Shown here piece after piece: positions 1 through 64,000 of a stretch of DNA of 64,000 bases (position 1 is its first letter; each line of letters starts with the position of its first letter). Source of the DNA: Tilletiopsis washingtonensis (Eukaryota > Basidiomycota > Exobasidiomycetes > Entylomatales). The stretch is taken from NCBI RefSeq assembly GCF_003144115.1, contig NW_020312016.1:320777-384776 (forward strand). The letters are read 5' to 3'. Both the position numbers and the translations under genes were made by a program. The notes beneath the pieces were generated by a model. That model saw only the letters and a program-made list of their open reading frames with translations. It ran no database searches and was not told where the DNA came from.

Positions 1-2796
1 GCACGGCGCCCGTGTCCGGGTCAACAACGGCTGCCTCACAGTTCGAGTGACTGCGCGAGAGAATCTTCTCGTAGTGGTTCAAGTTCTGCGTCATGGTGAT
101 GAGATGGTCCTGGATGTCGGAGAGGTAGAGGCCAATGTCGGACTTGGGCGCCACGCTCCAGTTCTCGTTGCAGCGCTTCGCCAGGCCCTTGACGACGTCG
201 GCCTTGTTGCCCATGAGGCGCAGCAGACCCATGACCTTCTTGCGGCATGTGCCGATGCGGCGCAGCATGTCGCTCTGCTCGGCCTCCTTGAGGATGAGCA
301 CGAGCTCGTCGATCGAGTCGACCTCGTACTCGATCGACTGAATCAGCGGGCCAAACGCGTCGGTGATGTCGTCAATGAGCGCATACGAGATCCAGTCGGA
401 CGTCACGTTGATGTAGTCCTTGAGCTGCTTGATGCGCCGGCGCACGTTCTGCGGGTGCGGCGTGGCGCGGAAGTGGAACGACAGCGTGCCCTCGCGGAAG
501 ACGATGATGTACATGTTCAGCGGCTCGAGATAGGTCGGGCTGTACGGGTCCTGGTCGAAGGAGCGGAAGCAGACGAGGTAGTAGTTGCGGAAGAGCTCAA
601 TCTTCTCGCGCGTCTCCTCCATCAGAATGTCCTCGGTGGTCAGCGGGTGAATGCCAAAGACCTGCGCCAGGGAGTCAGCTTCAGACGACAGGGCAACGCG
701 ACGCCACAACTCACTCTGCTGAGCAGCTTCATCTCCTGGTCAGTGGGGCTCAGCACGTCGAGCCACCACGTGTTAGCCTCAGGGTCCTGGTCCATGCGGA
801 TGCCGCCGCCTGGGATGACGCGGCCAGCGTTGGCCGGGACAGACGAGTTGCGCGCCAGGTTGGCGCCTGACGCGCGCTGAAAGCCAGACTGGCCTGCGAC
901 AGACGGCGCCGGGCCGCCGAGCGGAGCACTGGCCAGCTCGGGCGTGTTGGCGCCCGTTGGCGGCGCAGTGTTGCCTTCCATGCGCCCGAGCTGCGCAGAG
1001 AGCGCACTGGCCTGCCGGTTCGCAGGCCGCGCGCCCGAGCCGCCGCTGCCTGCCTCCTCCGTCGCCGTCTCGCCTGGCGTGGGCGCGCGCGTCTGCTCGT
1101 TGCTTGGCGTCTCGGGCACAAGGCCCGAGAAGAGCTCCTCGAATGTCTGGCCCGGCGCCGGCAGCTCGGCGAGGTGCCGCGCGTGGATCGTCGAAGGCAG
1201 CGCATTGGAGTAGAAGGTGAAGCGATAGGGCTTCTCCGTTGTACTGCGCGCACCAAAGGCCGTCGTGTTGCGGCGCCGGTCGCGCGGGTGCACAAACGAG
1301 TCGCTGCGGCCCTGCGGCTGCGGCAGATGCTGCTTCGATGCCTCGTCGTACCGGCCGGCGTCGTACGACGGCGCAGAGCCGCCAGCAAGCAGTGGCGTCT
1401 TTGCGTCCGCTGCGGCCGAGTTGGCTCGCGCCCGGTCGGCATCGGCAGTGACGAGCAGGCCGTTGCCCATGATCGTCGGCCGTCCGCTGACCGGAATCGG
1501 CGGCGGCGACGTCGCGCTGGAGCCGCCTTCAAAGAGGGCCAGCTTGCGCTGGTATCTGCTGCTTCCGCCTCCAGCATCGGTGCCATCTGCGGGAGCGAAG
1601 CGGCGCGGGCGCCGCGAGTAGAACGTCGCATCGTCCGAGTCAGGACTGACGGCGTAGGCCGCAGCGCGCTCCGCGCCCTGAGCAGCCTCAGCTCCGCGCG
1701 GCGCAATCGGCAATGTCGCAGCGCTGCGCTGCCGCAGGCCGTTGGCAGCCCACGACGAGCTGGTGGCAGTGGCGCCGGCCTCTAGACGCGTGCGCTCCTC
1801 TGCGGCAAACGTCTCGAGCGCGCTCAGGTCAAACGTGAAGGGGTATCCGGGCGGGCAGCGCTCCTGGCCGGCGTGGTGGTGGTGCATGTCGTGGTCATGC
1901 TCGTCTCCGCCGAGCGCATTGCGCGGCGTGTGGTGCATGCCGCCTTCCAGGTGCTCGTGCGTCAGCTCGTCGCCGGGCGTCGTCATCGGGAAGCACACGT
2001 CGTCCTCCAGCATGCTGGGACGCCGGCTCATCGTGTGCGGCGTGCCGGGCACGGCAAGGTCGGCGTCGTCGCGCGCGCCCGAAGCTCGCGAGGCACGGCG
2101 CCGGGCAGCGGCGCGGTGAATGTCGTCAACGTGCGGGCCCTCATCCTCCGCAACCGCCTCCTCTCCCGGGCTCATGCCAGCGCGCAGCGCATGCGGGCTG
2201 CGCGTCGCTGCACCGCGCTGGTTGAGCGAGCGCCCGAATGCGGCGCCGCCGTTGGAGGCGGCGCTGTAGTTGCTGTGCAGGCGCGACGGGCTGGGCACGT
2301 ACGACGAGGCGAGCTGGTTGGAGCGGTGGTCGATGAAGTGGTTGGCGCTGTCGAGGCTCGTGTTGCTGCCCTGGCGGTGGTGGTAGAAGTGCTGGTGCCG
2401 CAGCGCCGCGGGCGAGTTGCCGAGCGTAAAGGCGTGGCGCGGCGACGTCGAGGTGCCGCCCATGGTGGCGGCATTGCCGCTGCTGCCGGCGCGCGTCTCG
2501 TCAAAGTCCATCGCCGGGCCCGGCAGCATGTCCGGGTTGTCGGACGGGTGCCGCGCATGGTAGGGGATGGAGCGCGGCGACGTCGTGGGCATGGCGGAGC
2601 GCCCGACGTTGCTGTTGGCGCGCGCCCGCGACATGGCGCGCGCGGCGTCGAGGTCGTGCTCCATCTGCGAGCCACGCCGGGCGTCGTCGAGGAGGTCGTG
2701 CGCCATCTCGCCGGAGACGCGCGCCGCGCTGCCGCCGCCGCTGCGAGGCGAGGTGGAGAGGTGCGGCGGCGACACGGCGCGGCCCGAGGAGGACAT
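1..2796 (-). CDS. CorA-family Mg2+ transporter (Alr1/Mnr2-like), 3' part outside window
   Basis: Two exons are visible: 2796 to 715, then 661 running off the left edge. They are separated by a 53-nt intron with a GTGAGT donor and CAG acceptor. The start at 2796 (MSSSGRAV) is the first ATG that opens the Ser/Pro-rich disordered N-terminus. After roughly 650 low-complexity residues the sequence becomes WWLDVLSPTDQEMKLLSR-VFGIHPLTTEDI and continues with conserved CorA cytoplasmic-domain segments (FRNYYLVCFRSF, then a long helical region at positions 1-450). This is the typical layout of fungal plasma-membrane (Alr1) or vacuolar (Mnr2) Mg2+ channels. The membrane helices and the GMN signature would lie beyond position 1, so they are not seen, and Alr1 cannot be separated from Mnr2 here. 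Confidence 0.85.
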
Positions 2797-4019
2797 GGCG
2801 GCGCGTGAGGTGAAGGCCCGGCGCTGCAGTGGCGGCGGCGGAGAGAGGCTCGAGCGGCGAGACGGCGACGGCGGTGCTGCGGGTGGAGCTGGACGTGAGG
2901 CAAGAGGCAGGCGCTGCCTATCGCGAGGGGTCTCTGCGCGCGTGCCGAGGCCGCGAGGCATCTGCCCTCGGCACGGCGGCGTGCGACTGCAGCCGTCCCG
3001 CGCTGCGCCTGCGCAGATCGCCGCCGCCGTCGGCCTGCTGCCGCACGGCTGCGTCACACGTGCAGCTGCGCGAATTCACCTTCGGGCTCGCTCCTCAAGT
3101 GCGATCGAGGGTCCGCACGACAAACGACATCAGGCCGCGGCGCTCGAGGGGCCCTCCAGGGGGGCCAGCTCCGCTCCTCCTCCTCGCTGGACAGGTCGTG
3201 TGACCTGCTCCGGCGGCCTCGCCTCGGCTACAGCTGCGTCGCTCGACTCCGCCCCGCACCGCTATATTGTGTTGCCAAGCTCGCACTTGGCCGCTGCACC
3301 GGAAGCCATCCGTCCCGCGAAGCCACAGCGCCACGTGGACGGCAGAGCGTCGCGGCCATGCGAGGAACCTGCTCTGGCCATGCTGGCCCAACCAAGTCGA
3401 CGGGGGCTATCTCATGAATCATCGTAGCCGCATGTGTACTACGCGAACCCCGTCATGCCTGCGTTCGGAAGCGCTTTGGGCACTCCCTGGCATGGCGGAT
3501 GCTGCGCTCCAGCGAGATCGGGCGCGACGCGCTCATGAGCCCCATCCGTACGGGGGTCGTCCGTCCTCACCACGCCCTTGTTTGAGCCGCGGCCGACCCT
3601 TTGGGCTCAAATTCAAGCCCCAGTCGAATCGAAACTACTCCCCACCAAGCTATCTCACTCCGGCTGCGCGGCGCCGGGTGGAAGCCGTCAGCGCGCAGAA
3701 AGTTGCAAGCTCGCCCGGCGTGGCGGCGGCACCGAGCTGGCAGCGCAGCTCGCAGTCGACTAAAGCAGCTGTCCGGCAGAAAGAGGACTAGCTCGTGCCC
3801 AAAATGAACGTACCTGAACGACTTCGGAGGGTAGCTCGTGAATGGTGAGAGCAGGCAAGCTCGCACCTCTTCTGCGGACCGCAAGGAAGCGCGCAGCTTA
3901 AAGCTGCAATGCAGCAAGGCATACTAATACACGGTGACAGGGTGACAGATGTGCGGGGTGGTATCAAAGGCTGGACAAAGACGGAGGAGCGAGACAGCAG
4001 GCGAAGCGTTCGAGGGCGC
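2797..4019. other. intergenic region, CorA promoter side
   Basis: This stretch lies upstream of the CorA-like gene and downstream of the CENP-L-like gene. Open frames occur on both strands, but they are short, rich in Arg/Ala/Ser and carry no recognisable domain. I see no RNA gene or repeat. Confidence 0.6.
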
Positions 4020-5268
4020 TCATGCCGCAGCAGCCTCCTCGTTGATCCACTTCAGCACTCTCCGTGCCCTGCCCTTGGCGTCGCCCTTGCCCGACGACAC
4101 CTTGATGCGCACGCCCGACGCATTCACGCCCACGTGCACGCCTGCGACGCCGATGCGCACCAGCGCCGAGGGCGAGGGATACAGCGAGGAGTGCTCGGCC
4201 AGGTAGGCGGTGAGGAGCGGATGAATTGGCGCTGTGGGCGAGAGGAGATCAGCTTGGCGAGCTCGACGCGCGAGCATCGAGCACTCACCCTTGCCGGCGC
4301 CGCCACAGCTTTCCGCCGCGTCCGCCCAGCCCATCTGCAGGCTCATGTTGTCCAGACCCTTGGTGCCCATGTCCCATGCACACTCGATGCTGCCCTCGCC
4401 GGCGCCCATCGCATGCTTCCACAGATCCTCCAGCAGCACCTCGAGCCGCTTGCCCTTGCACGAGCGCGCCGCGCCCTGCGGCGACAGGTGCGTGTCGAGA
4501 TGCTGTGCTGTAAAGGCGAGCAGCAACGGCAGCAGAGCAGGCGCCGTCGGCGACGTGCTCGATGTGCGCGCGGCGCGCGCCAGCAGCACAGTAGGAAGCA
4601 TGAGCACAGCCGCCGACGCCGGTGCGGTCGCAGCTGATGCGCGTGCATTTGTCGGGTTCGGAGCGCGCATGACCACCTCGATGACCCACGCCTCGGGTCC
4701 GAGCGACGGCAGCGTCGCCACTCGCACCTGCGGCGGTGGTGCTGACACGCCAGGCAGCGTGTTGGACAGCGCCGCAAGCCGGGGCGTCATGAACTCGCGG
4801 CAGGCTAGCCGCATTGCTCGCAGCTGTTCGGGCGCGGCTGACGAGGACGGCGTCTCGGACGGCACGTCGGATGGAAAGTGCAGGTGCGAGTGCGCATGTA
4901 GGTGCAGCGTGCGGTCCAGCAGGAGCCCTGGTGGACGGAAGTGTGAGCGGCGCGAAGGCGCCGAGCCTGCTGCGGCCGGCGCGCTGTGACAGCTCTATCC
5001 TGTCCATCACACGCGCTCTCGCAGCCGCACAGCACTCGCACTCACGCTCTACAGTTGCCCAAGCTCCATCCTCGCCCTCGTCCTCAGCCACGTTGGCGAG
5101 GCGCGGCGAGGCACGTCCCGGCTCTGGGCGCGCCGGCTTGCCGCGCTGGGGCGGAGCTGGCGAGCCGGGCGACGACGACGAGCGCGCGCTCTGCGACGAG
5201 ACGTGTGCGCCGGGCGCGGCGCGCTTGGCGGGCGACGCCGACGAGGAAGGGGTGCGCAGCGCTGGCAT
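4020..5268 (-). CDS. CENP-L/Fta1-like inner kinetochore protein
   Basis: Three exons (5268-5046, 4969-4289, 4231-4020) give a 371-residue protein, close to the 344 residues of human CENP-L. The first ~70 residues are Ser/Pro-rich. Then follow a segment resembling the CENP-L start (LLLDRTLHLHAHSHLHF), a central LPLLLAFTAQHLDTHLSPQG comparable to the family's hydrophobic helix plus FD..fSP motif, then ECAWDMGTKGLDNMSLQM and a C-terminal LVRIGVAGVHVGVNASGVRIKV that matches the LVRVST...GKIKIL ending of the vertebrate protein. CENP-L pairs with CENP-N in the constitutive centromere-associated network that binds the CENP-A nucleosome. The match is from memory, not an alignment. The 57-nt second intron is in frame, and the first acceptor is a GCAGCAG doublet. 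Confidence 0.6.
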
Positions 5269-8200
5269 CTTGACGGGGGCTTGTGGAGGGCGGGAAGCAG
5301 GTGCAGCGTCGGCGTGCAGCGGCCGACATCAACACCTCGACGGCGGCGCTGCTCCCACGCACCTCGACGCGATGCTCCCAGGATCACGTGCTGGGCCGTC
5401 TCCTCTGCCTGTCCTTCGCTATCCGCCCTCCTGCGCCACCCGCTCTGCCGCTCTCGCTCTCCGTCCGCTGGCGCCGAGCAGCCGGAGCAGCACTCCTGAG
5501 TTGCAAATTAGCACTCGTCGCAGCGCAGGTGCTGACAGCGGGCGAGCCCTGCGTGCAGGGCCCACGCGGCCGCGCGCTCCCGCTCCCGATTAGTGTCGTG
5601 CAGAGCGTCGGAGAGCGCGGGTGCGGGCCTCTCGCCCTCGCACACCGACCGAGCTAGGCGGAATGCGGAGCCTGGATGGCTGGAGCACGAAGAACGATGA
5701 GCCGCCGGCCAGCTCGGCGCCAACACAAGCGTCCTCGGGGGTTCGCAGGGGAGCAGGGCCTGTCATGGCCGAGTATGCCGAGTGTCATCTCACCTCGCTT
5801 GCGCTGCGAGCTGGCCGCGGGTGTCTCCTCCGAGCGACGGCCAGCACACCGAAGCTCGCAGCGGAGGGAAACGTGCAGTGTGCGCCGAGGCAGGTGCAGT
5901 GCAGAGTGCAGCATGCATCCTGCGGCCGCCTTCGATGCGGATTAAGCTGCTGCAGCGTACAGCCGCAGCAGGGCCCGGCCCACGCTTTCTTTGCGGAGTG
6001 GTTGCTGCTGAGTGTGGTGCCTGCGCAACGAGGCTTGAGAGAGAGGCCCTTGCTGCGGCGAGCAGGGCGCTGAATGCTCCGCCTCGTCCCGCCGCACAAG
6101 CACGCAAGCCGCTGCGTAGACTGCCTTGTCCACTCGCAGGACAGCAGCAGGATGCGGGCACCCTCTCGGTGCGCTGCGATGCTGCTCGGGCTCACCAAGG
6201 CAGCGGGCGCCGGCGGCACGGCCGACGTTCATGCGTGAGCGGAGTCGCGCGTGGCGCTCGCTAGACGCGCTTGGCCGACCCCCTTGCTGAAGGAGCCACG
6301 GGAGCATCGCGCTCGGCCATGGGGCCGGACAAGGACGAGGACAAAGAGAGCGCAAGCATCGAGACAATGCCGATTGAGGGTGCCTCGCAGACAAGGGCCA
6401 AGGGCGGCGCGGAGCAACCAGGATCAGCGAGGAGCCGCCGGACCAAGCGAGAGCGCGCGGATGGGCGGTGCTCGACGCGCTGCCAGAGCGCAGAAGGCGT
6501 CTAGCGCGAGGCGTGAGTCCAGCCAAGGTCCAGAACCGGAGGCAAGGCCAACGAAAGGGCGAGGAGAGGAGCGCTGCGAGCGAGGTGCGAGGTCCCCCCC
6601 GCGAGGGCGCCATCGCGCTAGCGGCAGTGCCCAGCATGCGGGGCAACGAGGGCGAGGGAAGCATGCACGGCGGCATGGCCCGCGGGAAGAGACGGCGCGG
6701 GCGGAGGAGCGAGGAGCGTGGCCGCCGCAGGCACCACGAGGGCCGCGTGCAGTGTGCATCAAGACGGAAAAGAGCGCGCCAGCTGCGACGCTGCGCTGCA
6801 GAGGAGAGCTGCACCTGAGCAGCGCTCAGAGAGCGAGAGAGCTGCGACAGCGGCGGAGCGGATGGCGATGCTGCCTTCGCTGCCGTCTGAAACGCGGCTG
6901 CGCGGCGCGGCGTGCCAGTCCGGCCGCGCATTGCTGCCCTCTCGGCGGCACATCCGGCGCACGCCGGCCGCGGCGCTCTCGGCAGGGCCTCGCAGCAGCA
7001 GGCAGCACGCAGCCTCTCACGGCGGAGTGAGGCATGCGCTGGCTTGCTATGCTGCGAGCGGGCGCCCTGCAGCGCTTTTTGAGATCTGGAGCGGCAGCGA
7101 CTGCGGCGTGCGGATCGCCAGGACGTGAGGGCCCAGCGGCAGAGAGGACGCTTGCCGCAGCATCCGCAGCCGGCGCAGATCTTTGGCGGCGCTGCGGCTG
7201 GCTCTGCTGCTGATGCTGCCTTGGTGCCCAGCTGGACGGGCGATAGGCAATCCCTTGGGCTCGGCGGCACCGCGCTCTGCTGGGCTGGGCGCTGGGCATT
7301 GGCGCCGCAGCCAAGCACTCCGCAGGCACCCCAGGAGCCTCGCTTCTGCGCCGGCGCTCCGCGGTGCGGCCAGCGCGAGCTGGCGAACCCGCGTTCGTGC
7401 TCAGCGCCAGGGCGGCTGGACGTTGTGCTGCCCCTCTGCCCAGGCCTTGGTATTCGACACCAGCATCAGATGGCAGCTGGGCCTCGCCTGCCTGCATGCT
7501 GGCTGCGGCACGCACGCCTATCTTCCTTGTGCGGTGCCGCAGAGCCGGCGGGGGGCGACGTTCGCTTGTACGCCCGGCGCCGTGCGTAGCGCGCATGGCA
7601 AGGCGAGCCCGAGGCACCGAGGGCCGGCGCTACGCATCACGAGGACAGAGAGCCGCTGTGCCTCGCTGACGCGTGATGAACGTCTGATGCTGGCGCCTCG
7701 GCCTCGCGCTGGCGCTGGGCTGCGCCGCTGTGAAATCACACCAGGGGCTCGTCGCCCGCCCTCTGCCGCTGGCTGGTTTCAGCTCGCCTCTTTCGTGATC
7801 CACAGCGCGCAGCGGCTCCTCCATCGAGAAGAGAGCCCCAGTCGCGGCCGAGCACGACGGGGCAGCAGAAGAAACGAAGCATCAAGCTCAGCAGAGCATC
7901 CTGCAAGCCTCGGTTTCGCAGGAGACGTCGAGCCCGCCGCCCGGCACCGGCAGCGGTCGGAGGGCGGTGTGCGCTTTTGCGTGCTGGCAGCGCGTGCAGC
8001 GGCAGGCGCGAGGCCCCTCTGCGCTCTGCAGCTGGCGCTCTGGCGCGCTGCGGCGGCGCAACCCGCTCGCGGCTCGCTCGCACTCAGCCAGCAGCCGCAG
8101 CGGCAGTGCAGCGGAAGCGCCGCTGCGGCACCTGCGCAGCAGTGTCGGTCTCGCGGCCGCAAGCGCGCCGAGCCGGCGCTGGCAGCGCTTATTGGGGCAC

Positions 8201-9316
8201 GGCGGCAGTCTGCGTCCGGCGGCGCCCCTCTCTGCGCTGGCACTCGACTTCTCGGGCAGCACGCCGCCGAGCCGCCGACTCGCCCCCTCGCGCCCCCTTC
8301 TTTGCCGGGCGGCGCCGGCGCGGCGTGTGGTGCTGATCTGCCCGCGACAGCGCCGGCGCTGCGGTCAAGCTAGGCGAGCGCCTCGCGGGCACACGGCGTT
8401 TGCCGCCCGCCACGCCACGCTCGCCACATCCTCGCGCGGATGGGAGCCCGCCACGGCTGGCAATCAAAGCTGTGAAGGCCTTTGAGGGGAGCGAGGGATG
8501 TGCGTGCGGGCGGGCGAGTCGCGCCGTGCCGCACCTGCTCCTGTCGCGGGCGGCGCGGCGGCCGCGTGCATGCAAGCGCCTGCTGGCAGCTGCACCTGCC
8601 CTGCACGGCAGCTCTCTTCTGCGGCGGCACGAGGCCTGCGCCTGCAGCAGCTGCACCTGCCGCCGCGGTGCAGCAGCGCAGCAGAGCAGCACCCGCCCCG
8701 ACGGCCGCCGGTGCTGCAGGGCAGGTGCAGAGCGCGACAGCACGCAGCACGCAGCAGCGCCGCAGCGTGCATCTCTCGCCTCTCTCTGCCGCCGCACGCG
8801 CACCGCACGCGCATCTCCTTCCCGCCTCGCGTTCCCCTCGCTCTGCTCTGCACCATCCCGCTCGCTCCAGCTGCAGCTCTGCGCTGGCCTCTCTCGCTCC
8901 CCACACCCACCTACACTCTCCATCCCGCAAGCTCACCCCGGCGCCCTCCGTCGGCTGCCGCAGCTGCTCGCTCCTCCTTGCCCTCGGCCCGTCGTCCTGC
9001 GTCGCTCGTCAAGGCTGCTGCGTCCTTGCATCGCCTCGACCTCGCCAGCTCCTCGGATCCGCCGGCACGCGTCGCTGCCGCCTCGCGACGCTCCCTCACC
9101 GCAGCAGCTGTGCTCTGCTCGACGTCGACTCGGCCTCCGACGCGCTCCTCTGAGCCGCTCGTCCGTCCCGGCCTCGCCGCTGCAAGCTCTGCTGCGTCGA
9201 CGCGTCTCTCGCGCTCCCTCGCGTCTTCGACGGCAGCGCCGTAGAAGGCCCAGGTCAAGCTCGACGCTCGGCCGCACATAGAGATTCGCCTGCCTCTTTC
9301 CGTCCTGTCTCCCACC
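5269..9316. other. 4-kb gene-free region upstream of the APSES regulator
   Basis: No convincing gene is visible. Long open frames exist on both strands (for example 5942-7318 minus), but their products are mostly Arg, Ala, Ser and Cys with no domain. This is what GC-rich noncoding DNA yields. The last ~600 bases before 9317 become pyrimidine-rich (CTC, TCC runs), as expected of a long fungal leader/promoter. A 14-base motif, CAGCTGCACCTGCC, occurs twice near 8.6 kb. Confidence 0.6.
8587..8730. promoter_or_regulatory. repeated CAGCTGCACCTGCC motif ahead of the APSES gene
   Basis: The 14-mer CAGCTGCACCTGCC is found at 8587-8600 and 8648-8661, with an inverted relative GGCAGGTGCAG at 8720-8730. 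Each copy contains overlapping CANNTG E-box cores (CAGCTG, CACCTG). Position and repetition suggest a regulatory element, but no factor can be assigned. Confidence 0.3.
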
Positions 9317-11577
9317 ATGTACTCGCCCACTGGCTACTACGGCGCGCAGGCGCCGCAGCAGAACGGCTACAGCTCGTACGGCGTGCACGGCGCATACGGC
9401 AACGGCAACGGCAGCGCCCACCACAGCGGCAGCAGCACGCCGACGGGCAGCGTCGCCATGCACCCGCCGCCGCCGCCGCACCACCTCGGCGGCCAGCATG
9501 CGCAGCAGGCGCAGCACCACCAGCAGCAGCAGGCGCAGCAGCAGCACCACCAGCAGCCGCAACAGCAGCAGCAGCCGCAGCACGGCAGCCAGCACGGGCA
9601 GCAGAACTTCGGCGGGCCCGGACAGGCAAGCATGTTCTCGCCGTACGCGCAGAGCCCCATGGGCCACCCGCACCAGCCCAACTCGCCCGCCGCCGGCAGC
9701 CCGTACTTCGGCATGGGCCACGGCAGCGCGCCGTCTCCGCACGTGAGTTGCGCCGAGAGTGGAGGATGTTGGGGTGTGAGAGGCAATTAGGGTCTTCCCG
9801 CATAGCCGTCTTGGCGGCAGCTGTCTCGTATAGCGCCCTCGCTCGAGGCGAGAGGGGCGCGCCCGGCACCGCGGCCGCCGCGGACATTGCTCGCTCTGCA
9901 CTCTGGCTGACGCGCCGCTCTTCTCCATCAAACGCTACAGCTCGCATCCCCCTCGTACACCTCTGCGCCGCAATACAGCACGCAGCTGCCGATGGCGGGT
10001 CGTCACCGCGTCACGACGACGCTCTGGGAGGATGAGGGCACGCTCTGCTTCCAGGTCGACGCGCGCGGCGTGTGCGTCGCACGGCGACACGGTGAGCAAT
10101 GGTGCGGCGCTGCTTAGCTCCGTGCTCTGTGCTGACACGGCGCTGCCTCTCAGACAACAACATGATCAACGGCACGAAGCTGCTCAACGTCTGCGGCATG
10201 TCTCGCGGCAAGCGCGACGGCATCCTCAAGAACGAGAAGGAGCGCATCGTCGTCAAGGTCGGCGCCATGCACCTCAAGGGCGTGTGGTGCGTACCGCTGG
10301 CGTGGCTTTGTCTGCGCCCGATCTGACTCGCTCTACTCTACAGGATCACGTTCAGCCGCGGCAAGCAGCTCGCTGAGCAGAACGGCATCTCCGACGTGCT
10401 CTACCCGCTCTTCGAGCAGAACATCCAGTCGTTCCTCTACCACCCCGACAACTACCCGCGCACGGCGGCCGTGATGGCTGCGGCGCAGGAGCGCGTCAAC
10501 CAGCGCCAGGGCGGCCGGCCGAGCGGCACGAGCAGCCCCGGCGGCAGCGGCCAGCACGCTGGCGGCGCACCGCCGCCTCTGATGCGCGCCAACACGACGC
10601 CGCAGCTGCGAGGCGACGACGAGGGCATGCCTGCGCCCGGCGGAGCCTCGTGGGGCCACCCGCCCGCGTCGACGAACCAGCACCACTCTGGTGGGTATGC
10701 GAACGCGTCTCCGACACAGGGACACAACGGCCAGGGCCCGCAGCACCCGCACCAGCAGCAGCAGCACTACCAGCAGGCGGGTGCGCCGGGAGGCGCCTCG
10801 CCCAACGGTGCCGGCGGCCACCCGCAGCGTCCGCCGGCCGTCGACCGCAGGCACAGCATGCCGCTGACACTGGCGAACATGCATTCGCACCCAGGCCACA
10901 GCGAGAACCCGTACGGTCCGCCGCAGCCGTCGCCGCACGGCATGCCGCCGGGCCCGCGCCGCACGCCCAGTGGTCTGAAGCGCAGCTACGACGAGCACGG
11001 CGAGTCCGAGGGCATTGCGCCGCCGGCGCCGGCGCCCGGCATGGGCAGCTACACGCCCAACGGCGGCGTGAGCATGTCGGCCAGCAACTCGGGCGGCAGC
11101 GGCAGCTACGACCAGGAGAGCCCGCGCGTCTACAAGCGCTCGCGCGACAGCAACGGCGGCGGCGAAGAGCACGGCCACCACCACCATGGCGACTACCACG
11201 GCGCGTCGGACCATGATGGCGGCCGCTCTCGCCCGCTTGGTGAGGCGCGTGTGCCCCGTCCCATCATGGCATGAAGCATAGTACTTACCGCGTTCGCACC
11301 ACCCACAGGGCATCTGAGCCTCAGCTCCGGCTCCATGCGCATGCCGAGCGGCCAGCAGGGCTGGACGCCGCTGTCCACGCCCTCGCTCGGCCACTCGTCG
11401 GGCACGCTCTCGTCGATGAGCAGCGTCACCGACGACCCGCTCAGCGCCGAGGGCCAGCGCAGCAGCAGCGGCGGCGGCTCGGGCCTCAATGCGTACAGCC
11501 TCAACGCCATGAACAACAACGGCGCCATCGACAAAATCCCGCCTCCAGCGCCCTACGGCGCTCGTGCGGATCTCTAA
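9317..11577 (+). CDS. ust1: APSES transcription factor of the StuA/EFG1/Ust1 type
   Basis: Five exons (9317-9742, 9941-10091, 10154-10286, 10344-11239, 11309-11577) encode 624 residues. Residues ~75-105 are a Gln/His-rich tract. The APSES DNA-binding domain spans about 163-275 and contains the family signatures [62 protein letters not shown] and [18 protein letters not shown]. This domain is KilA-N-derived and binds StuA response elements (WCGCGWNM). The C-terminal half is low-complexity with two basic clusters (LKRSYDE, YKRSRD). In the smut Ustilago maydis the orthologue Ust1 controls dimorphism and sporulation. Assignment to that subgroup rests on the domain alone. The 198-nt first intron is longer than neighbours' introns. 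Confidence 0.92.
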
Positions 11578-12402
11578 ATCCCACTCACTCACTCAAGCCG
11601 CTCTCGCGATCGCTCGCACACAGCAACTCAATCTCAATCAACGACGTTCGCCTTCTCTTCTTTCTCTCCACTCTGCGAAACAAAGCCTCGCAGCAGCCTT
11701 TCTCTGCCTCTGAACCAAGTTTTTCCCCTTGATGGGCGCGTGCGTCATCGACCGCATACCCTCTCGCCTAGAGCAGGTGGATCTGCGTGCTCGTGCTTCG
11801 CCAGATCGACCTCTTCTCGCCTCGCCGATCCTGCACGCGACTCGCTCCCGCCTGCGATGTAGCTGGCTCCTCCAACCGTCACTTTCCCCCGCGCCTGCGT
11901 CTTTTCCCTTCTCTCTCTCCTTCCCTTCTTCACCCTGACCCCTCACACGCCACATCCACCCTTCACCCTCTCTCCCTTCACGTCGCCACAGCTACCACGG
12001 CTCGTCGCTTGCCCTGCTTTCCGACTCTTTGGCCCTGAGACCAGGACTGTCCGCAACGCCCATCTTCCCTCTCTCCTCTCTCTCTCTTTCAGCAAGCCCA
12101 CGAAGAAGACCAGCCTCTCGCGCGCGTCCCGCAAGTTACTCTTTCCTCCACATGCCCTCATGTGCCGTGCCCTCACCGTCGAAAGCTCTTCTTTCGCAAT
12201 GCGCGCTGCGTGTGAGGATGTGTGAGGCTGCTCAGGTGGTGTGATTGCGAGGAAGACAGGTGACGCTGCAGAGGCGGCCGGCGCGAGGCGCTGACCGCCG
12301 GACCAAGGAGGCGTGTGACAGAGGTATGCACGGGCGGAGGAGAGAAGAGAGAATGATGACGCAGTGCGCCGAGCGGGATGCGGCCACTTCTGCGCGCGCG
12401 GC
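11578..12402. other. convergent intergenic region
   Basis: This is the shared 3' flank of the APSES gene (plus) and the bHLH gene (minus). It is pyrimidine-rich on the plus strand to about 12100. No coding sequence or RNA gene is recognised. Confidence 0.55.
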
Positions 12403-14043
12403 TCACTGCGGCATGTACACGTCGACGTCGTCGAGCAGCAAGTCGCCCGGCTGCTGTTGCTGCTGCTGCTGCTGTTGCGCATCGTGCTGTGCGGCATGCT
12501 CGGGCTGCTCGAGCTCAGCATACTGCGGATGCTGCGTCTTGTCGTCGGCATCGGCGTGCACTTGCTGCGCATCGCTATCTTGCTGTGCGTGCATGTCGCC
12601 CATGCCAGGCTCGTGGTACTGCTCGAGCTGCTGCTGCTCGTCGTAGTGCTCTGCGTCGGCGGCGTGCAGCGCATGAGAGGCGAGCGCCTCGAGATGTTCA
12701 GGTTGCAGCGCAGCCTCGTCGCCCAAATGTTGGTGGTGGTGGTCTTCCAGCAGCTGCTCAGGATGCTGATGCGCGTCGTCGGCGTGCTGCTCGGCTGCCG
12801 TGGCGAAGTAGGCGGCGGCGTCTTGCTGCTGCGCCTGCGCCGCTTGTTCCTCCTCAGTCAGCGGCTGCTGCTGCATGCCGTCGTCGACGTGGCCGCCATC
12901 CTGCTGCGACAGCTCTTGCGGAGGCGCCAGCATGCTCTGATCGCCGTCGAGCTGCTCAGTCGGATGCTGCTCCTGCTGCTCCTCGTGCTGGTGCAGCTCG
13001 TGTTGGTGATGTAGATGCTCGTCGTCGGCCATCGACTGATCGGCTTCCATAGCGCCCTGCTCTTCTCCTTGCTGCGGCTCCGGCTCAGGTGCGACCGGTG
13101 GGTCCGGCAGCGTGCCGCCGCAACGCTCCACCTCGGCGCGCAGCAGGTCGTTCTCCTGACGCAGCAGCTGGATGTCGTCGCGCATCGCGTGCATGAACTC
13201 GATCGCTGCGAGCCAGGTACGATGAGCAAACCAAACTATTACGGCTGGCACTGCGGAGCTCACTTTTTGACAAGATCTCCCACTTGCTCGTTTTCGGGCT
13301 CTTCTCCTCCGGCAGTGCTACTCGCAGATCCTCAAACAGATCCTTCATCTCGCGCCGCCGCTTGCGCTCAGCGAGCTTGTGGCTGACGCGCAGCTCGGGA
13401 GTGCGCGCATACGGCGTGATGGGACGGTTCGCGCCCGGCGCCTGCAAGGAGCGACTGGCTGCCTTGCCTGACGAAGGCGACTCGCGTGCTTCGCCATCGT
13501 CGACTGCGGCGGCCGCTGAATCTCCTCCACCGTCATCCTCTGGCGCTTCGATGCGCGGGATCTCTCCGTTCGACAGCGCCGCGGCTGCAGCGCCGAGGTG
13601 AGGATGTGCGGGATGAGGCTGGAAGCTGGACGAGCCTGATGCGTCCTGGTATGCAGGCGGGCTCGCTTGCGCCGCTGCTGCTGCCACGACTGCGGCGCTT
13701 TCTGCTGCCGCTGCATCGGCATCGAGCTCCCGGCTCTGGGCATAGCCGCCGAGGATGTACGTGTCGAAGTCGATGGCGCTTGGCTCGGCGTCACGACGCG
13801 CTTCTGCAAGACAATCGGGATGAGCATCGAGACTGGCCGAGGAGCAGCCGCAGGTTCCGTGCGACAGCACGCCCGCGTGTCGAGCGCTCCGGACACCAGC
13901 CTGGCCCCGACATCACACGACAAGCAACGTCACTCACCGACAGCTCCGTCCTCCGCCAAGCTGCCCACTGAGATCTCGGGCTCTGCTTCGGAGATGGCGA
14001 CGTGCTCGTCCATGGCAGCGGCGTGCGGCTGCACTGCCAGCAT
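12403..14043 (-). CDS. bHLH-zipper transcription factor with Gln/His-rich tail
   Basis: Three exons (14043-13938, 13803-13264, 13205-12403) give 482 residues. The basic helix-loop-helix lies at about residues 175-235 ([25 protein letters not shown], a loop, then KWEILSK-TIEFMHAM). The H-E-R triad of E-box binders is recognisable as HKLAER. The second helix runs straight into a short leucine-zipper-like stretch ([16 protein letters not shown]). Intron 2 interrupts the HLH. The C-terminal 250 residues are extremely Gln, His, Asp and Glu rich and end in a run of nine Gln, a likely activation or phase-separating region. Two in-frame ATGs (14043 and 14013) could serve as the start. The specific orthologue is not recognised. 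It probably acts as a nuclear homodimer. Confidence 0.8.
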
Positions 14044-14984
14044 GCGCAGGGTGCTGTGCCAACGCAGCCTCACGGCCAGGACGCGTCGACGTGCCCTCTT
14101 CGCCGCCGCTGACGGCTGCCGAGCGCAGACAGCTGACACTTGTGCGGGCCGGGTCGAGGCAGGCGAAGATCCGCGATGCTAAGGCAACGATGCCTGAGCG
14201 CTGCAAGCCCCGCTCGAGAGGCGACCTGGCGCGCAGAGGTGTCCAGCCTGATGCGCACGTACGAGCAGCCTGCCGCTCGGCCCCCGACGCTCTGCCAACG
14301 AGCCGCTGTGTCGGCTGGCAGCGCCTGGCCGAGGCTGGCGGCGAGGGCGGGTGCCCCGGGGGCGTACGCAGGTGGAGGTGCGGCGAGCGGCGGGGTGGTG
14401 CGTGCACGGCGCGCGACTCGGGTGGGAACTGCAGCGCGGCGCCGGACGGGGTTAGGGTCGAGAGCGCCTCGCTCGCGTGGCAATCGCCTCGTGGCAAGAG
14501 CGAGCGCGGCTCCGAGGGCGCGACGAGGACAAGGCGCGCGCTGCGCGTGGGAGCAAGGAGTCGCTCGCACCCGGCAGCGCCCTACCGTCACAGCGGCTCG
14601 GCCTTGGCCGCTTTGATGCATGAGCAGATGGTGAGTGCAGCTGACTCTCGATCCGTTCTCGAGATGAAGACAAGTGAGGTGCTGTTCAGGCATGGGCGGA
14701 AGGAGCAGCGGCGAGGAGAGGTGCAGGCTGGCGCTGACGTAATCACGCGACTGTCCCACGCTCCGGACGCCGGATGCACGGCCCAGCGCCAACACCGGCT
14801 CGGTAAGGCCACGTCGTCATGCTCCGGACCCGCTTCCCGACTCCACAGCCCCGTCCCCACCTTCCTAGCCATCAGCATCGTCGCCTCACGCGAGACAGAC
14901 TTAGTCCACGCGCACCTCTTGGTCTCGCCCTCAGCGCCACAGCGCTCCATCTGAGCCGTCGCCGCCCAGACCGCACGCGCCGCC
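14044..14984. promoter_or_regulatory. divergent promoter region, bHLH gene and SLY1
   Basis: The bHLH gene (minus) and SLY1 (plus) are transcribed away from this 0.9-kb stretch. A pyrimidine-rich segment precedes SLY1 from about 14820. Open frames within it look like noncoding noise. No defined binding sites are claimed. Confidence 0.5.
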
Positions 14985-17701
14985 ATGTCTCTCGCAGCAG
15001 CAGGCGCGCCAACGCCGACGCTGCGTTCGGCGCAGCTCTCGTCGCTCCTCTCGCTGCTCAACTTCAACCAGCCGACTGGCGCGCAGGACGGGCCGTCGAA
15101 GCTCAACGGCGCCTCGGGCTCGGCAGATGCGCTGGACGGCCTCAACATTCCAGAGGGCCCGCCCGCGTGGAAGATCCTCGTGCTCGACAAGGTCAGCCAG
15201 GAGGTGCTGGCGACGAGCCTGCGCGTGCAGGATCTGCGCGACCACGGCGTGACATTGCACATGTGAGTATGCCGCCACAGGAGAGCGTGACGCAGCCTGT
15301 GGGGCGACGCATCGCCGCCAGCTGGACCCTGTCGCGCGCAGTCCCGAGCTCGGCGCTGACGCGGCGCTGCTCCAGGCAACTGCAGTCCGACCGGCCGCCG
15401 CTGCCAGATGTGCCTGCGGTCTACTTCGTCGCGCCCACACACGAGAACCTGAAGCGGATAGCAGAGGTGAGTCGCAGCGAGGCCAGTGAGGTAGTGCGCT
15501 TGCTCACTGCGCCTCGCTCTCCAGGACATGAAGAAGTCGCTGTACGAGGCCTTCCACCTCAACTTCACATCCACGCTGCCGCGGACGATGCTGGACGAGT
15601 TCGCCTCGCAGGTCGCGCGCGATGGCACCGGCTCGCTGGTGGCTTCGGTGTGGGACCAGTACCTCGACTACGTCGTGCTCGAGCCGTGCCTCTTCTCGCT
15701 CCTGCCCGGCCCGCCGCGGCCCGCTACGCAGCTGGTGCCATCCGCGCCCGCAGGGAACGGCGCGGCAAAGCAGCGCGACTGGACGACATACGAGCGCCTG
15801 AACGACACGAGCGCAGGCGAGAGAGAGGTGGAGGCGGAGACGGACAGGATCGCGCAGGGGCTGTTCTCCACGCTCGCGACAATGGGTGGGTACGGCTGCT
15901 GCGGGCTGCTGCGAGCAGCCTCGAGGGCGGCCAGCGCTGATCATGCTCTTCCAGGCACATTGCCCATCATCCGCTGCCCGCGCGGCAACGCAGCAGAGCT
16001 GGTCGGGCGCAAGCTTGAGGGGCGCCTGCGAGAGCACATCTCGAGCGCCAGAGGATCAGCACACCTGTTCTCGGGCGAGAGCGCAGGGAGCGCATGGGGC
16101 AGCAGCCGGCCATGTGAGCGCTGGAGTGACTTTGAACCAGCGAGGAATGGCGCTGACGCACGCGCGTCTCAGTGCTCATCATTCTCGACCGCAACGTCGA
16201 CCTCGTGCCGATGCTGTCGCACTCGTGGACGTACCAGGCGCTCGTGCACGACGTGCTCGACATGAAGCTGAACCGCGTCACCGTCGAGGTGAGCCCGCGA
16301 ACATGTGCAGGTGGCGGAGCCAGGGCTGACCAGACTGCAAGTCGACCGAGGGCGGTAAGACGCAGAAGCGCAGCTACGACCTCGACAGCAAGGACTACTT
16401 CTGGGGCAAGAACGCCGCCACGCCGTTTCCGCAGGTGGCCGAGGACATCGACACGGAGCTCAACAAGTGGGTGCCTTGAGCTGCGTCCTGAGTGCACTGG
16501 CTGACCGCGGCTGCGCAGGTACAAGTCCGACGCTGCAGAGATCACGCGGTCGACTGGCATCAGCAGCATGGATGAGGTCGGGCAGCTGTGAGTGCACTGT
16601 TGCAGCGCTTGAGCTGCAGCCAGCTTACACGCCTCCACTCAGCGATCTGTCGTCCAACGCCTCGCACCTCAAGGCAGCCATCACGGCCCTGCCGGAGCTG
16701 ACGGCGCGGAAACAGACGATCGATGCGCACATGAACATCGCCACGTCGCTGCTGCAGGGCATCAAGGCGCGCGGCCTCGACACGCTCTTCCAGCTCGAGG
16801 AGGGCATTGCTCGGCAGGTGAGGCCTGGTGCTTGTGTGGCCCCTTGCAGCGCTGACGCCGTGCGACCACAGGGCAAGGCAGTCATCCTCGAGACGATCCG
16901 CGACAAGACGCTCGAGTCGGCCGAGGACAAGCTGCGCCTTTTCATCATCTACTACCTCTCTGCGCCGGACGCCGTCTTCTCGAACCGCTCGGACGTCGAG
17001 GAGTTTGAGCGCGCGCTGTCTGAGCAGGGCGCCGACCTGCGGGCGCTGCAGTACGTCAAGAAGTGAGTAGTGCGCTGCTGTGCTATCTGCGTGCATTGGC
17101 TGACTACTGCACGACAGGGTGCGCGAGTTGACTCGCATGACGATGTTGGCGTCGGCACCGGCCCCCGCACCGGCCGGCGGAGGCGAGCTATTCCGCGGCT
17201 TCAGCTCGCTCAGCAGCAGAGTGAGCAGTGGCTCGGCTTCACACGTTCTCCACCGCTGACCGTAACCTTGCGCAGCTCACGGACCGGCTGAAGGACAGCG
17301 GCCTCGAGAACATCGTGGCGGGCGTCAAGAACTTCCTGCCCGTGCAGAAGGACCTGACCGTCACGCGGCTGGTGGCCTCGCTGCTCGATCCGGCCGCGGC
17401 GTCGGCGCAGGTGCGGCAGGAGACGGACGACTGGCTCTCCTTTGACATGCAGCCGCGGCGCGGGCGGCAGGTGGCGGGACAGTCGTCGGCGACGGGCGCC
17501 GGCGCCAAGGACGCCATCGTCTTTGTCGTCGGCGGCGGCTCGTACGTCGAGTATGCCAACCTGCAGGAGTACGCTGCGCGCACGGCCGGCAACAGCCACG
17601 CCGGCGCCGTCGGCACGCAGGCGCGCCGCATTACGTACGGCGCGACGGAGATCCTCACGCCCACGGCCTTTGTCGATGCCCTGGCGGGCCTGTCTGGCTG
17701 A
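14985..17701 (+). CDS. SLY1: Sly1, Sec1/Munc18-family SNARE regulator
   Basis: Eleven exons (14985-15262, 15376-15466, 15525-15885, 15955-16113, 16173-16288, 16342-16466, 16519-16587, 16643-16817, 16872-17062, 17118-17220, 17276-17701) splice to 697 residues, near the 666 of yeast Sly1. Landmarks are [103 protein letters not shown] and the C-terminal [20 protein letters not shown]. Sly1 binds the syntaxin Sed5/Ufe1 and supports SNARE assembly in ER-Golgi traffic. The protein is cytosolic and peripheral to membranes. Every junction keeps frame, and all donors are GTGAGN or GTGGGT. The start ATG follows a good purine context. Confidence 0.95.
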
Positions 17702-18105
17702 GCAGCGTGTGCCTGCAATGCATGGTCCAAGCAGAAGATGTGTGAAGTGAGGGCGAGCTGCTGCGGCTGCGGTGCGGGCGCTGGCGGCGGCGCACACGCG
17801 ACGCGTTGCACTGTACGCGTGAAGACGCGCCGGGCACGGGAGCAGTGTCGGCGCGGCGCTGGCTGTTGGTTGCCCCGAGCTGCTGCCGCTGCAGCCGAGG
17901 TCGTGCGCCGTGCATGCGACGCCGCCGTCTGCCCGCTCGGCCGGGGTCCTTCCCGCACCTCCAGCCACCATCGCCTCACCTACGCTCACAGCATCCCTCT
18001 CGCACTCACGACCCACGCACGACCGCCGCAATTCCAAGCCTTGACAGCGTGCGAGCATCGACAAAGCCTTTGCAGAACGACACCGCACCCTGAGCTGCCG
18101 CCGCC
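17702..18105. promoter_or_regulatory. SLY1-MCM3 spacer, MCM3 promoter
   Basis: This 404-bp gap holds the SLY1 3' end and the MCM3 promoter. The 3' portion from about 17940 is C-rich with CTCAC/CCAC runs, which is typical of leaders in this genome. Confidence 0.6.
17801..17820. promoter_or_regulatory. paired MluI cell-cycle boxes (ACGCGT) ahead of MCM3
   Basis: ACGCGT occurs at 17801-17806 and 17815-17820, about 290 bp before the MCM3 start codon. This palindrome is the core site of the fungal G1/S factor MBF, which drives replication genes including MCMs. APSES proteins (Mbp1, StuA) recognise CGCG cores. Function here is inferred from position. Confidence 0.55.
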
Positions 18106-20889
<2,784 letters not shown>

Positions 20890-22724
20890 CGCGCTGCTTC
20901 CTTTCGCCTCGGTCTCTGCATCCACCCATGTCACCCTGCTCTGTCTGTCCTGTATCAATACCTTATGACCTGCACCCAGAGGAGAGCGACAGCGTGCTTA
21001 GCCCGTGAATGGCCTCCTTCTTGCTGACCCTCACCCAGCTGTGCGCGCCCTGGCCAGTGCGCAGCTCGCACGTTCATGCGCATGTCGCGCATCCCGAGAG
21101 ACCCTGGGAGGCACGACGCAGGCACGCAGTGCTGCCTTGCGTGCTCGTGATAGGGTGCACGGCGACGGCGCGATGCATGATCGGCCGTGTGCCGTGAAGG
21201 GAGGTCCGGCAGACGCCGAGCGGGAGGCGCGGGCAAAATGGAGGTAAGCGCACCCATGCATGCGAGACTCCGCTAGCCATGTGGGCCGCTAGTGAAGCAT
21301 GAAGGGCGAGGTGAGATCCCTCTGACGCTGCGTCGCATCTGCTGCATGAAGCATAAAGGCGGGCGAGAGGACGCCAGCGGTGCAGGCGCGGCAGAGACGG
21401 CGAGCAGACGCAGCTGCCGCCGCTCCCAACGGCCGGCGCACAGCTGTCTCCTCGTCCAACAAGCGGCTGCGGCAGCGAAGCAGCGGAGCACAGCGAGCCG
21501 TCGTTGCCGACGAGTCTTGTTTCTGGGCCTGCTCGAGGAGTCCGAGCAGGCAGAGGACCTGCACCGTGCGAAGGGCGATCTTGGGTGAGACACGCAGAGC
21601 GCTCTTTCCGGCGATTCGCTTCGGCGCGCTGCAACGCGCCGCCGCATCGGAGTCGTGTTTCAGGGCCGTGGCTCGGCCAAGGGGTGCAATATCCAGCGCG
21701 CTGCCACTTGCAGAAGCAGCCAGGGCACCGTGCCTCGCAGTCCAGGTGCGCTGTACCTGTGCTGCGAGCGTCGTCAGGTGGGAGCGGCGACGGCAACGAC
21801 CCTCGGTGGGTGCATGCGCGGCGGAGAGCGGGCACCCGCAGCCGCAGCGCGCTCGGGCGCGGCGTTGCCGCTTCGCGCTTGTGTGCCTCGGCGCTGCAGA
21901 GAGCGAGAGAGAGGTTCTCCCGCGCGGCCGTGCCCACGCACACGCACGACGGCCGTCGTCGAGACTTGGCTGGCGCCATGCAGCCGCTGCAGCGACGGCT
22001 CCGCGCACAGAACGTCTCAGCGCGAGCTCCTCTTCCGGCCGCTCCGCCATCTCTGTCTCACTCGCCTCCATCCTCGCTCCTCAGCAGCAGCACCTTGCTG
22101 TGCACACTGCCGCACGCGGCACCCGGCAGCAGACGTCACGAGCGCGCCTGCAGCTCTCTGCGGCGCACGGCCGGCCCTGCCTCGCTGCAGCGATCTGCGG
22201 CCATTACCCCTCTCGCCGCCTCTCCACCCTCACAGCCGCTCTTCGGCCCTCGGACACCGGACACTCTCACCTCCATCACCGACGGATCTCCCACAAGCGT
22301 GCCGCTCGTCACCACACTCTCACACACTCTTCATCTTCGTCATCGCCTCTGAGCGAAGCAGCTGGCGCCCACACGCCTTCCCGACTCGGCACCTCGCAGC
22401 TTGCCGAGACCGGCACGAGCTGGAGCAGGGACAGCCTCGCGAGGTCGTACAGACACGTGCGCCACTGCACTGCGTCTCCAGCTCGATCAGCCTGATCCGC
22501 AGACCTCGTAACGGAATTGTCGCGGCCTTGGCAGATAGCCAGCTGGTGTGGAGGCACCGGCAGTCCAGGCAACCCGAGATCTCGGTTGCCCGCACAGCGT
22601 CTGAGCTCAGCAGGCGCACAGAGCCGTGGCGACGCTTCCACTGGTGTTTGCTAGGCAGCTGTCAATACTGTGCGTATTGGGCAGCGCTCTTCTCTGGAGC
22701 GCGCGGCGAGGCGCACAGCCCAGC
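20890..22724. other. 1.8-kb region without a gene
   Basis: This is the downstream flank of MCM3 and the upstream region of the large coiled-coil gene. From about 21.3 to 22.1 kb it is rich in GCAG/CGGC triplet-like sequence on both strands, giving open frames of Arg/Ala/Ser composition without domains. From 22.05 kb it becomes CTC-rich, consistent with a leader. Confidence 0.55.
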
Positions 22725-25700
22725 ATGCCGTCTGCGATCCGGCCCCCGTCGGCGCAGACAGATCGGCCGCCACGAAGCATCTCGCTGGGCGGCATCAAGT
22801 CTGCCGGCGCCTCCACGACACGGCGGGTGCCACGAGACGCCGGACGAGGCGAGTCAGGCATTCCTCGGCTGGCCAGCTCCTCATCGAGCGGCTCGCACGC
22901 GGCGCCGTCCAGTCCGACGACTGCCCAGCCGAATCGCACCTCAATCATCGGCAACACGCAGGCAAAGAGTGCGGGCCAGGCGCTGCAGGTGGTCAATGAG
23001 CAGCCGTCGCCGCGCGAAGGCCTGCCATGCAGCGATTATGGCATGCCCAGCAGCATGCTGCCGCAGCCGGAGCGCAGGTCGGTCATACGCAGCCAGGGCA
23101 AGCGCGCCGAGAGCGAGAGCGCAGGCCTGAACCGCAGCCGGATATCTGGGCGGCAGTCGGAGCCCGCTGAACAGTGAGTGCTGTGGCCCAACGTGTGCGC
23201 CTGTGGTGAGGCTCACTGCGTCTTTTGCTAGATCTGCGGCACCCACCAGGTCCAAGTCTCTGCGGCCCGGCACGTCGCCGCGCAGCACCTTCTCCACAGT
23301 GCGGCGCATCTTTGGACGCTCGAAGTCGAACTCGATCAGCTCGACGCAGGGCGACGCTCGCCCAGACTTTACAGCTGCAGCGGGCGAATTTGGCCAGCTG
23401 AGCGACGACGAGCGAGCCAAGGCTGCGCGAGCATCGCGAGACTCGGCGCGCACACTCAAGGAGCGCAGCATCTTCTCGCCCTTCCGGGCGCGGGATCCGC
23501 AACGGAAGATGACAGCAAGTGCGAGCGAGAGCGCGTATAGCCCGAGGCCAAGCGCTGTCGAGGAGATGCGCGTCAGCAGGGACGCCAGCCGCGCGCATGG
23601 GGCCACGTCGATGGACGTAGCCGAGCCAGGCCACACACTGCCGCAGTCTGCATCTTCCGAAGGAGCGCACGCGTACAACAGCGTGCACGCCAAGCCGGAC
23701 CGCAGCTTGACGCTGCAGGCGCTCTCGGTGCCGCCCTTCGCGCACAGAAGCAGTGCCTCGCGCATCTCTGGCGAGCAGCAATGGCCGGATGATGCTAGCC
23801 GTGTCAGCACGCCGAACGCGGCGCAGATGCAGCGCAGCGCCAGCTCGGGCATGGGCGATGAAGGCATGGGCGTGGCGCTCACCGTCGGCGCCTCGACGGA
23901 TGCGCTTGGCGAAGCGCTCGAGCAGGCGCCCTCGCGCGCTGTCTCCGCTCCATCAAAGCCGTCGGTGCCGAAGATGTGGCAAGTGTCGCGCTCCTCTCTG
24001 ATCCCTGATCTGGGCGCGACGGCGAGCGAAGAGTCAGGAACCGACGGCGAGGGCGGTTATGAGCCCCCGCAACAAGGGCAGCAACCGCACGCGCGCTACG
24101 GCACCTCGACTACGATGGCCTCGACGAACTCGTACCAGACCGCCGCCTCCTCGCCTTTTGGCAGCCTCGCTCGCCGGGGCCAACCGATTCAAGGCGGCCC
24201 GGGGAGCAGCACAGACTCGGAGCTGGAATCGCTGGCTCATCGCAATGGCGACGCTGCGCCAGATGGCGACGAGACGCTCATTGCAGCCGAGTCGCGCACG
24301 CCGCTGTCCGACTTGCTTGACAAGCTCGACCGGCGTCGCCATGATCTCTCTAACTCAACGCCGACGACCAGCCAGGCGGAGGACTCATATCTTTCGTCTC
24401 GCCCTGCGCTGGCCGCGGGTCCGTCGCCGATCCCCTTCCCAGACACTCCTCCGGCGCTGCAGCATGTGCCCAACACGCGCGCACACGAGCCAAACAGCAC
24501 CTTCTTCGAGGACGACTCGATTGCTTCGCCTGGCTCGCCTCAGCTGCGCCGCAACACCTTTGGCGACGAGCACGAGGCGCAGCGCGACTCGTGGCGCGCT
24601 CGGCTGCCGGTCTCTCCGCTGCGCGACGACTCGCAGCTTGCTGGTGGGCGCTCTGGCCGCGACGCTGGCCACGAGCTCTCGCTGCTCGAAATCGAGAGCA
24701 ATCTTGCGGCAGTCGAGGCAGCGCTGCAAGACCACAGTCTGGCGGGCAGCTTCGATGCCACATCGCTGCGTCGGCGCATCGGCTCATACGGGCAAGGCGA
24801 CATGTCGGCACACATGCAGGACTCCGCGGGGGGCAGTCCGCAGGCGCCGTATGGCGCTGGCCTGTCGTATCGCCCAGCTCCGCGCGTCACGTTGCCGCCG
24901 GGCTCCGAAAGCGCGATTGCCGATGCAGTTCGCGAGGTGCGACGTGCGCTCAGCTCTTCGCACCTGCCGCGCATCCCGAGCGAGAGCGAGATGGGTGCTT
25001 CCTCGGATCGCAGTCCGACGATCTCGCGCCGGCGCTCTCCGGCACCGTCTCCTCTGCGCGAAGGCTCGCCGCGCGAGTCAACGCCGATGCGGGCTGCACG
25101 AGTGCGGCAGGAGTCTATGCAAGACGTCGAAGAGGCGTACGCACGCATGTGCGACCTCGTCGGCTCTGCCGCAGGCATTATCGCACCATCGCCCATGCTC
25201 GGTGGCAAGGCTTGGAAGCGCAAGAGCGCTCACCCAACAGAGAGTGCAAAGTTCTCTCCGCAGCGCAACGGCACGGAGATCCGCGAGCGGGCGCAGAGCC
25301 TCGTCGCCCCTTCTCACGTTCAGGCATCCCGCCCGGTCGTGATGGACCGAGTGACAAGGCAGCAGCTTCTGCGCGACGCCGACTCGCTTGCTCGTCACAG
25401 CGCAGCCTTCGCAGACAGTGGTGCGCCAGACGATGAGCCCGAGCATGCGCTGCGCGGTCGCAACAGTACGCTCTCCACCGGGTCTCGCCGCGCCATGTCC
25501 GAGTCTCCGCCGCGTCGTCCAGTGCACAAGGAGGAGACCAAGAGCGAGGCGCGTCGCCTCTCTCAACACGCCGAGGCGCAGCGGATGAGTACCGGCTCGG
25601 CGACCACGACGAAGCGGTCCAGCAACGCTACGACCTCCGCCAGCGGCTCTGGCGGCACCGCCGCGCTCAGCGCATCGCCTTCGGTCACCGTCAAGACGCA

Positions 25701-27570
25701 AGGGACGCCACGCTCGCCTCAGAGCGACGCACATCAGAATGCCGAGTGGAACCGCATGCCGCAGTCGCCGTTCCGACACGGCATGCCCAATCAGCACCAA
25801 GGCTCGCTGTCGCGTCACGAGCGGCAGACGTCGTCGCCCTTGTCTCAGCAGCACTTTGGTGGTGAGCCGTCGAACACATTCGAAGCTCGACCGTTTGCAC
25901 TCAATGCGAGCGGCAACGCCGAGACCCGCCGTCACGCCGAGGAGGCGATGCGCCGGGCACGCGCGCAGCTCAGCTCGGCGTCTGTGCGGAACAGCACACT
26001 GCGGTCGCCAACGCCTACTCTGGGCGGCTACCGGAGGCCGCACTCGGGCTCGGTGCGCGAGTGGACCGCAGAGGTCGCTGGTAGACCCACGAGCAGGACG
26101 AGTGCCGCTAGCGCCGCCCACCACGGGCACGGACCTGCTGCGCGACACTTCCCGCGCCTCGCAGACCAGGACACCTCACGCAGCATCTCGCAGGACGGGC
26201 ACCAAGCGATCAACGCCGCGGACCTGAGCTACAGCACTGCCTCGTCGATGCAGTCGTCGCTCAACGCTCTGCAGCGGCGGCACGCGCTGGAGCGCGACAG
26301 CCTGCTCGACATGCTCGAGCGAGCGCGCAGCGAGAACGTCGACCTGCGTGTGCGCAACGAGATGCTACAAAGTGATCTGCATCTCGAAGTCACTCAGGTC
26401 CTTGAGCTGCAGCGCGAGCTGGAGCGACAGAGTAGTCGTGCCTCAGAGCAGGCTGCCAAGGTCGAGGCGCTTGAGGCGCAGCTCGAGACTGAGCACCGCG
26501 ACCGCCTGCGCATCGCCGAGCTGCTCGAGCGCGTGCAGACTGCCGTTGACACTGCCGCCAATGCGCGTTCCATCAACGGACTGAGCCCGACAGCCAGCTC
26601 TGCAAGCATCGTCCAGGAAGATCTGCAGCCCACTTCGCGCCGGGTCTTCGACGTCACGCCGAGCGTGCTCGCTCCGCTGCCGCTTTCGGAGGCCTTCGAG
26701 GATGAAGAACAGATCCTGGCGAGCTTCCGCGGTCATCAAGCCGGCCAACAGCCTCCGGACAGCCATGCGCGGCAGCTGTTCCTGTCGCGCGCCCAGTCGT
26801 CGTACAGCCTCGAGGGCGGCTCCCTGATCGGCGGCGCCTCGATCGTCTCTTCGGATGCACAGCCGCGCAGCCCGAATCAGGGTGCCCCCGACAGATCGCC
26901 GAGCCTGCGCTCGATGCCCAGTGCTCTCGGACTCGAGATCACCGAGCGCGAGCTCGACTGGTCGCTGCACGACGAGGCGCCTCTCGAAGGCGCCGAGAGC
27001 GGCGGAGAAGACGACTTGCCGCGGGACTACGAGCGGTCGACACAGGCTCGTCCAGCCACTCCTCCGGTCAGCCACCGGGAGCCAGCTTTCACCAGTCCGC
27101 CGAGCCGGCGCGTCTCGCAGCTGCCGCAGCCGACGCCTGCGCATGCCAAGCGCTCGACGATGCCCGCATCGCTCTCTGCCAGCGCTCTGCCTGTCGGCGT
27201 CACGAGCGGCATTCCCATGTCCACCTCCGCCTCAAGCATGAGCCACGTCGGGCAGGGCAGCAAGCGAGCCGGTCTCGCCGAGCGCTTCGGCTACCGTGGC
27301 CCGGTGCTGCCGTCGACGATGCAGAACAGCGCGGCCACGCCCGGCGGCGCGCGCCAGTTCTCCACCGCCAGTCGCTTCACCACTACATCGGCTGGCGACA
27401 CGAGCTGGAGCGCCGTCTCGGACGAGCCCATCGGCGGCTTCGTCCACCGCAGCGCCGGATCGGGAGCCGCTGGCGGCTACTACGACCCGCGACGGCCGCA
27501 GGGCTACGACCCTACTGCGCTGCCTGACACGCAGCGCGGCCTGCTCGAGGATGCCGAGCACAGCTACTGA
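22725..27570 (+). CDS. large Ser-rich disordered protein with C-terminal coiled coil
   Basis: Two exons (22725-23173 and 23232-27570) give 1,595 residues. The family is not recognised. Most of the sequence is Ser/Arg/Pro/Ala-rich with many potential phosphorylation motifs (SPxR, RRxS). Near residues 150-185 is a basic patch (TRSKSLRPG, RRIFGRSKSNS). Residues ~1160-1255 form a clear coiled coil (LQRRHALERDSLLDMLERARSENVDLRVRNEMLQSDL, then QRELERQSSRASEQAAKVEALEAQLE). The last 200 residues are Gly/Ser/Tyr-rich. Such architecture is common in fungal polarity, septin-ring or microtubule-associated scaffolds, but no function is assigned. The start is the first ATG of an open frame that joins the second exon in phase. 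Further upstream exons cannot be excluded. Confidence 0.75.
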
Positions 27571-27786
27571 GGGCACCTCGTCGCCCTCCACCACACTCAT
27601 TGACTCCCTTTGACCCTTCACCACACCCTCTTTAGCCTGCCCTCCCCGGACTCCTCTTCTGCGCGCGCATGCCTGCGCCAGCGCCTGTTCCTTGTCTCGT
27701 CACTGCACAGCTTGCTTTTGCATCGCCTCATCTCCCGGTGTAATCTTAGCATTTGGAAACTCGCAAGGCTCCAGACAGCGCGTGAC

Positions 27787-30024
27787 TCATGCGCCCATCT
27801 CGGCGCCTCCCGTGGCGCCTTCGATCTTGCCGTTCTGCGCCCAGCCCTCGAGCAGGAGGCGCAAGCGCATCGTCGCTGCGTTTGCGCTGGCATCGCCTAC
27901 AAACTTGGCCTTCTTGGCGTCGAGGCCTTGCTGCAGCAGCAGCCGCCATAGCTTTGCAGCCTGCCGGCCATAGATGTCGAGCGTGCGTGGTCCAGCTACC
28001 TCGAGGAACGTCGCCCACAGCGCTGGCGTCAAGCCATGGTCCGTCATAGGAGGCGTAACGCAGCGCGCCTGCCATGTCCACAGCGCCGAGGGACGCATGT
28101 GCGCCGGCACGCGCGCGAGGTCGACGGCGCTGCCGGACGGTGGCTGCGTGGGCTGAAGCACGCAGATGGCCGTGTAGAACGCCAGGATGCCACACATGCG
28201 CGCGGTGAACTGCAGCGAAGCCTCGTCGGGCTTCGAGCGGCCGATGAGCTTGCCGTACGTTGCTTCGTCTTGTGACTGTGCGCGCGCAGAAGTGAGCCTC
28301 GACACTGCTTGCTACGACGCTGCGACCAACTCACGGAGCTGCGATCCGGCACGAAGCCAATGCACCAGCAGCACTTCTTGACGAGGCGGCACATGAGCAC
28401 CTCGCCGAACTCGGCGTGGCCCTCGAGCATGACCCAGAGCGCCACGCGCGCCAATGGCCAGGCTGTGTCTTGCTTGGCGGCCACTTCCTGCTCTGCTTGC
28501 CGGATCAGACACTTGGAGAGGTGGTTTAGGATCCACGTGTAGATCTCGGCCACGCCCGTTGAGCGCGCTGCGTCCAGGACTCCACAGATGGCAGTCGTCT
28601 GCAGAACACGGCATGAGCGAAGGAGCGCAACGAGGCTGGGAGCCAACTCACGATGCGAGCAATCTCGCTGCGCGAGTTGGTCAGCTGCCCAATCTTGGGC
28701 GTGATTTGGCGCTTGGCGGCAAAGCACTGCTTGCGCCAGTCCGGGTTGCCTGACACGACGGGCAGGACCTCGGTCTTGATGCGCTGCAAGGAGCAAGAGT
28801 ATGCGGGTCAACTTCATCCCCGTTGGCATGTGGCAGCGTCACGGACTCACCTGCATCTTGCTGCTCCAGCCAGCAAAGTCCTCTCTCGCCGTCGCTCGCA
28901 GGCCAGGCCCCACCAGCTTTCCCTGCCCCTTGGCCTTCTCTTCCTCCTCCAACCTCGCCCTCTCCTCCTTGGCCACTCTCTCCTTCTCCTCCGCCTGCGC
29001 CTTCTCCACTCTCGCCGCCTCTTCCTTCTCCCTCTGAATCTTTGCCTCCTCGGCTTCCCGCGCCGCACGCGCCACTTTCTCCGCCTCTTCCTGCGCGCGT
29101 CGCGAGGCTGCTAATGCCGCTGCCTCGGCTGCTCGCTTCTCTTCCACTTGCTTCTCGTTCTCTCGTATCGCCGAATTGATGCGCTGGCCACGGATGCGTC
29201 AGCGCGCCTCGTACACGCCAGTGACATGGCGCCAGACTCACGTCCCACAGATCCTTGTTGCGTCTCTCAAACGCCTCGCGATCTCTTCGATCCTGCTCCT
29301 CGCTGCGCATCCGCATCTGCTGCAGCATCTGCACCACATCGTCGAGCTCCGGCGCTGCAGACCCGGGCCCTGGCGTACTACGTGCCGCCGCTGCAGTGCG
29401 CGAGCGCGAGCGGCTGATGCGCCGCGCCGCATCGGTGGCCCATGAGACACGACTGGCGGCGCGCGAGGGGTAGAGATGCGATGCGTAGTCTGGCGAAGAG
29501 CACGAGGCGAGACGGATGCGATGCGCTGCTTCGGATGCGCTGGAGGAAAGAGCGGTGCTCTGTCGCCGTGCACGACGCGCAGGTGCGACGGGGTACAGCT
29601 CCTCCTCGGAGTCGTCCGAGTCGGAGTGGAGCGTAGAGGCGCTAGAGGAGGCCTGTGACGACACGCTCGTCTCGCCGGGCGAGCGCAGCCAGTACGGCGT
29701 CGAGGCGCGTGCGCGGCGCGGCGGCGTGGGCGAGACGAAGCGCGCGCGCAGCTTGGCGGGCGAGGAGGAGTCGAGCACGGTGGGCGAGAGGGGAGGCGCG
29801 GAGAGATGCGGCAGCGCCTTGGAGGAGGAGGAGGCGGCGAGCGGCGAGCCGGGCGGCGACGGCGACGCGGAGCCTGCATCCGAGCCGGAGTCGGAGGGCG
29901 GAGCGTAGCGCACCATCGTGAGCTGGCGCTGCGAGACGTGCGAGGGAGGGAGGTGAGGGGGATGCGGAGAGGAAGCGTTGGCGCGCCGAGGTGTGCCTTG
30001 GGCAGCAGCAGCGGCGGCGGCCAT
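27787..30024 (-). CDS. GLE1: Gle1-type nuclear pore mRNA export factor
   Basis: Five exons (30024-29242, 29183-28851, 28783-28652, 28598-28335, 28275-27787), all in phase 0, encode 666 residues. The first ~260 are Ser-rich and disordered. Residues ~262-350 are a long charged helix (EEKRAAEAAALAASRRAQEEAEK and on), as in other Gle1 proteins. The C-terminal third is the HEAT-like GLE1 domain, with QCFAAKRQITPKIGQLTNSRSEI, IYTWILNHLSKCLIRQAE and FARMCGILAFYTAICVLQP-like helices. Gle1 activates the DEAD-box ATPase Dbp5 at the cytoplasmic face of the pore, with inositol hexakisphosphate as cofactor, to release exported mRNPs. Start choice: 30024 has the better context. An internal ATG at 29916 (MVRYAPPSD) is the alternative. 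Confidence 0.88.
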
Positions 30025-30158
30025 CTCCGCGGTCTCCGGCGCCGCGCAGGCCGCTGCTGCCTTTCGCTGCGCTGACCAGCCTTGCCTTGTCCATCCGTTC
30101 CTCATCCTCCTCTCCCACCCAGCACAGCCCACCCCACGCCCACGTCTACGCCGACATC

Positions 30159-31001
30159 ATGGCGCCCATCCCTCCCATACTCCTGCGTCTCGCAGCGCAG
30201 ATGGTCTCACAGCATCTCGCCCGTCGTGTACGTCTCTCTCTCGGGCCCCTCCACATGCGCAGCATGCTCACCTCGCCACCCTCTCGCTCCACAGCTCGCC
30301 GCATCGCCCGTCTTTCAGTCGGCCGTGCATCGGCTGCTGCATGAGGTCGACCACCTGCCCACGCGCATCGGAGGCGGCAAGGTGCCCGAGTACAGACATC
30401 CGGATCCGCTGCAGAAGAGCGTGGCGGACCATGTGCGCGAGGCAAGAGGTGAGTGCGGCGACCCCCACGAGAGCGGCGGGAGGCGAGAGTGGGCGGCGCC
30501 AGAGCTCAGAGACGGATCGTATGATGCCTGGAGAGCGGATAAATGGGGGCCGAGAGAGCTCTAGCGGTACCTGTCGCCGCTCGAGAGAAGCTCTGCCCCA
30601 GAAAAGGCATGCTTTCACGTCTGCCAGATCTCAGATGGGGCCGCACGAGCCATGCGATCAGGGCAGGAGGGCAATGAGCATCGACTGACCACCTTTCTGC
30701 TGCAGAGGCCGACCCTGGAGAGCCACACGACGAGCCTTCTCCCTTCCCCTCCTCCTCTCGCACTTCCTCCGCCTCTCCACCGCCTCGTGCACCGCCGACT
30801 GACGGCGGGCTTCGCGACTCTCGCGGCTCTCTCCGTCCCCGCACACCACGGGACGAAGCATGGGCACAAGCACAAGCCGCCGAGAAGCAGAAGGATGAAG
30901 CGAGGCTTGAGGACTTTCAAGTGCGCGAGCGCGAGTTGAGCGAGATCTTGAGATTGCTTAGGGAGAAGAAGGAACGCGAGGGCGGAGAAGGGAAGCAATG
31001 A
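30159..31001 (+). CDS. small protein, possibly mitochondrial (weak Mrx7/DUF2697 resemblance)
   Basis: Three exons (30159-30227, 30295-30448, 30706-31001) give 172 residues. The N-terminus (LLRLAAQMVSQHLARRLAASPVFQSAVHRLLHEVD) is an amphipathic, basic segment. It resembles the short fungal mitochondrial family around yeast Mrx7, in which a helix is followed by S..F...V. The middle is Pro/Ser-rich and the C-terminus is a charged helix (VRERELSEILRLLREKKEREGG). It starts only 134 bp from GLE1 on the opposite strand, so the two share a promoter. The 257-nt second intron is unusually long for this window, so an extra exon or alternative splicing is possible. The family call is tentative. Confidence 0.6.
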
Positions 31002-31623
31002 GGAGCAGGCGATGATCACGCACCGCCAACGGCCCTGCTACTTTCCACCTTCATTGAGCCTCTAGCGCCGTCGAACTGGGGTGCTCTCTGCCGGACGTCG
31101 CCGTCGCCGCCGCCGCCGCTCTTGCGGGCCGCCGCGGCGCACGGCCTTGCCGCAGCCGTGAGTCTGGGCGGCCTTGCTGCCCTTTCTTCCCTCCGCGCGG
31201 CGACGGCGGCGGATGTACTACTAGCCTCTACATTTGTATTATGCACATCGGTTCACCACTCAGCTGGCGGCGCCGTCGATCGAAGGCACGTGCGTGCCTG
31301 TAGCGGCGGCCTCCAGACCTTCAGGCCAGCTAGAGAAGAGGGCGAGAGAGGAGCTGGGTGTCGTCCTCAGGGGTGAGGCCGATAGAAGCCGCCGCTGGCG
31401 CCTCCTCTGACAGCAAAGATCGATAAGAAGCATGCCCCAGCGGACCGGTCTGCTGTCAACTGTTAGCAGGAGCAAGCGGAGCCGCACGACGTATATGAAG
31501 CGGCCTGCTCCGCGATGAGCCCCGGTCTCCCGCAGCGTGGTCTCTGGTATCATAGGGTGAGTGACGCTCCCTCTTGCTCTCTGTGTGCGACTAGAACTCA
31601 CCCATGCACACAGGCTCATCGAC
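31002..31623. promoter_or_regulatory. upstream region of the zinc-finger gene with a likely leader intron
   Basis: A GTGAGT donor at 31557 and CAG acceptor ending at 31613 define a probable intron in the 5' leader of the next gene. A short upstream ORF begins at the ATG at 31516. After splicing it would run 19 codons and stop at 31629-31631, overlapping the main start codon. The remainder shows no gene. Confidence 0.45.
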
Positions 31624-32565
31624 ATGGATGACTTTCAGGTGGGACACGACTTCATGATGGCGCAGGACTTCGCGGGATACGAATCCACGATGGCGCCCGA
31701 CTGGCCGGCGACGCTTGCCTTCGAGATACAAATGTCGCAGGCAGCCGCTCTGGGCCAGGTGGACGTGTTGCCGAAGGACGCTCTCGGCCAAGTGGACATG
31801 TTCTCGACGGCCGCTCTCGGCTGCGAAGGCTCCTTTTCGTCGGGCACTCTCAACGCCTTGCAGCCATCTGCGGCAGATGTCGACTCAACTGCACCAGCCA
31901 GCGACGATGCGAGCTCTCCGGGCACGACCGACCTCGAGGACTCTTCCGACGGGACGTCACCCAATTCCGAGGCACCCTTCGACATGCCCTCGTCTGATAG
32001 CTCGTTCGCTCTGAGTAACAAGCAATTGCTCGAGCTGTGCGCCATGGGAGACATGTCCGCACACGCGGGCGACGCGGGCACAGCCGATGAGGCCGCATAC
32101 AGCGGCGTACCGCAGCAGGACGCCGACGCAGGCGCACCTCAGCAGCAATTCGGCGACGGAGTGGGTATCGATCCGCGCAAGACCCTCCTGTCGGCACCTG
32201 CTGCGGCCAACCAAACAGCGTCAAGGCCTGAACGCCTCGACGATGATGAGAGCCACAAGCCGCCGTCCCACCGTCGCATCAAGTGCGGGCCGTGCAACAA
32301 GGTTCTTGAAGGCGGCGTGAAAAGCATTCCCCTCCACGTCAGGAGCAACCGTCACCTTCGCAACATCGGCGCGAAGGACTGGCTCGAGCGCCATTCCTGT
32401 CTCTTCTGCAAGAAGGGCCTTCGCCTCAGGTCGTTCACGCGCAAAGCGACTCTGAAGCGCCACATCATGGCGCACCACCCCGAGCTTCTGACTGTCACGG
32501 CCGATGGGAGTTACACGGTGCCCGACGATATCCTGGAGCAAGGCAAAGTCAAGCCGCCTAAGTGA
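31624..32565 (+). CDS. C2H2-like zinc-finger protein with acidic N-terminus
   Basis: A single exon of 313 residues. The N-terminal 200 residues are acidic and Ser/Asp/Ala-rich, with short imperfect repeats (ALGQVDVLPKDALGQVDMFSTAALG), like an activation domain. The C-terminus contains two Cys/His clusters: CGPC...H.....H (CX2C X13 H X5 H) and CLFC...KRHIMAHH (CX2C X17 H X3-4 H). These are looser than classical C2H2 fingers but are plausible Zn sites for DNA binding. I do not recognise an orthologue. ATG 31624 is chosen because it follows the leader-intron acceptor and starts a composition typical of coding sequence. Confidence 0.7.
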   Translation: MDDFQVGHDFMMAQDFAGYESTMAPDWPATLAFEIQMSQAAALGQVDVLPKDALGQVDMFSTAALGCEGSFSSGTLNALQPSAADVDSTAPASDDASSPGTTDLEDSSDGTSPNSEAPFDMPSSDSSFALSNKQLLELCAMGDMSAHAGDAGTADEAAYSGVPQQDADAGAPQQQFGDGVGIDPRKTLLSAPAAANQTASRPERLDDDESHKPPSHRRIKCGPCNKVLEGGVKSIPLHVRSNRHLRNIGAKDWLERHSCLFCKKGLRLRSFTRKATLKRHIMAHHPELLTVTADGSYTVPDDILEQGKVKPPK

Positions 32566-32984
32566 GGAGCGTGCACGATCGGCCGCCCCTTACGACGACT
32601 CGGTCACAAGTCTTTCGATTCTCTCCGCCTGCTCCGCTCCGCTCAAGGCTCGACCTCTCGACACACGTCCCTCAAAGGCTTGACGCCTTCCTACTCTGCG
32701 CTACCCTCTTCAAGCCTCGCGCTCAGAACGCATCACCGCTCCCTCCCCTCCTCGACGAGGTTCGCCATCATCCGCACGCCGACGCACTCTGCTGCATCGC
32801 AGCGAGTGGTGTCCTGATGGAGGCGAACTTCTTCGGGCAGCTGAGGGTGCCGTGCCGCGTTCTCGACGTCGCGAAGCCAAGCTAAAGCTACCGAATTGAA
32901 TTGAATGCCGCGTCTCTGAACGACGAGTGATATAATGGGTTGTGACAGAAGGTGACAGTGGGACGACGAGCGTCGACGACGCGC
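32566..32984. other. convergent intergenic region
   Basis: This stretch separates the zinc-finger gene (plus) from the CsbD-like gene (minus). AT content rises near 32890-32945, as expected of 3' ends. Nothing else is seen. Confidence 0.5.
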
Positions 32985-33382
32985 TTACGCCGGAGCGTTG
33001 GCGTCCTTCTTGGCGGCGCCAGCCTCGTTGCGCGCGTTGCCGGCGGCCTGCTTCGTCTTGTCGCCCGTGACGGCGCCGACGATGGAGTCCTTGTAGCCGC
33101 CGAGCTGGTCGATGGCGCCTGTGTGCGATGCGGACGTGAGCTGCCATGCCACGTCACAGAGGTCACAGAGCTGCAAGCTGGCCGACAGCCGCCATCCGGC
33201 TGTCACTCACCCTCAGCATAGGCCTTGGCCTGCGCCGCCTTGGCCTCGCCCTCGCCCTCGGCGTGGCGCTGCTTGCCGGAGGCCTGCCACTCCTTAGAGC
33301 CGGTCAGGTTGCCCACCTGCTCCTCGAGCGTGCCAATCGTGCTCTTGATGTTGCCGTTCAGCTGCGAGGGCTCGTTCGACAT
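32985..33382 (-). CDS. CsbD-like stress protein
   Basis: Two exons (33382-33211 and 33118-32985) give 101 residues. The sequence has the CsbD pattern twice: NIKSTIGTLEEQVGNLTGSKEWQASGKQRHAEGEGEAKAAQ, then YKDSIVGAVTGDKTKQAAGNARNEAGAAKK. Members are small, hydrophilic, Ala/Lys/Gly-rich helical proteins that accumulate under general stress in bacteria and fungi. Their biochemical role is unknown. No signal peptide is present. The leader on the minus strand is CACCA-rich, typical of highly expressed fungal genes. The start codon is the only ATG before the family pattern. Confidence 0.88.
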
Positions 33383-33757
33383 GGTTGCTGTGTGTGTGTT
33401 GGTGGTGATGTGGTGGTGAGAGAAGAGAGCGACCGTCGAGGATCGCTTTATGTAGGATCGCCGCTTCGCGGAGTGAAAGTGCACGGACGTCCGTTTCGAG
33501 GCGAGCCAAAATAGCGCTGAGTGCGCTCGGGGTCCAGGCGCGTGCCTTGGACACAGCATGACGTCACTCGCGCGCGAGATGGCCGAGCCTCGAGCGTGAC
33601 CTTCTTTGCCGCAGCTCGTGAATCGTTTGAATGACGCGAGGTCAAGCTGAAGGTGCAAGCGCTGCATTCGTTCATGCGAGCGGTGAATGACATGCTTCCT
33701 TGAAGAGTCTGGGCCATGGTCGACGTCGGCGCGAGGCGCTCGTGGCTCGCGGCAGGC
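33383..33757. promoter_or_regulatory. CsbD-like gene promoter region
   Basis: This 375-bp stretch lies between the CsbD-like start and the 3' end of the next minus-strand gene. A TG-rich run (33385-33420, plus strand) is the leader. No specific stress element is claimed. Confidence 0.45.
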
Positions 33758-35426
33758 TCATGCCAAGCGGCGTTGAATGCGCACCTGCACAGCATGGTGA
33801 TCACTGACCTGCCAGCCAGCGTCCGCTCCACTCCAAGCGGGTACGACTCCCGCCGTCTCTATGCTCCAAGCATTGCGTGCATGCCGCAGCGCCAGTGAAT
33901 CGGCAGAGCGCACAGCGCCCGAGTCGGAGAGCAGGATGAAGTCGATGCGCTCTTGCTCTGCGGTCTCGGAGCGCGGATAGAAGTCGATAAAGGTACGGTC
34001 GGGGCCGTAAGGCTGAGAGAGTCGGCCGCGAGCGTGAAGGACGGAGTCGGGAGACTTGGGCTGCATGGCATCGTGTTCGACGGCCGAGCTGGAGCTGGGC
34101 TGCTGACGATTCGGGAAGCGCAGAGGGACCGCTAGCACTGCATCGATGAAGGTGAAGCTCTCGCTGCCTGCCGCGCCGAACGACGTATTGTGATGCCCGG
34201 TGACGAGGTTCTGCCAGCCTGCTTCAGTTCGTGGCGAGTTGAAGTCGCCCAAGACGACGACCTGCGCAAGATACGTGAGCTCTCGCTGTGCGCATCAGAC
34301 GGCGAGCGAAACGCACCAGTGGCTCTTCGCCCTCTGCTCCCTGCATCTGCCTACTCCACTGCACCGCTTCTCTCGCCTTGCGCAGCACTATCTTGCTTGA
34401 CTCTGCGCGCGCAAGCAAGCCCTTGTGGTCGTAGTGGCAATTGATGGCATGCAGGATCTGCCGCGGACTCTGTCGAAGCCGCAGCGCGACGTGCGTGCAC
34501 ATGCGTGTCTGATCCTGCAGTCTCAGGCGTCAGCCGGCGCGGAGAGGGCGAGGCTCAGCACAGCAACTCACTGCATCCCATCCGACACTGCCCGGCTCTC
34601 CACTCGGACTCAGCCAGAAGTGCTCGACGCCGTGCGTGCCCGTGCCGCCCTTCTTGTGCGGCACGCGTTCGAAGAGCTCCTTCTTCCAGAAGATCGGCAC
34701 CGCCTCGCCAGCCGACCGCCCATCGTTGCGCGGCACGCCGGCCCAGTCGTACTTGTAAGCCTCTCCCGACGGCAGCGGCGGCAGCGCAGGCTGGCCGGCT
34801 GGCAAGCCGTCGGTCTTGGCGCCCAGCAGGGCGACAATGTCGCGCAGCTGGTTCGGCAGCATCTGATGCGAGGGCGAATGCGTCAGACGTGAGCGTCTGC
34901 ACTGCCGTCAAGCCAGGCTCACCTCCTGCAGCCCAAACAGATCCCAGTTGTGAAACAGCGCGATGTCTGCAACGGCATGCCGCCGCGTGCTCCAGCTCAG
35001 CTCGCCCCACTGACGTCCGTCTACAGGCTGTCCTTCATCCTCGAGCGACGACGCAGTAGGCGCATCGCCTAGCTTGAGCTTCGAGACAAGCCGTCGCGTA
35101 GGTGAGGAGCTGGCATGTCCGTCGAAGCGCAAGTTGAAGGAGGCGAGCGTGAGCTCGACACGAGCCGGGCTTGTGGACGCATAACCCGACGGTGAGGTAG
35201 CCTGCCAGAGAGAAGGCAGCTGAACGAACCCATACGTCAGCGCCATGAGCGCCGCTGGCACCACGAAGGCGCCAAGCACGATGCCGGCGAGTGTGCGGCC
35301 TAGTGGGAAGGACGGCACGACGATGACTGCTGGCGCTGCGTGGCTGCGTGCCTCGTCCGCAGCCAGGTCAGCTTGCATCAGAGGCGGGTCGGCCTCGGCC
35401 GCTTCGCTGCGCCGCTGGGCGGCCAT
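33758..35426 (-). CDS. membrane-anchored endonuclease/exonuclease/phosphatase-fold protein
   Basis: Four exons (35426-34923, 34862-34572, 34514-34317, 34261-33758), all phase 0, encode 498 residues. A hydrophobic segment near residues 44-68 (TLAGIVLGAFVVPAALMALTYGF) after a cytosol-like N-terminus suggests a type II anchor. The DNase I-like (PF03372) fold follows: LTLASFNLRFDG, GLQE (metal-binding Glu), YDWAGVPRNDG...VPIFWKKE, HAINCHYDH, GDFNSP and the C-terminal SDHHAV with the catalytic Asp-His. Members hydrolyse phosphodiesters in nucleic acids, inositol phosphates or sphingolipids, and the substrate here is unknown. The spacing of WLSPSG..GWDADQTRMCTHVAL is typical of the fungal extracellular or vesicular group. 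Confidence 0.85.
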
Positions 35427-36545
35427 CTGGCTTGATTTTGGCGATCAGACGACGACGAGGTGGTAGTTGCAGGCCAAGACTGGGGCGCGGCGGCCGTCAC
35501 AGCGGTGGGCGCCCGCTTGCTGCTCTCACGCTGTGCAGGTGTGCCATGCGCGCGCCATGCGTCGGCCGCTCGGGAATGCCAGGCGGCGCTGTCGCGTGTG
35601 GTGGTCACGACGCAAGCTGCCAGCTCGATGTTCGGCCAGCTCGAGCGTTCGCCTGTCGCCCAGCATCAGCGTGGCAGGCCCTGCGCGCAGGCGGTGAGCA
35701 TGGGCAGCGAGGCTGGCGGCCGCGAGCTATTCTGGGCCTTCCCCACGCACGGGCCCGTCGGTGCTGCAGGTGATCGACGCGCTCTCACGCCCGCATGACG
35801 CACTGTTTCTTCTTGCCCCGCAGCGCAAAGCAACAGCCATGCCGCCGCGCACGTCACCGCGCGCCGCCCGCGATGACCCTGAAATGCTGCCCTGCATGGT
35901 GCGCGCCGCGGGCCCACCCTTTCTTTTGGCTGCGAGGCTGAAAGCGCGTCCTTCGCCGGGCACCTTGGGACCCGTGCTGCGAAGGCGTGCGTGCGCTGAG
36001 CGGGCGACGTGGCGCCTCGAAGAACGGCGAGCGTGGCCGGGGCGCGAAGGAGTGGGACGCCATGACGCGCGGCCAACTCCCCGCGCCAGACGAAAGCCAC
36101 TGCCTGCGCGCAGCGGCGGCGCTGCAGAAGAAAGTCGGCTGCCAGATGGGCTGAGATGCGGCGGGACGGAGAGAGATGCCTCGGCCTTGGAGATGCGCGC
36201 TGGATGCTGAAGCTCGGGCAGGCCGCGCGCAGCGGGACGAGACGTGGCTGCTCCGGCGGCGAGCGGCGCACGTCCCGGGCGGCGGATGCACGGGCGTCAC
36301 GCATGATGCGCTCAGCAGCGACCCTGCGACGCCGCTGTGGAGAGCGGGACAGCCGCCGCCGCCGAGCGTCACCGCCAGCCGCCGCTGCGCTTTTCGCTCG
36401 CTCGCCTCGCGTTGCCGCTCTTGAGGGCGGCGGAAGGCACGTTTGCCAGCAGCCGTGCCTGGCGTGCCGGTGCCTGTGCCTCCTTCTTCCTCACCACCAC
36501 ATCCACCCAGCCGCGCAACTCTACCCACCCCATCCACTGCCCACC
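35427..36545. promoter_or_regulatory. 1.1-kb divergent promoter region
   Basis: The phosphoesterase (minus) and the Ish1-like gene (plus) are transcribed away from this region. The last 60 bases before 36546 are CCACC/CATCC-rich leader. Open frames inside are Arg-rich noise. Confidence 0.5.
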
Positions 36546-38417
36546 ATGGTCCGCGCCGCCAAGCCCTTCATCACCGTCTCGCTCCTCTGCCTCGTCCTCG
36601 CCGCCTCGGTGCCCTCCACGCGCGCCGACTGGGTGCAGGACGTGACGCGCGGCGGCGAGCGCACCTTCCAGGCCGCCTTTGACGGCTGGACCGAGTCGGA
36701 GTGAGTGGCGCGGGAAGACGAGACCCGCCGAGGAGAGCGGCACTGGTGGCGTGCACAGACCATCCGCTGACGCGCTTCTTCTGCAGCCTCCGCTCGTACC
36801 TGCTCGACCGCGGCATCGTCGCGCCCAGCAACACGCGCGAGCAGCTCGTTGTGCTTGCGTGAGTGTTTGCGGGTGCATTGCAGCGCCACCGCAATGCTGA
36901 CCTTTCTTCCTCGACAGCAAGCAGAACTACGCGCAGATCCAGGCCTCGGCCGCCGCCGCCACGGACAGCGCCTCGTCGCTGGCCCACGCCGCCGCGTCGA
37001 GCGTGTACAGCGCCGCCGCCTCGTTCGAGTCCGCCGTGAGTAGCCTTGGCCGCCAGGCGAGTGCTTGTTGCGTGCAGTGGCGTGCCCGAACAGCGACTCA
37101 CACTCTCCTTTCGCTGCGCACAGGCCTCTGCCAGCGCCAGCTCGCTCGGCAACAGCGCCACGTCGGTGGCGAGCCGCGTGTCGAAGAACGTGCCCACGGA
37201 CGCCAGCTCGCTGTCGTACGAGGTCTCGTCGGGCGCCTCGGGCGCCTCCAAGAGCGCCTCGAGCATCTACGCTCAGGCCTCGGGCGCCGTGCAGAGCACA
37301 CTTGACGATGCCAGCGACTACGTCTACTCCTCGGTGCGTGCCGCGAGTATGAGGCCAGCGTGCGGCAATGGCTGACACGGCTACCTGCAGTGGACGGACA
37401 ACCAGCTGCACGACTACCTCGTCGAGAAGGGCCTCATCAAGTCGAACACGCAGAAGAAGCGCGACGAGCTGCTCGCCACGATGAAGGACGGCTACACGAC
37501 GGCCAAGAACGCGCCGTACGAGGCCTGGTCCGACAGCTACGCCGAGCGCTGGCTCATCAGCCAGGGCCTGATCCGCAGCCACGGCGAGAAGCAGCGCGAC
37601 GAGGTGGTGCGTAGCAGATGAAGGCATGCCACCAGTAACGGTGTGCTGACTTCCTTTGCGCAGCTCTCGATGGTCAAGGACAACTACTACGGCGCCCAGG
37701 ACACCGTCTACGACAGCTGGAAGGACTCGGACCTCCGCTCTTACCTGATCAGTGCGTGGCTACGCGCGCGTGACACAGCGTGTGGTGCTGCCACTGACGC
37801 GCTTCACTCCTTCCAGAGAACAACGTGATCAAGAGCGACTACCAGGCGGGCCGCGACGACCTGCTGCAGAAGGCGCGCGAGTACGTGCCCTCGACGAACG
37901 ACATCTGGAGCACGTCGGTGTGGAGCGACTCGGACCTGCGCAGCTACCTCATCAGCAACGGCTGGATCAAGAGCGACAGCAAGGCCAAGCGCGACGAGCT
38001 CGTCAAGACGGCGCAGAAGCACGGCAACGAGCTTGCCGAGACGGCAAAGGTGAGCGATCGCAGTGCTGCAGCCCCGTGCGATGCTCCTAGACTGACGCAT
38101 GCCACGTGCAGGACTACTACAACTGGTCCGACAAGCGTCTCCAGGGCTACCTGCGCTCGACGGGCATTGACTCCTCGAAGATGCCCAAGACGCGCGAGGG
38201 CCTGATGCGCGAGATGCGCGCGCGCTACCACCGCAACCACACCGGCTTCTTCGCCGCCGTCAAGGATGGCGTGCGCTCGATCCTCGGCGTCGGCGAGGCT
38301 GCTGCTGGTGCCGCCGAGCAGAAGGCCAACGTGGCCAGCGTCAGTGCGTCCAGCGCTGCGTCCGTCGCGTCGGCTTCGGCTTCGAGCGCGGCCGCCAAGG
38401 CCCGCGACGAGCTCTAG
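36546..38417 (+). CDS. Ish1/Msc1-type stress protein, ER or nuclear-envelope
   Basis: Eight exons (36546-36700, 36787-36858, 36918-37035, 37124-37333, 37391-37606, 37664-37751, 37817-38049, 38112-38417) give 465 residues. The N-terminus is a signal peptide (KPFITVSLLCLVLAASVPSTRA, likely cut near residue 27). At least six Ish1 repeats follow, each of the form W-[ST]-[DE]..L..YL...G-[IL]-[IV]: DLRSYLLDRGI, WTDNQLHDYLVEKGLIK, ERWLISQGLI, WKDSDLRSYLI, WSDSDLRSYLISNGWIK and WSDKRLQGYLRSTGI. Between repeats 1 and 2 lies a Ser/Ala-rich spacer. Fission yeast Ish1 is a nuclear-envelope stress-response protein, and budding yeast Msc1 affects meiotic recombination. Many introns fall between repeats, suggesting growth by exon duplication. 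Confidence 0.9.
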
Positions 38418-38838
38418 ATGCCTCGCTGCATCCTGGCCCGTCTTGTCTAGTTCTCAGTGACGCGTGATCTTCGCAACTGTCTTGCTCTTCTACCCCCTTT
38501 CCCTCCACGCCTGTTTCCCCTCCGCCCCACGAATATCCCAGGCGCTTCTCTTCTCGAATGACGCTTCGCAACGAATGAATAGCATTCATGCTCTCACTCC
38601 TGCCTGACACGCGGCGAGAGAAGCATCAGGCTGTGCAGCAGGTGCGGCGGGTGCGGCAGTCGGGATGTCTCGGCACCGCCCGGCGCAGCACTTGCAACTG
38701 CGGCAGATCAGGCATCGGTGCGTGAGGAACGTCTATAATTGCTTGGCAGCGATGCGGTGACAGGTGGTGGACATGACAAAGGGCGTGAAGGGGAGAGCAG
38801 AAGCACAGGAAGGGGGTAGCAGGGAGACGACGAGGCGT
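38418..38838. other. convergent intergenic region
   Basis: Shared 3' flank of the Ish1-like gene and the transporter. Pyrimidine-rich at first, otherwise featureless. Confidence 0.5.
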
Positions 38839-40499
38839 CTAGTACGGGTAGCGGAAGCTCTGCAGGTCCTTGTCCGTGCGGTCCTCGAGGCCCTCGAGGG
38901 CGTTGTGCTCCTCGACCTCGCCGGCGGCGTCGCGCTTGTGGTTCCAGTAGCGGTGGATGAGCGCAATGGCGACGAGGCAGCTCGCCGAGATGCCGAACAT
39001 GGCCTCCATGGCAATCTTGGCGGGCAGGTAGTTGGGCGCATCCTGCTGGCGGTACAGCTGCGGGCCGACGATGTTGCCGGCCGAGTAGCCAAGCTGGAGG
39101 GCAGCGTTGAAGACGATGCGCTTCGTCGTGCCGCCGATGCAGCTGGAGAGCCAGGAGTAGTAGAACTGCGGAATGAGAAGGTCAGTGCGCAGCTCGGGGG
39201 GCGAGTCGCAGAGAAAGGCACTCACGGGACTGGCGACGGGATAGGCGAACACGATGGTGTAGCCGAGGAACTTGACGGCCGAGGTGAGGCTCGGGCTGAT
39301 CATGAGGGCACCGCCGACGAGCGCGACGAGGAAGGCCGCGCAGCCGGGGATGGCACGGCTGCCCGTGCGGTTGGCGAGCCAGGCGCCGGCGGCGATGAAG
39401 ACACCCTCGGCGAAGCCGGGCGCCATGCCGAGCAGCGCCGTGTCCTTCTTGTTGTAGCCCAGACCGGAGATGATGGCGCTGCCGAAGTTCGAAACGCCGC
39501 CGTTCGCCACGTTGGCCGCGGCGACTCCGCAGAAGAAGAGGTACAGACGGGGGTCGCAGAGCGCCTCGCGCAGCTGGTCCCACTTGAACGTCTTGTCGTG
39601 CAGGCCCGTCTTGTTCTCGCGCACGCGCTCGATGGCCACGAGGCGCTCGCGCTTGCTGAAGAAGCGGCAGTGCTCCTCGGGGCCGCAGGGCATGAAGAAG
39701 AAGACGGGGAATGCGTAGAAGGCCGTGATGGCGCCGAGGATGATGAACATGGTGCGCCACGTCTGCAGCGGCCCGGCAGGCTGCGAGAGCAGGCCGTAGG
39801 CAATGCCGCCGCCGAGGATCTGGGCGGTGGCGTTGGCGCTGAACCACCAGCTGGTGCGGATGACCTGCTCCTTGCGCGTGTAGAAGCGGCCGGTGACGAG
39901 GATGAAGGCGGGCGTGAGGCCGCCCTCGAGGATGCCGAGGAAGATGCGGCAGGCGACGAGGCCGGCGTAGTTGTATGCGGCGGCATGCAGGCCGAGGCAC
40001 GTGGCCCAGAGCAGAATGACGACGCCGACGTAGCGCGAAATGTTGAAGCGCTGCAGCATGTAGCCGTGCAGCGGCGAGGCACCGAGCCAGCCGAGGTAGA
40101 AGGCCGAGCCGAGGAAGCTGTACTGCTTGCCCGTCAGGTGCAGGTCCGTCTTGACGCCGAGCAGGTTGGCGTACTGCGGGGAGGTGGTCAGCAACGGTGC
40201 GATGCTGCTCTCGTCATCGCACGGCCACTTACGTTGAGCGACGTCTTGTCGAGGAACTGCAGCAGCACGGAGCAGTACATGAGCGGCATGAGGATCGTGT
40301 CGATCTTGCGCAGCACGCGCTTCTTCTCGGCCTCGTCGATGGGCGCCGAGTCGGCGGCGCTGATGGGCTCGCCGTCGTGGCCGAGCGCGGCGAGCGTGTC
40401 GAGCGGCGACGTCGACACGACGGCCTTGTCGCCGCCGTGCGACGAGGGCGAGGCACTGCGCTTCTCGACGGCGTCGAGGTCTTCGATGGAGCGAGGCAT
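38839..40499 (-). CDS. MFS transporter, allantoate permease (Dal5/ACS) family
   Basis: Three exons (40499-40233, 40173-39226, 39165-38839) encode 513 residues. The start at 40499 (MPRSIEDLDA) opens a hydrophilic N-terminus of ~90 residues, followed by twelve predicted membrane segments. Family marks are VLLQFLDKTSLN-YANLLGVKTDLHLTGKQYSFLGSAFYLGWL, RIFLGILEGGLTPAFILVTGRFYTRKEQVIRTSWWFSAN and the C-terminal Y..GNI-GPQLY. Anion:cation symporters of this family import allantoate, nicotinate, pantothenate, biotin or similar carboxylates. The substrate cannot be told from sequence. The second intron (60 nt) is in frame and free of stops, so retention would add 20 residues inside a loop. Confidence 0.9.
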
Positions 40500-42122
40500 G
40501 TTGAAGAGAGAAGGAGGAGGTGTGTGGGGCATTGGAAGATGAGGCGAGAAGAAGCGGCCTTCTTGTACCCCTCACGACGTCCTGCTCGCCACGGGACGGA
40601 TCGGAAGATTATCTGTCCTCGCCTTCGCTGCACCCGCCTGCGCTAGCTTGCATTCGATGTGTGCCTGATGCTGATGCCCGCTGCCTGCCTGATGCTGCGT
40701 CGAGCTGGCCGGCTGGAAGAATGTTGCGAGCCCGGTTATCGCACGACCCACTTTCGTCCACCGTGCCCACGCTAGAGTGCCGCCACCATGCATCTGCAGC
40801 GGCCAGGGACGCATCTGCATCAGCTGCCCGGCGCAGGCCACCTGCCCTGCGGTGGCCACGTCTGTGCTGAAGCGACCCGGAAATTTACTGCAGCCCAGCC
40901 TTGCCCCCTGGAGAAGCTCGGGAGCGCAGCAGCCGCCGCAGCGGCCATGGGCAGGGTCGCTTGCGAGGCGCAGCTGCACGAGAGGCGGAGACGCGCTGCG
41001 GTTGCGGCAGCGGCAGCGGCAGCGGCGGGAAGGCGGCGGCGGCACGCCCACGCGATGTGATCTCGCGCGCGGCGATGCGCTGGCGCTGCGCCTGCTGCAC
41101 GGCGGCCGCTGCGCGCGCGAAGAAGCTGGCCGCCGCTGATAAGAGGCGGCGAGAGCGCCGAGCCGCCTCTCATGCCGTGCCGCCTCGTCGAGTCCGATGC
41201 CATCGGACCGGCCGCTCCGATGGAGGCACGCCGCCTCTTGGGCCGCCTACTCACGCCTTGGGCCGCCTGGGCCGCAACCAGCTTCGCCCTCAGCTGCCGC
41301 CGGCCGGCGCGGAGTGGGCTCGATGCCGCCCTTCCCGCCCTGCCCCGCCGCGGCTGCCAGCACCCGAGCTTCGCGCGAGCCCGCCAGCATGCACAGGCCC
41401 AAGGGGCCAGGGGCTCGGAGTGTGAAGCTAGGAGAGGCGCGCGCCTATACCCACATCCCCTTCCCGCGTTGGAGCCCGATACAACCTTGCCTTCGCTCCA
41501 ACAGCGAGCGGGGGCGCGGCGCTGGAGTAAGCGAGCTCGGCGATGGCGAGAGCAAAGAGGCGCGCGCAGCAAGAGATATCGCAGGGTGCAAGGGCACGAC
41601 AGCAAGCCGAGCATCGCCGAGCCAAGGCCAGCAAGCCGAGAGCTGCCGAGGCTCAAGTCGAGCGCCTCGAGCAAGGTCGAGAAGTCGAGAACTATCCGGC
41701 CAGGCTGCAGTGCCTGGCCTCGAGCCATGCCTGAGCTCGAGGCTGTGAGCGGCTGCGGAGCGAGATGCTGCCGCTCTGGCACCGCCTGCACCGCCTTGAG
41801 CGGCCTCACACGACAGGGGATACCATGACGCTGTGGCGCTTCCATTTCCCCTTCACTCGATGCATTTGCGACTACTTTGAGCCTCTGATGGCCGAATGAA
41901 GATGATTGACAGGAGCTGCGAAGCGGTGGCAGAGGGCAAAAGAGAGGTGAGGCGCGCGATGCGGTGCTTCGACGCGCGCGCGGCGCAGCACAGCCACGGC
42001 GCTCGGCACTCGGGCGGCGCAGCGAGCACCGCCTTGGCCTCGAGCATCCGCGCGGCCGTGCGGGGCACGCTCCTCCCTCCACAACCTCCATCCCGCCTCA
42101 AGCAGAGAGAGGGAGCGCAGCC
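40500..42122. promoter_or_regulatory. 1.6-kb divergent region, transporter and orphan gene
   Basis: The transporter (minus) and the orphan gene (plus) both point away from this stretch. It is GC-rich with GCAG/CGGC runs around 40.9-41.3 kb. Several open frames exist but none has a recognisable domain. Confidence 0.5.
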
Positions 42123-43795
42123 ATGGCGCTCGACGCCGCCAACTTCCTGCTGCAGCTGCATCGCGACTCCTCCTCTTCGCGGCAGCTCGAGCTGCGTGTC
42201 CCGCCGCCTCTGCACTCCTCCATAGACACACCCTCTGCGGCGCCCTACTACACCTACGAACGCGCCGCCTCGCGCGCATACGGGGCGCAGCTGCTCGATG
42301 GACACGCACGCGTGCTCCTCGCCGAGTGGCAGAGCGCAGGGAAGAAGCAGGGCGTACTGGGCCTGCGACAGCCCGACGGAGAGGTGAAGGTGACGAAAGA
42401 GAAGGGCTGGGCATGTGAATGGCGCTGGGAGTGGGAGGGGTGAGTGTGTGCCTCTTTGCCTCGTCGTGCACAGCCGGCGCTGATGGAACGGACAGGGAGA
42501 CATATCAGTGGAAGCGCGAGACAAATGCGCTGGGCATGAGTGGCGGCAAGGCGGGCTTTGCGTGCGACATTGTGCGCAAGCCGGATCCGAGCGTTGCGTG
42601 AGTGGTCGCCCTCCAACAAAAGCGTCGCCTGTCGCTGATGCCAGGTGGAGGACAGCGTCGCACGATACAAGCCGGCGTTGAAGGCAAGACCGGCGCAGCT
42701 CGAGGTGCTGGATTACAACCTCCTCCGCGTGCGTCTTGCTCCGCCTTCGCTCTCGGCCAGCTACGGCATCTGACGCTATTGTACAGATCGATATCGCAGA
42801 TCGCAAAGGGCTGGAAATCACCCTCATCTGTGTCCTACTGGCGCTGCTGGATGGCGAGGGAGAGGATGCGCTTGGCGACAGCGCAGAGGAGGGCTCACCG
42901 GCTGCTTCGCCTGCTGCGACGGATGCGAACAAAGTGCTTGCGCCTGCGGCTGCGCCGGCGCAAGCGGCGGCGAAGCTGGCGAGCAATGAAGTGGAGATCA
43001 CTCCTTACGGTGAAGTACGTCCCCTCCCTCGCACTCTCCTCTGCCGCTCTCTGATGCCAGCCCATTTCTTCAGGAAGCAGCGTACATCAAGCACTGTCTG
43101 TCTCTCCTCCGCTGCGATGCAGAAGGCACGGGCATGGACTTGATCATCCTGCAAGCGCACTCTGCAGATGCGGCGAGGAGGGCTGTAGGCATTGCAGCGG
43201 GGGTTAAGGGAGCTTACTATCGTGCGTTCAGCTCCACCCTACAACCCATCGAGCCGTTTACTCATGGAGATGCGGCCTTGCAGGACTGCCGCAAGCAGCG
43301 AAAGGCAGCAGTGCCGACCCGACAGCCGACGGCGCAGGCGAGCTGTTCCAATACGTGCGCGAGCCGGGTCGCAGCTCCGCCGCATCGTCTGCGGAGACGC
43401 TCGCACAGTCCATCGCCGCCGAAGCGCGCGCTCGTCCTCGCATCCAACTCAACGCGCCTGCCGCAGGCAGCAGTACTCCACCGCCGCAGCAAGAGCCGAA
43501 ACGGCCGACGTCGATGCAGTACGCTCCGCCAGAGAGACTCAGCATCTACCTGAGCAAGCTGCGCATCGCTGAGCTGGAGCGCGTGCAGCCTCCGCCGCCT
43601 CGTACTGCTCCGCCAGTGCGAGCTGCGCCTCCTCCGGCACTGGCGCCAAGTCCGGGGCCGAGACCACGGCCGCGCTCACAGGGCCCGTCACCGACGCCGC
43701 CGAGTCCGCCTGAGCCGGCCAAGGAGCAGAAGGAGCCGCGAGGCGTGGGCAAGTTGCTGGGCAAGCTGGGAAGGAAGCATGCCGAGGAGCACTAG
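42123..43795 (+). CDS. conserved-looking orphan with Pro-rich tail
   Basis: Six exons (42123-42439, 42496-42597, 42656-42728, 42787-43014, 43074-43221, 43284-43795) splice in frame to 459 residues. No family is named with confidence. The N-terminal 230 residues look globular: HARVLLAEWQ, a Trp-rich WACEWRWEWEGETYQWKRET, then GFACDIVRKPDPSVAVARYKP, LEVLDYNLLRIDIADRKGLEITLICVLLALLD. The blocks W...G..YxWxR, C..V..PDPxVxxA.Y and DYNLxR.D..DRKGLE have the look of an uncharacterised basidiomycete domain, perhaps a tubby-like or LURP-like barrel. Residues ~280-330 are again folded (EEAAYIKHCLSLLRCDAEGTGMDLIILQAHSADAARRAVGIAAGVKGAYYR). The rest is Pro/Ala-rich, ending in a basic GVGKLLGKLGRKHAEEH. 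Confidence 0.7.
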
Positions 43796-43962
43796 CGTAG
43801 CAATCAATACCCTCTCGAGACGACGGAGCGCTGATGATGGGAATCATTGAGTGTGTGTGTGGCGTGAGGGTGGTGATACAGAGGTTGCGCTGCCTTTGCC
43901 GCGTGCAGTGAGAGAGAGAGGGTATGCGAGAGCCAACCGGGCTAGAGTGAGAGCGATGCGCT

Positions 43963-45811
43963 TCAGACCAGCGAAGCAGCGGCCGCCTCGTCCGGATCCG
44001 CTCCCGTCGCATCGAGATCCACGGGCGGTTGGCCATCCGCCATCTCCTCGAGCGCCACGATCAGGCCGTCAAACTCCTCCTGCAGCGTCTCCTCCTCAAT
44101 CATGCTGCCGAACATGCGCGTGTTATGCAGACGCTCCAGGAATGCCTGTGCGCGGAGCGGCGAGGTCAGAAGATGCAGATGAGAGGGAAGTAAGGGAGAG
44201 GGGGAGAGGACTCACTTCCTTCCAGCGAGGCCCGTACTTGTTGGGCCCGCGAGGCTTGCGCTCCTTCTTTCCACTCTCGCCATTCACTCCCACTGCAGCA
44301 GCAGGCGCAGCAGCGACAGGCGTCGCCGGCGGCTGACTTGCGCTGGCGTTCATCTTCGCCGGCGCGCTCTTCCTGCCCTTCTTCGCGGGCGCAGCAGGCG
44401 TCGCCGCGGGCGCAGGCGCCGGTGCGGGCTCGGGGTCGGGAGGAGGAGGAGTGCCGAGGCCATCGTAGAGCACTGGAGAACGAGGAGGCGCAGGCGGGAT
44501 CTTGGGCTTGTTCTTGCTGCCTTTGGGACGGCCACGACGTCTCTTTGGCTGTCCGTCAGGACCGAGCTCGACTGACGCTGCCGGTGCTGGAGCCGCGACA
44601 GGAGCGGGAGCAGGGACGGGAGCCGGCGGAGGTGCGGCGGCCTTCGGCGCAGGAGCAGGCACCGGAGGAGGAGGCGCAGCGGCCTTCTTGCGCCGCTTGG
44701 GCGCTGGCGCAGCGGGCGTCGGAGCGGGCGGCGGCGGTGCCGGTTCGGGCGCAGGCGGTGGAGGTGCAGCCTTGGCAGCCTTCGACGCCGCTGGCGCCTT
44801 GCGCTTCTTGCTCTTCGCAGCGGGTGCAGGTGCAGCGGGTGCGGCCTCTGCTGCTGCGGTGGCGGTGGTCGTCACGGGCGACGCTGCTTGGGGAGAAGCA
44901 TCGCCGGGCGTGTAGCTCGAGTAGAGCGCGTGGGGATGAGAGCCAAGCATCGGTCCGCCGAGCGACATCATCTGAGCTGCGCGTGCCACCGGCTGCGCTT
45001 GACGGTGCACTTCGTGCGGCGAGATGAAGGCTTGCTGTTGTTGCGACTGCTGCTGAGACTGCGACTGCGACTGCGACTGCTGCTGAGGCGCTGCTTGGCG
45101 CTGCGAATGCTGGGGCTGCGCCTGCTGCTGCGAATGCGACGTGGCGTAGTTGCCGTACCCGAGCGAAGTCGACTGCTGCGCCTGCGCCGATTGCTGCTGG
45201 TACGCAGCTGCCGCGTAGCGATCGCGCGACGAGAGACCAGCGCTCGCGATGCTGTACTCATGCGAGTTGCCGCCTGCACTGCCGCTGCTCCCGCCCCGCG
45301 CAGCAGTGGGCGGATAGTGCGCCGACCAGCTCTGCCCCGCCGAGCCGTTGATGTTGTGTGCATCGTGCGTGGCCGCAGCGCTCGTGCTGCCACTGCCGCT
45401 GCGCGACGCAGGCGCGGCGTACTGCGACGCCCAGCTCTGGTTCTGCCGCGGCGCGTTCGTCGGGTAGCCCTCTGCGGCGCCCGTCGTGCCCGTGCCCGAG
45501 GCCGAGGCGGAGCCGGAGCCCTCGCCGGACGTGCCGTTGAGCGAGCGCAGCAGGTTGGCGACGTCGACGTCCTGCTGCAGACTGCCGTGCGTGGCGCGGC
45601 CCTGGCGCTGCTGCGGAAATGAGGCGGTGGAGGCGCGCGAGGTCGGTGCAGCAGCGGCAGCAGCGGCCTGCTGACGACGCGGATCCCACGAGGGCAGGTT
45701 GGAGAGGTGCTGCTGCTGCTGCTGTTGCGCCTGTGCCTGCTGCTGCTGCTGTGCGAAGTGCGACGAGGCACTGCGGCTCCAGTCGTCGCCTGCGCCGGAG
45801 TGGTAGGCCAT
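43963..45811 (-). CDS. AT-hook protein with Gln-rich N-terminus and Pro/Ala-rich middle
   Basis: Two exons (45811-44216 and 44145-43963) give 592 residues. The N-terminal 250 are Gln/Ser/Ala-rich. Then come Lys/Arg islands within Pro/Ala repeats (KSKKRKAP, KRRKKAA), a canonical AT-hook (KRRRGRPKGSKNK) near residue 430 and an RKPRGPNKYGPRWKE block before the intron. The last 60 residues (AFLERLHNTRMFGSMIEEETLQEEFDGLIVALEEMADG) form an acidic helical end. Together, the PNKYGPRWKE...FLERLHNT join looks like a small conserved domain rather than pure low complexity. A nuclear chromatin-binding or transcription role is likely from the AT-hook. No orthologue is recognised. It diverges from the Zn2Cys6 gene. 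Confidence 0.75.
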
Positions 45812-46180
45812 CGCGAGGCCGAGGTGTTGGAGTGGAGTGACGTGGAGAGGTGGAGCGTGCGAGCTCGACGCGTCCAGCGGGGTTCAGGAACGGCGCGTCG
45901 TGGCGGAGTCGCTCTCGCACCTCTGGCGCCCCGCCAGCCAATGCCGCCGCTCTTGGGTCCTCGCCGCCGTACGAGAGGCCGGCATCGGCGGCGGTGCCGC
46001 TGCTCCACCTTCGTTCCCGCTCCCATCATCCCCGTCCACGCCGCCGTCTCACTCCCTCCGAAGCGTCTCTGCCAGCCGTGCTGCTCTAACTTCGCCACGC
46101 GCCGAGCTCTGAGCGCATCGAGCCGTGCTTCCGCCTCGCGCCCTCGCCTCGCGCCCGGCCCGCCGCGCCCGTCGCCCGCC
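45812..46180. promoter_or_regulatory. shared promoter of AT-hook and Zn2Cys6 genes
   Basis: A 369-bp spacer lies between two divergent regulatory genes. It is pyrimidine-rich on the plus strand towards 46180. No specific sites are claimed. Confidence 0.5.
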
Positions 46181-49100
46181 ATGGACGTCTCCTCGCTATC
46201 GCAGCACGGCGAGTCGCCTCTCTCGCCGCCCTCGCATGCGCCCGACGATGTCGACGACGACTCCAGCACACGCGATGTGCTGCGTGACGACTATCACTCT
46301 GGCGAGACGCACGAGCAGTCGCACGAGCACCAGCACGGGCACAGCGGCGAGCTGGAGCACGACGAGTCCTACACGCAGGACGTCGACATGCACGGTCTGA
46401 ATGAGGCGCATCAGCAGCATGAGCAGCACGACCAGCGTCTCACAGACGAGGCGGCACACAACCTCGTCACCGAGGTCATCCTGGCGCGGCTGGCCGAGAC
46501 GAATGCGCAGGCACAAGCGCAGCAGCAGCAGGCCGCCATGCAGCAGGGCGACGACGGCAACGGAGGCGAGGCCTCGACGTCTGCACCTGCGCCGCCTCCT
46601 CGGCAGAAGCGAGCGCGCACCAGCACGGCAAAGATCACGCGTCATCGGCCCATCACTTCGTGCCTGCAGTGCCGTGCACGCAAGGCAAAGTGCGATCGTG
46701 CGCGTCCGCGATGCGGTGGATGTCCGGCAGACAGTCCGTGCACGTACGTCGATGCGGACATGCCTACCGAGGCGGTGGTGAGCTCGATTCAGAACATCCG
46801 GAAGGCGGAAGAGGAAGACGAGGCGCGCCGTGCTGAGGCAAAGTGAGTCTCTCCATCTCTCGTTGCCGTTTGCCGCTCGGCTGACCTCTCGATCAGACGC
46901 GCCCGCCTGCGTGGCAGCATCTCGCACGTGCCAGATCACCACAACAGCAACGCCTACGATGCCTCCGCCTCTACGTCCTCAGCACGTCACGCTCTCGTCG
47001 AGCGCACCTACGCCCTCGGCAAGCGCAAGGACCTCGACTTCGACGTTCGCGTGAGAGCATCTCGCGCTGCGGGCGTCGGCGCCATTCTCTTCTCGTGCAT
47101 GCCTACCGCACGCATGTCTTCGTCGCACGGCTTTGTCCTGCCTGGCGACTTGCAGCCTCTGCATTTGCCGCAGCCCGACGACGTAGGCCCATTGCTCGAT
47201 GCGTATCGAGCACACGTCGAGCCCCTCTGCAACGCCGTAGTGATCGATCTCAACCGTCCTCGCATCCGCGCCTTCCTGCGCTGGTGGCACTCCGATCCCG
47301 ACAGTCTGCCTGCAGACCCGCCGCTCGTGCCGCTCGTCCTCGTGGTGCTGGCGCTGTCGGTGCAGTCGATCCGTACCGCAGGCAAGGGAGGCGAGCCGGA
47401 GGTGGATCGCTTCCATGGATGCGATGTGGAGAAGCGTCTGCTGGAGACGGCCGGTCGTTGCATCGACAACCTGCAGGTGAGCAGCGCTCGTCGCAGCGCG
47501 ATGCGTACGGCAGCGCTGACACAGCGTCCAGATCGCATGCCCCAGCAACTGGTCCAGCGCCTTCAGTGCGCCTCTCGACTTGGTGCGCGCCAGCATGCTA
47601 CGTGGTCTCTGGCATCTCGGCGAGCTGCATCTGCAGTTTGCCACGTCTTGCTTTGCTGGTACGTGACGCTGCCGCGTCTGCAGCCCTGGCTCTCTCGCTG
47701 ACCTTGCAACAGCCACACTGCGCCTGGCACATGCTGCCGGCCTGCATCGCGATCCGAAGCACTGGAAGGGCATGGGCAAGGAGGAGGCGCAGGCGCGACG
47801 CAACATGTGGTACAGCTGTCTGATGCTCGAAGTGGTGCGTAGCAAGGAGCACCGTTCTCCCCTACGCTGCACTGCTGACGCGCTGTCCTCGCCGCGCAGA
47901 CGCACGCCCACCGCCTCAACATACCCTGCTCGATCACCGGCGAGAGTTTCGACTCCGAGCTGCCCAACGACCACAGCGCGCTCGTCGGTCTCTTCACGCG
48001 CGCCTCGGAGATGCAAGCAGCCCAGGCAGCCGCCACTGGAGTCGCTGCTCCGTCGTCACGCGAGCTGCTGCCGCCCAGCCGCATGGCATTCGACTTTCAT
48101 CTGGCGCGCTACAGTCTTGCCCGTCTCTTCGCCCAGCGTGGAGCTCATCCTTCGCGCAACGACCTCGTCAGTGAAGGAGGCGCCGCTCGTATTGCAGACG
48201 TGCTAGCCGAATGGCGCGCGTCGCTGCCACCGGCCTTCGAGACTGTCCTGCAGCTCGACGAAGGCCCGCTGTGCGGAGCAGGCGCGCTCGACGAGGAAGA
48301 CGACCCGTACTTCCTCGGCGGCAACGGACGCCTGTCGCCCGAGGACACGCGCGAGCGCAAGCGCATCGCCTACTTCCAGCGCGTCATGCTGCGCATGCTG
48401 CACCTCCAGACTCGCATGGCCATCTATCGCCCGCAATTCGACGTCAGCGGCGCATGGCGGCCTCCGGGCGATGCACAGCGTGCCTTGAGAGAGTGCCTGG
48501 ACAGCGCGTGAGTAGCCAGCCAATGTGGCGTAGTACGTGACGTGCTGAGGCTGACGTCAAGCTCCCCTGACAGGCAACGCATTGTGCACCTCGTCTCGAG
48601 TCTCTTCACGTCGAGCCCGCCGCCGCCGTTCCAGATGTACCACGCCGCCTCGCACCAGCTCTTCCAGGCCGCCGTCATCCTCAGCGTGCAATCTGCGCTC
48701 TGTTCGCCGTCCGAGGCGTCCGGCGCACACTTCCGCAGTCTGGCACGACCCATCATCGACCGCGCCGTCCATGCCTTCGACCTACTCTCCGGCAAAGCTC
48801 CGCTTCACAACGTCTGCGAGCAGGCAGCACGCTATGCGAGCACGCTTCGAGAGATGGACGCTGTGCAGCTCGCAAGGCAGGCTACAGCGGCGGCCGGCGG
48901 AGCGGAGGCGAAGACGGGAGAGGAGGAGAGCGCGGCTACGGCTGCAAACGCCTCGAACAGCATGCAGCGTGCTACGCTCGGCATCCTGAACGCGCAAGGC
49001 ACGGCGGAGACGAGCACCGAGCTCAGTGCACAGGCCTACACCGCGCACGCTTCGCCTCCTTCTGCCTCTCCGTTGGGCGGAGCATCGAGCAGCGCAACGC

Positions 49101-49798
49101 TCGGCGGTGTGCAGCTCAGCGATGCCGTGCCGACCTCGTGGGCCGAGAGCAGTGGCTCAGGCGGCGCCCAGAGCTCGCATCAGACGGCGCAGTCTGCGCT
49201 CGAGGCGGCACTCTTCGACGATGCGTGGTGGCACAGCATCGACGGCTCGTACTCGCAACGCTCCTTCTTCCCTTCCGGACCTTCTTCGGGACCGCGAGCT
49301 GTGGACGCCACCATGGCAAGCCACGGCAACGCCCAAGCAGATGGCAGCGCGCTTGGAGAGAGCGGCTACGGTGGCCCGAACCTCCCGCCGACGGGCCTCG
49401 ATCTGCTCGCGTCGCAGGTCGACCACGCACCGCGCGCAGCTGGCAACGCAGCGCCCACAAGCTGGCAGCAGGAGCAGGCCGAACGCCGTGCGGCACGCGG
49501 CGGAGGCGTGGCAAGCACGCTCGATCCGGCCCTGCAGCAGGCGCCGTGGGAGGGCGGCGGCTCGGGCGCACCGCAGCGCGCCACCTGGGACACTGAGGCG
49601 CAGCCGCAGCCGCTCTTGCCGCCGCCTGCGGCGCCGGGCAACGGCAGCAACGGCAATGGCAGTGGCGAGCCGGTCGGCGGCAACGGAGCAGAGGGCCTGG
49701 CGGCCTCGGCGCCGAGCGTGGCCTCGTTTGAGGGATGGCAGGCCGCGTGGAAGGCATGGGAGTCGTTCACTGATCATGTACTGCAGAGCGAGGGCTAG
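46181..49798 (+). CDS. Zn2Cys6 binuclear-cluster transcription factor
   Basis: Six exons (46181-46842, 46897-47476, 47532-47658, 47713-47834, 47900-48507, 48574-49798) encode 1,107 residues. An acidic, His/Gln-rich N-terminus precedes the Zn2Cys6 cluster at about residues 161-187 (CLQCRARKAKCDRARPRCGGCPADSPC; CX2CX6CX6CX2CX5C), followed by a basic linker and a short coil. The fungal-specific middle homology region covers about 280-560, including FLRWWHSDPDSLPADPPLVPLVLVVLALSVQS, ATLRLAHAAGLHRDPKHW and RRNMWYSCLMLEV. The C-terminal 300 residues are Ala/Gly/Ser/Gln-rich. It is a fungal-only DNA-binding activator or repressor. The target pathway is unknown. At the exon 4 end the donor could also sit 3 nt earlier. 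Confidence 0.9.
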
Positions 49799-49985
49799 CT
49801 GCACCCCCGGGCGGGCGGCGAGGCCGTGGAGATGAAATATCGCATACCGTGTCACCTTGAGCTGAGCGAGAGACGCGCAAGGGCAACTAGAGAGACTGTG
49901 TATTGAGATCCGAGCAGCGGATATAGTAGCCGCAGCTTGCCTCGCGCCTGAGCGCTCCCCTCCCTCGCAGTGTCGCCCTCGTCGC

Positions 49986-51538
49986 TTACAGGCCCATCTC
50001 CTTCTCCTGCAGCTTGGCAATCGTCTGGCGCTGGATGTTGCTCGTGCCCTCGTAGATGGCTGCAGAGCGGGAGGATCAGCAAGCAGCGCGCAGAAAGAGG
50101 GGGACTCCTCGACTCACCGCCGATCTTCGAGTCGCGCCAGTACTTCTCGATGCCCGTCTCGCGCGTGAAGCCCACGCCGCCAGCCCACTCGATGGCGCTG
50201 CCCGAGACGCTCTGTGCGACCTGGGACGAGTAGATCTTGGCCATCGCCGCCTGCTTCGTGAACGGGCGACCCTCCTCCTTCAGGCGTGCGGCGTTGTACA
50301 CAAGCAGGCGCGCGGCCTCGATCTCCGTGGCGGCGTCGGCCATCTGGAACTGCATGCCCTGGAAGCTGGCCACCGGCTTGCCGAACTGCGTGCGGTCGTA
50401 CGCGTAGCGCACGCTCTTCTCGTACGCGCCCTGCGCAATGCCGACCATCTGCGCGCCAATGCCCACGCGGCCCTCGTTGAGAATCTCAATGGCAATCTTG
50501 TAGCCCTTGCCCTCCTCGCCAATCAGGTTGGCCGCGGGCACCTTGACGTCGTCAAAGTTGACCGTGCACGTCGACGAGGCCTTGATGCCGAGCTTCTGCT
50601 CCTTCTTGGCAATCTCGACGCCCATGCTCTTCTCGACGGCAAAGGCAGAAATGCCCTTGTAGCCCTTCGAGGGGTCGCCCTGCGCGAAGACAATGAAGAA
50701 CTCGGCCTCGGCAGAGTTGGTGATCCACATCTTGCTGCCGTTGATGATCCAGTCGCCGTTCGAGTCCTTCTTGCACGTCGTCTTCATGGCGAAGGCGTCT
50801 GAGCCAGACGAGGGCTCGGAGAGGGCAAAGGAGCCGAGCTAGGGCAAAAGAGTGAGCGCGAGCGAGTGCTGCTGGCGTGCAGGGCAGACTCACCACCTCC
50901 GTCGAGAGCTGCGGCAGGTACTTGTCCATGAGCTCCTTGCTGGCGTACTTGCGCAGCACCGTGTTGACGAGCGTCTGCAGGCGGGGCATCAGGGACAGGA
51001 CTTGCAGGCACACGCTGGCTGCCACTCACGTTGTGCACGTCGCAGAGCACCGAGACCGAGGCGTCGACTTTTGCGAGCTCTGCATCGAACGTGTCAGCCC
51101 GCGGCAGCTTCGCCGCCGCACGAGACACAGCGCACCCTCAATGACGATGATCGCCGCCGTGAAGCTGCAGCCCGCGCCGCCGTGGTCCTGGCTCGTCTCG
51201 ATGCCCATGAGGCCCTGCTCAAAGAGGCCCTTGATGATGGCCGGGTCCATCTTCTCGTTCTCGTCCATCTCGCGGACCTTGGGCTCGACGACCTCAGTAG
51301 CGAAGCGACGCACGGCCTCGCGCAGCATCTCCTCCTCGTCGGAGAGCTTGGCGAGCGAGTTGATGCCGAAGGGCGACTCGAAGTCGTTGCTGCGGCATGC
51401 GGAGCCGCTGAAGGCACGCGAAGGCGCGGCAGCAGGTGAGGCGACGGCGCGGGAGGCAGAGGCGATGCGAAGCGAGGCGGGCGCACGGCGCGACGCGGCA
51501 CCGGCGGCGCGGAGGAGGGGAGCGCGGAGAGAGGCCAT
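49986..51538 (-). CDS. short/branched-chain acyl-CoA dehydrogenase, mitochondrial
   Basis: Five exons (51538-51136, 51079-51030, 50974-50894, 50838-50118, 50059-49986) encode 442 residues. The first ~45 are Arg/Ala/Ser-rich without acids, a mitochondrial presequence. The acyl-CoA dehydrogenase fold follows: FEQGLMGIETSQDHGGAGCSF, SEPSSGSDAFAMKTTCKKDSNG, the FAD-binding WITNS, YDRTQFGKPVASFQGMQFQMAD and the C-terminal AIYEGTSNIQRQTIAK, whose Glu is the catalytic base. It resembles ACADSB-type enzymes that oxidise 2-methylbutyryl- or isobutyryl-CoA with FAD and pass electrons to ETF in isoleucine/valine or short-chain fatty acid breakdown. Exact chain preference is not determined from sequence. 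The ending KEMGL gives no peroxisomal PTS1. Confidence 0.93.
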
Positions 51539-53333
51539 GGTGTGTGAAGGGCGGTGGTGTGGTGGTGGTGCAGAGGCAAGGCTGAGGTGGCACGCAGCAG
51601 GTGACGGCACCCGCTGCCCCTCGGCCTCGGGCAGCCGCCGCCGTCGTTGGCCAGCCACGCGGCGCGGCGCATGCGGCTCGTGCCCCGCGGCGAAGGCACC
51701 GCCCCTGCGCGCCGGACGAGGCGGACGAGCGCCGCCGCCAAGCATGCGCGCGCCGTCAGCATCGCGCAGCGGCGCCAGCCTCCCGACCCGCCGGCTCCTC
51801 GTTGCTCTCTTCTCACAGCAGCACCTCAGTCGACGACGAGGGTGAAGCTCCTCCCACGTGCGGCTGGCTGGGCGAGATGCCACGCGCGCCGCCGCATGCT
51901 TCTCCCCGCACGCCGCTCGCTGCGCGCCTTGATGTCAGCGCGCGCGCGCCTCCGCAGGCTGCGTGAACGCTCGACGCCGGCGGACCGGCCCGGCAGCAGC
52001 TCAGCCGGCGCATCGCCAGCGGCCGCCCGATAGCCGCGACCCGAGATCCGGCACGTGACGCCGTCTCCCCTTCTCTCGCGGCAGCATCACCGGCTTCCCG
52101 TCGCTCCTTCGGTTTGCTTCCCTCCCACTGTCCTCCCGATGAGCTAGCTTTGGGGCCCGAAATGCGCGTATGAGAGCTGCGTGCGTAGAGAAGCTGTCAA
52201 ACAGGGCCTCTGGTCTTGCAGAATGGCTGCAGAATGGCTCAGGCGTCGTCAAGATGTCGCCCGTTCTCGCGAGCACCTCAGTTCACTTGCTTTCTCTTCT
52301 CGACGCCTTCGCGGACGCCAGCAGGGAGATGCACTGTTTAACGAGCGACCTTGAATGCGACCACTGATGTGCGAGAGCTTGTGTCAGGCAAGCGCCGGAG
52401 TAGTGCGCCCGCGACAACCAAGACTGCCGCTGAGCCGCTGCGAGCTGCTGACGCTGCGCGCTGCGCTCTGCTCCTGCGCAACAAGCCGTGCTCTCCTCCT
52501 CGCCAAGTGCTGCGATGCCGTCGTGCCGCGGTGCCGCTTGGTACGAGCAAGCATGGAAGAGCGTCACAGCCCGCAGCTGCTGCACTGCCCACGAGGTCTG
52601 AGAGACGCATGCACGCGCAGGCGCAACGGCTGATCCGAGAAGAGGAGAGCAAGCTTCGCGATGCCCGGCGCCGAGAGACGAGAGCAAGGATCGTTGCCGC
52701 GCTCTGCTGCGTCCGAGAGGCGCCGTCACCATCGCAGCGCTGCCTTCGCATGCGGCTGCGGCCTCTCGCGCTGCCTTGTCTCGTCTCGGCTCCACCTCGC
52801 TGCATCTTCGCTCTGCATCCGCGAGGCGTTCTCTTGATTTGCGAATTGCAGCGGGCTGGAACTCAATCTGCGCTGCTGCTGCTCGCTGTCCCGGGCTTGC
52901 CTCCGGTGCAGCCGCTGAGACGCCCAAGATGAGCCTGCGAGAGGAGCGTTCGGGCAGCTCGCCAGCGAGAGAGAGCCGTGACGCTGCCTTGCGGCGGAAA
53001 GCCACACGCGGGCGGAGGCGGAGTCGCAGCAGCCGCAGCTGCCAGCATAGCAGCTCGAGGTGTCGTCGCTCGGCAGCGACGGGACGCCGATCCGCCCTTG
53101 CGAGCCACTTTCTCCTCTCGCGCGCCCCTCTCGCAGGCCCCCCTCTCGCGAGCTCCTATCCGTCAAGGGTGCAGCCAAGAGCAGCACGAGAGGAAGCGGC
53201 ACGTGCGACAGACGCATGAAGCTCAGCGCCCGAGACCCTGACGCTTGAGCGTGCTGCAAGAGGGATGCTGCTACGGTTCGGAGTCGAACACGTCGCGGCC
53301 CCGTGCGTCTTGCACGGGGGAAAGAGGGCAGGG
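51539..53333. other. 1.8-kb gene-poor region left of the Fanzor island
   Basis: This region holds the acyl-CoA dehydrogenase promoter on its left and the 3' flank of the Fanzor gene on its right. A less GC-rich part at about 52.1-52.4 kb contrasts with GCAG-rich DNA from 52.4 to 53.2 kb. Open frames have Arg/Ala/Ser composition only. Three perfect small hairpins occur at 53241-53319. Confidence 0.5.
53241..53319 (-). ncRNA. candidate guide-scaffold (omega RNA) hairpins downstream of Fanzor
   Basis: Three perfect inverted repeats lie within 95 nt of the Fanzor stop codon. CCCCGTGC/GCACGGGG has an 8-bp stem and 5-nt loop (53299-53306 with 53312-53319). GTTCG/CGAAC has a 5-bp stem and 4-nt loop (53276-53280 with 53285-53289). 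ACGCT/AGCGT has a 5-bp stem and 2-nt loop (53241-53252). TnpB and Fanzor systems encode their guide scaffold at or just past the nuclease 3' end on the same strand. The position fits, but transcription is unproven and a simple terminator-like structure remains possible. Confidence 0.4.
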
Positions 53334-55712
53334 TTACGCGCGTGGCCGCCAGGGCCCCACGCCCCAGTTTAGCTGGTGAACGCCTGCGTGGGCGATGTTC
53401 GCGGCGCCGACCATGTCGCGGGCGAGTGCGCAGCGGCAGTGCGGGCAGTACTTGACGTCGCGCGACGGATAGCGGGCGCTGCGCGAGCGCCAGAGCGGCA
53501 GCAGCGGGGGCGCGTCTGCGCAGCGCGGGCACACCGACGACGTGAGGTACTCGTCCTGCGTGCGCCAGAGGATCGTCGCGGGCAGTGGCGTGAATGCGGC
53601 GCGCTGCATGACGGTGCGCAGCAGCGGGCCGGCGTGCGTCGGGTGCTTGAAGCCGCGGCCGCCCCCGCTGCTTGTCCCGCCGCTGTGGAGGACACGGCGT
53701 CAGTGTCGTTCAGTGCGTTCCCGGCGGCGTGCCCAGGCCAGAGCACAGCAGGTGGCCACAGCCTGCGCATCGCCAGCGTGAACTCACGGCCAGTCGCCGA
53801 CGTGTGCCACGACGACGAGCTTCTTCTCCTCCTCCCACTTCTGGAAGCGCCTGCTGTAGAAGCCCGGCGCGCACGCGAGCCACTCGATGATCTCGTCAGC
53901 CGCACGACCCCTCTTCTTCTTGACGTCTTTCTTGCGGGCCTCGGCGTGCGGTGCGCCGACGCCAAAGGCGTGGCTGATGCGCGCAAAGGCGTCCGCGGCG
54001 CTGCGAACGGGCTCCGCCTTGGTGAGTGGCCGGAGAGCTCCTCGCTCGCTGGATTCCTGGGCGCCGTGAACGGGCTCCGCCTTGGTGCGGCGCTGGAGTG
54101 CTCCTGGCTTGATGGACAGCGTCTCCCAGCGATCCCAGCGCTCGCAGGCGGCCGCGTTGGCGTAGTAGCGGCGCGGGGCGTTGACGACTGGGCGCAGCCC
54201 GAGTTCTGGCGGCGGCGTGCCGGGGAACTCGATGATTGTGCCCGGCAGCAGAGGCCGCGTGCGGTGCAAGGCGGCCACGTTGGTGTTGCCCGGATCGATG
54301 CCCACGTGCACGACGGTGCTGTCGGGGTCGGCGTCGGCCAGCAGTGCCTTGATCTTGAAGTCGGGCATGCCTCGCACCAGGCCGCCAGCACGTCCGCGCG
54401 GCGGCGTAAAGTCTTCGTCGGAAGGCAGCGGCAGCGGAGCTCGGAGCGCCGCTTGCAGCGCTGCAGGAGGCAGCGCAGCGAGCCACATGGACCCGCGCGC
54501 GTACACCTCGACGTTCTGGTGCATGCTCTGCACAGTCTCCGCGTCACTGCGGCCCTTTGGGCGACGCAGATTGACGTAGAGCCAGCGGCAGTTGACGCCG
54601 TCGCTGTACAGCGTGCCCGTGGGCAGCCAGGCAGGCCGGAAGCCGAGTCTTGCCCATGGAGAGGCTCTCGGGGACCGCGACGACCGCGTCGTCGAGCCGG
54701 AGAGCAGTGCTTCGAGGCGCGTGACCGTGCCCTCAGCTGCGCCCCGGCTCGTCGCGGCCATCGCTTCGAGCGCACTCAGCAGGGACGGACGCGGCCGCCA
54801 CAGGTTGCCGTCTTGAAACAGGCCGCATCGCTCGAGCCACTCGTGCTCTGTGAGAGACAGTTGCGAGGCCCACTTGCCGAGGGCAGCTAGGCGCCCGGGC
54901 GCCGCGCGGGCGACGGCTGGCAGCGAGCTGGGCGTGAAGATCTGGTGGAACGTGCCTGCGGCTTTCGGACGGCTGCGGCCTACTGCTGCGGCTGGCTGCA
55001 GGGCCCGCACCCACCCCTCCAACAGATCTACTGCCGCACCGCCGGGTAGCTCCTCCAGGAGCTCTCTTGGCGTCCGTGATGGCGTTTGGGAGGAGGCGGC
55101 CTGCATCTTCTTGAGCATGTGGAAGTCGCGGCGCCGCAGCATCTCCTGGTCCTGATGCGGCATGCCTGCGTACGAGCTTGAGGCCCCGAGCGGGGTATTG
55201 AGAGCGAGGTCAACGAGATCGCCACTGCCAAGGCACTGCTCGGCTTGGGCAAGAAGATGCGGCACAGACGCTCGCCTGTGGCGCCCCGCAGTCTGGCCGA
55301 CGCTTTGGCACATGACGTGGTCCGCAAGGCTTCTGGGGACGAGGGGCCAGCCAGCCTGCAGAGCCCTGCGTGCCCGCAGCACCGAGGCGGGTGCATCAGG
55401 GTGCCGGGCCCATATGAGGAGCTCCTCCTCTGTCCAGCAGTTCCCAGCTTCTGGAGGCTCACGGCTGCGAGCCATGCCGCTGCGAGACGGGCGCACCCCA
55501 CCTGCCTCGCAGCAGCAGAAGTATGCGAGCTCTGTGAAGCGGCGGTCCAGCTCCTCGTCTTTGCAGTCAGTGAGGTAGGCAGGGTCGAGGTGCTCAACCA
55601 GGCGGTCTAGCGTGGCTGCAAGGTACTGCTGCACGCCAGCAACCAGGGCTACCGTGGCAGTGAGCTCACGAGGCAGAGTTGACGAGGAAGAGACAGACGC
55701 AGTGCCGAAGAT
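53334..55712 (-). CDS. Fanzor (eukaryotic TnpB-like RNA-guided nuclease) module
   Basis: Two exons, 55712-53788 and 53682-53334, are joined by a 105-nt GTGAGT intron. The C-terminal half has the TnpB/Fanzor RuvC core in order: VHVGIDPGNTN (RuvC-I Asp, codon at 54296-54294), VVVAHVGDW, DEYLTSSVCPRC (RuvC-II Glu, 53552-53550, then the first Zn pair), YCPHC (second Zn pair) and LARDMVGAANI (RuvC-III Asp, 53417-53415). All three catalytic acids and four cysteines are present, so it looks functional. The N-terminal ~450 residues are helical and poorly conserved, as in this family. A 21-residue degenerate repeat (GAL.R.TKAEPV) sits between RuvC-I and RuvC-II. No ATG lies near the 5' end of this frame. 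The frame continues in phase from the upstream XPG-like ORF through a 208-nt intron, suggesting one fused gene. Confidence 0.85.
54005..54130. repeat. degenerate 63-bp tandem repeat inside Fanzor coding sequence
   Basis: The 20-mer GAACGGGCTCCGCCTTGGTG occurs at 54005-54024 and 54068-54087, period 63, with weaker similarity across the rest of each unit. It encodes a 21-residue repeat containing TKAEPV and keeps the frame. Confidence 0.6.
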
Positions 55713-55896
55713 CTGTCAATGAGGGCGAGTCAGCCGCCAGTCCGCATGAGCCGCCTGAAGGCTGCGGCAGGAAGAAGGCGGCCAGGGACGCTACGTGCGA
55801 CGCGAGCGGGCCGGCAGCCGCGTGCCGGCACGCGCGCCGCTGCCGTGCCGCCCAAATGATCTGCAGCACATGGCGCGTCCTCCAGCCTCCCCACCC

Positions 55897-57720
55897 TCAC
55901 CATCCTGCGGGCCGGCTCACCTTGATGAGTGTCTTCCTCGCCTGTGAGCTTGAAGTCTCCCCACCCTCGTCCTCCTCCTCCTCCTCCGCTGCCTCGTCCC
56001 TGCTGGCAAACGGCCTGCGCTGCTTGCCCAGCTTGAGCTTGGGCTTGCGCCCAGCCTTCTTCGCCTGCTTGCCCTTCTTCTTCTTCTGCACGCGCTTCTT
56101 CGCCCACTTCTTGCCGCTGCGGCGCGTGACACGCTGCGGCGGCGTGAGGGGCGTGACGAGCGGCGAGGACGCAGCCTTGGGCACGAGGTACGTGCGAGCG
56201 ACTCGCGTCTGGCGTCTTGAGAGCGTGCGTGCGCGAGCGCGCTTGCCGCGTCCGTGGGCGTCAAGCACGGGCACAAAAGGCGCGCTCGCAGAGAGGTGCC
56301 TGTCAACACGATGGAAGGTGAAGCCGCTCTGGCCGGTGCTGCTGCTGGTGTCGCGGCGGAAGCCGAGGATGTTGCGCGAGCCATGGTCATCGATCGTCGT
56401 CGGCCGAGGCTGCGTGGCGGTGCCATGCGTGCCGAGCACATAGATGTCGGCCACGGCGCAGACGGTGCTTGCGTCGGCGGCATTGCTGCCGGCAAGCGCA
56501 GCCACACGCCGGATGAGCGCATGCACTGTTGGCCGCAGCTCTGCTCCCGGACCGCTGCCGATGCTCGACCAGGCGCGAGGCAGCAGGCGGCCCTGCTCGG
56601 ACGCCGTGCCACGCACTGCTCGCGTCAGGCGCGCCTCGCCGATGCCCGGCAGCCCGTTGGCATAGTCGGTCGTGCTCAGTGCCACGAGCGCAAGGTAGAG
56701 AGCCGGCGCAAAGGAGGAGGACGAGGAGAACACCTGTGGCCATGTCTCGCTCATGGCGCCGCCAAGGAGGGTGCGATCGTAGAGGAAGTGACTGCGGTAG
56801 GGCGGCGGGGGCTCGTTGCGGAGCAGCCTCTTGCGCGAGCGGGAGCGCGACGTGGCGGGCACGGGGCACACCAGCCAGCGGTAGCCCTGCAGCGTGGCGT
56901 CATGGGCCAACATGTCCCCGTCGACGGAGAGCACGGCCGTGCCCAGCGGCTGCCGCAGGGCACGCGTGATGCGCGCGATGAGACAGTCGGCCTCGTCGGG
57001 CGCTACAATATGCAGCACCCCATCAAGCCGCAGCAGCGCCTCCTCGAGCTGGTCCTCGGCGACCAGGTGGTGGCCGTCGCGGCCGCGGACAAACATGCGC
57101 TCTACGCCTGCGGCCGAGTACATGCCGTCTTGCTGCAGGTGCTGCATCACCGCAGCGCTGGCGTAGCGTAGGAGCTCCGACTCTTGGGAAGCGCGAGCCC
57201 AGTTGGCCGCGAGGACGGCGCGCTCGCGCATGCGGTGGCTGGTCGTGTCGACCTTCAGCTCAGCGACGGCGGGCCCGTCCCAGCAGCACAGCAGGCGCGC
57301 GCCGGCGCCGTGGGCAAGCTCGGCATACTCGTTGACCTGCGCCACAACACCCTCCACCACTGCCGCGACGTGAGCTCTTGCGTGTATGAGAGGGGAGAGC
57401 GCAAACTTACCCGTCTCGGCGAGCACAGACAGGTCGCGTGGCACTCTCGTGCCTGTGGCCGAGGCGTCGACCGTGTCCAGCGGGGCCGCCGATGCGGCAG
57501 CCGCGGCCAGCGGCTGGCCAGCGATGCGCGCTGCAAGCGAGTACACCAAGGGCATCGTGTCGACGACGAGGAAGCGCAGCGGCGCTCCCACCGCCACGGC
57601 ATGCTGCAAGGCCGCACGCTCGCCCTGGTGCACGTTGCGCTGGCGGCCCCAGCTGATGCCGCCGATGCGCGCATGCCGGAGCGCCGCATGGCTGGACGTG
57701 GCGCCGAGCTTGAAGCCCAT
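55897..57720 (-). CDS. XPG/FEN1-type structure-specific nuclease module
   Basis: Starts at ATG 57720 (MGFKLG, like the MGI/MGV start of FEN1/XPG). A 51-nt GTAAGT intron (57410-57360) lies in frame. FEN1-like acids all appear present: D54 (FLVVDT), D131 (CCWDGP), E226 and D228 (APDEAD), D250 and D252 (SVDGDM) and D335 (TTDYANGLPGIG, the helix-hairpin motif). A Lys/Arg-rich stretch at about residues 515-554 (KKWAKKRVQKKKKGKQAKK and on) is a strong nuclear-localisation candidate, followed by an acidic run. Without further splicing the frame stops at 55897. With a donor at 55920 and an acceptor just before 55712 (208-nt intron, CTGAC branch site, phase 0 on both sides) it continues into the Fanzor frame, giving about 1,340 residues. 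Such nucleases cut flaps or bubbles. The role here is unknown. Confidence 0.8.
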   Translation of the reverse strand: MGFKLGATSSHAALRHARIGGISWGRQRNVHQGERAALQHAVAVGAPLRFLVVDTMPLVYSLAARIAGQPLAAAAASAAPLDTVDASATGTRVPRDLSVLAETGKFALSPLIHARAHVAAVVEGVVAQVNEYAELAHGAGARLLCCWDGPAVAELKVDTTSHRMRERAVLAANWARASQESELLRYASAAVMQHLQQDGMYSAAGVERMFVRGRDGHHLVAEDQLEEALLRLDGVLHIVAPDEADCLIARITRALRQPLGTAVLSVDGDMLAHDATLQGYRWLVCPVPATSRSRSRKRLLRNEPPPPYRSHFLYDRTLLGGAMSETWPQVFSSSSSFAPALYLALVALSTTDYANGLPGIGEARLTRAVRGTASEQGRLLPRAWSSIGSGPGAELRPTVHALIRRVAALAGSNAADASTVCAVADIYVLGTHGTATQPRPTTIDDHGSRNILGFRRDTSSSTGQSGFTFHRVDRHLSASAPFVPVLDAHGRGKRARARTLSRRQTRVARTYLVPKAASSPLVTPLTPPQRVTRRSGKKWAKKRVQKKKKGKQAKKAGRKPKLKLGKQRRPFASRDEAAEEEEEDEGGETSSSQARKTLIKVSRPAGW

Positions 57721-58323
57721 GGCGCCTCTGGGTGCGCGAGAGATGCGTGTGTGGGCAGAGGCTTCGAGGCAGCAGGAGCAAGAGGGGTGAGTGTGCAGCG
57801 GGAGGCGCCTACTCGCCGCTGAACCCATGGCCGCACAGCTTCGCCGCAGCGCTCTGCGTCCCTCGCCGCTGCGGCGGCACGTGCCCGCAGCTGCTTTGGG
57901 CTGTGCCCCTGACTCGGCAAGCCCGGCGCCGCTGGGCTGAAGCACTTTACGGGCGAGGTGCGTCAGCGGCACTTTGCGGTAGAACCCTGTCTGGCAAGAC
58001 GTCCTGCTCACTGCGTGCGTGCATCATCCATGGGCGCGGCGGAGCCGACACCCTTGGCACGGCCGCGCTCGCACCGACTGCCGCTGCCGCATGGCCGTGC
58101 GCCGCACATGGTCCTTGGCCCTGCCGGCTGAATCGGCAGCCGGCGCAGCAGCAGCAAGCGGCAGCACGCCAGCAGCAGCGCCGCAGCAGCGCCGCAGCCA
58201 TGCCCGCGGCCTGCCCGTGCGGCAGCTTGCCCGACACGACGAGGGCCCGCCACAGCATCTTCTCGGCCACCTCCTTCTCTCTCTCCCCTCCTCTCGCCCT
58301 TGTCGTGGCGCTGCGTCGCCACC
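57721..58323. promoter_or_regulatory. divergent promoter between XPG-Fanzor and OTU genes
   Basis: A 603-bp spacer from which both island genes are transcribed outward. It is GCAG-rich in the middle, with CTC-rich leader sequence just before 58324. The arrangement suggests co-regulation. Confidence 0.5.
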
Positions 58324-61300
58324 ATGGCCATCGAGCTCACGCTCACACACGACATCATCGACATGAACGAGCGCCTGTCGCGCAGAGCGGCGCCGCCGCT
58401 CGCCGCGCCGCACCCGCAGGCGTGGCAGAACGACGACGGCTCGCTCAACTGCTCGCCCTTCGCGCGCTGCGTGCTCGTCGACCCGGCGCTGCCGGCCGCC
58501 GGCTTCTTCAATCAGCAAACGTACGTGCTGATCCGGCAGGCACTCGAAGATGCGTCGCCCTTGGCACGGCGCAGCAGCGTGCGCCTGGGCACGTTTCTCG
58601 GCGTCGTGGCCCGCATTGCGCCGGCGGTCGCTGCGCCCGAGGAGCACTGGGCCTCGCGCGTGAGTGCACGGCTCTGCGCAGACTCGCTCCAGGCCCTGTT
58701 CTGACCCGACTCGCTGGCAGGCCGCCGCCGAGCAGATCCGGCAAGACATCTGCGCCTGGCTTGGCATGCACAAGAAGGACGGCATGCTCGACGAGCTCGT
58801 CCGCGCCGCCATCGCCGAGGACGCCGAGAACGAGGCGCAGATGTCGGGCACGGAGCATGACGCGCGCACGCCGCGCTGCGTGCCTGCCGGTGTTCCTCTG
58901 CTCGACTACACGCTCGACCGCCTGCTGCACGCCATCGCTGGCCCAGACCAGCTCTTCGGGGCGGTCATGAGCGTCAGGAGTCTGAATGAGTGGGCATGCG
59001 GCATGGGGCGCGAGGCGCACGGCCTCACTGCCGCACCAGAGCCACTCCAGCCTGCGCCGACGCCGGAGCAGGCGCTGCAGACGTGTGCCAAGGCCCCGGA
59101 GCCGCTGGCGCTCGGAGATTCCGCCTGCAGCGTGCCCACGCTGGTGGGCGTGTATGAAGACGTCCTGCTAGTGGAGAGCGGCCAGCGCCTTGACGGGCTG
59201 CTGCCAGAGGCTGCTGCGCCCGTGCCCGACGAGCAGGCCGTGCCGCAGGGCATGCCGCAGGAGTGGGAGGTGCTCGACGACGCCGCGTGGCCCGAGGACG
59301 CGGAGGCGCAGGAGGCACTGCGCGCCGGCTGCGAGGGCTCGCCCGACCACGACAACAACGAGCTGCCGGCCATCGAGCCGCCCGCCGACCGAGCTGCCGG
59401 GCTCGAGCTCACCGACGACGAGCCGCCCGCCGGCAGCTCGGACCGCGCTGCTGTGCTGCGGCAGCGCATGTCGCTGCTGGCCGGAAAGGCCAAGCTGCAC
59501 ACAGCGCTTGGGCTCGAGAGTCCGACCGGCTGGCGCGCGCGCTGGAATGGTGGTCTCGTCGCCGTCGACGCTGCCGATCCTCGCTTCCAGCGGCTTGTGG
59601 TGTGTGTCTTTGCCATGCCGGACCCTCCTTCCTTCCGCGCCGTTGCTGCTGCGCTCGACGATGCCGGCGTGCACGATCTCCGCCCGGTGCTGGCCGCCCT
59701 CAAGTCTAGCCCGGGCGTCAAGTCAATCAGCCGCAAGGACTGTGCGTGTCTTGCCTGCGCACCAGTATCCGCTGCTGACGCTGCTGCCACACAGCCGCTG
59801 CAAGCAAGATCGCCAAGACGCTGCGCGACCAGTCGTATGAGCTGTATGCCGCTCGCTGTCGCCGGCCGCAGTCGGAGGCTCCGAGCGCATCGCGCGCATC
59901 GCCTGCACCGAGCGCGTCAAGCGTACTGCCCCGCTCCGACCTGCCGAACGCGCTGTGCGATGCTCTGCAGCAAGAGGTGCGTGGCGGCCAGGCCTCGTTG
60001 CCGCGCCTGCGCCAGCTTGTTGTCGATGCCCTGCTCGTGCATCGAGGCGAGGAGGCTGAGCCCCGCTGGCGCACCGTGGCGCAGGAGTACGCCAGCAGCC
60101 GCGGCAGGACGGATGAGGAGCTTCTGCCAGCTCTCACGCATGCAGCTGGGCTGGGCGGCCCTGCCATGTGCGCCTGGGCCGAGGAATCGGGCTGGGGCTG
60201 GACGGTCATCGTGGAAGAAGTTGTGCGCCTAGCCAACGAGCGCCTCGCTGCAGAGCGGGACACGTTCAATCGCCAAGTTGTCCTTGACGACCAGGCTTGG
60301 CACGCCTGGCGGCTGAGCGTGTCCCACTTTCAGCGCGCCTTGCGCGTCCTCCAGCACGAGCTGCCCGAGCGCACCCGCCGGCGTCCGGCGCCCACGCCGG
60401 CATCGACTGCGGCCTCGCCTGCCAAGCGCCGCCGCAATGCGCAGCAGCCCGCAGGCACGTCGTGCGACTGCTTCAGCGACACCGCGGTCGCAGCGATTGT
60501 GGTCGCCACCGAAGCGAAGCTCACCGCACAGCGCGCTGCGGCGCGAGACCTCGACGGGGTCGCCGAGGCCCCCCGCTGGTCCTCGACACGGTCGCTGATC
60601 GCACGCACAGACGAGGTCCGTGGCGATGGCGCGTGCGGCTGGCATGCCCTGGCCGCCCACGACGACCAGGACCCCCTCGAGATGCGCCGCTCTTTCCACG
60701 CTGCTCTACTCGCCGAGCCAGAGCGTTTCCTCCTCACTGTCGACGCAGACGCCGCCGAACCAATGCTGCGCAGTGCCCTGTGCCGCAGCTGCCCCGAGCA
60801 CCCGCCCGTGGGTGGCAATTCGGACACCTGGCTCGACATTGGCTCCATGGGACCCTTTCTCGCCGAGTTCCTGAGCGGTGAGCTGCAGGGCACGCCATGT
60901 CGCGCTGCAGGGCGTGCCAAACTTCTGATCTGACTCGCCTTCCCGACCCTGACAGATCGGCTAGTCGCTCTGCATCCCTCCTTTCTCTCTGCGGGCGCGT
61001 TGCAGGGGGAGACTTACCTCCCGCTACGCCTGCTGCACGAGCCACGCACCCGCGTCATTCTCCACACGGGTGGGAATCACTTCTGCGTGGCTCGCCTGCA
61101 CGGCTCCAGCGGCGGTGACAACGAGCCCTCGAGTCATGGCGTGAGTGTCGTGTGTCGATGCCGCCGAGACGCCCGGCTCACTCTCATGCAGAACCAGAGC
61201 GGCGGTCGCGACAGTGACGACACCACGTCGGGCGGCCACGGCTCTCCCGACTCACTCAGCCTCCCTCCTCCTCAAGAATGGTGGCGCAGAGCCGCTCGGG

Positions 61301-61341
61301 CATTCCAGACTAATGCCTGGGTGTCTCTGGGGCAGCACTAG
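58324..61341 (+). CDS. large protein with C-terminal OTU-type cysteine protease domain
   Basis: Five exons (58324-58659, 58721-59741, 59795-60877, 60956-61140, 61192-61341) encode 924 residues. The first ~690 residues are not recognised. They are acidic in the middle and include helical blocks (QQTYVLIRQALEDASPLARRSSVRLGTFLGVVARI; WTVIVEEVVRLANERLAAERD), with a basic PAKRRRN near residue 675. The C-terminus has the OTU pattern: VRGDGACGWHAL with nucleophile Cys at about residue 733 and HTGGNHFCVARL with His at about 855. OTU domains are deubiquitinases and are also carried by several eukaryotic transposons. Its divergent pairing with the XPG-Fanzor gene suggests a shared element, but no transposase signature is seen. 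Confidence 0.75.
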
Positions 61342-61361
61342 ATGATATCCATCCATCTGCG

Positions 61362-61447
61362 TGACAATTGATGCCCGACGAAGCAAGCTCCTGCGGCGCG
61401 ACAGCGGCTCGCCTCCGCCTCTTGGCCGTCGGAGGGCATCTATGGTC
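61362..61447. repeat. imperfect inverted repeat beyond the OTU gene
   Basis: TGACAATTGATGCCCGAC at 61362-61379 pairs with the complement of 61428-61447 (TGACCATAGATGCCC-TC-CGAC), with two mismatches and a two-base bulge. It starts about 20 nt after the OTU stop codon. Confidence 0.45.
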
Positions 61448-61989
61448 ATTAGAGGTATCCTTCTATGCGGTGGAGACATGGTCCGCACGGGCCCGGCAAC
61501 TTGGGCAGCCGCAGCAAAGCGTGGCACAGGCTCAGGCGCCCGCGTGGCCGTTCAGGAAAGCCTCGCACGGACCGGCTTCGTTCGCGTCGCGAACGAGCCG
61601 GCACGTGACTTTGCTGGCTTTCTGCGCTGCCGCCGCGCACGCCCCGCGCCTGCGACGCGCGACTGACTTGAGTTTGGGGCTACCTCGACCGGCGAGGAGC
61701 GCCAAGCTCTAAGCCGCGGAGTAGCGCTACCGGCCGGGAGAGGCGTGGGAGCGCACTCGGAGCGGTGGTCGGAGACCGAGAGCGGAAGCTTGGTGCTGCG
61801 GTGACGAATCCGCAGACGAAGACGATACACTGGCACGGGTGAGAGTGCCGGTGTCGATCGAGGCAACGCTGTTGTGCAGCGCTACACCTTCGCAGCCGTG
61901 TGACGGGCAGCGGAAGCCGAGCGTGACGTCTACAAGTAGACGCGACGCGCCGAGAGGCCCAGTCGATGAAGACTGCGGCGGCTCGGGTC

Positions 61990-62150
61990 CAAGGAGCTAC
62001 GCCGGGGCTGGCGAAGCGACTCGATCGAGATGCGACGTCGGTGCTGGCGACGCGTCTCAATAGGCGAGAGGCCTCACCGGGGCTGGTGACGGCGGCTCGC
62101 GAAGGGGGCAGAGAGGCCTCACCGGGGCTGGTGACGGCGGCTCAGCGAAC
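61990..62150. repeat. 45-bp tandem repeat, two good copies and one degenerate
   Basis: A 28-base core starting GCCTCACCGGGGCTGG is at 62071-62098 and 62116-62143, period 45. A diverged relative (ACGCCGGGGCTGGCGAAGCG) precedes it near 61990-62025. Confidence 0.65.
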
Positions 62151-62934
62151 AAGGGCAGACTCTGGAGAGAGCGCGCACGAGTCAATTGCTGTGAGAGGCA
62201 ATGTAAAGACAGAGGGGAATAATTGGGTGACATGTGCGCTCGGGGGCTGGCTCGCGTGAGTATAAGAGGGGAGCGCGCCTGTCGAGGAGCGAGACAGGCG
62301 CAGTGCGTCGCGCATGGCGCAAGGAGAGACACTAGGCGCAGCCTGAGTGTCGAGAGAGGAGCCGTCAAAATCGGACGGCGAGGAGGGGCGGCCGCCGGCT
62401 CAGGGGGTGATGAGCCGGCGGCATTAAGGGGCGCACGCGAGCGCTAGGTGCGAGCGATGCCTACGTCCTGCCTGTGCTCGCAGCATCAGGGTAGGTTCGG
62501 CAATCATCGCTGCGACACCCGCCGTGATGGAGGGGGTGATGTGAAAGGAAGAGGTTGAGGAGCCGACGCGGGATGAACCATGCGCGGCGGCAACGAAGGC
62601 GGTGATCGGTTGCTGGGCGTTGCGCAGCGGCGTGTGCGAAGGCGGTGGCGCCGGCTGTGACGAGCGTGAGCAGCGCGATCGCCCCTACCTCTTCCAGATG
62701 ACGAGACGCGGGGATCGGAGGCGAGCGGAGCGGCGAGTCAAAGATTGTTGGAACAAGAACGGTCGGCGAGACGAGGCGGCGGTGAGGAGACGAGTGGCGG
62801 TGATGCGAGGCGTCGCAGGAAAGGGCGCAGTGTCGGCGACGATGAGGCGTCGGCGCGTGCGTCCCGCAGCGGCGTCGGCACGGACCGCGAGATCGCTCTA
62901 TAGGGGCTGCGCGACAGGGGCCGGCGAGCGACGG

Positions 62935-63060
62935 CGACGAAGCCGTGGCGTCGCACGGACTCTGCGATGTGAGGCGCGCGCAGCCCTGATCGCAATTCGA
63001 CGAAGCCGTGGCGTCGCACGGACTCTGCGATGTGAGGCGCGCGCAGCCCTGATCGCAATT
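62935..63060. repeat. perfect 63-bp tandem duplication
   Basis: The unit at 62935-62997, beginning CGACGAAGCCGTGGCG, is repeated without visible change at 62998-63060. The identity implies a recent duplication or active homogenisation. Confidence 0.85.
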
Positions 63061-63770
63061 GCGGCGGCGGCGGCGACGCGCGAGAGCGAGATGCGCCGCG
63101 AGGCGACTTGATGAGACCCGCGAGGGATGCTGCTCGGCGTTGCTCTGACGCTGCTGGCGGCTGTCGTGCCTGCACCTGCACCTGCTGCAGGCATCGCCGA
63201 GCGCCGGCGCGGCACTCAGACGCATCGGAGCAGCTGCCCCGCGCCACCTCGCGCCGCTGTCCTTCCCTGCCGCGCTGCCGAGCCGAGCAAAGGGTGCCGC
63301 GCGCGGCGCGTGCGGAGCACGGCAGAGCAGCAGGGCACGGCAGCGGTCGCAGCGCAGCAGCACGACGACGACGCCCACCTCCCGCTCGTCTGCCGCCGCC
63401 TTCGCAGCGCAGCGCGCCGCCGTCCGACTTGCGACTTCTCGCTCCGCCGCTCCCGTCCTGCACCTGCACCTGCGTCTTGCAACTGACTCTGACCGCTGTC
63501 GCCGCCGCTGCCCGGGGCCTGTCTTGCTGTCGCAGCGCCGGCCTGGCTCGTCGCTCCTCCTTCTCCTTCTCCTCCACCCCATCACTCACTCACCCGCGCT
63601 TCTCTGCTCTGCTGGACACGCTCCGCCTTCTGGACCTGCACTCAGCGCCTGCATCTCGCCGCCCGCGACCCTTCTCGCCGTTCCGTCGTCGCCGCCGCCG
63701 GCCTCGCTCGGCCCTCGTCGCACCTCTCCCTTTCCCTTGCGTCGGCCAGTCGGTGCCGACCTGAGCCGCC

Positions 63771-64000
63771 ACGCTGTCGTCTCGCAAGCGTCCCGCCTCG
63801 TCTCCGGCCGACTCGGAAGTCGAGCTTCCCACCGTCGCCTCTCAGCAGCAGCAGCGCCAACAGCAGCAGGCCGGTCCGCCGCGCTTTGCCGACGCCGTCG
63901 CCGCCGCCGTCGCAGCCAGCGGCGCTGCGGGCTCCGGCTCCGCCGCTGCGCCCCCCAGCAGCAGCTCGTCGTCGCAGTCGCGCGACGAGGGCCGCAAGCA
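63771..64000 (+). CDS. 5' part of a gene running off the right edge
   Basis: From 63771 one plus-strand frame is open to the window end (75 codons) with protein-like low complexity: KRPASSPADSEVELP, a QQQQRQQQQ run, RFADAVAAAVAASG, then Ser-rich sequence and RDEGRK. It follows a CTC-rich leader. No ATG is in frame. An in-frame TGA at 63762 is followed by GCCGCCACG, an ideal start context around ACG. Alternatively the exon begins at an acceptor within CTCGCAAG near 63788. The product is not identifiable from this fragment. Confidence 0.45.

Follow-up and report, generated by a model that had tools for sequence, protein, structure and literature searches.

The gene considered here lies on the minus strand of the window (the whole stretch of 64,000 nucleotides that was analysed), at 53334..57720, and is predicted to encode one protein in which a Fanzor follows a FEN/XPG-like nuclease. 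Its spliced model, mapped codon by codon and aligned with three full-length paralogs (L008, L009 and L010), starts at an ATG at 57720, read directly from the letters of the minus strand, and comprises four predicted exons (57720-57411, 57359-55921, 55712-53788 and 53682-53334). With all predicted introns spliced, including 57410-57360 and 53787-53683, the product has 1,340 aa, in line with the roughly 1,340 residues given by an earlier note on this DNA. It would have 1,357 aa if the first intron (57360..57410, minus strand; 51 nt, GTAAGT..GCGGCAG) were retained, as this intron is in frame and the ORF stays open spliced or unspliced; its removal aligns the window model with the paralogs at that place, the unspliced form having been assessed by eye only. 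The predicted intron 2, at the junction of the two nucleases (55713..55920, minus strand), measures 208 nt (GTGAGC..CATTGACAG, phase 0), and direct reading confirmed the splice signals that had been described for it: the donor GTGAGC at 55920, a CTGAC branch-like site at 55733, an acceptor ending at 55713 and a phase-0 exon from 55712. The predicted intron 3 (53683..53787, minus strand; 105 nt, GTGAGT..CTCCACAG, phase 2) joins GDW to GGTSSGGG; L008 is intronless at this site, and introns are predicted there in L009, L010 and a partial copy, L011.

A partner gene stands head-to-head with the fusion gene on the plus strand (58324..61341; several exons, ends approximate). The divergent intergenic region that separates them, 603 bp between the two start codons (57721..58323), presumably holds both promoters. 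Beyond the other end of the fusion gene, within ~95 nt past its stop, three hairpins (53319-53299, 53289-53276 and 53251-53242) make up a candidate guide-RNA scaffold (53242..53319, minus strand). The partner gene, this 3' region and the predicted 51-nt intron in exon 1 were absent from the first reading of the sequence.

The two nuclease halves

The FEN/XPG-like domain (aa 1-~470; 56260..57720, minus strand) carries D54, D131, K139, R146, E226, D228, D250, D252 and D335 and has an MG N-terminus. The seven FEN-type acids reported earlier for the window gene are invariant and in the right order in the alignment of all four full-length copies, which likewise share the MG start and a Lys/Arg pair seven residues apart after the second Asp (K139/R146). 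These acids and the Lys/Arg pair have their equivalents among the catalytic residues of FEN1. The FEN halves also show an EXO1-like 'APxEAD...xxDxDxL' pattern. XPG_I_2 is the sole Pfam family matched by all four, each time below threshold (best E 6.4e-4; 19.7 bits for the member shown, against a gathering cut-off of 24.2), and XPG_I matched one of the four (E 0.025). A profile search of the PDB returned no match to FEN structures. XPG_I_2 (PF12813) includes Mkt1/Asteroid-type proteins with RNA-related roles. The linker that follows (aa ~471-583; 55921..56259, minus strand) is Lys-rich and then Glu-rich, is poorly conserved in the alignment and shows irregular codon-position differences.

The Fanzor module (aa 584-1340; 53334..55712, minus strand) contains a WED-like SDG (953-955), the RuvC DPG with D1056, the alternative glutamate (Ealt) E1269, a Zn-ribbon (C1276/C1279/C1304/C1307) and the RD motif with D1314. 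The full RuvC triad and zinc finger attributed to it hold up across the family: the D-E-D triad is invariant in the four full-length copies, and the four Zn cysteines are kept in all five sequences when the partial L011 is included. In each of these five sequences the first RuvC aspartate belongs to a DPG motif, and Ealt stands in a DE[YF][LM]TSxxC stretch with six residues between E and C. DPG at this aspartate is a mark of Fanzor1, as is a TDG motif in the WED domain, according to PMC10711439; the corresponding motif here, at motif level only, is SDG in three of four copies and SNG in one. The signature D-x(125,275)-[TS][TS]xx-C4 finger-x(5,50)-RD, given for Fanzor1 in PMC3627910, is present in 5/5 sequences, the finger spacing being loose in the pattern used. 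PF07282, a profile of the C-terminal domain of TnpB and Fanzor proteins, was listed for all four full-length copies (best E 7.2e-6). Its cut-off of 26.3 was passed by the ORF of window exon 3 alone, with 28.6, and missed by the joined product of the window gene, with 23.9. All five sequences matched guided_TnpB far below its cut-off, and the top PDB match of the Fanzor module was SpuFz1, at an E of 0.077 that is not significant alone.

Paralogs and the age of the fusion

Long open frames are by themselves weak proof in this GC-rich window, which is overlapped by 179 ORFs with a length of 150 aa or more; the proof of fusion is comparative, since three further full-length copies occur in the same 18.7-Mb, high-GC fungal genome. 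These are 32-40% identical to the window gene, the spliced models of all four range from 1,340 to 1,438 aa, and third-position GC in the fusion genes is 0.77-0.89. In L008 the junction has no intron and one ORF runs across it, reading 'EKLVGIFGIATV' against 'KTLIK|IFGTASV' in the window. Where the window gene has its junction intron, L009 has a predicted intron of 51 nt and L010 one of 48 nt; in L010 one ORF spans the junction and the intron is in frame, so that the halves would be joined whether it is spliced or not. The closest pairs are the same for both halves, namely window-L008 (FEN 40.5%, Fanzor 38.5%) and L009-L010 (FEN 42.8%, Fanzor 42.0%), which argues that the fusion is older than the duplication. 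With four diverged paralogs of common architecture, an intron-free L008 junction and parallel divergence of the halves, the single-gene fusion of a FEN/XPG-like nuclease with a Fanzor that the earlier note had put forward is, on this comparison of sequences, almost certainly real. The note had also considered that relatives might always carry the modules unlinked; they are joined in every full-length copy in this genome (4/4). Elsewhere in the genome there are five partial or decayed copies, one of them weak.

Beyond this genome, matches came solely from the FEN-half search, in which the 8,000 candidates with most shared words were scored for an Ala-rich query. They are three JGI metagenome proteins. 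All three cover the FEN half only. P0002 is 99.0% identical to L009 and P0003 98.1% to the window gene; in P0004 the first 345 residues are 66.1% identical to L009, its remainder, apparently out of frame, having been excluded. Neither a whole-fusion profile search, with the same limit of 8,000 candidates and an Ala-rich query, nor a search with the RuvC region found a homolog elsewhere, and there was none in viral contigs or in prokaryote genome contigs. The lack of any fused relative from outside this genome in the collections searched bears weakly on eukaryotes, whose coverage is uncertain. The earlier note knew of no described FEN-Fanzor fusion, and the literature that we searched likewise contained no such description.

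The partner gene and the 3' region

Partner homologs lie head-to-head with the fusion gene at all four full-length loci. One six-frame search of the genome found none away from these loci, and no relics of the partner were seen beside partial fusion copies in the stretches examined. The C-terminus of the partner looks like that of an OTU-type protease: a DGxC block is present in 4/4 and a late H[FY] in all four translations (in the window, Cys codon 60634-60636 and His codon 61078-61080), a combination of cysteine and late histidine followed by an aromatic residue that we take to be the OTU catalytic motif. The assignment is weak (E 0.056 and 0.19; best PDB match EschOTU, E 0.056), the Pfam OTU family gave no match, and the partner ORFs, including one of 1,242 aa in L010, had only weak, chance-level matches in Pfam.

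The stretch directly 3' of the Fanzor stop, the position at which the guide (omega) RNA of a Fanzor would lie, is a candidate for the guide scaffold. Its folding z-value is -1.86 in the window, whose hairpins are weaker than those of any other locus, and -4.78, -2.44 and -2.56 at the other three; these values rest on 300 shuffles and repeat noisier 60-shuffle controls, in which a near-identical L009 stretch yielded both -1.41 and -2.43. Compared with 12 control gene ends, all four 3' regions fold better than every one of them (p 0.0005, one-sided Mann-Whitney test). Against random stretches, in the noisier 60-shuffle analysis, they ranked at 8.5, 0.25, 11.5 and 1.25%.

The search for signs of mobility

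When just the fusion gene was considered, a comparison of its two 900-bp flanks found no terminal repeats beyond an L009 inverted repeat (score 12, against at most 11 in ten shuffles). Since such a test is blind to ends outside the partner gene, the 2 kb outside the partner were compared with the 2 kb outside the fusion gene, again without terminal repeats at any of the four loci (8 tests, 40 shuffles each); the closest case, a direct repeat at L008, was reached by 1 of 40 shuffles. Pfam scans of 20 ORFs of the window and, at the other loci, of the partner ORFs alone found no transposase. Recent transposition is not visible either, as no two copies approach identity. Two repeats were discarded. 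One, of 1,316 bp, adjoins the window and L010 copies and resembled the end of an element, but it is a retrotransposon's long terminal repeat (copia-like as judged by eye from a copy on contig C22). The other, a ~99-bp noncoding repeat that might have marked a guide RNA or a right end, is not specific to fusion genes, as it lies behind L011 and behind an unrelated gene on contig C11, is partly common to L009, and gave chance-level matches only in Rfam.

Interpretation

The explanation that we prefer, tentatively and as something close to an even call, is that the locus is a two-gene fungal cassette in which a fusion nuclease is transcribed divergently from an OTU-like partner. Most likely it is a selfish or mobile element of low copy number, or recently descended from one, with a flap nuclease built into its RNA-guided nuclease. 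It builds on the fusion itself, the catalytic residues, the four full-length copies and the pairing with the partner, all directly evident from the comparison of loci; the excess folding past the stop speaks for a candidate guide RNA, and the five partial or decayed copies add an element-like history. Against it count the lack of detected ends, of a visible transposase and of near-identical copies, the sub-threshold FEN match, the weak OTU call, the weakness of the window's own 3' hairpins and the ranks of the four 3' regions among random stretches. In such a cassette, an RNA from the 3' end of the gene would guide the RuvC domain to a target, which this domain would open and cut; the fused FEN domain could then remove 5' flaps or the displaced strand, leaving a gap or a resected end. 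Such ends could not simply be re-ligated, which would favour homing of the cassette or repair that uses it as template. More speculatively, the OTU-like partner may shield the nuclease from ubiquitin-dependent removal. It is possible, if somewhat doubtful, that these loci represent a new class of RNA-guided elements in eukaryotes. Here a self-contained two-nuclease enzyme, combining the Fanzor cut with a 5' flap or resection nuclease, would travel with an OTU-like partner, and the element would home or preserve itself in a fungus.

The strong divergence of the four full-length copies, the undetected ends, the third-position GC and the FEN halves of 99.0% and 98.1% identity on metagenome contigs from JGI would also fit domesticated host genes, no longer mobile and serving, for instance, in genome defence or programmed DNA changes. 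We consider this unlikely, although a serious contender, as the partial and decayed copies and the co-duplication with the partner suggest an element gained and lost. Distinctly unlikely is an action of the FEN/XPG-like domain on RNA, whereby it would excise the guide RNA from the 3' end of the mRNA that encodes the fusion and make a self-processing RNA-guided nuclease instead of a two-cut DNA enzyme. The copies keep the seven acids and both catalytic basic residues found in DNA-cutting FEN/EXO1 enzymes, and Fanzors and TnpBs are not known to need such a domain for making their guide RNA; the shared XPG_I_2 match, with the RNA-related roles of this family, and the candidate guide RNA directly past the stop speak for it, although that match is sub-threshold. 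Still more improbable would be a role of the FEN domain in transposition, such as resolving a single-strand or flap intermediate, the large N-terminal part of the partner being an unrecognised transposase. The partner is large, of weak Pfam affinity and linked at 4/4 loci, and several transposon families carry Fanzor1 genes (PMC3627910), but neither ends, near-identical copies nor a transposase signature in the scanned ORFs were seen. Finally, two adjacent genes with a coincidental window intron deserve next to no credence, even though splice sites are easily found by eye in GC-rich DNA and the gene models are drawn from sequence only: we rejected this reading because ORFs cross the junction in L008, without an intron, and in L010, in frame in either splice state, and the architecture is common to all four copies.

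A natural fusion with an added structure-specific 5' nuclease, its catalytic residues preserved in four diverged copies, would mean that RNA-guided enzymes able to cut DNA and then process its ends have evolved in eukaryotes. It makes the role of Fanzors for their elements directly testable. With the OTU-like partner, a Fanzor system would gain a second component, of which we found no description in the literature searched.

Comparison with known systems

Fanzors are not known to have more than one nuclease domain. Like the transposons that carry Fanzor1, which include Mariner, Helitron, Sola, MuDr and others (PMC3627910), the fusion family has several dispersed, partly decayed copies, but its loci differ in having no detected terminal repeats and no transposase in the scanned ORFs. 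With Fanzor1 proteins such as SpuFz1 of Spizellomyces it shares the DPG of RuvC-I, Ealt six residues before the zinc ribbon, the C4 ribbon, RD and, in 3/4 copies, a putative WED motif, SDG. Known Fanzors have ~500-800 residues (PMC10711439), whereas the fusion adds 526-610 N-terminal residues with a FEN/XPG-like nuclease, has a paired divergent partner and is surrounded by no recognised transposon. XPG_I_2 (PF12813) is the best, though sub-threshold, match of the four FEN halves, which differ from this family by their fusion to a Fanzor. With the 5' structure-specific nucleases FEN1, EXO1 and XPG, including an EXO1-like gene of the same genome (contig C7), they share the seven acids, the Lys/Arg pair, the MG start and a TDYxNG..xG stretch; what sets them apart is that they are highly divergent and joined to an RNA-guided nuclease.

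Results

The genome that contains the window comprises 18.7 Mb in 32 contigs. We take the host to be a fungus, given strong matches to chitin synthase on several contigs, no match to the chlorophyll-binding family and a Zn2Cys6 fungal domain within the window. The window also contains ordinary host genes, namely those for a CorA transporter (2-739, minus strand), an MCM3-like helicase (18568-20886, plus), an MFS transporter (38842-40608, minus) and an acyl-CoA dehydrogenase (49855-51934, minus). A 1,479-aa open frame (23131-27567, plus strand) drew nothing from Pfam at E 0.01. Chance ORFs abound in this GC-rich window (179 of 150 aa or longer), so an open frame by itself did not count as evidence.

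An earlier note had proposed that two consecutive minus-strand ORFs are spliced into one gene (53334-57720), encoding an N-terminal FEN/XPG-like nuclease (FEN half) and a C-terminal Fanzor RNA-guided nuclease (Fanzor half). Direct reading of minus-strand positions 57720 to 53334 places the donor at 55920, the end of the acceptor at 55713 and a branch-like CTGAC at 55733, as claimed, and the single-gene fusion is borne out by joined models at four loci. A six-frame genome search locates relatives of the Fanzor ORF on contigs C1, C25, C15 and C5, and the FEN half of the C25 copy (L009) used as query recovers four full-length loci plus fragments. In the C1 copy (L008), one 807-aa ORF runs from the FEN-like part into the Fanzor N-terminus, intron-free at the exact site of the window's predicted junction intron. 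The C15 copy (L010) has a 1,189-aa ORF covering both halves, in which a small predicted junction intron is in frame, so that the halves are joined either way, and L009 has a predicted intron of 51 nt at the equivalent site. The joined models measure 1,340 aa for the window and 1,360, 1,438 and 1,373 aa for the other three, which share 40, 32 and 33% identity with the window protein. Whichever half is compared, the window is closest to L008 and L009 to L010 (FEN 40.5 and 42.8%; Fanzor 38.5 and 42.0%), so the fusion is most likely older than the duplication of the gene. In all six pairs, differences in the FEN and Fanzor domains are most frequent at third codon positions, then at first and then at second ones, the linker being irregular; this pattern fits coding constraint in a comparison close to saturation, for which reason we claim no dN/dS.

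The residues announced for both nucleases are likewise present. Seven FEN-type acids (D54, D131, E226, D228, D250, D252 and D335) are invariant in the four full-length copies, as are K139, R146 and the MG start. Their order is that of the FEN1/EXO1 active sites (EXO1 comparison pattern APYEAD..TEDSDLL), with equivalents in FEN1 numbering that we presume for the active-site residues. Pfam XPG_I_2 matches all four FEN halves below its curated cut-off (best E 6.4e-4) and XPG_I one of four, and a profile search with the FEN half found no FEN among PDB sequences; the FEN assignment therefore rests on motifs and sub-threshold matches. In the Fanzor half, DPG, the glutamate, the C4 ribbon and RD are kept in all four full-length copies and in a partial one (L011), the glutamate sitting six residues ahead of the zinc ribbon. 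Cas12f1-like_TNB is listed for all four, above cut-off with the window's last-exon ORF alone, and NCBIfam guided_TnpB for five of five sequences, always sub-threshold; the top PDB match, a Spizellomyces Fanzor (E 0.077), is not significant alone. The Fanzor coding region also contains a 57-bp imperfect tandem duplication (53997-54116, minus strand; 82%, 63-bp spacing), the repeated stretch being LTKAEPV-like.

Directly 3' of the Fanzor stop codon, short hairpins occur at the four loci as a candidate guide RNA. Folding z over 120 nt from the stop is -1.86 in the window and -4.78, -2.44 and -2.56 elsewhere; starting 20 nt earlier, it is -1.91 (window), -2.16, -3.15 and -2.85. At either starting point, each of the four values is lower than that of any of the 12 control gene ends (p 0.0005 per offset), these controls being few, partly mechanical ORFs and including four partner genes (see below). 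Further results weigh against the candidate. An earlier run of 60 shuffles gave -3.78 for a control ORF and -2.31 for MCM3 at a 40-nt offset. The candidate regions rank at 8.5, 0.25, 11.5 and 1.25% against 400 random stretches (two without value), some loci show equally deep dips elsewhere in the kilobase scanned (window -2.5 at +460; L010 -2.8 at -220), and by eye the hairpins of the four loci do not align with each other. Separately, a near-identical 27-bp noncoding stretch lies just past the stop codons of L009 (5906-5932), L011 (5227-5325) and an unrelated C11 gene (L039, 7851-7947), extending between the last two to 99 bp at 87%; the stretch could fold into a GUUUGUG..CACGAAC hairpin, and Rfam gave no significant match to it.

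Comparison of 6-11 kb on each side of the four loci revealed, at all of them, a homologous gene that lies on the strand opposite the fusion gene and head-to-head with it (plus strand in the window, 58324 to ~61341), and no common ORF of at least 100 aa on the other flank. With the L010 partner as query, a six-frame search of the genome that scored the best candidates (here nine) recovered just these four loci at E up to 1. The partner's C-terminal domain has DGxC in all four copies and a late H[FY] in each translation, an arrangement weakly suggestive of OTU proteases; its best PDB match is EschOTU (E 0.056), and in a separate search it matches an arterivirus protease family (E 0.19) that we take to be OTU-like, both weakly. 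For the remainder of the protein, Pfam gave nothing convincing. A 160-bp segment of the L009 partner gene (L009_up 8056-8215) is 97% identical to one behind the L010 partner (L010_up 6319-6476), the two partner genes themselves being ~27-33% identical; either recent ectopic exchange or a remnant of another copy might account for it.

Discussion

The fusion and partner genes form a cassette duplicated as a two-gene unit, accompanied by partial or decayed relatives: L011 (a C-terminal Fanzor piece), FEN-only pieces on C5, C6 and C15, with in-frame stops in two of the three, and a weak 44-aa match on C17. We read it as a putative selfish cassette of low copy number, or as something recently descended from one. 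The main rival is domestication, by which the fusion genes would now be host genes. Terminal repeats were detected neither outside the cassette nor beside the fusion gene, and Pfam showed no transposase among the partner ORFs and 20 ORFs of the window. At two of the four loci, one retrotransposon family is represented by a single LTR within ~1.4 kb of the partner gene, a frequency that, roughly estimated, seems above chance. The window LTR (61683-62998; 1,316 bp), copia-like by eye, has copies at 96-98% on C15 (beside L010), C7, C22 and C18.

Beyond this genome, relatives came only from the search with the FEN-half profile. They are three JGI metagenome proteins, with identities that describe the FEN half alone: 99.0% (610 aligned residues) and 66.1% (342, last part left out) to L009, and 98.1% over 479 aligned residues to the window. 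Whole-fusion and RuvC-region profile searches outside the genome returned nothing, and searches of viral and prokaryote contigs yielded no relative.

Among the literature searched, no paper pairs Fanzor with XPG and we found no description of a FEN-Fanzor fusion; a Science Advances paper, reportedly a survey of eukaryotic Fanzors, may contain one. Such a fusion is unmentioned in the portions consulted of PMC10711439, PMC10432273, PMC3627910, PMC11423790 and PMC12636532, and "Fanzor flap endonuclease homologs", in the excerpt where it occurs, is a name given to viral genes, not to a fusion. The combination of DPG and alternative glutamate corresponds to the published Fanzor fingerprint, as set out in section 23 of PMC10711439.
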